Below, piece by piece: positions 1-64,000 of a DNA stretch of 64,000 nucleotides. Numbering within the stretch: the stretch's first letter is position 1; every line of letters starts with the position of its first letter. The translations under genes were made by a program, and so were the position numbers. Source of the DNA: Isoetes taiwanensis (Eukaryota; Streptophyta; Lycopodiopsida; Isoetales; Isoetaceae); contig JAJEKV010000515.1 of NCBI GenBank assembly GCA_021234155.1, positions 99,156 through 163,155 of the forward strand, in the 5' to 3' direction. The notes beneath the pieces are model-generated. The model did not search any database. It worked only from the letters and a program-made list of their open reading frames with translations, and was not told the DNA's origin.

Positions 1-1516
1 GAAGTGTCATGCAGGCAAAGGAAATCTAAGTAGAACAAGAAGCCCATACACTGCCTTGGATCACGTTTTTTGGTTCGGAGAATGCAAACCATGCCAAGAT
101 TCCTATTTCACCCTGATATTTTCATTAGATTATTGCATAAAGTTTTTCCAACCACTAGCCTAACGTTATTATAGCTGATTGAAGCTTATCAAATCAAATA
201 AGCGGGAAAGCAGAGCAAATCGATTGAGTCAATACATCTACTCAATCTACATATTTAGAGATATCATGAATAGCAAGCAAATACCACACCAAAATCTAGT
301 TTAGAGGAAGATATGATTTGGCTGGATGCCACGTTAAATCAAGGTTGAACCAGAGTAGAGTGGTGTCAAGATGCATGGTGAAACTTAGGCATTATAGCAA
401 GATTGGATGCCAAAAATAGAAGAATGGATAATGGATCATGAGGGTGAATAAGAGGAAAAATAAACTCGGATAATACTAATGCATAGCCCTTTGTTATATC
501 TTTGCCTACAACACTAAGCAATATCGAGGGAAATTATTAAGCGACAAATAAAACCAAGTCACCATGGATCTATCACGAGAGAAATTGGTCTGCAAAGGCC
601 AATCATGCCATTAAATCTATCAACAAAATTATGTCTAGATAAATAATGGAATAGAGAGTTCACAAAATAATTCACCTAGCATAGACAATTACATCATTCT
701 AAGTTAGTATATGATTTGATTAATTTGAATGGAATCATTATCGGAATAATCGTCCTCCCGAAATTAGTCAAGACAAACAACATCAACAATCTTTGGTAGA
801 AGCATCCACTTCTTTGGCAATTTTGTTGCATGGCGTCAAAGGCACAAGCCCGCTCTGTTCATGCTTCAGATGCAACATGAGATAAGGAATATGGCACCAA
901 CACCTAATATTTATAGACTAATCCAAGCCCTAATAGATCCGTAACAATTTTGCATTATTTAGATCCTTAGAAATACTCTGTGTATGGATTACAAGACAGA
1001 TTAACATAAATCCAGAGATTAGTTACCTGAATCTGGCTGTCATAATGCACACGTAAGCAATCAGTTTGCATATCATGATTATCCTTAGAGCAATTTGTTT
1101 CAGATTAAGCCACGATCCAGCGCGTCGCCTGCCGGAAATCGTATCACAGTTTAGGTTCTGCCCTTGTGTTAGGGTTTCGTCACCAAGACGGCATTTGTTC
1201 GAACAGAATCTTCCACTTTCCAAGTCACGATCCCAGTCAGCACTTCAAGAACCTAAATATACTTATTCCATATGTTATGGCAGCAAAATTGCCCATGAAA
1301 ATTGTCCAACTATCCTGATATAATAAAGTTAACCAAAGAAATTTCTATTGCGTGGTAGTTATTACTGGCTCCCAAGAAATGCTTTATCACCCCATGGATC
1401 TATGTACCTTTCTCCCGGTATAAATGCATCATGTCCATTCCATAGCCACTTGTAAAATCAGTAATGAAGATATACAATGAGGTGCGGGAGTGCCACTAAT
1501 CGAAACCACCTTGACT

Positions 1517-1774
1517 TCAAAGGGTAAAGGACCATAGAATAACCCATGTCACTGATGCGAGTTGTATTTGCAAATCTATTTTAAAGCGAGAGATCTTGCC
1601 AACATCATATGTCAAAATAACTATATCAGGGTCAAATGTTAGCAAAGCTAATTGGTATTCCCATACTACCGATTTTTTGTCATCCAGCCGGATATATAGG
1701 TCAATAAAAGGAAAATTGCCATTGCAAATATCCAGATATGCCATATTTATTGATTGAAAGGCTAGAAAAATCAT
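1517..1774 (-). other. Weak coding-like frame in the 4.7-kb unit
   Basis: An open minus-strand frame of about 85 codons with mixed, protein-like composition (contains DLYIRLDDKKS and DVGKISRFKIDLQI). The same frame is mostly readable in copy 2 (about 6190-6440), where small indels break it. I do not recognise the protein. It could be one exon of a duplicated gene or chance; similarity between copies alone does not show selection because the copies are recent. Confidence 0.2.
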
Positions 1775-2683
1775 GCACCCATTATGTCAGGCATCTACAG
1801 TTCCAAGGTAGAATGCTTAGGGTAAGAGAATATCATAGCAACTTAAAAACTTTAACAAACCTAGGGTTCTATGTCCTAGGGGCGTAGACAACTTTTGGGT
1901 TGTGTAGGGTCTATAACTTGATGGCTCATTGCTCATAAATATGGCAAAGGACATGGTCATACTAATTAAAACCCGGTAATATGGAAATCACATACCCAAT
2001 TCGTAGGCATTACAAAAGCCAATGATCATAGTAACAAACAAGTGCGCATTACGGATCCCTTGCCATAATGTTACAATGGTGCAATTAAACATTGCATATG
2101 CGGTTAAACAATAAGGAGACCGACAAGAGTTAAACTGTTAGGAAAAATGCAGTTATTAAATGAGTGAATCAAAGACCACCACCATCATAAATTATGTGCC
2201 CCAAAGATGTCCAATTTCATCTCAGGAGTAAGTAAGTAATAGACACAACTCGGATCTAGCATAGTCAAGCAATAAATGGTCCAAAGCATTGCACTAAAAA
2301 ATTAAGGGTGAGGGCCTTTTTCGCATAAGCGACATATAACGAGAACTTAAGAAATCCAAAACAAGCTACATAACCTTATTTAGAAGAAATTAAAGTACAT
2401 TCATCAACCTTGCAGCCACAATCAAGGCACAATGAGTCTTGGAATCTAAAATTGGAAAATAGATTTCAAGTCCAAGACAAAAGATAGAGCAAAGAATCTA
2501 GAAGTCTAGAGTAGACAAAATGGTAAAAAGAAATTGTAGGAAATCAGCGTCTTTATGCATGAGAAAGAAGAGGCTCAAAACTTCAGGACATAATAAAGGC
2601 TAACCCTAAACTTAGCTATATTTTTATATATACCTCCCTCCCGAGGAGGAGAGATAGGTCCCATATAATGCATAAGGGCGGGA

Positions 2684-2706
2684 GGGTCCCTATGCCATAG
2701 GGACCC
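2684..2706. repeat. Hairpin palindrome, tandem unit copy 1
   Basis: A 23-nt inverted repeat with 11-bp arms (GGGTCCCTATG and its complement) and a one-base loop. It lies in a GC-rich island (ctccctcccgaggaggag, then ggtccc) next to a TA-rich run. The same arrangement recurs at 7357-7379 and, as a perfect palindrome, at 62798-62821. Confidence 0.85.
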
Positions 2707-4140
2707 CACCCAACTAATTCAATTGATGAATTTAAACAAAACAAAATATTATGCAAAGTAAATTACCAGAGTATGTAAAGCTCAAATATTTTCATCAAAC
2801 TTGAACTCAGGGAAAATCTCATCATGAAAGATCTTGAGAGCTTTTGTCATATATCCTCCTTTAAGGATACTTTTTGTTTTGTGAGTTAGGAAGTTTTTCA
2901 ATCGATAAATTTGCCTTGTGGCGAGTAGAGATATTTGGGAAAGAACCCGATAGAATTTGTACTTTGTGGCGGAGTAAAATTATGCACAATGTTGCTTCGA
3001 CACATGAGAATAATCATTATTTCATATTTTTATAGTTATATTGAATCTAAAAAACGATGCAAAACAATATGGCAGAGATCTCACCTTTCATCAGCGTGTA
3101 TTACTTGGAATGAGTAAGAAATGTAATTTTGAGTCCATGATGTATAATAAAGCAATTTGAACAACCTTGTTAGATGGAATCCCAGCATCGTTATATCGGA
3201 CTTAGATATTTCAAGGTATGCTCCTAATCGGCTATCCACGAGGAGTGTTTCGATAATTTACTATTTCACAGGCCATTAGCAATGTTGAAACTTATGTATT
3301 TGGTGGAAGCATCCTCCTATAAAATATAAGAAGAGTTAATATGGTACAATACAACTTTAAGCATCATAAGAGTGGAAAATAAGAACTTATGAGATGAAAG
3401 ACAAATTATCTCTAAGGCCCACACCGGTAAAACCAGTGATCCGAAATCGGGTATATATACTAGCCTGAACAAATCCTCTTGACTTGCTAAGACATCCAAG
3501 CCTACCTTACTAACTAAAAGGCAAACTGGACTTATCGGACCCCAAAAGGGGAGGCCTTAGAGATTAAAAGACTGATTGATACCAGAGTGTATCACCATAA
3601 CAGTAGATAAATAAGCTTACAACCTAGAGTTGCTTTTTAAATAATAAAACCAAGTTTAAACCAAATGCAGATATGCAAATGTAGGGAACAAAACTCAAAT
3701 ACACACTTGAACCATTGCAGAAGGGTGTCTTACATAACTTAAGACATTGAATCTATTAAGCAGCCTTAGCAGAAGGAGACAATAATGGCCAACAACATAT
3801 CCCTTAATAAATGCCTGGTAAAATATTAAGAAACTAAAGGAGGAAACAGAAGGGATGTGGAGTGAATAAAGCTGCCAGCATTTTATAGATAATAATTGAA
3901 GAAAACACAATAGATAGAAAAATTCCTTAAGAAACTGTCATTTAACAGTGCTGTTCAAATATGTTTCTCACAATACCGCTTAAGCAAAAATATGTCAAGC
4001 AAAAATGTGGAGAAATGTGGAGAAGGACATACCCTTATGTGCAATTCTTATAGACAAAATAGAGGACAAATGCTTACCCAATATATTGTTTAAAACAATA
4101 ATTTCATAAAAGTGTGTTCATAAGCCCACATGAAAGCTTC

Positions 4141-4699
4141 ATGCCAAAATAAATCACCAAGCATGGGAGAAGGTAGTTCGGTTACCTGCAGCAAAAATGC
4201 ACTTGTTAGCCTAAGAAGGGTAAAAATGCATATGCTAGCAGGTAAGCTGTGAACAACCTTGGCCTTTCGGCCCTTTACCCACAAATTAGATTAAATCTTA
4301 AGAATAGAGAACTTTAGTAAAGTGAGAAGATTGTTGACCAAAATAGAACCGCTCATACTATGTTAAATTAGGGAGTCAGATGGTAGAAAATAATGCAACC
4401 TAAGAAGCCACAAAGAGTGTAGGTCGTTGAGCATGCTGGAAAAACTTGAACAAAAACATAACAGAATTAATAAGTATTAACCTTTAACCTCTTGCGTAAA
4501 TCATATTGATACGGGTTTATGTGTCGTGAGAATTACCATAAGTTCATTTAATGAGCCTTTGAAGGATCCCAATTCGGATCCACTAATATTAGCAATTACA
4601 CTACCAACTAGGTCTCGAGTTATTATTTAAACCTCGGAATACATAAAATCTGAAGGATCTCATCAAAACAAGCCATCATGATAAACCACTTAAAAATGA
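4141..4699. repeat. Remainder of the 4.7-kb unit (between copies)
   Basis: This part of the unit is present only once because copy 2 ends before it. Its start (about 4160-4280) resembles 60240-60360: both carry ggttacctgcag, then ttagcc, then agggtaaaa-tgc, then ctagcaggtaagc, then a cgccctt/cggcccttt motif. On the minus strand this reads like a pyrimidine-rich acceptor (tttttgctgcag) followed by a short open frame at 4284-4090 that includes VTELPSPMLGD. No gene is named. Confidence 0.6.
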
Positions 4700-7600
4700 G
4701 AAGTGTCATGCAGGCAAAGGAAATCTAAGTAGAACAAGAAGCCCATACACTGCCTTGGATCTGTTTGCTGGTTCAGAATGCAAACCATGCCAAGATTCCT
4801 ATTTCACCCAGTATTTTCATTAGATTATTGCATAAAGTTTTTTCCAACCACTAGCCTAACGTTATTATAGCTGATTCAGAAGCTTATCAAATCAAATAAC
4901 TGGGAAACAGAGCAAATCAGTGGAGTCGATACATCTACTCAATCTACATATTTAGAGATATCATGAATAGCAAGCAAATACCACACCAAAATCTAGTTTA
5001 GAGGAAGATATGATTTGGCTGGATGCCACGTTCAAGATGCATGGTGAAACTTAGGCATTATAGCAAGATTGGATGCCAAAAAATAGAAGAATGGATAATG
5101 GATCATGAGGGTGAATAAGAGGAAAAATAAACTCCAGATAATACTAATGCATAGCCCTTTGTTATATGCTGCCTACAACACTAAGCAATATCAGGAAATT
5201 ATTAAGCAGCAATAAAACCAAGTCACCATGGATCTATGCGAGAGAAATTCGTCTGCAGAGGCCAATCGTGCTATTAAATCTATCAACAAAATTATGCCTA
5301 GATAAATAACAGATTAAAGAGTTCATAAAAAATAATTCACCTAGCATAGACAATTACATCATTCTAAGTTAGTATAGGACCTGATTAAGCTGAATGGAAT
5401 CATTATCAGAATAATCGTCCTCCTCAGAATTAGTCAAGACAAACAACATCAACAATGCTGGTAGAAGCATCCACTTCTTTGGCAATTTTGTTGCATGGCG
5501 TCAAAGGCACAAGCCCGCTCTGTTCATGCTTCAGATGCAACATGAGATAAGGAATATGGCACCAACACCTAATATTTATAGACTAATCCAAGCCCTAATA
5601 GATCCAAGTAACAATTTTGCATTATTTAGATCCTTAGAAATACTACTGTGTATGGATTACAAGATGATTAACATAAATCCAGAGATTAGTTACACGATCA
5701 ATTTTGTCATAATGCCTACGTAAGCAATCGGTTTGCATATCATGATTATCCTTAGAGCAATTTGTTTTGATTAAGCCCACGATCCGGTAGCGTCGCTTTG
5801 CCGGAAATTATCCGCGGTTTAGGTTCTGCCCTTGTGTTAGGGTTTCGTCACCAAGACGGCATTTGTTCGAACAGAATCTTCCATTTTCCAAGTCACGATC
5901 CCAGTCAGCACTTCAAGAACCTAAATATACTTATTCCATATGTTATGGCAGCAAAATTGCCCATGAAAATTGTCCAACTATCCTGATATAATAAAGTTAA
6001 CCAAAGAAATTTCTATTGCGTGGTAGTTATTACTGGCTCCCAAGAAATGCTTTATCACCCCATGGATCTATGTACCTTTCTCCTGGTATAAATGCATCAT
6101 GTCCATTCCATAGCCACTTGTAAAATCAGAGTACTGAAGATATACAATGAGGTGCACGGGAGTGCCACACTGGAAACCACCTTGACTTCAAAGGGTAAAG
6201 GACCATAGAATAACCCATAATACAGTGCAGTTGTATTTGCAAATCTATTTTAAACTGAGAGATCTTGCCAACATCATATGTCAAAATAACTATATACGAG
6301 GGTCAAATGTTAGCAAAGCTAATTGGTATTCCCATACTCTGATTTTTTGTCATCTGTCAGCATATATAGGTCAATAAAGGAAAATTGCCATTGCAAATAT
6401 CCGGATATATGCCATATTTATTGATTGAAAGGCTAGAAAAATCATGCACCCATTATGTCGGGGCATCTACGGTTCCAAGGTAGAATGCTTAGGGTAAGAA
6501 GAATATCATAGCAACTTAAAACTTTAACAAACCTAGGGTTCTATGTCCTAGGGATGAAGACAACTTTTTGGGTTGTGTCGGGTCTATAACTTGATGGCTC
6601 ATTTGCTCATAAATATGGCAAAGGACATGGTCATACTAATTAAAACCAATTAATATGGAAATCACATACCCAATTCGTAGGCATAACAAAAGCCAATGAT
6701 CATAGTAACAAACAAGTGCGCATTACGGATCCCTTGCCATAATGTTACAATGGTGCAATTAAACATTGCATATGCAGTTAAACAATAAGGGAGACCCTGA
6801 CAAGAGTTAAACTGTTAGGAAAAAATGCAGTTATTAAATGAGTGAATCAAAGACCACCACCATCATAAATTATGTGCCCCAAAGATGTCCAATTTCATCT
6901 ACGGAGTAAGTAAGTAATAGACACAACTCAGATCTAGCATAGTCAAGCAATAAATGGTCCAAACTGTGCACTAAAAAAATTAAGGGTGAGGGCCTTTTTC
7001 CTGCCAAAGCGACATATAACCAGAACCTAAGAAATCCAAAACAAGCTACATAACCTTATTTAGAAGAAATTAAAGTACATTCATCAACCTTGCAGCCACA
7101 ATCAAGGCACAATGAGTCTTGGAATCTAAAATTGGAAAATAGATTTCAAGTCCAAGACAAAGATAGAGCAAAGAATCTAGAAGTCTAGAGTAGACAAAAT
7201 GGTAAAAGAAATTGTAGGAAATCAGCGTCTTTATGCGCAGAAGAGGCTCAAAACTCAGACATAATAAAGGCTAACCCTAAACTTAGCTTATATTTATATA
7301 TACCTCCCTCCTACCGGAAGGCAGAGATAGGTCCCATATAATGCATAAGGACGGGAGGGTCCCTATGCCATAGGGACCCCCCTGCCAACTAATTCAATTG
7401 ATGAATTTAAACAAAACAAAATATTATGCAAAGTAAATTACCAGAGTATGTAAAGCTCAAATATTTTCATCAAACTTGAACTCAGGGAAAATCTCATCAT
7501 GAAAGATCTTGAGAGCTTTTGTCATATATCCTCCTTTAAGGATACTTTTGTTTTTGTGAGTTCAGGAGTTTTCAATCCCAGTAAATTTGGCACTGTGGCC

Positions 7601-8816
7601 AGTAGAGATATTTGGGAAAGAACCCAGTAAATTTGGCACTGTGGCCAGAGTAAAATTATGCACAATGTTGCTAAGCAGCACATGAGAATAATCATTATTT
7701 CATATTTTTATAGTTATATTGAATCTAAAAAACGATGCAAAACAATATGGCAGAAGAGATCTCACCTTTCATCAGCGTGTATTACTTGGAATGAGTAAGA
7801 AATGTAATTTTGAGTCCATGATGTATAATAAAGCAATTTGAACAACCTTGTTAGATGGAATCCCAGCATCGTTATATCCAGACTTAGATATTTCAAGGTA
7901 TGCTCCTAATCAGCTATCCACAGAGTGTTCTGATAATTTGCCTGCTGGCTGCCATTAGCAATGTTGAAACTTATGTATTTGGTGGAAGCATACTCCTATA
8001 AAATATATAAGAAGAGTTAATATGGTACAATACACCTTTAAGCATCATAAGAGTGGAAAATAAGAACTTATGAGATGAAAGACAAATTATCTCTAAGGCC
8101 CACAGGTAAAACCGGTGATCCGAAATCGGTATATATACTTTGAACAAATCCTCTTGACTTGCTAAGACATCCAAGCCTACCTTACTAACTAAAAGGCAAA
8201 ATGGACTTATCGGACCCCAAAAGGGAGGCCTTAGAGATTAAAAGACGATTGATACGAGTGTATCACCATAACGATAGATAAATAAGCTTACAACCTAGAG
8301 TTGCTTTTTTAAATAATAAAACCAAGTTTAAACCAAATCGAGATATGCAAATGTAGGGAACAAAACTCAAATACACACTTGAACCATTGCAGAAGGGTGT
8401 CTTACATAACTTAAGACATTGAATCTATTAAGCAGCCTTAGCAGAAGGAGACAATAATGGCCAACAACATATCCCTTAATAAATGCCTGGTAAAATATTA
8501 AGAAACTAAAGGAGGAAACAGAAGGGATGTGGAGTGAATAAAGTTTACTTGACATTTTATAGATAATAATTGAAGAAAACACAATAGATAGAAAAATTCT
8601 TAAGAAAGCTGTCATTTAACAAAGGTCTTTGTTCAAATATGTTTCTCACAATACAACAAGCAAAAATATGTCAAGCAAAAATGTGGAGAAATGTGGAGAA
8701 GGACATACCCTTATGTGCAATTCTTATAGACAAAATAGAGGACAAATGCTTACCCAATATATTGTTTAAAACAATAATTTCATAAAAGTGTGTTCATAAG
8801 CCCACATGAAAGCTTC
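4700..8816. repeat. Tandem 4.7-kb unit, copy 2 (truncated)
   Basis: Direct repeat of 1-4140. It is collinear to agcttc at 8816, after which the sequence (ttgtattttgcataacg) has no match to copy 1, so the array ends here. It lacks the counterpart of 4141-4699. Extra short differences include a local repeat of aatttggcactgtggcc (near 7580 and 7630) not seen in copy 1. Confidence 0.9.
7357..7379. repeat. Hairpin palindrome, tandem unit copy 2
   Basis: Same 11-bp-arm inverted repeat as at 2684-2706, in the same context inside copy 2. Confidence 0.85.
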
Positions 8817-9552
8817 TTGTATTTTGCATAACGTGATAGCTTACTAAAATAACAATTAAAATTGGAAGGCATGAAACTATTTGATATGCCGGGACATTTG
8901 GGAAGGTATATGTTTTAGATAGTAATCATGTATGGCTCATTAATTTGATAATGACAATATTTCATAATTTCAATACCAATGTCATCTGATGAGATATGAC
9001 GTGCTATCATTCCAATTCTTCGCTACTTTGTGACCATATCTTGTGTGCAAGACAATGCTACACTAGCTTCTTCTGCAATGGTTCCTTTTGCCTTTAATGT
9101 ACTTGGGTCTGCCAGCTGTATTGGGAAAGATAACGGTTATAATGATGGTTGGATGCATGTTTCACTTAAAAAGAAGGCAGCTCGACAAAAATGAGCTCCA
9201 GCAATTCATATTGGCGATCTAGAATCATTGTATTTTGCATAATAAATCGAGACTCCCAGAGTAACTGCGGGGAGGGACTATTTTTCCTCTAGGTTTTAAA
9301 CCTGTACCTCGGATTAATGTATTTATTTTTCATGATGAGGGGAGGTAAAAATATTATTCTATTTATTCCAGTTTTCTTTTTTTTTTTCCCGTGGAAAAAA
9401 GTTTGTTCATGTTCTCCTTAATGTGTGATACATAAGATATTCCTAGTTTGATAGTTTAGGCTTGTATATGCAAACCTTTATATCATCAATTTAGCTCAAG
9501 CTTATCGTCTTGAATATTTTGATCACCTAATTTCCCTATTCATATTGGTAAA
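8817..9552. other. AT-rich intergenic DNA, no gene seen
   Basis: Unique sequence right of the tandem array. It has no open frame of convincing composition and no RNA gene I can identify. It ends in a pentanucleotide microsatellite. Confidence 0.5.
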
Positions 9553-9617
9553 CTATTCTATTCTATTCTATTCTATTCTATTCTATTCTATTCTATTCTA
9601 TTCTATTCTATTCTATT
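9553..9617 (+). repeat. (TTCTA)n microsatellite
   Basis: About 13 uninterrupted copies of TTCTA. Its reverse complement, AGAAT, forms another microsatellite at 18112-18148. Confidence 0.97.
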
Positions 9618-10645
9618 GGTTGTCAGATAGACTCAACGTTAGCAAAAATGAGGCTTCATATGCAACTATAATGCGCCATATGTATTTGGATCTGTTATAC
9701 TTTCATTTCTTTTGTTACAATTATCAAGGCATCCTAGAATTTAAGCGCCATAATTAACCACTAATGAATCACTATAGATGTGGTTTTTTATGCAACAAAA
9801 ATTAATCTTAATAAGAACCACAAGTTATAGTGGCTTTGACGAGTAATATACGGTTATTCATGCTGGTTTCCTATTGCAACATGGTTTGTTACGATTGTTA
9901 ATGGTTTCTCGCATGGTTTTCATGTTACTTTGTTGATGCATGCATGGGTTATCCTATTGTTTAAATTTGGTTTTTCCGACAAGTGGAAAACCTTTTTGGA
10001 ATTTTTTCTAAGATGGTTTTGTAAGGTCTGAAGGCCCGATGTTCCAAAAATTTAGAAAGCATTTTTGTGCAATTTCAAATGGTTTCGATGTTGCCGGATT
10101 TAGGAATTTTTCAGATGAAGCTTCCATCCATGCGTCGTCATTCTGAAGCATGCACCACAGGCTCTGACTACTATGGTTAGGGTTGTGGTATTATGTTACT
10201 CTTTTGTATTCAGAGCTACGGGCTGCCACAGGGGATGCATTCGGTTGCCCATCAAGAGGTATGCGCAATCTAGAAGATTTGCTTGGATCAATTTTTCTGC
10301 AGCACGGCATGGGAGCCGCTGGGATCTTCCAAAGCCATGGCCGCCGTTGCCCATATAGCGTTATTAGCCATGGTAGCCCTCTTGGAAAGGATCTTAGATT
10401 GTTGTGCACTCCTGGATATGGAGCAGTGTAATATTGTGTACACGTGAATGGCCCGGCAAATGACTATTTGGCCGGTGAAATTACATGAACCGCTAGCTCC
10501 ACAGCAGAAATGCTCCATGTTAATTCAGACTGATTCTATTTTCAATAGCCGTCTATTCTGGTATGCTCAATCTTATTGTTCTATTTTCATTTTCTTATCA
10601 GGTTCTATATCCAGTTAAAGCAAGATATTTCTGAGCATCTCTGCT

Positions 10646-10925
10646 TTTACTCTATAAATTTTGCTATGCTGTTGTGTATACTTGAATTCTCATATCTACT
10701 TCTTTGACATTTACTCATATTAGGTGTAGCATACTCGAAGTGAGGCTGCATATGTGTGCATATAAAGGAAGCAAGATCAGTCATAGAGTCGTTATCTATT
10801 CCTCGAGCATCTCTATTGGTAAATGCTTTTACTCTATAAATTTTGCGATGATGTTGTGTATACTTGAACTCTCATAGCTACTTCTTTGACATTTACTCAT
10901 ATTATGTGTGGCATACTCTAGGGCA
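10646..10925 (+). repeat. Tandem duplication, about 180-bp unit
   Basis: The segment beginning gcttttactctataaatttt at about 10646 recurs at about 10826, followed in both by gttgtgtatacttga and acttctttgacatttactcat. The copies differ by scattered substitutions. Confidence 0.85.
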
Positions 10926-11105
10926 GAGCTTCATATATGTGCACATCTACAAATGCACTTCACCATCAGACTTTCCAGATTTTTTATTGACTACCAAATG
11001 TAGTTTGTGCATGAACTCACATTTTTTTATTCTCCCTACCATTTGGATTATGCATGGTTTAAGTTGAAGGAACACTGGTGCATCAAAAACAAAGCATTAA
11101 ACTCA

Positions 11106-11630
11106 GAGGTCGTCTCCTAGAATACCATGCTTGCTGTCTTGCCTTGACACATTATGGGCACAACAGACACTCTCTTTGGAGGCCTTTACTAATGTAATTC
11201 CAGTGCAACTGGAAGGTATGCTCCTAAGTGGTGATTTTTGATGTTTTTTCTCCTTTATGTGATGGTTTCATTGATGAATTTTGGCTTTTCTTTTTCATGA
11301 GCTGAGCTTATGATGCATCCTTGGCTACAACATTATAATTATATCTTCATGATTATTAGTTTCCGTTCAACAGGGATGGTTGAAGTTGGCACTTTAATTT
11401 TACCATTATGAAATGGTCTCCTAGAATATCATGCATGCTGCCTTGCCTTGGCATGTTNTGGGCACAACAAGCTCCAGTGCAACTGGAAGGTATGCTTTTA
11501 AATGCTGATTTTTGTTGTTTTTTCCCTTTGGTGTGATGAATTTAATAATGAGTTTTGGCACTTCTTTTTCTAGATTCAAGCATGATGCATCTCTAGCTAG
11601 AACATTATAGTAATTTCTTCATGAATATGT
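11106..11630 (+). repeat. Diverged tandem duplication, about 300-bp unit
   Basis: Both copies run gtctcctagaata-catgc, gggcacaaca, ccagtgcaactggaaggtatgc, then gatgcatc and acattata (about 11106-11340 and 11411-11630). The second copy lacks about 40 bases in the middle. The cagtgcaactggaag/gtatgc junction resembles an exon end with a splice donor, but no protein is recognised. Confidence 0.75.
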
Positions 11631-13642
11631 AGCATAATAATGGGGGTTTTCTTTGTGTTTTTGTACGCTTTTCACAAAGGTTTTCCTAAGATTTCATGGC
11701 GTATTCAAATGGATGTACTAATGCGTACATCTAGAGTGCACCATTTCTTAGTCGTTGATTTAGCTTTTTTTTTTCAATAGTCCAACATCCAAGGGCTCAC
11801 AACAAAAGCCCTCTTTTATTTTAGGGGCTGAACATGCAAGGCTGGTGGATAGCATTTCGGGGCATTCTTGCAAAAATTAATGTTTTTGTGATCGAGTGGA
11901 AACAGATTTGGAGTGGAGGGCGTTTGTGCCATACTATTCAAAGTTTCCATTGGATTGATTCAACTGCCTGTTGTATGTTGGCCGTGGAGGAGGGCAGTTT
12001 TAAGGTGATAGCATATAGTGAAAATGCCCCCGAAATGTTGGATTTGATGCATAAGCCGTGCCTAGTATGGCAAAAAGCAAGATCCGTTAGGGTATGGCGG
12101 ATTAGGGCGGTGTTCATTCCGAACGAGCGAGAGAGCCTTTTGGGGCATTGTGGAATGCAAACAAGGGTGGATCGGGCCGCCGTTTTGGATATGGTACACA
12201 AGAGGTGGACCGAAGGAAATGAAGGTTACGCTTATGGCTATGGAAGGCATCAACGTATCAAAGATACATGACCTTGTTGGGTTATGCAAAAATGGCGGAG
12301 GTCGGGCAAGGATTCGCCTCCTCTCCTCGTGTTTTTGCATCGCAGGTTTTCGCGGATGACGGTTTTGGCGGATGAAGAGGCGGCTGGAAGCCAAAGGCTA
12401 TGATGGTAAATAATGGCAAATCCCCAATTTTTATTGTACTTGTGTTGATCTTCTGGTAAAAATCCGATGGCGGCATCTCTAAAATGTCACAGCTGTAAAA
12501 CGAGTCGGTTAATATCAACTTTGAAAGCTTGTGGAAGCCTTGGGAGTAGAGAAGCGGGAGGTGCATCCACACTTAAAGCGGGAAAAGGTTCAAATGCATC
12601 AAAGGTAAGAATGATTAAATTTCAATCGTATAAAGTTACCTTTTTTTCTTTGCTAACATGATCCCGCCCCTACGAAGAAGGATCAAGCAAAAACAAGGAA
12701 GCTCTTTCCATTATCATAAAATTCATGTCGTCTCTCACTTTCAAGTCCCTCGGTGTTTATATTTTTCACGTAAATCTATCTTTCAGAACCCGGTTTATAG
12801 AGGAGACCGAGCAGTTATCCGATATCTGCTTGGGATTGTGACCCACTATACGCCAATTTTAATTACAATGCAATGTATAGCATTGCGTAGTTCAAATGTT
12901 TTTCATGCTCATAACTTTCTGTTGTTATTTTCGAGTTTTGGTATAGATCAACTGGCCGTCCGAAGCCCCTTGCGCAGATCTCATGAATCCTAAACATGCG
13001 GGGATCAATCTCGTTCTCCGAGAGGACTTGGAATCTCCACTCGCAGTATTTACGAGCTTAGCCGATGCAAGATTGACCCTAAAAGCCCAGTGTAGATGGC
13101 TAAGGCCAATTTTCCCCATTAGAAAATGCTGCTTGAAACCAATGTGTTCAAGACCCAAGGTGCCATTGCACCACTACCAGGGAGGAAGGGGGGATTTATT
13201 AACATCTACGAAGACCCATACCACGAGAGCAAATATGTACGGTTAGTTTGAACCTGCAAGGACGGTATGAGCCTCTTAGTCATTTCATGTAATCGTTTGC
13301 CAGAAAACTTCTTAGTAAACATTTCTTACAAAGAAAATGGCAGGGCTTTTGTTCAAAAACTCGCACTAAATTTCTAGTTCATGGCAGTAATTATTTTCAT
13401 ATACTTTTCTGCTTAAAAGCTCACATTATTGGATCCCTTTGGCATTTAAAACACTGGCATTAATTTGCTTTAACTTCAGTAGAGGATGTTCAAGCTTCTC
13501 CAAATGTAGCATGGGCAATGGCTTGCATGCCAAGTAATGGGGTGAACAGGAAGGGGGTGAAGATGCCTTAGGATTTCCAATTCTTATGGTTAATTGACAA
13601 CCGCTTTTTGGTTAATTCTTATGGTTAATCTTTTGAGTTATC

Positions 13643-13972
13643 TTGCAAGAGAAGGCAGCGCTAAGTGGGTGCCTTGTACACATATCATGGTCTGTTGTGG
13701 AAATGGGAAGAACTGAACCATGCTTGGTTTCTTTTGTGATCAATGCGAGAATGAATGTTGCAATTACAAGGGCAAGAAGACAATGCTGCATCATTTGTGA
13801 TATCTTAATAGATGTCTCGTCGGGGGCTTCCTTAAGCGGCTTATTGACTATTTTGAGAAGAATGAGGAATATCTGAATGCCATGTATATATAGATTGCTA
13901 GGAAATTGTTAAGCGGTTTATTGATTTTTTTTGAGAAAAATGGGCAACACTTGAATGCCATGTATATAAGAA
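13643..13972 (+). pseudogene. Broken fragment of SMUBP2/IGHMBP2-type SF1 helicase (C-terminal motor end)
   Basis: The frame at 13643-13876 contains SFVINARMNVAITRARRQCC, then IICD. This is the last conserved block of the UPF1-like SF1 helicase motor (the R-MNVA-TRA motif VI region, where the arginines contact ATP), and the following segment is typical of SMUBP2/IGHMBP2. After ICD the reading shifts frame: another frame continues GFLKRLIDYFEKNEEYLNAM and meets a stop. A second, diverged copy of that tail (KRFIDFFEKNGQHLNAM) follows at about 13905-13970. No upstream helicase motifs (Walker A, DEAQ) are in the window. It is a gene fragment, not a gene. It lies upstream of EF-1alpha fragments and of a Helitron 3' end, which suggests transposon capture. 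A frameshift from sequencing error cannot be excluded, but the duplicated tail and missing exons show real decay. Confidence 0.85.
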
Positions 13973-14096
13973 TGCATACATGCAATCATCAATTGAATCC
14001 CTTTGCCATGGAAATAATTTGTTTGTCTTCATGTTATTGTGCTTTTTAGTAATTAATATTTACGTCCATAAGGTCTACCTATGTTTGCTTTAGTTA

Positions 14097-14470
14097 GGGC
14101 CCGAAGGGCCCCAAATGTTTTTTTAACACAACTACCATTAACATTATTAACATAAACCATTGCATTTAACACATTTAAATTAAAATCCCCTTAAACCCCT
14201 TTGGTTTGGGTGCATATTCACACCGGGGGTTCGTAGGGGTGGTGAGCCTCAAAAATATATTCACAATACACGCATACAAAATTAACACCATTAAGTACAT
14301 TCTCTCAAACCTTATAGTATTTTGCAAACCTTAATATCTGAAGATACAAAAACACATGACATGCATACCCCTACAAACGAGGATCGCTATGTACGGTCCG
14401 GATCTTGGAATAAAGGGCAAATATGCCCATCCGAAGCTCTCGTTGCGGGAGTAACCCCGTGTGAATATGA
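14097..14470. mobile_element. Foldback/MITE-like element, copy 1
   Basis: The left part (about 14145-14240) carries taaaccattgcattt, then aaaatccccttaaacccctttgg, then gggtgcatattcacac. The right part ends in taaccccgtgtgaatatg, the inverted partner of the inner arm. The interior is the reverse complement of the interior of the element at 36096-36477 (shared: tatgcatgt, tatagtattttgcaaacc, ataaagggcaaatatgcc). A palindrome gggcccgaagggcccc sits just outside on the left. There is no coding capacity, so it would need a transposase in trans. The right arm looks truncated. Confidence 0.7.
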
Positions 14471-14492
14471 TGAAGTCTCATGAATGATTCCG

Positions 14493-14614
14493 CAGATGAC
14501 AACGATATAATCACCAGCAAATGCCTGAATTTTTGCATTTAAGTGCATGGACAGTTCTACAGATGACAACGATATAATCACCAGCAAATGCCTGAATTTT
14601 TGCATTTAAGTGCA
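14493..14614 (+). repeat. 67-bp tandem duplication
   Basis: The segment cagatgacaacgatataatc...gcatttaagtgca occurs twice in a row (14493-14547 and 14560-14614), nearly identical. Confidence 0.95.
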
Positions 14615-14889
14615 AATTTGAAGAGGGTATGCACTTACCCAAGCAAATAAGTATTCTATCCTGATTTATACTCCAAGACATTGTTTAATGCGATAGTTGT
14701 TTATGCTCTATTCTATATTGATTTTGATACTTGCATTGCTACCATTTGCATGACTTGAGAATGACATGTCGCACATGATGGTAAACTTTCATACAAATTA
14801 AGCAGTCATGAATTCGTCATGAAGGTGGCATGAAGAGTGCATTCAATTTTGCATGAGGTAATTTGTTCTTTAGTTTGAGCAGGGTACCA

Positions 14890-15068
14890 AAGTATTACTG
14901 CGCTGTTATTGATGCTTCTGGGCACTGCGAGCTTATCAAAGACTTGATTATTGGAACCTCACAGGCTGATTCTACAGTCTGATTATTTATTCTACGACTA
15001 GAGACTTTGGGGCTGGTATTTCTAAGGATGGTCGGACATGAGAAGATGCAGTTCTTGCTTTCACATTA
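14890..15068 (+). pseudogene. EF-1alpha fragment 1 (GTPase domain, DxxGH region)
   Basis: Translation from 14890 gives [20 protein letters not shown], then IGTSQAD. This corresponds to the conserved translation elongation factor 1-alpha stretch around the G3 motif (usually DAPGH) and the following GTSQAD block. A stop interrupts after STV; the next frame continues as ST-T-RDFGAGISKDG, again interrupted. The catalytic-loop residues are altered (DASGHC in place of DAPGHR). Only about 60 of some 450 residues are present, and the P-loop and NKMD motif are absent. It is a decayed piece, not a gene. Confidence 0.85.
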
Positions 15069-15347
15069 AATCATCGTGGTTTAGTTACTTCCATAAAACT
15101 GAACCATATCTTCATAGGTGTTGACAAGTGAAGGGGATTACGAATATTACAGTATTTTGCTTGAGTTTGAATCGTTCCTTATGTGTACTCTCTGCTTATG
15201 CTAAATTTACTTTGTGGTCACCATCCTGCATTCTCATGCAGACCTTATATCCTCTCTATCATGCCAATTTATTTAATATGCATAATTCGTCCAACAAAAT
15301 GGGTTCACAAAATCCACTTAAATTGTTTTGTGGAAGTTTGAGAGCAT

Positions 15348-15515
15348 AAAGTATTCTCAAGGCTATTATTGATGCTTACGGACACCTTTGAATTTCTCAA
15401 AAACTTGATTACTGGAACCTCACAGGTTGATTGTGCAGTCTAATTATGCATTCTTGGGGCTGGTATTTCTAAGGAAGTTCAGACATGAGAACATGCAGTT
15501 CTTGATTTCACATTG
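15348..15515 (+). pseudogene. EF-1alpha fragment 2 (same region, diverged duplicate)
   Basis: The same region of EF-1alpha as at 14890-15068: AIIDAYGH, then pieces of NLITGTSQVDCAV, GAGISKEVQT and EHAVLDFTL in alternating frames. Several frameshifts and stops are present. It lies about 460 bp downstream of fragment 1 in the same orientation, so the fragment and some flank were duplicated in tandem. Confidence 0.8.
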
Positions 15516-17729
15516 CGAAATGTTTCAATAGACTCCCATATGTTGGCAACAAGAAGGAGGGTGACCATTCAAATGCCATAATCAAAGGTAAAGAAGCTAA
15601 AGTTTTTGTATCAAAGAATCTGCTAAATGTGGGAGTATATGCAAGCTCTTTCACTCTTTGACAAGATGCCTTAACATGGTCTTTTGGAATCACGTTGATA
15701 TTTGGTATATGGAGAGGATTATCAATGTGCCCCGGAGAGGATTACCAATGTGCCCTTCATTTATTTCTCCCATGCAAGGCGAAGACTTTAGACCAAATGA
15801 TCTAACTTATGTTCTTTGTAAAAGTTTGGAGCGGATAAGGTATTTACATGTACTTAATCTGAGGCATAGTGAGTACAACTCGAACTTAAAGGGACCAAAT
15901 AGATGCATTACAGTTTCCTACAAATCGGTTCTATGCAAATCATAAGCTTCCTGGACTGTCTCTTTTGGCAAATATGAAAGTAAAATTTGGTTATTTTATT
16001 ACTCTTTGTACATGTACTTTCCCTGCATATAGACTGGAACAACTCAAGCTCCATATCTTATTTGCAAAGTGATGCATAGAACTGTAGTATGAAGGGAGAA
16101 TAAAAAGGTATTGGTTTCAATTTTACATGTATTTATCAATTTGTATTTAAGAAATGGAGGAGCAAAAGCTAGACTGTTGTTTTGTAGGCTCATTAATTCT
16201 TATTTTTTGCAGTCATTCATTTACATTTCTCTTGCATGTGATCACATAAAATAAGGCGATGGACTACTTAAATAGCTGTTGATATGCACCTATATCCAAA
16301 AAGAAGAGGCCTCTAACATAGGTATTACGAAATACCAGTTCATTTGAAATAGACTTCTTCTGAGCACAAAGGAAAGTCCTCTACCTTTAAGTATAAATGA
16401 AATAACCCACTGTTGAAATTCTTAGATTATATAACTGTTGAGTCTAATAGCAGAGTATTAACACATAAATATTAATCGAAAATTGACTTATTTTGAGCAA
16501 AAACGAATGCCCCTTAGTTTTTAGTGTAATCTAAGTAACATGTTGAATTCTTGAATGATTGATCATGCTAAATGTAGTAACAAGTTGGTTTTAATACTCA
16601 ATTGAGTTCATTAGCCAATTTTGTTGAAGAACATATTTTGTGAGCCAATTCCGTTGAAGAAGATACTCTATATAAGTGCTATGGGTGTACCAATAGTACA
16701 CCACTTAATCATAGACAAGAAAACATTGAAACTCAAAATCTCAAAAAAAAAAAATTGGTGGCCACATCATTTAAATTGGCATTTCTAGAATGCATGTACA
16801 AGAACCACGGCGTAGGTCCTCAATTGCTAAGGACCATGTATCAGGGACCACGTATTAGATTTCCCAATTGGTTGGTTCCTTTGCTTAGACATAGCATTTA
16901 GGAAATAATGTTCTTTATAGTGTTTGTTCTTTATAGTATTGTAGTCATTAGGAAATGAAAGATATTCGTTGCAACACAATGCCTTTGTTCTTTATAGTAT
17001 TGTAGTATTTAATGACAACCATAAAAAAGTTGAGCTATCTATCATTTTCTAATAAGCAACCGTTCCCGCTTTTCATGTTTTACCATCCACAAATTAATAT
17101 GGTTGTAACATTACGAATGGTTGCTAAAGATTGACAATGATGCATACCTATTGAATTATTTATGTACATCATTTCTAAGAACTCTCCATAGATCATTTCT
17201 CCTTAGGCCATTTCGTCTTCGTGCCTCATTTCTTAGTTGCAGTATTATCATGGTATCAAGCCATGATTGTCTAAAAGCAATGAGAAATGGTCGTCTCTTC
17301 ATATATAGAGGTTCTACTCATCAAATGACTCGCTCATGGAGCTCTCCTAAAGTGGAGCAAAATTGAGCAATGTAAGGCACTTTGATATTAGCGTAGCATA
17401 TCCTAAACCAATAGAGTCAAAATATCTTTATTAATTCAACATATTGGCTAGAAGGGCCAACTCTAAGAACTGCCTTCATGCCAAGCAACAATATTGGTAA
17501 TCGAGTCTAGATAGATTTGAATAATATCACTTAATTGAGGAAGAAACAAAGTGATAGAGTTAGCATACTCTAAACCGATGCTTTACTATTCTCCTTCTTG
17601 CAATTTTCAAAATGTCTTTCTAAGAGTCTTCATCTTATATTGTTGTCTGTAAGAGACATTGAGGATCAACTATCCATACTGTCTATTCTAGCCAACAATG
17701 AAACAACCAGGTATTCACATTGTTACTAA
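15516..17729. other. No gene seen; inner part of a presumed Helitron
   Basis: AT-rich sequence with only short frames. There is a poly(A) run near 16743. It is bounded on the right by a Helitron 3' terminus. The 5' terminus (TC...) of that Helitron was not located with confidence. Confidence 0.4.
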
Positions 17730-17758
17730 GCCCGGCAACGCCGGGCACCATAACTAGT
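17730..17758 (+). mobile_element. Helitron 3' terminus
   Basis: A perfect 7-bp-stem hairpin (GCCCGGC aac GCCGGGC, 17730-17746) is followed after 7 bases by CTAGT (17754-17758) and then T. This is the standard 3' end of plant Helitrons (hairpin about 10 nt before CTRRT, inserted next to T). The element body would extend leftward and may include the helicase and EF-1alpha fragments. Confidence 0.85.
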
Positions 17759-18111
17759 TATTTTGGTAGCCATTTTGTAGTATGGGTTTTCAATGCTAAT
17801 TATTTTATTTGACGATGATTATCTATGTGGGTTTCTTTTTATAGTATGGTTAGTGTTACATGGTGTTTGGCACTGCCAATTTAAATATCTAATGGTTATT
17901 CATGATGGTTTCCTATTGCTGCATTGACTATTAAAACTCGACTATAGTTTGTAGCACGACTTTCCATAACAATTTAGTTTGCATAGTGGTTATTTGTAAT
18001 TGTCAACTAAAGTGGTGGTTATTCATAGTGGTTACACTGAAAGCACTTCAATAGATAAATACTAGCAAAATGGGATGGGCTTGGGCAAAGGATTAGGTGC
18101 GATTTAAAAAG

Positions 18112-18148
18112 AGAATAGAATAGAATAGAATAGAATAGAATAGAATAG
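18112..18148 (+). repeat. (AGAAT)n microsatellite
   Basis: About seven copies of AGAAT, the complement of the TTCTA run at 9553-9617. Confidence 0.95.
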
Positions 18149-19005
18149 ATTTTTTATCATCCACGGAGACCAACTGGCCTATGGGACCCAAACAAAAGAG
18201 AGCAAAGAAACGATATTCTTGTCGATTAAAATACCACGCCCAAAAGGGTTTTGGGAAAAACCTTAGCAGATAATAAGCACGCTTCTAAGATTAATTTGTA
18301 CAATTGTATAGGACAATTTAGTATCTTGTCCGAGGGACACAACCGAGTCCCGTGTATCCATAACCTCTTGGAGGTATGACCTCAACAAGCCCACGGATGT
18401 CAGAGTATTCAATAACTCATGCACGGTGGTTGGTGGGGCACAACTAACCCGAACATACCGCTAGCCTTTCGGATATGGGCAAATTTGAAGGGCAGTGATC
18501 CGGAGGGCATGACATTCATCTTCATGGCATCCCCTGGTGGCATCAATGACAAAGCCAAACAACAAATGTTTCCAATTGTAGAGGAGGATGAAGTTTGAGA
18601 TTATTAGAGGCTGCGAGAAGCATGAGTATTTGTTACTACCATTACGAGAATTGCTTAGACAGTGCAGTCATATACAAAGCATTTGATTTAATAATGGGAA
18701 GAAGTTCTTGAGGTGATATAGTTACCTAGAAAATCGAGTAATTTTATGATGTGCAATATAAGAATGAGCATAGATGAGGCACTTCAAAGACATTTATGTA
18801 AAGTATGATACAAGCAATGAAAAGTGGAAGATGTTGCTTGTTTACTAGTTGCAATGGGTAGAAAGAGTAAAATTAGGGTTGGGACACTTTGTTTACGATT
18901 TTGGACATGGAATCATTAATTAATGTCATATTACATTTGTAACATGAGCTAAGCAATTTTCTTGCATTAGTGGTAGACATGTTGGCACCACACTTATAAA
19001 AATGT

Positions 19006-19147
19006 AAGCCACAAAAAGATTTGTGAATGCAAACAATTTGTTTCCAGATCTAAAACATGCAAAAGCAATTAGCCATAAGCCACAAAAAGATTTATAAATG
19101 CAAACAATTTTTTTTCTAGATCTAACATGCAAAAGCAATTAGCCATA
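19006..19147 (+). repeat. 71-bp tandem duplication
   Basis: Two adjacent copies beginning aagccacaaaaagattt and ending gcaaaagcaattagccata, with a few substitutions and a longer T run in the second. Confidence 0.95.
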
Positions 19148-22100
19148 AATGTTTTCTCAACTATGCAGGCACGTGAAAGCCATAATTAGCTTAAGGACCT
19201 GTTAAGCTTCTCTAGGTTGAAAGTGATCATGTGGATTCCCTTGAAGATAAAAGTAAAAGCATCATTTTAGCAAATAATTTCATTATCTCTCTTATGCCTA
19301 ACCCCACTCTAAGTGGAGGAGATAGATTAAATAGGGTGGAGCACTTGTATAAAAAACAATTTAACATTTTAAGAATTCACATTCACCAATTTCTATGCCA
19401 CTTGATCATCACCTTAGGTATGTTGTCTTCCACAATATGTTACACACTGAAGTAGATCTTTATCAAAAATACTGTCATCTTTTTCTAATAAGGAGCTTGA
19501 AAGTTTTGAATACTATGGCCACCTTCTAGAAGCACCATTAATTGATTGTAGCTAAGATCCCTTTCTCTTCCATGTGCTTTGTTAGAGAAACTGAAGCTAA
19601 TTTCAACCAGCAAGTTCTTAATAGCCAAATTAAGTAGTAACAGATGTCATAACAAGATCTGACTTGTTGAAATGCATTCTAAATTGAGGGTTGGTGGCCT
19701 TGCAGGTGTCTTTATTTTAGTTACGCTTGCTAATTTATTTTTTTACCTCATATACTACATGAGCAAACCTCTTCATCAAATGGAACGATTAAACATGTTA
19801 TCTTTGAATTACACGCATATCTTGTAGAACCACCTCTCCTCTATTTTAAGCATAACTAATAACAACATAATTCATATAATACTAGATTATGGCATGGAAA
19901 ATCTGTCAAAAGCTTTGCAAGCATATCATACTCTCCCAAACTGCAAATATATTAGCCATATCTATTGCCACATATATGTTTGAATCATATATGTGCATCT
20001 TGAGACTAGATAACAAGTCCTTTTCGCAAGGACCCAATTGAAGGACCTACTTTTTGAAAAACATCATATCAACTTGTTTGTCCTCTTCTTACGTGGACGA
20101 ACTAACTAGCGTGTTGACAATTGATCACAACCCTCGGCTAGCATAATGCAAAAAAATTGCATATCAAACTCAGCCTTTCCGGTTTGCATCATAGCATAGA
20201 TCACGCCGGACGTATCATGAGTATACCACATGGTTTGCCAATGTCCAAGTCACGGACCGCCTTTTACAGGTTTGCGATAGATTTGCAAAAATGTAGAGCT
20301 CCATCACATCAAGAACATTGCAATAACATGGAGTATCCAAAAACTTGAGATGGACTCGACATAACATTTCAAATGTAAGGACATAACAATAAATGTTCAA
20401 TAAATGCGATGGCGGTTTTGATTCTTTGAAATTCATTTTGAGAGAGATGGAGGGAGAGAACATTTTGCATACATTGCCTCAAAATTTTCTGATTATATAA
20501 TGTGTGAAATGATAATTTGTTGTTTCTTGTGGCAAGGACTTCTAGATAATGGTATCTTTCTTCTGCACGCTTCTATGGGTATGCTTATTGTCGTTCAAAA
20601 TGTTTCAATATCGATCAATACAAGTCCGATAAGTACCACTTAAAAGCTTTAAAGATGAAGTAACTTGGTAAGAACAATGCACACTTGGTACATAAGAACC
20701 GACGACGGAGCATGTCTTTGTCCAGGCACTATGATATTCAAGCTCAAAATCTAGACTCCTCTTCGGGGAACCAGGAAAGAAATGGATTTTTGTGGGACGG
20801 CTTTATTGAAGTAGATGTAAGACCTTTGAGTCCTGACTATAGCTATTCTTCAATTATGGAGGAACAAGGGTGGTTAACATAGAAAACCCTAAAACTTAAT
20901 TTAAGAACCCTAAAATTTGACCTTCAGAACTGGTTGTGTGGAATGGGGGCACCCTACTTTCATTTCACAGTATTAGGGTTGCCACATGTTGCCACAGAAA
21001 TGCACGCCAGGCAAAAAAGGCGACCCTATTGTTATGCTTTTATCTTCCTATATTTGTTCATGTATTAAAATTTGCTTTTGATATTTATTTAGTTAGGTTT
21101 CGATTTAGGGGGGATGTTATGTTAGGGGCAACCGATCTCCTCCTCAAACGCATACGGCAAAGGAATCGGTAGGAACTAAAGCCAAGACTTGCTCTCGAGC
21201 TTCAAGTTTCCTCCAGTCAAGGCTACGGTGTTGGGGTCGTTTATGGGGCTTACAATAGGTAGATGGGTTTTTTTTTTTGAGGGATTCACAAAGCTTAGGT
21301 CAATCGATTTTGGCTTTGGCAACAGCCGAATTTATTATTCTAGCTTCTAGGTTTGCTCTAATCTTTCATACTCGGGCTTTTTCAGGGTAATAGTTAACAC
21401 ATAATATTCAGATTAGTATAAATGCACATGAAATAATGGTTTTATTAGATGCAAACGAATTGGATATGTAGACGGAAGAACTGACAGAACTGAGATTTAG
21501 ACATAAAAACCATTGCTTTTGCCCACAAATGATTTCTTTTAATATCTTTCTTGCAGTTTCAAGCATTCACATAATATAATGCAGAGATCCCATGGCTTTG
21601 GGTTTCAAGAAACGAAGTCTTCGATCCCTATTACCAGGTTATATTTTGTTTCCTATTATGGTTTTGTCTGAAACGGTCAGTGCATATAAGGTAGTTTGAG
21701 TCATGTGTTCTATTAATGGCACACATTCATTTCCTTTTACCTTTTTGTTGTCAACCATGGAGATGGTTCATTATTAAGGTAAATCTACATAATTCAGAGT
21801 GTCAGTTTTGCATGTATGGAGTTCCGTTTCTTAGGTCTTCAATTGCATATCATCGATTGAATTAGCAACAAAGAGAGGTTTTTCTATTCTATTCTTTATC
21901 ATCAGCATACATTCTAGTTCATTATATGGAGTGTCTTGCATATTAGCTATACAGGTTTTTTGTAAATGACATGGCTTTCCTTCATGTGATTTATAGTGCA
22001 GCACCCAACATGTCCTAAGATTGTCTCTGGCCAGTAAACAAAGGTATGTGTGATTTCTTTCCTCTTCCAAACAGAAAACATTAAAGAGGTGCGATCCTGG

Positions 22101-24484
22101 CAAGTTTTTAGCTTGCATGTATCTGCTGTACGTATTTATTTCACTGCTTTTATTTCTATGGAAGATTCCCTTGCCAACTTTTTCCTTCTAAGTTAGTCTT
22201 GTATGCTTTATCAGTATTTTTTTTCAATATTCCCTCTATAGATTTAATTTTGCTTGTATGCTTTTATTATCAATAAAATGTGGCACAATGATTTGTCTAA
22301 GGTGTTTGCGATGATGTTTTGCACTAATTCGTTTTAGTTCATTTCCCTAATTGCTGTCTTTATTTCATTGTCGGCTACTACTCATCAAGCATGGTCTTGC
22401 CCTTGTCTTTTCTGTACTAGAAGTTGTGTTGGAGTTGTCGCACTCAAAGCGGTAGATGCAAAGTTAAAGAATTCAGAGTTTCATAACTTAGTTCTTGCAT
22501 TTGCTATTGACAAATGCAAATTGGCATTCTGGTAGTAGTATTGGAGTTACAAATTGAAGTAACATAGAGTAGCTTTTTAAATGATTGTTGGGGAGCTTCA
22601 AAGCTGGATTTTTGAAGTGGCTTATTTAGGGTGCTATTTATATTTATTTGAACACGTGGGGATAATGGCTTAACCAAGGTTCAAATCCTTGGTGCTCCTT
22701 TCATTTATTTGTAGTACAAAAAATACCCTTTCTTATATTGGCATAATTTCCTATAATTATCAATAGTAAAAAACTATTCATGTTGTAACATGTTAAACTA
22801 TAATGGTTTGAATTGAGAAAGCTGCTCTACGGCTAGCGAAAAAACCACTAAACCCTAGCTTTTTAACCACTAGATCCCAATAGTACCAAAAAAGTAATAA
22901 TGCTTTGGACAATAAAGCACCAATTATCTATAACTCTAACCTCATTAAAAACACCATTGCATTCTACTAAAGACCCTATGGTTTAAATGAACAAAAATGG
23001 AAATGCTTTGGACTAGTAAACATATGCGGCCTATGTCATTTTAACATAATGCGAACCATATAAATTTATCATAATACTTAGCCATCCAAATTTAACACTT
23101 TAAGAACCACATTACATAACACTATATCAAACCGAGTCTCATTACCACCAAGCTATACCACATTAACAACCCATATACATGAACCATGCTATTAAACAAT
23201 GCTGATTAAACACGTTAAAAAACCATATAGTTGAACATTATCAATTAACAATTGATTGTTACTCTGTCAAAATACCACTTCAATGAAGCATCTAAGGAAA
23301 GCACATACTTTAGCCATGTAATGTTTTTAATGAAATTTACCCCCAGAGATGCATTGGTTTTTTGGAACGGTCTTCTATGTATAACCAAGGAAAAAACCTA
23401 TAATGGTTTTATTTTTGGGTGCCTTGTGATTGCCAAATGCTAAGGGGTGACTTTCAACATATTGTATTTATGCTTTCTATGGAAAGGGTCAATGTAGAAT
23501 CCACCAAGCATGGCAAAAGTTTATTACACATGAACTTCCAATAGCTATCCCTTTGATACTCACAAAAGTCTTTTATTTCTGCTAATTTCTCCATTTTGTA
23601 ATGATATTAAAAAGCAGAAACAATTATAGACCAATACAAGGAGTTTGAAAATTGTCTCATGGAAGCTTGAAAACCACCTATCTCTAAAATGACCTTGCTT
23701 TAAAAGACTTATCATTCTTCTTAGTAAATTACAACCAACAGTCTTTCAACTGTCACGATGCCATTATTTAGCATATGCAAATATTAAAAGATAAGTAAGT
23801 GCATTCTAATTATGTGGTATTACTAACAATGCTTGTTTGAACAAACTGGGCTTGAAATTTTAAAGGATATTATTGTCACCTTATATCATCATCTCATTGT
23901 CGCCGCCACCACCTCGGGAGTTCTATGGTTAAAAGTATGCCACCAGCTACAATTACATGTGTCTTTAATTATCTCCCCCCAGTAAGGACCTAGAAGACTT
24001 AACTGAGAGTTGAAAAATAGGCCTACGACTTTCTTGCAAGAAATATCTTGTATGAACAAACTTGTATGAATAAACCATCTTGTTTTGCATTAATGCACTT
24101 TTATTCAGTATATTTCTTTGCCACCTACTCTTGTATTAGGTATTAGGTAACATGGCAATTTCAGTGAATATAGAGGGTAAAATCTTTCAAATTTCAAACA
24201 TGCTCGATGCAATCTCTATCAATAGATTGTCTTCCCGTTGTTTGCTTCATTTAGACCCACCCGTAGGGAAGTTTCAACAAAAACATTATCTCGTTGAGAG
24301 TAATGGTGGCATTTGAAATATACTGTTTTTGTTTTTTATGTAAAGAATGATTTTTGACATTCAAATATTTTTGGAATTGTACAGCTTTTCTTTTGCAAAA
24401 GAATGATTTTTGACATTGAAAAAATTAGGATTGCAATTGGCAATCGAAAGGGTCAAACAAAATGGTTGACAAAGTGTATGTAAG

Positions 24485-26642
24485 CTAGCAAGTGGGCAAA
24501 TCACGAGGTGGTGGAGGAAGGACGTGGTCTGCTTGGGCACCATTGGTAACGATAAAAGCAGTCTCCATTCCCCATGAAACGTGTCCATCAAAGTGGCAAT
24601 GCATCAACCAAACACCTAAACCACAAAATCAAAAGAACTTGTCAGCAAGCAAAACAAGTAACATATATACAATTAAGGTAACTTGCAAAGGGATACAAAC
24701 CTGGGTTATCAGCCTTGAATCTCAAAGCAGTCCAACCAGCCTTAGTGACCATGCCAGTGTTTCTTCTAGCAGGGTCGACAAGGTTAAAAGTAGCAGGGTC
24801 TTTGGCAGGGTCATAGTTACCCTCTCCATAACCCACAACGTAGAAGTCATAACCATGCAGGTGGAAGGGGTGAGCTTCAGCCTGGAAATTGATGGTACCT
24901 TGGATGATGAGCTGAACGTTGGAACCGCATGGAATCTCTGTCACCCTGGTACCCTTTTCTGATGCTAATCTGCTGGCGTCAAGCTGCTGCCCAGTGTAGT
25001 CATATGTAGTAGCCGGATAGGCAGGAAAATCTGTAGTGTAAACTCCGCTTATATTGTGGTAGTATGCTTCCAAAAGAGATATCTGTGGTGTCTGGAATGT
25101 AATGTTGTTTATCGAGCTTGCAAAGCTTCTGTTGTATGGCCCTAAACATAACGAACTTGGAGTTACAGTGCATGGCTCTACATTTAGCGACACTACCCAG
25201 TACAGATTCACGTCTACTGTCTGTGGCACCTCTGCAGGATATTCCTTTGAATTTAAGAACCTTATATCCCTTTGGGATTGGTCAAAAAAGCCTGTGTCGT
25301 TTTTGCTTGGCACGTTGTCTGGATAAAGTGGTCTTGAAGAAGTATTTGCTCCGTTGTATCTCAAAATTGCTAATGCTGGTGTTTCTTGTACACCGTTTAT
25401 TTCAGATCTCTCGAAGGGAGAAATTACTATGTAGTATTGGCCTACTGGTTGATTTGCAGTGAGGAGGAAACTGTAGGTCTGGCCTGGAGAGATCAGAAAA
25501 CTGGTATTTGTGATCCTCTTTGTGTAGCATGCATCAGTTTCTACCACTGTAAGATTGTGGTTTGCAACTGTAATGAATAGGTCGGTTTCTAAGGCATTGT
25601 TGATGACTCTGAGAAGATGTCGTCGACCCTTCTTAACATGTACAATCTCTGTGTCTGCCAAGGGAAAAAAAAGTAGAAACATATAACCTATGAGTACGAA
25701 TTCATGAGGATTCAGCCTGCTAAATTATGTTTGTGTGTAAGTTGTAACTTTAAACTTACCATGGGCCGAGCAGTTGAAGAGGGGACCAGGATGACCATTG
25801 ATCAGGTAAGCATTCGACAAGGCAGGAGCTACTCCCTTTATCCTTGCCTCATTTTCAACCTCCTCAAGATCTTCATTCCACCATTCCCCTGAAAAATCAA
25901 GAGCCACTTTCCTGTCAGAAATCTTCTAATAAAACCCAGAAATGCTATTAACTTGGCAAAAGTCCCCTGATTATTACCAAGTAATAAAGTGTGTGCTCCA
26001 TGAGGTTTTCGAAACGGAAGCTTTTATTAGCAGGAGGGTCTATGATAAATGCTCCATACACTGTGCCCCTCAGCCAGGATATATGCGCATGCCAAAACAG
26101 AGTTCCTTGTTGATCTGGCACAGTGAAGTTGTATATGTAGGATCTACCAGTTTGAATTGGACACTGCGTTATATACGCAGGACCATCTGCCCAGGATGAA
26201 AATCTTTGGTTTATTCCATGCCTGCAATAAAGACCACACCGTCCTTTTTTGTCATTTAAAAGCTCTTTAAGTAACTTAACTTAGTTAGCTTATTGACAAA
26301 ACACAAACTGACCAGTGAATTGTCACATTATGTGAAACCAAATTCGTTACATTCACAATAACTCTATCGCCTTTAGTGATATGAATGGTTGGTCCTGGTG
26401 ATTGACCATTTACTGCTACAATTTGCTTACTGTGGCACGCAACTGTGTAGTTTGCATAATCAATCTGTTTAAATATACTCAAGTATCAGAAATCAGAACT
26501 GCTGAGTAGCTTAGCATCGGAACATAAGGTACAAAGACTGAACCTGAAAATTGTAGTAACGAGTAACTGCGCCTGTGCTATGGAAGCAACTTAGGCAGAC
26601 TAGAAGCAGAGGCAAAACGATTCTGAGTCCAGAAATCTTCAT
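24485..26642 (-). CDS. Laccase (multicopper oxidase), six exons, one-base gap in exon 3
   Basis: Secreted p-diphenol:oxygen oxidoreductase; plant laccases oxidise monolignols and other phenolics in the cell wall. Exons (minus strand): 26642-26544, 26464-26313, 26221-25978, 25888-25760, 25654-24701, 24615-24485, all with GT-AG introns. Exon 1 encodes a signal peptide ([20 protein letters not shown]). Copper ligands are all visible: HWHG across the exon 2/3 junction, WHAH in exon 3, HPFHLHG in exon 5, and [12 protein letters not shown] in exon 6. The protein ends [10 protein letters not shown] and stops. Exons 2 and 4 are 152 and 129 nt, the lengths I recall as standard for plant laccases. Exon 3 is 244 nt where 245 is expected, and the frame breaks after NKSFRF; adding one base there restores [10 protein letters not shown] joined to GEWWNED. 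The full product would be about 569 residues. Everything else is intact, so I favour a consensus error over a pseudogene. Confidence 0.93.
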
Positions 26643-26706
26643 AGCGATATTCTTATTTTCTTCGTATTGAGTGCGTTGTGATTGGCTGATCCATGAAGGC
26701 TCACTC

Positions 26707-26714
26707 TATTTATA
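26707..26714 (-). promoter_or_regulatory. TATA box of the laccase gene
   Basis: TATAAATA on the minus strand, 65 bp upstream of the laccase ATG. That would place the transcription start about 30-35 bp before the ATG, giving a short leader. Confidence 0.65.
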
Positions 26715-27508
26715 TGAGAAAATATGGACTGGGCCATACTAAGAATGGAACAGTCGCACACGCCAACTTACATGTTGGATTTAACTAAGTCAAGGGCATC
26801 TAGACAATTAGCAATTGACTTAGCTCCACTTGCCTTAGATGTAGGAAGTTTCTTTAGCCTTAACAAAGCTAGACGATAAAAACACTACATCCCATGCACG
26901 CGTCTTTGCCAGCTACCTTTATTTTATTTATCAAAGTTATACCATGTTGACATATTGCTCATACCTCAACATCTCAACAATCTCCATCCAACCATTAGAA
27001 GCTACACGACAAACATGGTCCCTTCCTATCTGGCTTCATAACATTGTAACATGTGGGCGTATCGTTTTCATATTCAATATGTGAATATTCAAGCCACACG
27101 TTGGAGTATCTTATTTGAGTGTAACATCTTCTTTTTTATTTTGGCAAGGCTTTGATTTTCGAGCCCGGAACGCCGCATGTAACGCCGCATGCGGCGTTCC
27201 CTCTCCCCCTTGCGGGACCTTTTTTTATCATCCGTCTGGTTTGGTTTCCTGTCCTATCGTAGTTTAAAATTTTTGACCTACTATAGTTGAACTTGAGCGA
27301 CGACGGATGGATGGCGGATAGGGAGGCGATAGCCTTAATCGTGCTTCTAAAAGTAAGCTAAAATGTAGTTCGACAAATGTTTTCGCAGTCTTCATGTCTC
27401 TGTTTACCATTCAATCTGATCTGAACCAATTTGTTGCAGATGGCTGAAACCCCCTTGCATCATGCAGCTGCCAGCAATAAGCTTTAACGTTATTCATTTT
27501 TTGCTTGA
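26715..27508. other. Intergenic between divergent genes; palindrome at 27181-27198
   Basis: This is the shared upstream region of the laccase (minus) and START-like (plus) genes. A perfect 18-nt palindrome (aacgccgcatgcggcgtt) lies at 27181-27198, preceded by a partial direct copy (gaacgccgcatgt). No gene is seen. Confidence 0.5.
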
Positions 27509-28490
27509 ATGGCACGGGCTGAAGGTCTGAGAATCACATCTCTTGACGCAGACGGAGTCCTATCCTATTTCGTCAAGGTTTTATTGCTCAGTTTTTATAT
27601 TGTTGAATCCACATTGATTCTCCCACCTTCTTTCATTTGCAATTCATGTAACTTTTTGTTTCCAATTTTAAGATCTAAATATTTTTAAAGTCAGGTGTAC
27701 TAAAGTAACGAACTTCCATCATCATCGATGGATCCATATCTGAACTTTTATTGTGTCAAAGCGTCATGAAATTTATAGTTTTATTTGTTATGCAGCTCTC
27801 TCTGTTGCTTGGGAAGCTCCTGCATATAAGGAATGGTAAATGAAAGATCCCATGTTCCCTCCCTCTATCTCTCAGTTTCTCTCCTTAAAAATAAGTGAAT
27901 AGGCAAAGAAACAAATACAGTTACATGTAATTACATGGTATAATTGTGCAACCTGTGCCACTAAGAATCTCTTATCTTTTTTATATTAGGTGGCCACAGT
28001 ATAATGTTCCCAGCTTCAAGATTCTTGATTTAAAATGGCTCAAGAGGATACGTGTTGGTGAAGATTTGGCTCAAATCAGGTTACTATATTTAACATTTAA
28101 GTGTAGTCGCTTCCTACAATGTTCATAATAATATAAGTGGTGTGCCAACCACACTGTCTAAAGTGTAGAATTCATGACCCATTAGGGATAAGGGTGCCAT
28201 GGCGAATGGATGGCGTGAAGCTATAGTAAAGTTATTTGAGCTAGAATACCCTGAAGTTGACCTCATTCTAGGGATCATAAGAACGGTAATCTATTGGTTA
28301 TTCTTTGGAATGCTGTCACTATAGAATCACTTTTCTGTATCATTCAGGTTCCAAATGTATTGGATGGAGGAGAAAGAATCCTTGGGTACAGCTTTGAGGA
28401 CATCCCATCCATGGATCCAAATGTTATCCGCGTAGACATTGCTGGTGGGTTTGCTCTGCAGAAAATTTCATCTACCCAAAGCTACTTTCG
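27509..28490 (+). pseudogene. START-like (polyketide cyclase/lipid-transport fold) gene, partial
   Basis: Five exon candidates with GT-AG borders: 27509-27577, 27796-27835, 27990-28079, 28186 (or 28193)-28285, 28348-28490. Joined products read VAWEAPAYKEWWPQYNVPSF, KILDLKWLKRIRVGEDLAQI, WREAIVKLFELEYPEVDLIL and RVDIAGGFALQKISSTQSYF. This is the order seen in plant START-like proteins: a YKEWWP block, a VPWP-x-REA block, then GGFALQK...SYFR. At exon 4 the expected VPWP is present in the DNA but out of frame: one acceptor keeps the frame and reads GAMANGWREA, the other reads VPWR and needs one extra base. Exon 1 to exon 2 phases also disagree by one base. The usual C-terminal helix region after SYFR was not found within 1 kb. 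Either a truncated gene or a poorly sequenced one; the ligand is unknown. Confidence 0.6.
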
Positions 28491-31400
28491 GTAAAGGATT
28501 ATGCCAAACTTTGGATTTGGTATCTAATGGCAAGTGTTTTCGATTCCAGTATTTTCATGCATATCATTTTCATGCATAGCAAGATAGTTCAAGGAGAAGT
28601 CTCCAAATAAGGATGTATTTGCTAAGAAACGCATGTTTTGCAATCTCGAAGAGGTCATTTGGATTTTTTATTTTGATGTTGCGAGGCGATTAGGCAAAGG
28701 GCCCTTTACTTGATAAAAGTAATGAGGTCTATCTTCCCGACCAACTTTCCATTGCGATTCTTGGCCTCTATGCCAAGAAGGATTCTTGTTGGGTCTTTTT
28801 ACCTTGGAGCTTTTACGGGATGTGCTTTCTCGAGAAGAAATTCTAGGTACATGCATTCGATTTTTTGTTTTTATTTTATGTTCTCTTGGCTCAACATTTC
28901 AATCATTTGGATGCATAGATATAGCTATAAGACAATCTTTCATCTTTGAGGAGATCGGCTATGATGCATCATTTTATGCACCGCTAGCTTTGTTAACGTT
29001 GCATGGCGCTCTCGCAAATGGCACCCACTGTATAAATGCCATGGATCCCAAACACGAACTCCGGCAATTTGTAGAAATATCCTTGCATTCTATTCGCATA
29101 TAATATACCTGCATTGATGGCTTGCAGATCTTTTTGCATTCTTGATGAATTAGCAGCTTGATCATTCTTTTATATCCAACATTAGGTGCATGATATATTG
29201 AGAGGGAAAGGGACTATAAAAATGGCTTCTTATGTATATAGTCTTCTTTATCTCTATTTTGCATATTAATTCTATTTTAGTTCCACAAATTCGAGAGTCT
29301 GGGCTGTCTGGCAGAGATAGACACGCTAGGTTTCCAATAGAATATGGAGTTTGTTGCTCTCATAAAAACAATCACATGCACTGTCATTTGAAAAAAAGTC
29401 GTTTTTGCTGTAGTAGCTCCAAATGGAATATTTGTTTGAACAGAAACATGGGCACATAAAATTTAGACTTCACAATAATCCTCAAGTGTTGTTTGTTTAA
29501 TTATATGGAAGAACTTACAGTCTAACATGCATTCAATCATGTTGCAAGGTTATTTTGGAGATGAGTGTTGCAAGGTTATTTTGGAGATGAGTTTGCATGT
29601 TAAATTAGAACAGGTTTTTGCTAATGTTGCAGGTTGAAAATTAGATGCTTTTGTACCTACAATTATGACCTATAATTATAGAGCAATTGCATGTGTTTTG
29701 CCAGGTTAATCCATCTGCTACTAGAGTGGATTCCATCAGGAGAAAGAAATGGCACTCAATACAATGGCATACAGTTGCGATGATCATCATACTTATCGTT
29801 TTTTTCAATAGCTCTCAGTTTTAGAGACCGTGTTATATGGTTTCAATTTTGTGAAATGTGTGTTTTATGTGTTTCATCCTATGTTAGTCTTCACATTCGT
29901 GTGCAGCGGATGCAAGGACAACATTAAGTACGAAGAGCATTATGTTGGCAGCATCACCTCATATGCATTACTTAGATAAAATGTACTACTGAGGTATTTT
30001 CTGTCACATTAAAATTTCTTAAAGAAAATTAGAATAATTAATGTATAGATTTAAAACTGCAAATGTGGCATTTTAGTTGAATATAATATAAATTTCTATT
30101 GTGGTCACCAGCTTAGTTGGACTTCCATGTGTACATCATTAGATGGAAGCATCTCCCGTGTCACTTCTCCAGAAAATGGTTAAGAATATTGCTTGGACTC
30201 ATGCAATAGCCAATTCAACACTCCTATAGGACAAGCAATTCATTACTCCTATGGGACAAACGAAGAGGTGGAATTTGTGATTTAACCCCTCTATTTGGAA
30301 ATGTTTCTCTCAATCCATTTGTCTTAATGGCATTGCAAGAGAAAATGTTTGGTGCAAATGAAACTGGATGACAGTGAAAAGATTCATTTGCTTAACCAAA
30401 GGCTATAATATTTTGGATAGATAAAAAGGTGTAGTCCTATGGCTAATGAAGGAAACAAATGATAAGAACCAATAATCATAAAATTGCATCCCATGTGTTC
30501 AGCATTGCAACCTCTCAATACATAGAAATAAAGTTATTCTTGAGTAGAAGTGAATGAGTTTGTCTAGATAAAAATTGCACTACCCGTATTGTTTTTTTTA
30601 GGTTTGTTGTATCTTGGCATATTCCTAGAACTATGCTAGAGCTAGGGTCCACAAATATACACCTCACATTTCATATACTTGAGCGCTCCCTTACATATGA
30701 TATGTACGAAAAAAAATGGGAATTTAATGGGAATGTGTGAATGGGAAAAAAATATTTTGCAATCACAGGCGATCAGAGGCATTCAAACGCTTCTCCAAAA
30801 CCTCTTCATCTTCTCTAAATCTCTCCGGGCATCAAATTGTGCATCAAATTTCTAGGCAGCTCAGGTTGATGAATCCGGGCATGGGGGCATAGGTCATGGA
30901 AAATGAGGCTTTCATATACAAAGTCCACAAAGAAGCTTGAAGCTTCACACATCAATGTAAGTATACCAATTCTCTGAGAAATAAACACACCCCGTGAATT
31001 ATTGACATTGCCCGCCCAACTAAAACCACCAACATCCACATCCCACACATCCTCAAATAATGCCCGGCGATGCACATCCCACACATCCTCAAATAATGCG
31101 GCATCGGCACACGATCTAGTAAGCAAGTAAAAACTTCAAAGAAGTTATCCGTTCATGTTGATATGCTCCCTAGCAAATAAGATCTTCTTCTGGGTTTGAG
31201 ATTCAATTTCTAACTAATACAATGGTTTCGTAAAGCTATGATTTTTAGGCACCTGATTATCCATTATGGAACTCATTTTTCATCTTACAATGTCCACTCC
31301 TACAGCTAGGAAACTAACATTTGACTTCCCATTATGAAACTCATTTTTCATCTTGCGATGTTCACTCCTACAGTTAGGAAACTTACATTTGACTTCCCAA

Positions 31401-32005
31401 AACTAGGCGTGTTTAGAGCACTGAAGGTGGTGTTCAAATATTATGTCAAGCAATTATATCATTAATTGTGAACTTTTGCTTGGTCCATTACGTTGGCAAA
31501 TGCTTTTTAGAAAAATTTTCGCTTAAAGGATTTTTTTTTTTTTTTTTTTTTTTTAGGTGGATAGACCATTGGTTTTCAGGACTTTATCTAAGGGTCATTA
31601 TTATGACATCAAGCCTACAATAGAAAAAGGTGGACCATTTTAATGTAAAGGAGGAACCTTTATATAAAGGTGGACGTTGAAGCTAATAAAAGGAAAGCCT
31701 TTATATCCACAACTATTTTTTGCGACATGCTACATTTGTTTTTGCTAGAGTTCGTGGTCCACCTCTTTCTCATGTATTTTGCGTGGTGGTATGTAGCAAA
31801 TCTCACAAACAAGGCGCCGAAGTTGGAAGCTTCTGGCTATGTCAATGATTTTTATTCCAAAGGAGTCTAAGAACTTTATTTTCAGGGTCGATAGCCATAG
31901 TTCCATTTTGTGAAAAAAGTGAAGATGTATTTTTGGGTTTGAAAAGAAAATAAAAAAGCAAAAACATGACCGCGGTTTGAATCGGAAAAAAAAAAAAAAA
32001 AAAAA
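28491..32005. other. No recognised gene; small duplications and a poly(T)
   Basis: Short frames only. Contains tandem duplications at 31034-31102 (cacatcccacacatcctcaa twice) and 31263-31398 (about 68-bp unit, actcatttttcatctt...aacatttgacttccca), and a run of 24 T at 31531-31554 that could be the reversed tail of an old retrocopy. A direct repeat ggttattttggagatgagt occurs near 29548 and 29574. Confidence 0.4.
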
Positions 32006-32014
32006 AGAATATGT
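32006..32014 (+). repeat. LINE target-site duplication, left copy
   Basis: AGAATATGT after an A run; repeated at 33446-33454 directly after the LINE poly(A). Confidence 0.8.
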
Positions 32015-33445
32015 GGCGGAGGAGAGCAAGGTTCGAGATTTCCTCAATGGTTCGTAACTTTGTATGGGGTGGAAAATGAGGAGGGGGAGTTGTTAAAGTG
32101 GCTCGGTGGAAATGTAATGCGCCCCAAAGGCTGGGGGACTTCGGTTTCTTGGATCTCTCGCTCTCCATGGCAAGGTCCTGTTGTCCAAGTTCGTGTTTGC
32201 CAAGGTGTTTGCGATCCTAAAGAATGCGCTTCATTCCCTATCTCACTCGATTGTTTTAAAGTAAGCCCGTCCGTGCTCGTGCGGATTCCATGCGTTATTT
32301 GGCGATATCGGGCTATATGTTAATGCCTCTCCCTTCACCTCGGGGGGCTCTTGGCGCTTGGGAGCAAGTCCGCCTGATGTTTGCCATTAGCGCCCGCGGG
32401 TTGTATTCGTTAGAGGCATCACCATGGTGGATCCCGATTGGCGGGTCGCGGCACGGCTAAGTGCTGGCGCATCCGTCGATCCGGATCCAGCGTAGATGGG
32501 CACAAAGTGTGAGGTTACGGCGGTGGAGGAGTGGTATATTGATCGGGCCGGCTTGCACCACGGCAACTTTTCGCCCAAGTTCCGACTGCGGGGAATGGGA
32601 CTGCGCTATTTGGGCCGCGGGTGGCTAATGCTCTACGTGAATCCCTGCAGCGTCGAGGCGGATGTGGAGTTGTCATCGAAAGTTGACCCCTCGAATTTTC
32701 GTGAAGTCCTGCTATGAGCTTTTGGCTATTCGGGGATGAAATTTTGCCTCCCTCGGACCAATTTGGAGTCTCAGTGCGGGGAGATGGCCCGAGGCAACAT
32801 TTGGAGGTGGGTGTGGAACCCAATCTTGCCCCCTAAGATTCGAGTCTTTGCTATGGCAGATAGTGCACCCGGTCCTTGAGGGTGAACACGTGGGTGCACG
32901 GGATCAACCCGCTGGTCGGCTGACAGTGTCCAATGTGTGGTGCCTGTGCGGAGACCACGGAACATTGCATGTTTCTCTGCGCGGACATCCAGCCGGCATG
33001 GCAGTGGGGTCAGCGCCTCTTTCACACCTCGCCGTGAGTCAGCGGGTGTTGTTGGGGGTGTATCCTAGTGGGTGGTCCGGCCCAGTCACGGCCTTCCATT
33101 TGTGTAAAAGCGTGGTTAGTGTGGCTTATTTGGAAGCGTTGGCATGAAGGTCTTCGGAATGAGGAGATACATCCGGGTTTTGATCGAAGGCGGTTTAAGG
33201 TACAAATTATATCTCTCTTATCCGGGCGTCTCCTCGGAAGGAGCGGTTTAAAGGCTGACCATTTGGGAAAGGACCCTTTTCATTGTAGATAGCATTGGCA
33301 GATTTATCAATGAGTCGTAGGTAGGTACATGTCTTTGTGTGGGTGCTCGCTCATGTTTGGGCAGGGCACGTACCCTAGTATCGCTCTTCTTGTACTTACT
33401 CTATATTAATATTACTTAATTTTTCAAAAAAAAAAAAAAAAAAAA
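32015..33445 (+). mobile_element. 5'-truncated LINE (non-LTR retrotransposon), ORF2 3' part
   Basis: Translations in several frames give the end of a plant LINE reverse-transcriptase ORF: NFVWGG, then KVARWKCNAPQRLGDFGFLD, the conserved block after the RT thumb; later IWRWVWNPILPPKIRVF and CPMCGACAETTEHCMFLC, the zf-RVT zinc-finger domain; then LVWLIWKRWHEG near the C-terminus. Stops and frameshifts are frequent, so it is dead. It ends in poly(A) and is flanked by AGAATATGT copies, showing a target-primed insertion truncated at the 5' end. The sequence is notably GC-richer than its surroundings. Confidence 0.9.
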
Positions 33446-33454
33446 AGAATATGT
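33446..33454 (+). repeat. LINE target-site duplication, right copy
   Basis: AGAATATGT following the poly(A) run; pairs with 32006-32014. Confidence 0.8.
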
Positions 33455-36095
33455 ATATTTTTGTTTTAGTGTGTTATGGGATTTGTGTTATACTTAATAG
33501 TTCATATGTTATTCATGAACTTGGCCATATTTCTTGAATTTTTGTTCTAAACCAAAAAAATCATCATCTCCCATAACCCAAAAAAAAAAAAAAAAAAACT
33601 AGCAAAAAGGCACGCTAGAGGCTTTTTAAGGAAAGGAAAAGGTCGGAGTTATTTTCTATATTTTATTTAGAGATAGGCATTCATCTATAGTCATGTTGTA
33701 ACCGATGTAAAGTATGGAAGCTTCAGTAGGTGGTGATATATCGTAAGCTTTTATGGCGAGATCTCATCTGAGGTTAAATTGAACATGCAATGTTAAATTG
33801 AACATGTATGATATACTTTGCCCAATTCATTTCGTATTGCGGGAGGAGCTTCTGGCAGTGGTTTGGACTATGATTCTTGTATGGTATTGTATACAAAACC
33901 ATATATTTTGCCATGTTTGAGCAGCTTAAGGTCATGTTTCCTTTTTTGGGTTTTTTTTTTATGCCTTTTTTTGCAAGGTGGAGGAAAGAAGCCGTTTTTG
34001 GGATGGATAAGAATGCATCTTTGCTTTCTTTTTTTAGGGCGAGAGGCGACAACTTTGGCCTAACTAAGATTTTTCTGCAGCAAGCAAAGCCACCTCCCAC
34101 AAAATCTTTTGACCTAGCTCAGGTTTTCTGCATCAAACAAATCCAAAACTAACACGTAACGGCCGAAACCGGATGATTTCATTGAGTCCGGTTGGGTGCG
34201 GTCACGAATCCTCTTGGAAGGAGCCGATTTGGGCTTTAAACTGGTCGGAGGAATGGAGTGCGGCAATTTGGGCATTAAAACCGCCGATGCATTGTGGGCA
34301 GCTCGAGAAGTTGCAGCCCTATCTATTTATTGCCTGTTTGGTTGTTTTATTTGTCCTCTTTCCTCCCAGTCTTTGCCAAGTATGGTCGTGCATCCAACGG
34401 AAGAAAAAATCAAATGTGTGGAAGAGATCTTGCAAAATGTAATCCGTCTTACGGATGGTGAGCCAAGGTTGTTTTAGATCTAGCCCAAGACAGCGTTGTA
34501 GCTAAATCCTCTTTTTAGGAAGTCTCTCATTTTACCGAAATGTAGTTGCAAATCTAGACAAACTGTAGTATCTTCTTTGCAACCCGGATATGAGGATGGA
34601 ACTCACGAAGCCCTTCGATTTTGCACTCTTGAGTCATGGTGCATTAAGGTTTTCTGGTTTTATGGATGGGCGGAGTGTGCGAGACCACAAGCGGCTTCAT
34701 TGAGGATCCTGGCGGCCTGTGTTGAGGCCATTGTGTCGTGGATCAATGTAGGGATCCAAACTGACCTAGTGTGTTGAGGCTATGGTGGCTTTGAGCAGGC
34801 GGACCTTTGTGAAGGTTGGATCGCGGCAAATTCATGAACACTTTGCTTCTTTTTTATTTGTTTTGCCTCAACCATAGGTTCGTTTACACCATTGACATTG
34901 CCATGCATTTTTTCTTCCAAAATTCTAATGGCCATCGATCAATGGTAGGGAATAAAACTTAAACGTAATGCTATAAGGTTGAGTAAAAATAGTATGGAAT
35001 AAGACATGTATGATTACAGCTCGTAAACAAAAAATAACATGAAAATTTTGCACCTGCATTATGATGATTGTAGTATGCACATGAGGCATCTAAATTGAAA
35101 CACTCCAAATATGATTAGGACATGCTAGATTGTGTTCGCTAATTGTTGATTGTATTTGTAGGGGTTAAAAAATTATTTGTAAATATTTGAGCTATATGCT
35201 CGAAATGTTTGTAGTAGTTTAGAAACATATGGTTAGAATTACTAGATATAAAGTTCGCTCCAAAAACATGATGCAGTGTACAACATACAGAGGGGTCACA
35301 AGCTTGGTGGGTCTGCGTCCGAGTACGGTTCCATTGCATCAAACAACATTATGTGTATTTACACTTGCGTTTAAGATTTCGACTTACCTTCTCAACTTTG
35401 GCGAGGTCCCGCCATCCCGACAATTTTGGCACCACATAAAATTGATGTCGTCTTTATCGATAATCCACGGCCTAACATGCGGTGATGTCTGGTTATCGAC
35501 GACGTCGTTTCCTCAATGATCGTTGTGGCTTTGGCGGGAAATCCAAGAGTTTCTTTAGCCCATTTCATTGGGTTTTCCAGCTATTCTTGGCAGCATTTTG
35601 GTGCCTCAGGTGTGGAGCATTACTAGCGGATAGTAAGTTGTTTAAAGAATTGAATGCTCTATATGTGACATTATGCTTCCTTAGATTTTTAGCAGTTGTA
35701 GATAGTATTTCCTTAGTTCTATAGAAGTCGTATTTTGGATTTTGGGAGGAAGCAATGTTAGGGGTAACTTGTTCAAGGTCGTGATCTTGCTATACCTTCA
35801 AAAGTTTCATATTTGCACAGATTAGACCTCTTTATGGCTTGGATTATCAGTCACCTAAGAAAATCACTTTGTCAAGGTAGACATGTGCCATTTAATTATG
35901 CTCAAAAACAAGGAGGTATTCTCTTAGCATACATAAGCAAAAACATGGCATTCCAGAAAGCTGAATGATGTGGCATCTAAATCATGTTGTCGTGTCAAAT
36001 GAAAGAACTGTAATAATATCGCTCTAGGGTCTTCACAAAAGAAACACATTCAAGAGAATATCTTTGGAAAGAGTTTCATTGCCTCTAGCATTTGT
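33455..36095. other. No recognised gene
   Basis: Contains an 18-19 A run near 33578, overlapping plus-strand frames at 34173-34477 and 34577-34777 and a frame at 35482-35724. None has a motif I recognise. Composition at 34150-34780 is more gene-like than the rest, so an eroded gene fragment is possible. Confidence 0.35.
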
Positions 36096-36477
36096 CACAC
36101 AAACCATTACATTCCACACTTAAAAATAAAATCCCCCTTAAACCCCTTTGGTTTGGGTGCATATTCACACGGGGGGTGACTCCGGGCATCGAGAGCTGTT
36201 AGATAAGCATATATGCCCTTTATTCCTCGATCTAGACCATACATAGAAATCCTCATTTGTGGGGTATGCATGTACAAGTTTTGGTATCTTGTATAAACAC
36301 GGTTTGCAAAATACTATAAGATTTGAGACAATGTACTATATGGTTGATTTTGTACATGTATAATATGATTTTAGGGGCTCGGCGCCCCTACGTCACCCCG
36401 CGTGTGAATATGCACCCAAATCAAAGGGGGTTTAAGGGGGAGTTTTATTTTTAAGTGTGGAATGTAATGGTTTGTGT
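36096..36477. mobile_element. Foldback/MITE-like element, copy 2 (both arms present)
   Basis: Long terminal inverted repeats of roughly 80 bp. The left arm runs acacaaaccattacattcc, cacttaaaaataaaatccccc, then aaacccctttgg and gggtgcatattcacac-gggg. The right arm repeats these inverted and ends ggaatgtaatggtttgtgt. The interior matches the reverse complement of the element at 14097-14470. No open frame for a transposase. A terminal hairpin lies just outside at 36487-36505. Confidence 0.85.
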
Positions 36478-36486
36478 TATACCTAA

Positions 36487-36505
36487 AAGGCCCCTTCGGG
36501 GCCTT
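36487..36505. repeat. Hairpin beside foldback element
   Basis: AAGGCCCC ttc GGGGCCTT, 8-bp stem. A similar palindrome (gggcccgaagggcccc) lies at 14097-14112 beside the other copy, so it seems to belong to the family. Confidence 0.8.
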
Positions 36506-37428
36506 CAACAAATCAAAGGACCGAATATAATGAATTGTATTTATTTTAGAAAAAATTGGGTGTTGGTTGCTTATAAACCAAGGCGTTGGCATATCGTTTT
36601 GAACATGCAACACAACATGGTTTGTATCCTAGGACCTCTTCAACACATTTACAATATGATTCAAGCACCTCTTATACACATTTATAAATATCATACAAGC
36701 AATTATATGAAGCAAATCCCGAGCAGGTGCAATGAGCTCATATGATGCATCAAATGATGGGCATTTTATAGCAGGGTAGAGAATCCAGCTCCAGAAAAGG
36801 AATATTTCCACGCCGCTAATACAAGAGGGCAGGTGCCGTGAGCTCATATGATGGATCAATTATAATGCTATACTCTAGAACTGACTTGACGACAAATTAT
36901 ATCCTCCAAAGGTCCTTTGCAGCATTGCTTCCTTCCTCAAAATAAGGGAGTGCGAGAACCATTCACTCAATCAGTTAACCACCAAACAATTGCTAACTAG
37001 TCAAAAGTACAAACAAACAAAATTGCTAGTACAAGTTTTTGAACCTCCAAACAAAATGCCAATGTTCCTCATGCTCAAAATGTTTTCTATCTCTACATCA
37101 TCAAATGCCAATGTTGAACACAATATTTTGCATTATTTACAATAAAATACATTTTTCCATGAAGGACTTCAACAATTATGTCAATGATGAAGTAATCATT
37201 TGTGGAGCGTTAACCTTTAAGTACATCTAGAAGAAAGCTCTGAAATGAAGCGGCATATTGCAAAACTCATCTCATACCTGAGAGCCATGAATAGTAAGAT
37301 ATCATTTTTGGAATACTTGGGATTAGTTTTCCTAGCTCTGATTACTCTTCCCACTTCTTGCTGAGGGATTCCTTCCTCCCTCCCTCCCTCCCTCCCTCCT
37401 TCCTTCCTTCCTTCAGTAGCTACGAACC
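36506..37428. other. No gene seen; CT-rich microsatellite at 37371-37414
   Basis: AT-rich, short frames only. CCCT/CCTT repeats at 37371-37414 adjoin the 3' end of the cyclophilin pseudogene. The phrase gagctcatatgatg-atcaa occurs twice (near 36736 and 36840). Confidence 0.45.
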
Positions 37429-37990
37429 CTACGCCATGTACACAACATCCATCCCACTCAAAACTTTGCCAAACACAACATGTTCACCATCTAGCTAGTT
37501 GGCCTTGTGATTATAATAAAGAATTGAGAACCATTAGAATTAGGACCATCATTCACCATGGATATGGTCCTGGGGCTAGAATGCTTTAGTCCGGAAGTTT
37601 CATCTTCAAACTTGTCTCCATATATAGGTTCTCCACCCTTACCATTGCCATGAGTAATATCTCCTCCTGGATCATAAAGCCTGGTATAATCCGATGGAAA
37701 ATGCTTCCCTTGTAATCTTTGCTTGTTCCCATTTTTCCCTTTTCCTTTCTTTCTAGTGCAAAGGCTTCTAAAGTTCTCTATTGTCCGGGCATAACGTCAC
37801 CATAGAGACCCATTATTATTCTTCCGGCCCGTGGCCATCAATATCTACTTGAAAAAAACTTTGTGGGTAACTTCTACCTTTTCTTCTACGTGGAGTCTGC
37901 TGGAATGCGACCAAGAGAAAAATACAGACAAGCGGCAATAAAACCCAAGATCGTAGTTTGATCTTCTTTCGGCACACTCCAAAGTTTTCA
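37429..37990 (-). pseudogene. Decayed intronless ER-type cyclophilin (peptidyl-prolyl isomerase)
   Basis: The minus strand gives, in shifting frames, a hydrophobic leader (KLRSWVLLPLVCIFLLVAFQ), then EKVEVTHKVFFK and [81 protein letters not shown], and finally DGEHVVFGKVLSGMDVVYMA and a stop. This is the complete order of a cyclophilin domain, and the VTHKV-F-V-IDG start with a signal peptide matches the secretory-pathway cyclophilins (CYP20-1/cyclophilin B type). Catalytic-site elements ([19 protein letters not shown]) are recognisable. At least four frameshifts and a shortened C-terminus break it. All of it is contiguous without introns, which suggests a retrocopy, though no poly(A) was found. 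It cannot make a normal protein as given. Confidence 0.9.
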
Positions 37991-38830
37991 GTCCTTTGAA
38001 ATCTGATATAAACCCTATTCGGGGTTTTGGTTTCATCCATTTGTCAGAGGCACCCGAGCCATCATGCACAAATCCGAGCATAGCCAGGCAAGAATCGGAC
38101 TTGCAAGCTTTGTAAACAATACCTCTGCAACAGTTACCAGACAAACAAGGATTTCTCCCCATAAAAAATCATCGTTGTTACGTTCTTTTGAAAAATCTAA
38201 ACCCTAAAATCTTTTCTTCCATAAACCCTAAAGTAAAGGGTCTCGATGCATGTGTTTTGGGAGTAAAAGAAATAAGTTATTTGTGAAGATAATATGCCAT
38301 TGAAATATGCATGCATTCTAGATATACTGATTAGTATGCCTCGTGCAATACGCCCATGAAATCATATGAAACCCATGCCAAAAAGCGTATAAAATCACAA
38401 AAACAACCCCATGTTATAATGCTAGATATTCACAGTTGGATGCTGTCAACATAGTATTCCATGATGACATGCTACATTCTAGCATTTGCTTAAAGATTAT
38501 GGCAAAAACTGTACTATTTGATGCCCTAATTTGACATTAAGCATTATCTTCAAAATAGTATAACATTAAAAAAATACACTTACAACGTAAACACAGGTTA
38601 AAAAAATAAGCCAAAAAAATATAGTTCCTCAATGTGTGGATAAGCCTGGAAGGTTGAACTGCATTGTATAATCGTATTCAATTTTATATCACAAAACACC
38701 ATCCACACCATGTCCTACAATTTGCTACGCAAAGTAATCAAACGTGCTTTTGATTAGTTGCAATTTTTTTCTTTAAAAACTGTAAAATGAGCAATTGCAC
38801 TACATGTCATTAGTGCAATTGCTCCAACAC
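37991..38830. other. No gene seen
   Basis: AT-rich sequence. The first 50 bases may still be 5' leader of the cyclophilin copy, since the open frame extends to about 38040. Confidence 0.4.
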
Positions 38831-39633
38831 TTTGTTTCCATAGCCTCCATAGCCTAGTGGGATTTATGCACAGGCCATATATAATGGGAATTAATGAGTC
38901 TAAACTAGGAGCATCATCCAAATAATGGCTACTAGGTCTCTTACCCCCCTCCCAATACATAAGAGGTGCGAACAATCAACCAGCATCATATATCAACATA
39001 ACCTGATAGATCATATGAATAACAACTAATCCTAATCACGTACATCTAGCTTACAGGTAGGGTTCATTGATTAGATTTCATTGTCAGAACTTTGGGTTCT
39101 AGAATGGCTTTATTAAAAATACGACATGCTAACTCGTTTAGAATCCTAATTTCAAAATGAACTAGCTAACATTTTACTCGAAATACCTGCTCCTGAAGAA
39201 TTGTCTCTTGCTCTCGGGGTCTCCATCACTTGCAGGTGGTTTGGAACAGATGCTTCTCCCTTTGATGCATGTACTCTCTTGGGGCTGCTGCTACAATCTA
39301 TGATGTCGAAGACGATCCTCGTGTCGAGGATGTGAGCACGATTTGGGATCGGAAGCTAGTGGACTCAAAAGTGGCCTAGATTTGGGGTTTGGCCTTTTAT
39401 GTGTTAGGGTTCACATGAAAGGGCACTTGGCTCCAATAGGTCTCATCCATATAGCGGGTCACCTGTAGGATGAAGCCATATGGAAATGGGCTCCTTCCTT
39501 AGATTAGCTAAGTTATGTAAATAACTTAGCATGCCTCCACATTTTGTGCATACAAGTCTACTAATGTAGATTTGCATTGTGACGTGGCCTTGGATATACA
39601 TATTTATACCATCTATTCTAGGGGAACATCACA
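38831..39633. mobile_element. Old partial LTR of the same family as the 40-59 kb element
   Basis: Diverged but collinear with 41075-41852: shared blocks include ctaggagcat, aggtctc-taccccc-tcccaata, gattagggttc-ttgatta, ctaac-tgcttcc, ggggctgctgct, gggctccttcctta-att, aagtctac, and the end gggaacatcaca. The left half of the LTR and any internal region are missing. It ends about 260 bp before the minisatellite that hosts the younger element. Confidence 0.8.
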
Positions 39634-39892
39634 AATGATGATATTGATGAGTTGGATGACATTGAGCATGATATCAAAGACCAATTCGATGCTTTGACAA
39701 TGTATGTTGAATATTTTGTAAAAATTTGCTCTAAATTGCCTTTCTTGCAATTTCATTAGCTATATAATATAGGACTAAGAACTTACGTCAATACATACAT
39801 AAACAAGAAATTTAATGCGTCCTACTGTGCATGTTCAAGTTTTAGCATGTTCCTACGGTGCAAGTTCTTGTCCTGCCCTACATTCTAAAAGA

Positions 39893-40225
39893 ATCTCTTG
39901 AGAATACTCTAAATTCATAGATTCTCTAAGATTCTACCAAGGTTCTCTTAGAGGTTTTATGGAGATTCCTCTAAATTTTATAAGATTCCCTCTAGATTCC
40001 ATTAGATTTCCATAGATTCTCCAAGATTCTATGAAGATCCCCTTAGATTCCTTAGATCCCTTTAGATTTTATGAGATTGCCATAGATTCCCTTACATTAT
40101 ATGAGATTCAAAGAGATTCTATAAAGATTCCCTAGATACTCTAAGATTTCATCAACATTTTCTTAGATTCCCTTAGATTTTATGAAGATTCCCTTAGATC
40201 CCTCGATTTTAAGAGATTCCCTTAG
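39893..40225 (+). repeat. Degenerate AGATTCCCTT-type minisatellite, left part
   Basis: Irregular repeats of about 10-16 bp based on (a)gattcccttagattc and variants. It is interrupted by the LTR retrotransposon and resumes at 59023. Confidence 0.85.
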
Positions 40226-40230
40226 GCTTG
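40226..40230. repeat. Target-site duplication, left
   Basis: GCTTG immediately before the TGTG terminus; the same five bases follow the other terminus at 59018-59022. Confidence 0.85.
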
Positions 40231-41852
40231 TGTGTGTGGACTCCTCCCTGCTAAATATATGGGCGTCAGGTATACTCGGCAGGAAAATCCCCGTCAGGCT
40301 CAAGCGTCCGCACAAGCCCTTCGTCTACCCCGCACTCACGAGGTGATCCTAGTGCGGGGAGGGACACGAAGGTGTCTTGGCGCCTTCCCCTATGGGCTCC
40401 TAGATCGGGGGAAGCGACAAACACGTCGGAACTAGCATCAAAACATATAAATACTACCTCGAAGGGTAGTCCATCACACATATACCAATGTAAGAATGAT
40501 AATCATAAACCAAAAGCGTGATAGCTCCTACCCGGGCTCGGACTCGTGGGAGGATGACGGCCCGCTAAGCCTCAAGATAGAGCGGAACAGGAGTCATGGC
40601 AATGGCGAGGGGCTGGCATAATTTAATGGCTAGGGTTGACCACTCCATCCGCCCCTCCTGTGCATACTTTGCGGATGGGCTAGATCAAGCTGTGGCATGA
40701 CTCTAATCTTAGGATCACGCAATCCCATGGCATCACCCATCGGGACTACTCGGTTGCATCTCCACGGTCCGGCCCGAGGTAGGAAGGGTTGCATCTCCCC
40801 CCTTTCTTGGGGTCTAGAGGCTCCCGGGGTGGCTAGAGAATCGTGGCGACACCGCGATTGCATTACCCGTGAACCCCCAAAACAAAGCCAAGGCGACACT
40901 TGCAACTCTTGAGGGTGGCGGCACCATTGCCTCGGGAGGTGTCGGACCCATGCTCGGCCCCCGAGGTGACCGACCATAAGCCTAGCCCACTATGGGATCC
41001 CCGTAGCCCCCCACTTTCGTGGGGATCCTCCTCCATCTTGCCTCTAGCCCGTTGTGTAGTCTTTGAGTCACATCATAGCTTCCATAACCGGTGGGTTCCT
41101 ATGCCTGAGCGCGCAATTAATAGGAACTAAGGGATCTACACTAGGAGCATACTACATATGGCCCTAGGTCTCTACCCCCTTCCCAATACAAGAGGAGCAA
41201 CATGATCAACCAATATCACATACATCACATCATGATCAATATCATATGAATCATACATATCTAACTAACGATTAGGGTTCCTTGATTAGGGTTCAAGATG
41301 TTCAACAAGGATCTAGGGTGGCTCTACTCTAGACACAATTACTAACCCATATAGAGTGCTAACTTCCGGATGAACTAACATGAACTCTACTCAACCTACC
41401 TCCTCGAGGCGCTTCCTCCCATTCCTGGCGTCTCCATGCTCCTTGGCGTGGGTGAAGGCTTGCTCCCTCTACGATCATCATACACACCTTCCGGGGCTGC
41501 TGCTCCGGGCTAGACTATGACGAGCGGTGCTTAAAGCGGGGTTTGCACGCGTGGAGTGAGTTCAGTGCTAGGTAGGAAAAAGGGTCTAGGGTTAGGGTTA
41601 GAGCCAATATAGGTGTGGGTCCACATGGGATGCCACGTGGCACCACTAGGACGAGGCCGTGTGGCGGTTGCCCAATACGATAAGGCCATGTGGAATTGGG
41701 CCTTATCCTAAGGTTATCTAAGTTAAACACTTAACTTAGATGTGCACCCCTTGCCACTTTCTAAGGCATACAAGGCTACATAGGTAGACTTGTATGGTGA
41801 CGGGTCCAGGAATATACGTATTTATGGCGTATATTCCCCTGGGACGATCACA
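40231..41852 (-). repeat. 3' LTR
   Basis: Begins (minus strand) TGTGATCGTCCC next to the PPT and ends next to the GCTTG duplication. Direct repeat of 57387-59017. It contains a short telomere-like run (tagggttagggttagag) near 41585, also present in the other LTR. Confidence 0.92.
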
Positions 41853-41863
41853 TTCTCCCCTAA
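41853..41863 (-). promoter_or_regulatory. Polypurine tract (PPT)
   Basis: TTAGGGGAGAA on the minus strand, immediately 5' of the 3' LTR start TGTG; preceded by GAGGACAAAGATTGTCC, the typical lead-in in plant Ty3/gypsy elements. It primes plus-strand cDNA synthesis. Confidence 0.85.
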
Positions 41864-42714
41864 GGACAATCTTTGTCCTCAAACATTGCTAAAGGTGACG
41901 AGCCTAATCTATCCCTGCAAAACAATACAAGAACATACACTTAAATTTAAATGATCAACTTCCTATTAAAGAGTTAAATGTCAAAATTTAGGCTATATTT
42001 GTACTTATACAAAATTATATAGCCTTAACAAGGTTACTTCTTACAATAATTCAAAATGTTATTATAAGAGTTATTAGGGTTCATAATCTAAATTATGGTT
42101 CCCCATCTTCTCGAATCGCCCCACCTCGATGCTCACTTCTCACTTTCACGCACAAGGAGCACATTACGTTAGTTTAATTAATAAGTTTGTGGTTTTGGGG
42201 ACCACCCCCTTACCAATACCTTGCACTCGATCATGGCCCTTTCGGATTTGAGCTTAAGGACCATTTAAGATGATCCCATCATCGCCCATGATCAAGTGCT
42301 ACCTTGTACTCGGTTACCGGTGCGAAAGTACCCCTAGTGCATCATGCCCCAAGGGTTTTAAGCTAGGAACGTCTCACGATCCCATCATCGCGACATGATC
42401 ACTTTGACCTTCACCATGACCCCTATGGCGGTGTGCGAACCCGCGATCGTGGCATAGGGAGCATCCGACCGATGTCCCATCATGCGCACACTATGCCTTA
42501 CTTCTCTCTCACCGCATGACCATATTGGTCATGCGACCTCTTTGGTGCATGTTGGCCTAGAGAACGCCTTTAAAGGCTTATCTCATCATCGCCCACATGT
42601 TCCAAGATTCGCGCATATGTATTCCACTAGCTAGAATACATCCGCGAGCTAGAGGCTAACTAAGAACATACTAAGCTAACCTCGGCAAAGTCGGGTCGAC
42701 CAAGTGAGAGCGAC
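41864..42714 (-). other. Element 3' untranslated region
   Basis: Between the chromodomain stop and the PPT. No open frame of note on either strand. Confidence 0.6.
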
Positions 42715-42850
42715 TTCGCCCATCAAACTCCTTCATAAATTCTGGGTATTGTTTCTCCAAATCCCCGCTTCAATACCCATGTCGTCTTTCCGTGCAAGTG
42801 CTTCCACTTGACCAAATCTTTGGAGGCGAGACCTCCTAGTCTTCTTGAAT
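42715..42850 (-). pseudogene. Chromodomain at the C-terminus of the retroelement polyprotein
   Basis: Frames read KDLVKWKHLHGKTTW, then in another frame EKQYPEFMKEFDG. This is the LVKWKG-x-xTWE...FPEFxxxF core of chromodomains that chromoviruses use to bind histone marks during integration. The upstream CD arm (about 42850-42960) is harder to read. Frameshifts split it. Confidence 0.75.
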
Positions 42851-43199
42851 GACTTATCAAGAAGTAACTTCAGGCACAATTTCGACTGCTCTTCCGTCAT
42901 TTCCAACAAAGTTGGAGTATCCAAGACCTCCTCGGGGTTAGGATTGTGCCTTTTCAATAAACTTTACGTGGAAAACCTTGTGAACTTTTGAGATGGGCGG
43001 AAGATCCAATTTGTAGGCTTGGGAGCCCACTCTCTCCAAAATCTTGAACGGACCAGCCCACCGAGGGGCAAGCTTCTTGCAACTCCCAATCGAAGCTTAG
43101 CTTGCTTTTTACCTTGATCTTCAACCACACGCTTATCGCCTACTTTGAACTCCCTTACGGCCCCAGGCTCTGCTTGGCTACACTCTTCTCGCCGACTTC

Positions 43200-44023
43200 T
43201 TCTTGCTGCTAGGAGGTAACCCCCTTACTTCTTCCACTAGCTGCTGCATATCTCCTAGCATCCGCTGGGATACCTCAACCTTTGACACGGGATTGTGCCA
43301 AGTATCGGGGGTTAGGCAATGGTACCCGTAATTTACCATGAAAGGAGACATCCGAGATGACTCTGCTTGGCACTATTGTAGGCTTAATTCCACCAAGTAG
43401 ATGTACTCATCCCACTTGGACTGCTTATTCCACACAAAGCTTCTAAGCATATCTTCAATGATTCGATTCGTCCTCTCCTCCCGACCATCCTGTTTGGGGG
43501 TGATATGCGTGCTCATGGAGAGCTTCGTGCAATGGTGCTAAAGAGGTCCTGCCAAAAAGCACTCATAAACTTAGAATCTCTGTCAGATATTATCTCCCGA
43601 GGCATGCCATGGAGCCTAAAAATCTCCTTTACAAATAACTTGGCGGTATCTAATGCGGTGTCCGTAGTCTTACAAGGCACAAAATGTGCCATCTTAGATA
43701 GCTTGTCTCGACAACCATCAATGCATCCTTGCCTCGAAGAGTTTTGGGAAGTCTGTTATGAAATCCATGCTTATGACCTCCCACTTAGCATTTGGCCCCC
43801 AAAGGCTCTAAGGCACCTGGAATCGAAGTTGCTCGCTTTGGTTTCTTTGGCACAACTGGCACTCCCGGATATATCTTGCTATCTGCTTCTTCATTCCCGG
43901 CCAGAAGTAGCTACTTCGAATCTTGAAGTAGGTCTTCATGAACCCTGCATGCCTTGCTATTGGGCTGTTGTGTGTGTCATGAAGAATTAGCTTCCTTATA
44001 CACTGGACGATCGGGGGACACAC
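43200..44023 (-). pseudogene. Integrase (zf-H2C2 plus catalytic core remnants)
   Basis: 44023-43808 contains HDTHNSPIARHAGFMKTYFK, the H-H part, and ARYIRECQLCQRNQ, the C-C part, of the zinc-binding integrase N-terminus. Further on, pieces of the DDE core are readable: [10 protein letters not shown], then ITPKQDGREERTNRIIEDML, equivalent to the HPQTDGQ-ER-N---ED-LR motif with the catalytic Glu nearby. Several frameshifts and stops. Confidence 0.85.
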
Positions 44024-44084
44024 AATTTGTCCTTATGGTATAACAAGTTGCCTTCCTTCTTATAATGCCCGAAGGCTTCGTTCC

Positions 44085-44610
44085 TTATCTGATTTCTAGC
44101 CTCCTGAGAGACTTTCCCATACCTCTTTGAAATCTCCATCCGATTAGGGTCTCCTCGATCTTCTTACCAAACTCACTTTCGAAAGAGTGGGAGATCGCAT
44201 TACAATGTGTTCTCGTCTCAAAGGGTCTTCTAGAAAGAGCATCAGCAACCACATTCAACTTACCTGGCTTATAAGCAATCTCAAAATCATACTCTTCTAG
44301 GAATTCCATCCACCTCCTTTGCCTTAGATTGAGGAGCGGTTGGGTAAAGATGTATTGGAGGCTCTAGTGATCAGTATCTAACTGAAACTTCCTCCCAAGC
44401 AAATATTGCCTCCAAATCACGAAGAGCTCGACAATAGCTAGAAGTTCGATCATGGGTTGGATAGCTGCTTCGGTGTCGTTCAACTTCTTGGAATCATAGG
44501 CCACTACTCTTCCTTCTTGCATAAGGACTCCACCGTCCGCTATCTTACTTGCATCTGTTGCTACTATCTTGTCCTTGTCCGGATCTGGCGGAGTAACTAG
44601 CACCTGGGGC
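44085..44610 (-). pseudogene. RNase H domain
   Basis: 44603-44364 reads VATDASKIADGGVLMQEGRV, then VAYDSKKLNDTEAAIQPMIE, the first Asp/Glu block of Ty3-type RNase H. 44309-44220 reads [20 protein letters not shown], then RRPFE, the linker to integrase. A stop separates them near 44370 (LDTDH followed by TAG). Confidence 0.9.
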
Positions 44611-44879
44611 TGTTGTTAAGGATTCCTTAAGCTTTTCAAATGAAGCTTGAACATTTTCTAGCCAATGTGTTCTCCAATCTTTCACCTTAACACTCTTAGT
44701 GAGGTCCGTCAAAGGGGCGCCACCTGGCGAAGTCCTTCACGAACTTTCTATAATAACACCTGCCAAACCTAGAAAGCTTCTTACCTCCGCCACATTCTTT
44801 GGAGCTGGCCAATCCACTATGCCCGATCTTTATGGGTCGGTGGAGATCCCTTCGCCCGATATGACATGGCCCAAGTACT

Positions 44880-45610
44880 CCACTCTTTTAGTAGCAAAGT
44901 GGCATTTGGAGAGCTTTCCATACAAGCGATATGCCCTCAACTTTTTCCAACACTCTTCTCAAATCTTGACCATGATCTTCAATGGACTTGTTTGAGACTA
45001 GAATGTCGCCGAAGAAGACAATGACAAACTCATCTAGGAAATCCCGATGACGCCGATTCATGAGGCGCATGAAAGTTGCTGGAGCATTCGACAATCCAAA
45101 GGGCATTACTGTAAACTCAAAGTGACCATACCGCGTTCTAAAGGCGGTCTTATGGATATCCTCTTCTTTTATTCTTATTTGGTGGTACCCTGACCTCAAA
45201 TCAATTTTAGAGAATACCTTTGCTCCTTGGAGCTGGTCCATTAAATCATCACGCCCTTGGCAATGCATACTTATTCTTTTATCGATGCGCTTGTTGAGTC
45301 GGGCGATAGTCTATGCACATTCTTAAGCTCCCATCTTTCTTCTTCACGAAGAGTATAGGTGCTCCAAAAGGAGACACACTTGCTCTAATAAAGCCAAGCT
45401 CAAGCAATTCTTGGAGTTGCTTCTTAAGCTCAATCAATTCGATTGTGCTCATTAAACGGCGGCCTTCTTGGTAGGCTTTGCATCCGGAGCTAATGTGATC
45501 TCACATTCCACGCCCTATAAGGTGGTAGCGCCGGATTTCATCCGGGAATACATCCTTGAATTCCGAAATGAGCCTTGCTACTGGCTTGGGCAACTGATTC
45601 CCCTTTTGGT
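44880..45610 (-). pseudogene. Reverse transcriptase domain
   Basis: Recognisable blocks: [83 protein letters not shown] and the catalytic strand [12 protein letters not shown]. The usual second-site motif is Y/F-I/V-D-D; here it reads F-F-G-D, so one catalytic Asp is missing. Frameshift near 45270. As given it could not polymerise. Confidence 0.93.
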
Positions 45611-45739
45611 CGCTTCCATCCCCTTATTGGGTTCAATTGCCTCTAACCTCAAAATGTAATCCACCTTATTTCTTTCTATACTTTTCCTTAGCTGCTTCAA
45701 AGAAATACACCGCATAGAAGAAGCCGCCTTCTTACCTTT

Positions 45740-46080
45740 CACTATGAATTTGGTGATGTCCGGTCTTTGTCATGGCGACTTCATTTCCATCCCGCGGTCG
45801 ATCATGGCTTTCGCTGGCTTTAGGAACTCCATTCCTACTATAAGGTCATACCTTCCAATTTCCATGACCTCTGCCCCCATCGGCCACTTACTTCCACTAA
45901 GGTCTATGTCGAATGTGATCCTCCTCCCCTTAGTGTGCGAATGGCCGTTTGCCATAGCAACCGGGCCTTGGCTTAGACTTCAATACCTTATTCTTCATTA
46001 GGGCAACCAGCCTAGGAGGCGGTTGTGAGAGCTACTGTGTCTATGAGGACTACATATGGGTTGCAATCTATGATTCCATC
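45740..46080 (-). pseudogene. Retroviral-type aspartic protease
   Basis: VVLIDT at about 46050 is the start of the active-site triad; the third residue is lost by a frameshift (next frame gives SSHN). Downstream, GRRITFDIDL, EIGRYDLIVGMEFLKPAKAM and RGMEMKSP match the flap and the second conserved segment of Ty3/gypsy proteases. Confidence 0.75.
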
Positions 46081-46109
46081 AGCCGCAATGATTTGTCGAC
46101 GTGATTTTT

Positions 46110-47447
46110 AATGTCACGACTCAATATTTTTTTTGGATATGGCACTCACCATCTATGAAGTCACGGGCCTCATGCTTGGTCGCCGTCTTCATCATGCTTA
46201 CGCGGTGAATCCCAATCCCCAAGCTCGCCAAAGCTGCTCGCATGACAAATGGGCAATCATGTGTTTGGTGCCCTGGCCGAAGCACACGAAACATAGCTTC
46301 TTCTCGATACACTCTTGTCTCTTCTCTTTTCGTCGTGATCGCCTAGAAGACGCTTTTTAGCACGCTGCCCCTGCATTTGCATTCTGCGGCATCACGATCC
46401 CCAAAGGTCTTACCACGAGCTCTTCCCCTCTTCTTTGGCCTCCCGATGGCGTAAGGCCGATTGCTTACTAAAATGCGCCCCTTTGCACGATTGACTTTCC
46501 CTTGAAGGCCATTTGTTTCTCCACGGCGTTGGTGGAGCTTCTTCCAAACTTATGGCTTTATCCCTACGCCACTGATTTTGGGTTGATTGCTCGGACTAGC
46601 CTTTTGATATTTTTGTTCAATCCCTCAATGTAAGTTTCAACCGCTTGCCTTTAGAAACTCGGGAACATGGAGCCCGAATCGCATGAATTCCTCTGTGTAC
46701 TTTGCTCTTGACAGGGGTACCTTGGTTCAATCGTAGAATTCTTTGGATAAATACGCTAGTATGTGACCTAGGCACATAATATCCGGAAAAGGCCTTCTTT
46801 GAAGGTCTTGAATGCAACTTCCTTTTGAGCTTGTTGGACTTTTGTGTAGCCTTTCCACCAAATTCTAGCTGCTCCTATCAAGTTTCTTGTAGCAACCTTC
46901 CCTATATCCTTGTCCTTCATGCCATAAGAGTTGCCAAACTCCTCCATTTAAATCAAGCCAAGCTTACGCCTCCATATTTTGTCCTTTCACGAGAACTGAC
47001 CCAACTTCCTAGTCTTCCACACATTGCTCATAGCAGCGTCAACTTTCTTTTGATAGTCATCGCCTTCCCTTGCCCTGGGCTCTTATGCGTGAAGTATCGG
47101 ACTCACTTTGAAAGCTGGAACTGTCTTTGGTTAATAAAAGTGTCGATGAAGCTGGAGCTAGGTGGTGTTGGAGTCATTCGCTTTCTCCTTTTCCTCTTCT
47201 GTCTCGACATTTCCACTCGATTGTCTTGCCCCTCCTTTTGTGGACCTTCCTCGATGCCTTGCTGAGGTAGTGGTGGAGGTGGAGGTGGAGCAGGTGCATA
47301 TTCTTGGGCATTCATCAATGGGGTGGCCCAGTGGATCAGCTGATGCATCTGATTCCTCATCTGGACGAGCCTTGCGTTGATTGCTTCCGGCGTCATTTCC
47401 TCGTTGATGTCATCTTGATCACGCCCAAATAGGTTTCGGGTACCCAT
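46110..47447 (-). pseudogene. gag (capsid region and CCHC zinc knuckle)
   Basis: Starts at MGTRNLFGRDQDDINEEMTP (47447), with a proline-rich stretch and a basic RQKRKRRKR segment. The middle part is broken into short frames. Near 46290-46250 it reads CFVCFGQG and, one base shifted, QTHDCPF: together a C-x2-C-x4-H-x4-C zinc knuckle for RNA packaging. Multiple frameshifts. Confidence 0.75.
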
Positions 47448-47767
47448 TTGGTGATGTCGGCCCCGCCTTGAGAACCTGAGCGGTGTTCCTTGCTACAAGG
47501 ATTAATCATCAATGCTTGTTATTTAAGTCACACACTAATCATTCTTGCTTACAGTTGAATTGTTGTTAGGTACAAAAGAAATTATGTGAAAATTCCACTT
47601 ACAAGTCAAGATCATAGTAAGACATTAATTAGTTAATACATATAGAAGTACATGATACTGACTGAAGGGAGAATATTTTTTTCAATACAATTACTTAATT
47701 GTCAAAACATATTTTCCTCAATGGTGCCTCTTCATGGACTTGAAGAAGTTCTTCACATTCTTCAATC
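47448..47767 (-). other. Spacer between accessory ORF and gag
   Basis: AT-rich, about 320 bp, no open frame; may hold the leader of a gag transcript. Confidence 0.45.
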
Positions 47768-49250
47768 CTATCCCCTTGCCGACGTTCTGCCGGATTCTTG
47801 CCGCCGATCCTCCTTCCAATGCTCTTGCCATCTGAGGTGCCGGAAGTTACAGTGCGCGATTGCCACAACCATTGACAAGTGTGCATCCCTGAGGTGGCCC
47901 CTTGCGAAGTCGAGAGCATGAAGTGCTACGGATCTCTTGAAGAGGATTACATTGTCTACTCCATAATCTATCTTGGCATGTTGTCCAAAGCCTGAGAGTG
48001 CTATGAGGAGCGCCACGGATTCTTCTCCTCTTGGGCTGAACTCCTTGTGAAAAACTACCATCTGCCCTTGGCTAAGGACCGGAAGATAGTACCGAAAGTG
48101 ATTTATCCCCGCCTCGCCAGCGGTTCCCGTACCTTTCCTCCGAGAAGCCCGGCGAGGACGACATCTAATGCGAAGAGATCTTCGTGGCCCCTCCACATTG
48201 TTGTTGCGTTCTCTCCGGATTGATCTTGCTAGATGCCTCGCATGCTCATAGAGCGACTGGTCGACTTGAGCTTGGACCTCTTCCGGCTTGTACAACCTGC
48301 TTTGGATCTCCCGGAATTCCTCTTCGGAATGGACGGGTTCTGCTTCTGATACATCTGCCTTATCATTTGGTAAGCTTGAATGTCCGACATAGTTGCCCCC
48401 GTCGTAGGAATGTCATTTCGGCTACCTCCCCTTGGAATTTCTTGGTAATCATAGTCGATGAAGTCGCTGCCCTTTGTTTCTTTTGCAATTAGGCTTAGGA
48501 GCTCATCGGTCCTGAGACCTTCTTCTTGACAATAGGGAAGGTTGAGGATGTCGTGGGCGAATATGTACTCCTCGCCGTCGATTATCACCGAAGTCAAGGC
48601 CGTGATACCAATTGGCGGTTGAAGTCTCGCCTTAGTACTTCTGTTGCGGGCGGGCGCCTCTCCATCCTTCTTGCCTCCCTCCTCTCCCAACTTGGGTTCT
48701 CTTCCTCTTCCTCTTCCTCTTCATAATCCTGCTCAATCTGCAACATAGGTGTCCCTGATGTGGAGCCGTAGTATTCGTACTCCGTAGCCTCGATCTCGTG
48801 AATGTCTATCTGTGTCCTCCGAGTGTCGAGAGGTGCCAAATCCAAAGGTTGAATTGACGTATCCCTTGGTTGGTTAACTGCCTTGTACTGCATGAACAAA
48901 GCTAAGGCTGCTTGGTTTGAGAAGTATCTATGCCTATGATGCTTACAGGTCATATAATCTGGCATGTTTCTGGTTCTATCCCACAACCTATTCTTGGTCT
49001 TAGATCCCCCACCTATGGCTTGGGACAGAGAGTCTAGAGAAACCCATTTCCCTCCCCTAGGTGGCAAACTAACTTCCCAGGGTAGGATCTGCTGGTCATA
49101 TTGGCAAATGATGTCGGTGTAATAGGGAGTTTTAGTCAAGGTGGCATGAAGATCAAAGAGATGGTCAAAGACATGGAAGGCTTGCTCAGCAAGGAGATCA
49201 CGGATGTGATTGGCCTCATTGTACCATCTAACAAAGCTTGATGGCGCCAT
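47768..49250 (-). CDS. Accessory acidic protein inside the retrotransposon, function unknown
   Basis: About 490 codons in three overlapping frames (49250-48594, 48690-48229, 48295-47768), in the same sense as gag-pol. It begins MAPSSFVRWYNEANHIRD after a CT-rich leader with TATAAAA at 49361-49367. The first third has aromatic and His-rich parts (KHHRHRYFSNQAALALFMQY); an acidic run DYEEEEEEEENP follows; then EEYIFAHDILNLPYCQEEG; then a coiled-coil-like and basic part (PEEVQAQVDQSLYEHARHLA, SIRRERNNN). I do not recognise the family. It is not gag, pol or a typical envelope: no signal peptide or membrane span is seen. The frame changes coincide with overlapping long open frames, so sequencing indels are likely. 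Confidence 0.6.
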
Positions 49251-49360
49251 TGAGCAGAGATAGCTATGAAAAATGGTTTGTGAGAATGAGCAAGGAGCTA
49301 GAAAATCGCCAAAAGGGCTGGAGAGAGCAGTTTTGATGGGGAAATGACAAATGAGGCCCC

Positions 49361-49367
49361 TTTTATA
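49361..49367 (-). promoter_or_regulatory. Putative TATA box of the accessory ORF
   Basis: TATAAAAG on the minus strand, about 111 bp upstream of the ATG at 49250, followed by a CT-rich leader. It implies independent transcription from within the element. Confidence 0.5.
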
Positions 49368-49529
49368 GACTAGGGATGCCTCGGGTTCCGTGCATAAGGG
49401 TTCTTGATGGGGAAGCCTTCTGTTCTATGGCTATGGGTGTCCAAATGAGCTACCATGAAGTGCGAACCTAAGCAAAACGAAGCAAGAAACACTACATGAC
49501 AGTTTGTTGGGTCAATTTTGGGCAAAAAT

Positions 49530-49822
49530 GGGCGAAACCGGGTGGCTATGCGAAAATAAGCTCTGCGTGGAGAGCGCTTGAGAGGGTTTTTTAAGACACG
49601 CGACGACGATTTCGGGTCTTTTAGATTTCTACCAAAGATTTCAGGAAATTTAAAGATACTAGCATGATTATTTGGACAATTCTGACTTAACTAGGAACTT
49701 TTCCTGAGCTAATTGGGTATGATTTGGCCTCGAAATAGCGAAACCGGGTGGCTATGCGAATTTAGGCCTTGCGTGGAGAGCGCAGAGGGGTTTTTCGCAC
49801 AACGACCCGATTTCGGGTCTTT
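49530..49822. repeat. Duplicated 90-bp block in the element
   Basis: gcgaaaccgggtggctatgcga, gcgtggagagcgc and gatttcgggtctttt appear in the same order at about 49532-49622 and 49738-49822, 206 bp apart. They lie in the noncoding stretch between the accessory ORF and the H3-like ORF (49251-50026), which otherwise holds no gene. Confidence 0.8.
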
Positions 49823-50026
49823 TGGTCCGAATTTTGACTAATTTGACTAGGGTACTTTACTAATTTAACCTATTTTGATCCCTACAATCATGATGGCTAA
49901 CACTAAACTAGAATTTGAACAATCTAAACACATCTTCATACAAAAATCAAAGTCAATTTGCAACAAAATTTTATATTTATAGGGGGGAAATTTATCAACT
50001 ACATTAATTTACACAAAATTATATCC

Positions 50027-51148
50027 TCAAGGGTATTCCTTGCGGATACGGCGCGCCAAGTATAAGTCCTTGGGCATCAGCGTCACCCTCTTCGCATGGA
50101 TTGCGCAGAGGTTTCCTTCCTCGAACAATTGGGTGACCTCGGCCTCCGGCTTCGGCCAAAGCACTCTTGTCGTGAGGGGCGTCACCACATGTCGGTGGCG
50201 AAGTCCGTGCATCACCTCCCGCATAAAGCGCTCGAAGGTGCCTTCCTAATCGGGGAGATTAGTGCTTTGTTGAAAGTGCTTAATCTCGAAAAACTTCGGG
50301 CATGCCTAGAGTTTGGTCCGTGGTGGACCTTCTTGGGCTTCTCCAGTCGTGGCGGCGGTGGCTTTTGGGCTGGTTCTTTGCTGGCCCCCCCTTCACGTAG
50401 CATTGGACGTTCTGACGGCAGTACCAGTCGTTGTACCTCGTCCAACGACGGAGGTATTCTTTGTATGCCTTGAGGCGTCCCGAAGAAGGCGCTCCTCCTT
50501 CATGAGCGATTCGCTCGCCCTTATACGCTTCTTGACCACCTTAGGTGGCTTGGGCCACTTCGGGTAAGGTGGTCTTGCGTCGGGTTTGAGGTCTCCCCGG
50601 CGACTGGCCGTCGTCCTCCTGTTCTTCCTCTTCGTCTCCTCCTCCTTCTTCCACCACTTCCTCTTCTTCGTGTCGGGGAGGCTCCTCGATCACTACGGTC
50701 CCTCGGGGCCGATCGTTCCTCCTCTTGGTTCTGCGCTCCTCCTCCCTAAGCTCCCGCTCTCGCTCCCTCTTCTTCCGTGAGGCTTGCTCTTCCGGCCACT
50801 CTGCAACCTTCTCCTTGCCCTTCTTCTTTGGTGCCGAAGGGCCCGCCTCTTGAGTTTGGTGCTGGGGCTACTCTTCCTCCTGCTCCACTTCCGTGTTCGG
50901 CGAGGGTCCAAAGTGGCGGGACTCGCCGGTTCTCTGGGTGCCCGCCGACCGAAGAAGAGCTGCTTTCAGCTGGCCTCCTCTTAGGAGACGTGGAAGGTTT
51001 TCGGCCGCCGCTGTTGCTGGGGAACTCCCCTTCCCGGCTTAGGTGAAGGTGTTGGGGATTTGCTTAGTGTGCCCGACCTACCGCTAAGGCTTATCATCGA
51101 GGCGTAGGCCTCTCCCGACCTTCTAGTCATGCGCTTGGTTCGAGCCAT
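50027..51148 (-). CDS. Histone H3 / CENH3-like protein with long charged tail, carried by the retrotransposon
   Basis: From ATG at 51148 it reads [20 protein letters not shown] is the canonical H3 N-terminus. A long tail follows: basic and proline-rich, then Lys/Arg/Glu-rich ([19 protein letters not shown]) and acidic ([20 protein letters not shown]). The C-terminal third is a histone fold: [11 protein letters not shown] (alpha-N), [13 protein letters not shown] (alpha-1), [20 protein letters not shown] (end of alpha-2 and loop 2), then [19 protein letters not shown] and TGA. EIKHFQ-STNL and VTLM-KD resemble CENH3 more than canonical H3. Start and stop are in the same frame (374 codons) but the tail shifts frame at least twice, and two in-frame TAGs lie near 50240-50310; parts of alpha-2 appear to lack a short CTGCAG-like piece. 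Same sense as gag-pol, with a leader and an AT-rich TATA-like stretch near 51240. Normal plant CENH3 is about 150-190 residues; this is twice that. Confidence 0.85.
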
Positions 51149-51398
51149 ACTTAACGGTGTGGAAAATGGATGACGTAAGGCTGAGCAAGAGAGATGGTGG
51201 AGGAAAAGGTTGGTGGGAAAATGAGGTGTCAGGGATATTTAAAAAGGAGGGTCCCTGGGAATATTCCCTACCATTAATAGGCCTACTTATTAGCCCCCCT
51301 TATTAATTACACCATAGTACCCTTATTATTAATATATATTTAATTTGAATACCCATACTTAAATTCGTATTATCTTATATTATAATGTTATACCGTAA
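51149..51398 (-). other. Leader/upstream region of the H3-like ORF
   Basis: CT-rich leader on the minus strand with TTTTTAAATAT near 51235-51246 as a weak TATA candidate. It ends at the 16-bp repeat taatgttataccgtaa (51383-51398). Confidence 0.45.
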
Positions 51399-54300
51399 GT
51401 AGTGAACCGCGCCCTAGATCGGGCGGTCGACATTGACTCTTTGATTATGCGATCCACGATCGGTTAAAAAAGGGCAAAAAAAAAAGAGCTAAAATAAAAC
51501 AAAGAAGGGCTTTTCGTGATCAAGCTGCGGCAGATCTGGCGAAACTCCCGCTTGGCAATGGTGGCTCGAGAGGGGCTTTTGTGACTCTTGGCAGAATCTG
51601 GCGAAACTTCGCAGCAATGGTGGCTCAGGCTTCTTCTTTAGAACCCTAGCTGCGCACAGACCGCTCAAGCTATCAACAAACTTGGAAAGGATTTGGGGAG
51701 CTTAACCTCCTAGAAGCACTTACATTTTCACCAACCGCAGAGGAATTTAAGGACCTTTTAGGTTTCACATTCAAAATTCATTACAGGACGAGCTTTGCAA
51801 TACGTCGATCGAGAAAAGGGTTTTTATTTTCACGGGAACGCCTTTGTCACAAAATGGGGACCAGCTCAAGAGCTCTCCTTTTTGGGCCTTATTTCTTATT
51901 CTAAAATTCTAAGAACGCCATTCACGTGGTTGTCTACTCGGTAACGAGCCCATTGAGTCCAAGTTGCTTGATCATATGGCCTTTTGGAAGAAATTGCATG
52001 TGCCCGAGGTCTTTCTTGAAAAGCCAGGTTGTTGAGATGGTGATGATTACACGGCTGAGATCCACGACATCACATCGGAAGGTTCAGGTTTGTCTGTAGG
52101 TTTCTTCTATTTTTCCTTTTAGGTAGTGTCATGTTTTCCTCCCGCTCTTATGCGCACATTCTATTGGGGCTTTCTAATGGGCTTGGGCTCCGAGGCAAAA
52201 AAATGCCGGGTACACTTTGTGTAACGGAGCTGCCATTGTATATTTTCCTTAGTACCCAAAGGATGAAAAGCTGGCGGACGATTCCAATATGTGGCCTTAG
52301 AATCATGGCGAATCTGCTTTTCATGCCAATCGGGCTTGCTTTTACTAAAGGTTGAGAACTAGCGATGGTAAAACCATTAAAATCTTGACGAAAGCCACAG
52401 ATATCAGTCTGGTGAATAGAAATTAAAGTTGAGCCGTGAAACTTTGAAATTATTTGGTTACATATCTCAATCTAAGTTAACATTCCCAACTATGGATGGG
52501 CGTCGATGTACAAATGCGGTTAGAACATCAAATCGAAATGTTTCGAGGTAATAATCGTTTCGCTTTTATGTTGGGACATAGGGCTCCTTGGCAATCTGGT
52601 ATTGTGCGTGTTGTAGTAGAGGTTATGATGGCGGATTTGATTTCCACAAGGCTCCAAGTTGGATGAGCGGATTTTAGCGGTAGCTGCAATGCTCATATGC
52701 GGGTAGGGCTCCAAGTTGGATGGCGGATTTTAGCAGAGCTGCTTGATATCTTTGGCATGCCATAGATGTTTACGAGATTATATTGTATGCAACACATTTG
52801 CCGTGCATGGAATATTCTTAAAAGGTATGGTTTCTCAGATCCCTTTGTTGTCATCTTCTCTAGAAAATTTAGTTTAGAACCTCTCAATTGCTTTAAAAAG
52901 ATGGTTGTGGCTCTAAGAATACTTGCTGGTATGGCATCCGCCACCAAAGAAAAGTTGCAACAATGAGTATATCTATTGCCAATCTATTCCTAGATTTCAT
53001 GAGCATCTATGTTTACTTGCTCGTAAATTTGTCACTTCTTATGATGGCAAAGTCGCGTTGTTATAGGATTAAGTTGATGAATGGACCCGCACCACATATA
53101 GATATTGGACGCCATGATTGCGTGTAGTGATGGGCACACCGGACAATGGACCAAAGCTAAGGGGGAGGCAATGTGGCAATGTACTCACGAGTCTAAACTT
53201 TATTTGAACACCTCGGACAAAAGCAGAGTATAAGCCGTATGAAAAAAAAAAAGAGGCAACAGGAGATTGCAAGAAGCTATTATAAATAATCTTAATTCAA
53301 GTATCTCTTAGCATGTACTTTGTATTTCTTGCATGTATTCATTTTCATCTGTTCATGTAGGATTGACTCTGCAGCACACAGTTGGAGTTCCAACCCAGAT
53401 AGTGAACCAAACAATTTCAAAGTGGTAATACATTTTTGAACGCTTAACAATCTATAATTATCATTTCATATTTAGCAATCAAACGCACGTTTGCAACTAA
53501 TCTTGCATTGTTTAGAGGTTCTCAATACTTCCATAATACGAGATTACCAAATGGGAAAGGTTGAATGTAGCTTATAGCTATTATGCCGAAGGACTTTGGA
53601 ATTGTGAAGGTATAAAATTGTGAAGGTGAGGGACTTTGTTGCGTTATTTTATTCTTATTATATAAAGTTACAAATTGCATAGATTGGGCTTAAGCGTATA
53701 AATTTTCATATATAATTGGGTTATTTATCAAGAAACCAACCGAGCTACAAAATTGAGAGATTTGTGCACCGGCCCAATTGCTTGAGAGTCCTTTGTACCA
53801 TTATGTAGCATTTTGTAGCAGGGCCAGAAGCAATGAAAGGGATCAAGCCAGTTAGTCTATGGTTTTCATTCACATTCTTTACAAGTGGATTGCAATTTAT
53901 TTAAGGAAGCTAAAAGTAGAGGGCATTTTGAATTAATGAGACTGTATTTGTATTACTTTATAGTCCTTGATACATTGTTAGAATGTGTTACATGGAACAA
54001 TAGAGGGAGCTTTCTATGTGATCATGATAGGGCATCCAATCCGACCATGTGGAGAATTACATAATATAATTTGCTCTTATCAGAGATTGATTGCTTTCAT
54101 TTGCAGCAGCGAGGAATCGCTTAAAACTTCGTAGCTTTGAAGACCACGGTTATTGTATTGTACATGCCTTATTTTGAAGCCTTTGGAAAGGGTCAACGCT
54201 TGAATAACACATTGTGGTGGATAAAAGACAAAACTCCACTATTACGTGCACTAGCAACTTTGGAATTGCTTAGAGATTTCAATATTAAAGTTAGAACTTG

Positions 54301-55098
54301 GAAAATTGAATTGTTTGTGATGGATAAGAACATCTAAGCAATTATTTATTTCAATAGTAGAGAAAACTCCACTATTACGTGCACTAGCTATACAAAAGTA
54401 GAGAACTTTGGAATTGCTTAGAGATTTCAATATGAAAGTTAGAACTTGGAAATTTCTCATTATATAGATTAAATTGTTTGTGATGGATAAGAACATCTAA
54501 GCAATTATTTATTTCCATGTAGCCTTTGCTGTGGAAGAGAGTAGGTGAGCTCACATGTTAATGGAAAATAATGGATGCAACTTTGTTTTAAACACTGACT
54601 TTTGCCATGTTGACCATATAATTCTGAACACATCTTATACTTTCAACATTCTTACTTGCATTTTCATTTTAATCTGTTGGTATTGCATCTATCTCAGGGC
54701 ATCCAGTTTGGTTTTACTCTTTGCAGCAAGTTCCTAGGTTAGAAAAGAAGGTAGTCTGAATGCTTCATAGACAACATCCTTACAACATCCTTGGTGTGAG
54801 TGCAACTTTAAGACAACAGCCATTCCTAGAGCATGACAGGTGTCAATGCAATCTAACAAAACATACCTATTTCTAGAGCATCAAGCAAGGAAAAGAAAAG
54901 AAACATATCAACAAAGGCATACTCAAAGAGCATCGAGCATCAAATCAATGCTATGCTTTGGGATACATAGCATCGATTCCCAAGAACACTGCGTTTGGAT
55001 ACAAAAGTTGGACTATTACTACACGCTTTTCTCATTTTGGCCAAAACATTTACGGACTTGCAATTATGCCCAAAGAACGCCGGGCAATCTGTTACTAG
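51399..55098. mobile_element. 3.7-kb insert flanked by a 16-bp direct repeat, with hairpins at both ends
   Basis: taatgttataccgtaa occurs at 51383-51398 and 55099-55114. The DNA between starts GTAGTGAACCGCGCCC...GGGCGG (a hairpin) and ends GCCC...GGGC-AATCTGTTACTAG (a hairpin plus Helitron-type terminus). The ends are thus roughly mirrored. No transposase or RepHel frame was found; only short open frames. It contains partial duplications (ctccaagttggatg near 52651 and 52710; 54232-54520). Either a nonautonomous element, or a Helitron whose junction arose by template switching at a 16-bp repeat. Confidence 0.5.
54232..54520 (+). repeat. Tandem duplication, about 130-155 bp
   Basis: Both copies run actccactattacgtgcacta, gaactttggaattgc/aactttggaattgc, agagatttcaatat, gttagaacttgg, then gtgatggataagaacatcta and gcaattatttattt. 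Confidence 0.92.
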
Positions 55099-55099
55099 T
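55068..55099 (+). mobile_element. Helitron 3' terminus B
   Basis: TGCCC aaagaacgcc GGGCA hairpin followed by atctgtta and CTAGT (55095-55099), then A. The last 80 bp resemble 56963-57036 (cttttctc, ccaaaacattta, gcccaaagaac), so both ends belong to one family. Confidence 0.7.
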
Positions 55100-55228
55100 A
55101 ATGTTATACCGTAATTCTTGGATTGGATCAAGCCCTAATTTGAATGTTCGAGATCATCTGAGTGCATCCGAAGGCCGAGATTTATTGAACGACTTACCAT
55201 CACCATGATTGGTCATACTTTGATCTCT

Positions 55229-56960
55229 TAAGGGGAAAGGGTAAAGGAAAAAGGGGGGAAAGGAAAAGGGAAGAGACAAGAGAGAATGTGAAAATAAAAG
55301 GCCTGAGGAAAAGGGAGAAAAGCAAAGGGAAAAGGGTGGGGATAAGAGAAGAGAAAAAGACATGAAAAAATGAAAAGGGAAAGAAGAAAGAAAAGGGAAG
55401 GGGGAAAAGGTACCTGGAGAAAGGGCACGAGGGAAAAGGGAAGAGATAAAGTGGTAAAGGGAAGAGGAAAGGGCACGGGAAAAAAAGGAAGAAGAAAAGA
55501 TGAAGAAAGTGGAAAAGGGAGGAGAAAAAAAAACATGGAAAAAGGGAAGAAAAAAAGGGCATGGGAAAAGGGAGAAGAGCGTTGAAGAAAGAGGAAAAAG
55601 GAAGGGGAAAATGGCATAGGAAAAGGAAAAGGAAAGGAAAAGGAAAAGGAAAAAGAAAAAGAGAGAGGGAAATGGAGGGAAAAAGTGCATCGAGAAAAGG
55701 GGAAGAGTAAAAGGTTGGGAAAATGAGGAAGAGGGAAGGGAAAAGGGAGAACAAGAAAAGGATGGGGAGAAGGGAAGAAATAAGGGAAATTGAGAAGAAA
55801 AAAAAAAAGGAAAGGGAAATGGGAAGGGAACCTAAAAAAAAGGCATGAGAAAAAGGGAAAAAGGTAAACAAGAAAAAGGGAAGAGGAAAGGGCTTGAGAT
55901 AAAAGGGAAGAGGAAAATGGCGGAGAAATAGAAAAAAGAAAAGGAAAAAAAAAGGGGGGAAGAGAGAAAGGGTGGGAAAAAGAGGAAAATGAGTATAGGA
56001 AAATAAGAAAAGAAAACAAATGTGGAAAGGCATGGGAAAGGGGAAAAGTGAAAAGGAAAAGGAAAGGAAGGAAAAAGGGCATGAGGAAAGGATCGGGAAA
56101 GGAGAAAAACAGGAAAAAAAAAATCCATTAGGAAAGGGAAAAGGGAAGGGAAGAGGTGGAACGAGGGAAAAGGGGAAGAAAACATGAGAAAAGGAAAAAA
56201 AAAAAAAAAAAGGAAGGGGAAAAGAAGAAAAAAAAATCATACGGGGAAAAAGAGAAGTGGGAAAGGATGGGAAAAGGAGGAAAAGGAAAGCATAGGAAAA
56301 ATAGAAAGAAGAAAGGGGTGGAAAAAAAGGGAAGGGAAAAAAGAAAAGAGAAGAGAAATGGAAAAGAAAAAAAGGAGGGAAAAAAAGAAAAAAGGGGGAG
56401 AGCGACAGAAAAAGGAAAAAGAGGAAAATAGGAAAAGGAAAGAGAAAAAAGGGAACATAGAAAAAAAAAAAGGGAAGGGAGAAAGGGTGAGGAGATGGGA
56501 AAAGGGAAGGTAAAAAGGGCATGAAAGCGGGGGAGAGGAAAAAGAAAAGGAGGAGGAAAGGGCACCCAAAAAAGGAAGAGCGAAAAGGCTAGGAAATAGA
56601 GGAAAAGATAAGGGAAAATAGGCATGGAAAAAAGCGAAAGACTAAAAGATTGAGGAAAAAGGGAAGGCATGGAAAAAGGGTGGGGAAAAGAGAAGGCATG
56701 GAAAAAGGTGAAGGGAAAGGGAGAAGAGCATGGAAAAAGGAGAAGAAGGAAAGGGTGGAAAAAAGGAGGAAAAGGAAAGGGAAAAAGGTTATCGAAAAAA
56801 GGGAAGAGGGAAAGGAAGGAAGGGGTGGGGAAACAAGGAAACATATGAAAAAAAAGCGGAAAAAACTAAAAAGAAAAAAAGAAAAGTGTATAGAAAATAA
56901 GAAAAAGTAAAAAATACGGGATAGAGCAAAAGGGAAAGGGAAACGAAAAGGGAAAGGTAT
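55229..56960 (+). repeat. 1.7-kb homopurine tract ((G)GGAAAA-type minisatellite)
   Basis: Almost only A and G on the plus strand, built from variants of gggaaaagggaagaggaaaa, with a recurrent gggcatg about every 60-150 bases. The long open frames on either strand here are by-products of low complexity, not genes. It lies inside the LTR element, between two Helitron 3' ends. Confidence 0.97.
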
Positions 56961-57007
56961 AGGGCTTTTCTCCTCTGACCAAAAACATTTATAGGCTCTC
57001 AACTTAC

Positions 57008-57036
57008 GCCCAAAGAACTTTGGGTACCATTACTAG
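57008..57036 (+). mobile_element. Helitron 3' terminus A
   Basis: CCCAAAG aa CTTTGGG hairpin, then taccatta and CTAGT (57032-57036). It has the same flank as terminus B 1.94 kb upstream. Confidence 0.82.
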
Positions 57037-57370
57037 TACCTTTAGAATTTCAAATTTCCTAATAGTTTGAAGTGTTAATTATGGATTTGTGCCATTTTTC
57101 ACTCGGTCTCGATTGGCATAATTCTTGACCCATTTTAGGTGAAATTTGATGCGGATGCATAATTTTCACTCCAATTTTACTAGAAGGTGAATTTGACTCA
57201 TTCATTCCTTCGCCTAACACTAACCTAATTTCGGACCCACTACCTAGGAGAAAAATTTTTCCCTATTTTCAAGCGGTTCAATGGTGGAAATTTTTATTTC
57301 ACACCCTTATAGGCCTGTTAGACTACTTTTTCATGGTCATGGTCGCTAGTTCCCTGGTCAACCAAGAACA
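57037..57370 (-). other. 5' leader of the LTR element
   Basis: Between the Helitron end and the PBS. No open frame. This is what remains of the original leader next to the 5' LTR. Confidence 0.5.
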
Positions 57371-57386
57371 TCGCCTCGATACCATT
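57371..57386 (-). promoter_or_regulatory. Primer-binding site, initiator tRNA-Met type
   Basis: Directly after the 5' LTR end (…ATCACA) the minus strand reads A-TGGTATCGAGGCGATG. TGGTATC followed by GA(G)GC matches the TGGTATCAGAGC complement of plant tRNA-iMet, apart from the CAGAGC/CGAGGC change at a CAG site. Confidence 0.85.
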
Positions 57387-59017
57387 GTGATGCTCCTCGC
57401 TAAATATATCAAGGCCCGCCATATTTTCGGGCTGAAAATCCCCCGGCTCAATCGTCCGCCCCAAGCGGGCCCTTCGTCTACCCCGCACTCGAGGTGATCC
57501 TAGTGCGGGAGGGGACACGAAGGTGTCTTGGCGCCCTTTCCCTATGGGCTCCTAGATCGGACGGAAAGCGACAAACACGTCGAACTAGCATCAAAACATA
57601 TAAATACTACCTCAAGGGTAGTTCATCACACATATACCAATGTAAGGATGATAATCATAAACCGCGAAAACATGATAGCTCCTACCCAGCTCGGACTCGT
57701 GGGAGGATGACCAGAAGCTAAGCCTCAAGATAGATAGGGCAAGAAGTCATGGCAATGGCGAGGGGCATAAGACAATGGCTAGGGTTGACCACTCCATCCG
57801 CCCCTCGGTGCATACTTTGCAGATGGGCTAGATCAAGTTGTGGCATGACTCTAACCTTCCTGGGATCATAAATCCCATGGCATCACCCATCGGGACTACT
57901 CGAGGTTGCATCTCCCGGGTCCGACGAGGAAGGGGTTGCATCTCCCTTTCCGGGGTCTAGAGGCTCCACGAGGCGGCTAGAGAATCGTGGCGACACACGA
58001 TCGTGCACCGTGAACCCCCAAAACAAGAGCCAAGTGACACTTGCAACTCTTGAGAGGCGGCGGCACCATTGCCTCGGGAGGTGCCGGACCCATGCTCGGC
58101 CCACACGAGGTGACCGACCATAAGCCTAGCCCACTATGGGATCCCCAGTAGCCCCCTTTCGGGGCAGGATCCTCCCTCCATCTTGCCTCTAGCCCCGTTG
58201 TGTAGTGCTGAGTCACATCATAGCTTCCATAGCCCGGTGGGTTCCTATGCACAGGCCGCAATTAATAGGAACTAAGGGATCTACACTAGGAGCATACTAC
58301 ATATGGCCCTAGGTCTCCCCCCCTTCCCAATACAAGAGGAGCAACATGATCAACCAATATCACATACATCACGCCATGATCAATATCATGTGAACATCTT
58401 AACCTAATCATACATATCTAACTAATGATTAGGGTTCCTTGATTAAGGTTCAAGATGTTCAACAAAGATCTAGGGTGGCTCTACTCTAGACACGAATTAC
58501 TAACCCATCTGGAGTGCTAACTTCCAGATGAACTAACATGAACTCTACTCAACCTACCTCCTCCGTATGCTTCCTCCCATTCTCGGGCGTCTCCATGCTC
58601 CTTGACATGGGTCGAAGGCTTGCTCCCTCTACGATCATACACACCTTCCGTAAGGCCGCCTTTGCTCCCAGGCTAGACTATGATTGAACGGTGTTCTAAA
58701 GCGGGGTTTCGGGCACGCAAGGAGAGTTCAGGTGCTAGGTGGGAAAAAGGGTCTAGGGTTAGGGTTAGAGCCAATATAGGTGTGGATCCACATGGGATGC
58801 CACGGGCACCACTAGACGAGGCCGTGTGGCGGTTGCCCAATGACATAAGGCCATGTGGAATTGGGCCTTATCCTAAGGTTATCTAAGTTAAACACTTAAC
58901 TTAGATGTGCACCCTTTGCCACTTTCTAAGGCATACAAGGCTACATAGGTAGACTTGTATGGTGACGGGTCCAGGAATATAATGTATTTATGGCGATATT
59001 CCCTAGGACGTCTGCCA
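57387..59017 (-). repeat. 5' LTR
   Basis: Direct repeat of 40231-41852. Termini are TGTGATG... on the plus strand side and ...CTGCCA at the outer end, where the other LTR has ATCACA; the outer end abuts the GCTTG duplication. Confidence 0.92.
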
Positions 59018-59022
59018 GCTTG
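59018..59022. repeat. Target-site duplication, right
   Basis: GCTTG, pairs with 40226-40230. Confidence 0.85.
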
Positions 59023-59215
59023 TAAATATTTTCCTAGATTCTCGTACATTTTATGAGATTTTCTTAGATTCCATTAGATTCTCCTGGATTCCTTTACATT
59101 CTAGAACTTTTTAGAACATTCTAAGACTTTCTGGAACATTCTGAGACTTTCAAGATATCCTAGAACTTTCGAAGTATTTCCCTAGATTCTCTTACATTCT
59201 AGGGACCAAGTTTTG
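59023..59215 (+). repeat. AGATTCCCTT-type minisatellite, right part
   Basis: Resumes the repeat interrupted by the LTR element (ttcctagattct, cattagattct) and grades into (c/g)tagaacttt/agacttt variants. Confidence 0.8.
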
Positions 59216-59669
<454 letters not shown>

Positions 59670-61095
59670 TAGCTATTTACTAGGATCTAATCTTTGGAAA
59701 ACATTCCACATGTACTCCAAATACCTTATAGAACACTTGATTATGAACATATAATACTATCTCAAAACATCAAGTCAAAAGTTTCAACCATCACTTGTGG
59801 AACAATGATAGTGCCAACAGAATCAACCAGATTACTATAAAGACATCAACTTAAGAATTATCATTTACAAAATCTTTTCCTTTTAGAAACATGAGGTAGC
59901 ATTTCACCAGCACTAATGCCATGGAAAAAGTCAGCCAACGTAAGTCAAACTAGCACAGATATTATATTATTGCAGCCGATACATAGTGATGGGATGAAAA
60001 AACCAGCCAGCTTCCACTGTAGAATATCAAGTTTTTCCTGTTTTAATAGCATTATATGCCTAATGTTGTATTTACAGCAGATGACTTTGGTAAAATAACG
60101 TCCCTTCGAACCATTTAAAATACATGCCCATGCACAAGCAAGGATAGATCTTTCCTGATGGTCAGCATGTCACTGAAATATTTTCATTTGTTGATTTGTC
60201 ATCTTCTGAATGCTCCCAGCAAAACATCAACCTATAGAGAGTTGGTAGATGAGATTCCGGTTACCTGCAGTAGAACCAGAGCAAGTTAGCCTTTAAACAG
60301 GGTAAAATGCTAAGCTACTAGCAGGTAAGCAAAAGAATCTCATGGCTTATCGCCCTTCAACCTTAAACCATTAAAATGTCAAGTACGCATCTAAAATAAT
60401 GGAAAAACAGTGAATAAGATTGGGTTGAACCACTCCCTTTTTCTGTTTTTTCTCATGTTACAGCAAAAGATCATAAAAGGAGAAGAGATAAGAAAACTCC
60501 CTGCTGGAAAGAGATCTTCAACCAACCAAATTTTAAGTTTTAAAGAGTGATAATCTCGGTGCAATCTCGAGTACAAATGTTAGCATCTTACAGAATTGAC
60601 TTTCTTGTATAATGCAAGAGAAAGTACCCATTATAGGCACCAAAGAGCATCAGATCACATTATTTTTCAAAGAAGACGTGCTTAGGCCGGTTAAATGATA
60701 CAGATTTGTAGCTGGATTCTCATATTGCCGTAAATAGATATTAAAAAATCAAAAACCTTACCTTGTGTTTTTCAAACCAGAAGATTTCTAGAACGAGCTC
60801 ACCATATGTAGATCATTTGACAATACAGTTATTATTCAACTACTTTTGAACAAACGTAGCTTGTCTAGAAAGCTTCATTTATACTACATAATATGTTCAG
60901 TCTGTATAGAACTGCTGCAAACAGAATAGATGCAAAAATGCAAAACAATGCATGGAAACTCTCATATCTCTTTCACTAAGAAAGTTGAATTGTATTAATA
61001 GCTGTAGATAGCAGAAATGGAAATACTAAAGATCTATAATGCGTAGCTACAAGTTTCACCATTCCTTTGTTTTATTATCAAATATGCAGTTAAAA

Positions 61096-61680
61096 TGCAA
61101 AAAACCTGATTGAGAAGGGCGTCCACATCTTCGAGTCCTTGAAAATTTGCGCTGGACTTGAATGTGTTGCTTCCAGTTCCATTGTTGACAGTTCTATCAG
61201 CTGGTTGAATCATCTCACATGTTGATATTCAAAGCCTTCCTCCTTTGTCATTTCCTCTAGAACTGAGAAGCACCATCACTCTATTTATTAAGTGGAACAT
61301 TCTTGACAGCAAATAAGTTAATCCCAGCATCCATTGCCATGCTTTGAGAACTTATTTTTTATGGGGCAGCATCATTCTTTCTCAAGTAGCTAGCCTCAAT
61401 CCCTTGGCCTTTGAGCATGCTCACAATTGTTATGGCTGTGTTAAACGAACCTATCTTGTTGCAGCAGTTACAGTAAGCTTCCCGCTTACATATATAAGTG
61501 GAGCGGCTTAGAAGAAGCTAGGCATCCTTTTCAGTGATACAGAGCACATATATAAAGGAATCGGCTGAATCATTCTCCCGCCATTTGCAATTCATGCCGT
61601 TCACGGCCTTAGAGAGCATTTCCTTCTGAAAATCTGTATCCCACATCACGGTATTCCGTCGCCTAAAGGAGACCGAAACC
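61096..61680 (-). pseudogene. Unrecognised coding-like region in the second array
   Basis: The minus strand reads RRRNTVMWDTDFQKEMLSKA, VNGMNCKWRENDSADSFIYV, a stop, REAYCNCCNKIGSF and NTAITIVSMLKGQGIEASYL, again a stop. Further down, a frame from ATG at about 61212 reads MIQPADRTVNNGTGS and ANFQGLEDVDALLNQ, ending exactly at a GT (61108-61109). Composition is protein-like, but I recognise no family. Two to three stops make it a remnant or a multi-exon gene with errors. Confidence 0.35.
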
Positions 61681-62197
61681 ATAAGGCCACACAAATGTAA
61701 TGTTCATAGAAAAACCCTTTTACTAGGTCCATATTGTTAGAAGTATATTAGACAAACTCGTGCCATATTTACTCAGCAGATATAAATGCACCGACAATTA
61801 GGTGGAATGGTCATAAATATTTACCTTAGATGAAACCGATTTATTGCTTTAGCCCTGCTAAATAGTTTAGAAATGGATAGGTCAGAATTGACGTTTCAAG
61901 CATGATGTACTATAACCGTAATTTTAAAGCAAGATAATATGCCTCATGGTTCCCAACCATTAAGACTCAAAGTCAAATTCCAAAGTGATGTCAAATAGAG
62001 CCTACGAAAAGTTAAGCATGCAAGTCATATTTATTTGCAAAGGACAAGTGGCAACCATGCCATTGCATGCATGTAAAGTCTAAAAGTGTGCAAGCATTAA
62101 AGTTAAGCCTGTAAACATGGAAATAAAAAACTCATTTTGTTTAAGTCAAAAGACATATGGGACCCATACCTTGTGAAAAGCTCATCGTAGCTTTGAA

Positions 62198-62293
62198 GTG
62201 GAAAATGCGAATTTTTTGCACCAAAGTGCATAATATCCAATACCAAGTGGAAAATGCAATTTTTTGCACCAAAGTGCATAATATCCAATACTT
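62198..62293 (+). repeat. 49-bp tandem duplication
   Basis: gtggaaaatgc-aattttttgc, accaaagtgcataatatcc, aatac occurs twice in a row. Confidence 0.95.
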
Positions 62294-62797
62294 AGAGTGC
62301 AACTCTGGTGTCCCCATAATGCAGTTTTGGTGTCCAGAACCTTGGTGTCCCAAAAATGCCACACCAACCTTGGTGACTCATCATCAAAATGGCAAACCAT
62401 TAGTGTAAATAAATTAATCACTTAAATGCTAAGATAAGCATACCCTTGTATCCCTCAAGGGTATTAAAGTGTTTCACATTAGAACAAGTGCATGCCTGGC
62501 TCAAAATAAGTGAATATGGATATTTGAGATTTTATGAAGCTAGATCTCATACGGCAAGGTTCCACAACAGAACTTAGGCATTTTAAATAGGGCCAAAGAC
62601 AACATACAAGTCCATTGATTCAAGATTTAGATGAAGATAGTGATGCCAATGGAATTTTCGAGAAATTAGTGGAACAATGCCTAAGCCAACCATTTGAATA
62701 TATATGTATATATGTATATATATATAGCAAAATTTTAGCCTACCTCCTTCCGGGAAGCAAGGTAGAGCCCCTGGTATTAGTACATAGGGAACAGGAG

Positions 62798-62821
62798 GGG
62801 TCCCTATGTACATAGGGACCC
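62798..62821. repeat. Perfect 24-nt palindrome, second array
   Basis: Arms GGGTCCCTATGT and its complement, no loop. Same context as 2684-2706: TA-rich run, cctacctccttccggga, then gtccct...agggacc. Confidence 0.88.
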
Positions 62822-63817
62822 ATCCCGCAACCTATGTGTTACTGTAGGAATTCTGCCTCCCTAAACAGGTTATATGGAAACATCACTGTAAATAAATGAA
62901 AATAATTGAAATTACAGACTTACTTGTACATTTTAAGCTCTTTCGAGAGAGCGCAGATAAAGCATTGTACCAGATCATTCAGCTTATCAGCAACAAACAA
63001 AGGATTGTTGTGTAGCATGCTCCATGGAATCAATTCGAGGTCACATTTGTCATTTTCATAACTGTTTGTAATGTGTGATCGAGAGATCAACTATTTTATG
63101 TAATGCCTATGTAGGCACTGGAACGTTTTGCTAATTTAGTTTGCCTAAAAAAACTTTTTAATCGATGCAATCCCTTGATTATTTCAAAACAGACTATGTG
63201 AAGCCTATGTAACCTTTAGTTTGTAAGGGTGAACAATGTCAAACGTAAAATCCATGTGCATATAAAGTAACATACCTTTTTAGCCCAGTTTTACATGCAA
63301 GAATGTACTGTTTCACAACCTAGTTTTGGAGCATGCGGTCCCAGCTCCAAATGTCATAGCATATTTGCCGCATATCCATCACTGTTATTGTCATTTGCAG
63401 CAGATGTTGGTCTAGTGAGTGGACTGTATAGCATCCTCCTATTAATTACAATGCATCTTAGTAATTCCATCGTATCTGCCCCCAATTGTTAAAAATTGCC
63501 ATCATGTTATCGCTGGTTGAGATCAATGTTCTTTATGGATTTTCCTTGGCTCCTTCCTGACATCAGAATGAAGTTAAATGCCTTCAATAAAATCAATGCA
63601 AATAGTACTATACTTGTTCAAAAACCAAATGCTAAGACCTATAAGACCCCTCTTTGGGTTAAACGATGCAGAAAACTAAGGAATATATAGAAAGCCCTAG
63701 CCTGTCGAAGACAAAGGTTCGGACATCTAGCCTAGCCAAGGATATCCTTGGTCAGACCAGACTTATCAGCTCCACATGTATATAGGGACAGCCTTATAGA
63801 CCCTATCACTTGATCAT

Positions 63818-64000
63818 GAACATATAATACTATCTCAAAACATCAAGTCAAAAGTTTCAACCATCACTTGTGGAACAATGATAGTGCCAACAGAATCAAC
63901 CAGATTACTATAAAGACATCAACTTAAGAATTATCATTTACAAAATCTTTTCCTTTTAGAAACATGAGGTAGCATTTCACCAAAGACTAATGCCATGGAA
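63818..64000. repeat. Tandem unit of second array, copy 2 (cut by window end)
   Basis: Matches 59745-59926 with very few changes (accagcacta versus accaaagacta). Confidence 0.9.

Follow-up and report, generated by a model that had tools for sequence, protein, structure and literature searches.

A chromodomain LTR retrotransposon lineage of Isoetes taiwanensis carries a histone H3-fold protein as its first open reading frame

The core histones described so far come, to our knowledge, from cells and from some DNA viruses. The H4 of bracoviruses, for instance, is presented in the accessible part of its description as a virus-encoded core histone whose tail matters and which alters host expression (PMC5423620). 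Such DNA-virus histones resemble the proteins reported here in that a parasite encodes a core histone with an important tail, and differ in that the carriers are DNA viruses and not retroelements (PMC5423620 and PMC9145170, as far as their accessible parts go). Within the accessible text of the viral-histone review, the strings "retrotransposon" and "retrovir" have 0 occurrences (PMC9145170). Among plant LTR retrotransposons, some families have additional ORFs (aORFs) that are kept in all or most copies, according to the available portion of a review from which the word "histone" is absent (PMC7264820); the elements analyzed here also keep an additional ORF, which encodes an H3 and sits before gag. 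The precedent nearest in kind that we found, judging by the available part of the article, is that of orchid Ty3/gypsy elements carrying an ORF for an ALKBH5-like m6A demethylase (PMC9289625). In both cases a giant plant Gypsy element has taken up, as an additional ORF, a regulatory protein of its host; the orchid protein, as that part describes it, is an enzyme acting on RNA, whereas the Isoetes protein is a core histone found in at least four diverged clades. The text of the Isoetes sinensis genome paper does not contain the word "histone," and a search of the open-access literature by title and beginning of the abstract found no description of a histone-encoding retroelement, in line with the preliminary description of the present locus, which knew of no retroelement with an H3 or CENH3 ORF.

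Plant Ty3/gypsy chromoviruses have TG..CA LTR ends, 5-bp target site duplications (TSDs), a gag-protease-reverse transcriptase (RT)-RNase H-integrase order, and a chromodomain. The Isoetes elements are alike in these respects and differ by the addition of two to three sense ORFs before gag, the first of which is the H3. Here, we show that a chromodomain Ty3-type LTR retrotransposon lineage carries an H3-fold protein as its first ORF (ORF1), in at least four clades, and has spread with it, and we consider it practically certain that this Isoetes genome contains a conserved H3 that is element encoded. If a retroelement lineage maintains a histone gene under strong selection in at least four clades, this would represent a new way for a mobile element to act on the chromatin that controls it. 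The elements offer naturally occurring H3 proteins whose tails have been replaced, and they make it testable whether parasites can alter silencing by supplying the nucleosome itself.

The window, i.e., the whole stretch of 64,000 nucleotides analyzed (contig JAJEKV010000515.1 of the I. taiwanensis assembly GCA_021234155.1), contains a decayed Ty3-type element at 40243-59010 on the minus strand. Its features, in the order of the element, are the following.

57393..59010, minus strand: 5' LTR of ca. 1.6 kb, 87.7% alike to the copy at 40243-41845 (1664 aligned columns); repeat families D1 and D3-D8
57373..57384, minus strand: primer-binding-type site TGGTATCGAGGC, adjoining the 5' LTR
55200..57000, no strand: GA/CT-rich low-complexity tract between the 5' LTR and ORF1
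50027..51148, minus strand: ORF1, a broken H3 frame that opens with MARTK and has a long charged tail ahead of the C-terminal fold; from frame reading and relatives
50030..50287, minus strand: H3 fold part of ORF1, without interruption at 50245-50030; Pfam Histone 3.2e-13; 41-43% versus the ORF1s of other clades
47771..49250, minus strand: ORF2 homologue in pieces (N part 49250-48597, C part 48412-47771), from the match to ORF2 of locus L023
46200..47447, minus strand: gag region; 47070-46567 is 37% versus L023 gag-pol, and the piece tested was under the Pfam cutoff
44145..45599, minus strand: end of the protease, RT, and RNase H; RVT_1 4.9e-21, with pieces aligning to the pol of L023 and L024
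42689..44143, minus strand: integrase and chromodomain region; Integrase_H2C2 4.5e-20, aligning to L024 pol up to residue 932
40243..41845, minus strand: 3' LTR, pairing with 57393-59010

The position of the H3 frame between two LTRs, with a primer-binding-type site, was thereby confirmed, and so was its gag-pol sense, since proteins of intact relatives could be aligned along the window, first the C end of ORF1, then ORF2, gag, RT, RNase H, and the region of the integrase and chromodomain. The two ends of ORF2 matched the L023 protein separately (E values of 3e-7 and 7e-9). The chromodomain of L024 pol (residues 869-916) falls inside the stretch aligned to the window; in 42957-43139, the sole window piece tested for it, the Pfam chromodomain was not found. 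The element had been called complete, which holds for its anatomy and not for its intactness, because the H3 copy is broken by stops and frame changes. On the minus strand, ORF1 begins at 51148, the fold ends at 50030, and the frame as given, which extends to 50027, contains seven stops, and the good reading shifts frame; the open piece 50245-50030 matches solved H3 chains with an E value of ca. 2e-13. The leader measures 6.2 kb versus 0.7 kb in L024, extended by the 55200-57000 tract and by 51.2-55.2 kb. Spurious minus-strand open frames of up to 440 amino acids (aa) occur in the GA/CT tract, and similar ones were seen at locus L022.

Taken by itself, the broken window copy would suit a passenger, that is, a retrocopy of a host H3 that some element picked up on one occasion and that has decayed ever since. 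The relatives of the window H3 tell otherwise. It matches 149 other scored places in the genome at 69-77% identity, and an uninterrupted relative (L053) has an open frame of 378 aa that starts with MARTKQTGRKF and bears the fold (EIKHFQQCTNLLIRKAPF...) at its end, for which reasons the window H3 is not a product of chance. The tail of this relative is 292 residues long, 53 of them acidic and 61 basic. When the genome was searched with it, 109 places were scored (itself included) at 77-100% identity, of which 93 aligned from residue 1, 74 had no internal stop, and 60 were stop-free over residues 1-378. As most of these places are open and align from residue 1, the MARTK start and the long charged tail read from the window's letters are real.

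Searching the assembly (1,658,258,908 bases in 1110 contigs) in six frames with the Pfam Histone family, we scored the best 150 of 8704 first-look candidates. At fifteen of these 150 places the match begins with the second position of the family, a property of host H3, and the eight read among the fifteen proved to be ordinary H3 genes. Six host-type H3 genes lie close together at ca. 2.98-3.28 Mb of contig C1025 and at ca. 70-122 kb of contig C445; the four of these six that were read each encode an ordinary H3 of 136 residues. An open frame of at least 390 codons was present at 38 of the best 150 places, and in all 20 of the long-frame places taken for reading, a long ORF1 ended with the H3 domain or shortly after it (exceptional in shape were L014, where the frame continues past the H3, and L017, without a start). 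Long "histone H3" or "CENH3-like" genes annotated in lycophytes may be genes of such elements. Downstream of ORF1 we found ORF2 at most of the loci read and a third small ORF at many, followed by gag-pol, some of them with insertions; an RT with at least 100 aligned residues was recovered at 13 of the 20 loci, the one of L018 being only 32% alike. At L018, different retroelement-like frames (5848-9999) lie downstream of an open ORF1, probably as a nested insertion. H3 or ORF1 places number hundreds in the genome, many of them open.

By the start of ORF1, four clades were distinguished. MARTK comprises the window, L053, and L054; MPRFKL, 16 of the 20 loci (L011, L017, and L028, with a variant or missing start, included); METVKQ, the other 4 of the 20; and MANTK, one locus read (L052). 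In the clades other than the window's, the H3 is fused to an orphan domain of ca. 200 aa (the N domain). Pfam Histone scored 2.7e-42 to 4.6e-42 in three intact ORF1s. The search for other copies in the same genome, proposed in the preliminary description, thus found many of them, many with open ORFs, and the outcome it had named as speaking against capture, other family members without the ORF and with neutral decay, did not occur; an H3 gene forming part of a chromodomain LTR retrotransposon is supported.

Selection was assessed by pairwise Nei-Gojobori comparisons among ORF1s, excluding L017 and dropping pairs with saturated or very small dS. The median omega of the H3 core was 0.034 in MPRFKL (103 of 105 pairs) and 0.025 in METVKQ (6 of 6), and that of the N domain was 0.11 (60 of 105) and 0.144 (6 of 6); the 20 ORF1s had been picked from the top Pfam scores with long open frames, which biases dN downward in the core and less so in the N domain. 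For the linker the medians were 0.197 (MPRFKL, 90 of 105 pairs) and 0.081 (METVKQ), and for the H3-tail region 0.089 (83 of 105) and 0.224. Pooled over the kept pairs, pN/pS was 0.062 and 0.034 in the core and 0.203 and 0.215 in the N domain (MPRFKL and METVKQ, respectively). In the window's clade, the one pair compared (L053 versus L054, picked by likeness to the window) gave pN/pS values of 0.022 (core) and 0.132 (tail). Judging by these ratios, the histone fold is under strong purifying selection, which the preliminary description had suggested looking for and which is present in the ORF1s compared. Chance capture followed by decay is thus refuted as a general account by the number of places, the open frames, and the selection; with most window-clade places free of stops, an omega of ca. 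0.03 in the fold, and at least four diverged clades, we give the passenger explanation practically no credence.

The hallmarks of transposition were clearest in three elements of the MPRFKL clade spanning ca. 13.2-13.4 kb by their coordinates. In L024, the LTRs are 91-92% identical, the 5' LTR is directly followed by TGGTATCAGAGC, ORF1 starts 0.7 kb further on, and the TSD reads ACTGC/ACCGC. The LTR pieces of L023 are 96% and 100% identical (TSD GTGGC/GTGGC) and those of L028 93% and 99% (TSD ACAAA/ACAAA). The primer-binding-type site TGGTATCAGAGC was found in L012, L023, L024, and L028, and was looked for in L027 and not found; we take this site, like its window counterpart, to be that of the initiator Met tRNA. 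As no LTR pair was seen at L012 and L027 within the stretches fetched, LTRs are established for the MPRFKL clade (these three elements) and the window, and in neither METVKQ nor MANTK. Domains of capsid, protease, RT, RNase H, and integrase were recognized in the gag-pol of L023, and the pol of L024 (6853-9696) has RVT_1, RNase H, H2C2, and rve (just under the cutoff) followed by a C-terminal Chromo domain (3.3e-9). Classification as a Ty3/gypsy chromovirus thus rests on the LTR pair, primer-binding site, and TSD in L023, L024, and L028 and on domain order and chromodomain in L024. A host gene or pseudogene would be expected outside mobile elements; in these three elements and in the window, LTRs flank the H3, and the spacing of H3 and RT places described next likewise speaks for an element gene.

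The association could also be seen from the side of the RT. Among the best 150 of 31305 RT candidates, 44 were preceded by an H3 or ORF1 place at a distance of 2-9 kb on the same strand, versus 1 and 1 in the controls (downstream and other strand), and in 32 of the 44 it lay at 4.8-5.4 kb. Because most candidates were left unscored, 44 of 150 is a lower bound, and the fraction of elements without an H3 is a different quantity. The comparison used 309 H3 or N-domain entries: 135 of the 150 Pfam Histone places (the 15 host-type ones omitted), 124 of 150 from a second H3 search (omitting mainly host H3 and repeats of earlier entries), and 50 of 150 N-domain places, the others of which were simply not entered. 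The N domain, searched for in its own right, gave 2790 candidates, of which the best 150 were scored and 13 loci were read (the 8 best, with the L023 and L024 elements among them, and 5 of lower rank). At 11 of these 13, located by the N domain alone, an H3 lies downstream (two of the 11 being L023 and L024 again), and at L048 and L050 no H3 was found within 1.5 kb of the N domain.

Within the MPRFKL clade, RT and ORF1 distances are correlated (Mantel r of 0.77, 0 of 9999 permutations, nine loci), and less so over all 12 loci (r of 0.32, 260 of 9999 permutations). The RTs of L009 and L011 differ by 1.9% and their ORF1s by 17.9%, and the RT of L027, which belongs to METVKQ, is 7.4% apart from that of L009. 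Since these three loci combine similar RTs with very different ORF1s, ORF1 seems to recombine with a shared pool of pol, the 5' genes being exchanged between elements.

The H3 of the window had been described as centromeric-histone-like. A few CENH3-like residues (HFQ, TNL, and TLM) are indeed real in its clade, some of them in alpha-N, and together with the MARTK start they are what would favor a centromeric-type H3 that steers insertion to centromeres or perturbs them. The fold itself lacks the loop-1 insertion of CENH3 and is nearer to canonical H3: it aligned to host H3 with a score of 164, ungapped from alpha-N to the C end, versus 134 and a two-residue gap in loop 1 for a provisional Arabidopsis CENH3 sequence. 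CENH3 identity was rejected on these two grounds, loop 1 and the scores. The other clades have a canonical alpha-1 and loop 1, and the best solved chains for L024 ORF1 are H3.3 and H3.1. Over 86 core columns, the MPRFKL, METVKQ, and MANTK ORF1s have 70-76 residues in common with host H3, and the MARTK clade has 54-55. Host CENH3 was not recognized among the best-scoring 150 H3 places of the genome; in a tree of the 86 columns built without an Isoetes CENH3 and with weak supports, Arabidopsis CENH3 stood apart from the element H3s. By fold and scores, then, the element H3 is of canonical type and not a CENH3, and with places spread over very many contigs, a centromeric role appears very improbable.

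In the same tree the element H3s grouped at a support of 84/42, which is insufficient for a single origin. By score, the window fold resembles host H3 more than it does the other element clades (153 and 147), so that a capture shared by all clades may not have occurred; one or several captures may lie behind them.

The residues kept by the element proteins bear on what the fold may be used for. All of the 23 ORF1s compared retain R69, R72, C110, H113, R116, T118, and D123, and 22 of 23 retain R63 and R83 (the exceptions being L014 for R63 and L054 for R83); C110, H113, and D123 are, we assume, residues of the H3-H3' interface, and R63, R72, and R83 are DNA contacts. Residue 87, presumably a site of chaperone choice, is F, H, or L in the ORF1s versus S or T in the host H3s read. 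Purifying selection and kept contacts show, at the level of the compared sequences, that the fold matters, the place of its use being a separate question.

In the tail, ARKS is missing from 22 of 22 ORF1s checked (among them L017, without its N end), and ARTK was seen in L053 alone. A general "mark-blind tail" (K9 to P) was considered and rejected: the STGGK-like motif has two feasible alignments, to residues 10-14 or to 31-34, and MARTKQTGRK is retained in the clade of the window. For these two reasons we restrict the claim to the absence of ARKS in the ORF1s checked, and, given the latter clade, loss of the K4/K9 context is not general.

We favor use in a nucleosome because the fold, with its H3-H3' interface and DNA-contact residues, is conserved far more strictly than other parts while the tail is replaced or lengthened, and a nucleosome is the simplest use that needs all of these together. 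The ORF1 protein would pair with host H4 and enter nucleosomes; its long N-terminal part, standing in for the usual tail or lengthening it, would set these nucleosomes apart from ordinary ones. Element copies, whether new or silenced, would then lie on chromatin that host silencing reads poorly; alternatively, the altered nucleosomes might be recognizable to the element's own chromodomain integrase or Gag. That ORF1 enters chromatin as an H3 variant acting against silencing or as a mark of the element itself has, in our judgment, an even chance of being right; the layout of ORF1-H3, ORF2, ORF3, and gag-pol (interrupted at some loci) is counted in its favor. Two other uses of the same fold have to be weighed against it. 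ORF1 could be a DNA-packaging protein that uses its H3 fold, perhaps together with host H4, to compact the cDNA of the element inside the particle or preintegration complex and to carry it to the nucleus, as its basic regions, kept DNA-contact arginines, and placement before gag might suggest; we regard this as unlikely, since binding of cDNA alone would not require the H3-H3' interface, yet C110, H113, and D123 are also kept. It could also act as a decoy, weakening host silencing by tying up H3 chaperones, H4, or histone methyltransferases without lasting incorporation, and a fold so near to host H3 (outside the MARTK clade), with residue 87 and the tail altered, would fit such a role; R63, R72, and R83 would then be free to drift and are instead nearly invariant, which makes a decoy decidedly unlikely in our view.

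Incorporation into nucleosomes might be part of a broader strategy, which we put forward tentatively and with less than even expectation. The lineage would build its own chromatin: an H3 variant with an effector tail would replace host H3 on element copies and block silencing marks, the chromodomain integrase would find the element's own nucleosomes, and, in an arms race against silencing by the host, the ORF1 clades would diversify and recombine with the shared pool of pol.

Both ORF2 and the N domain are orphans. ORF2 encodes ca. 440-490 aa between ORF1 and gag (L023, 6065-7474, and L027, 5984-7444, both on the minus strand), with a pN/pS of 0.139-0.285 among L015, L017, L023, and L028, all of one clade; pairs with L027 (0.42-0.50) were excluded as between clades. 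In 5.8 billion proteins it had one relative, P0121, at 39-42%, on an ENA contig of 3374 bases; P0121, folded alone, gave a pLDDT of 36.6. An IMG/VR scan with ORF2 gave 62 pattern matches, none a relative. The ORF1 N domain had no match at E ≤ 1 in the same 5.8 billion proteins, and the full ORF1 protein was covered to at most 49% among the best 120 of 4456 proteins found. No accepted Pfam match was obtained for the ORF2s of L023 and L027, the ORF2 pieces of the window, or ORF3 of L024. The third small ORF before gag has ca. 170 aa, with WARYKLVRAVRESVRY near its end, as seen at 4134-4649 in L024 and at 4183-4689 in L021.
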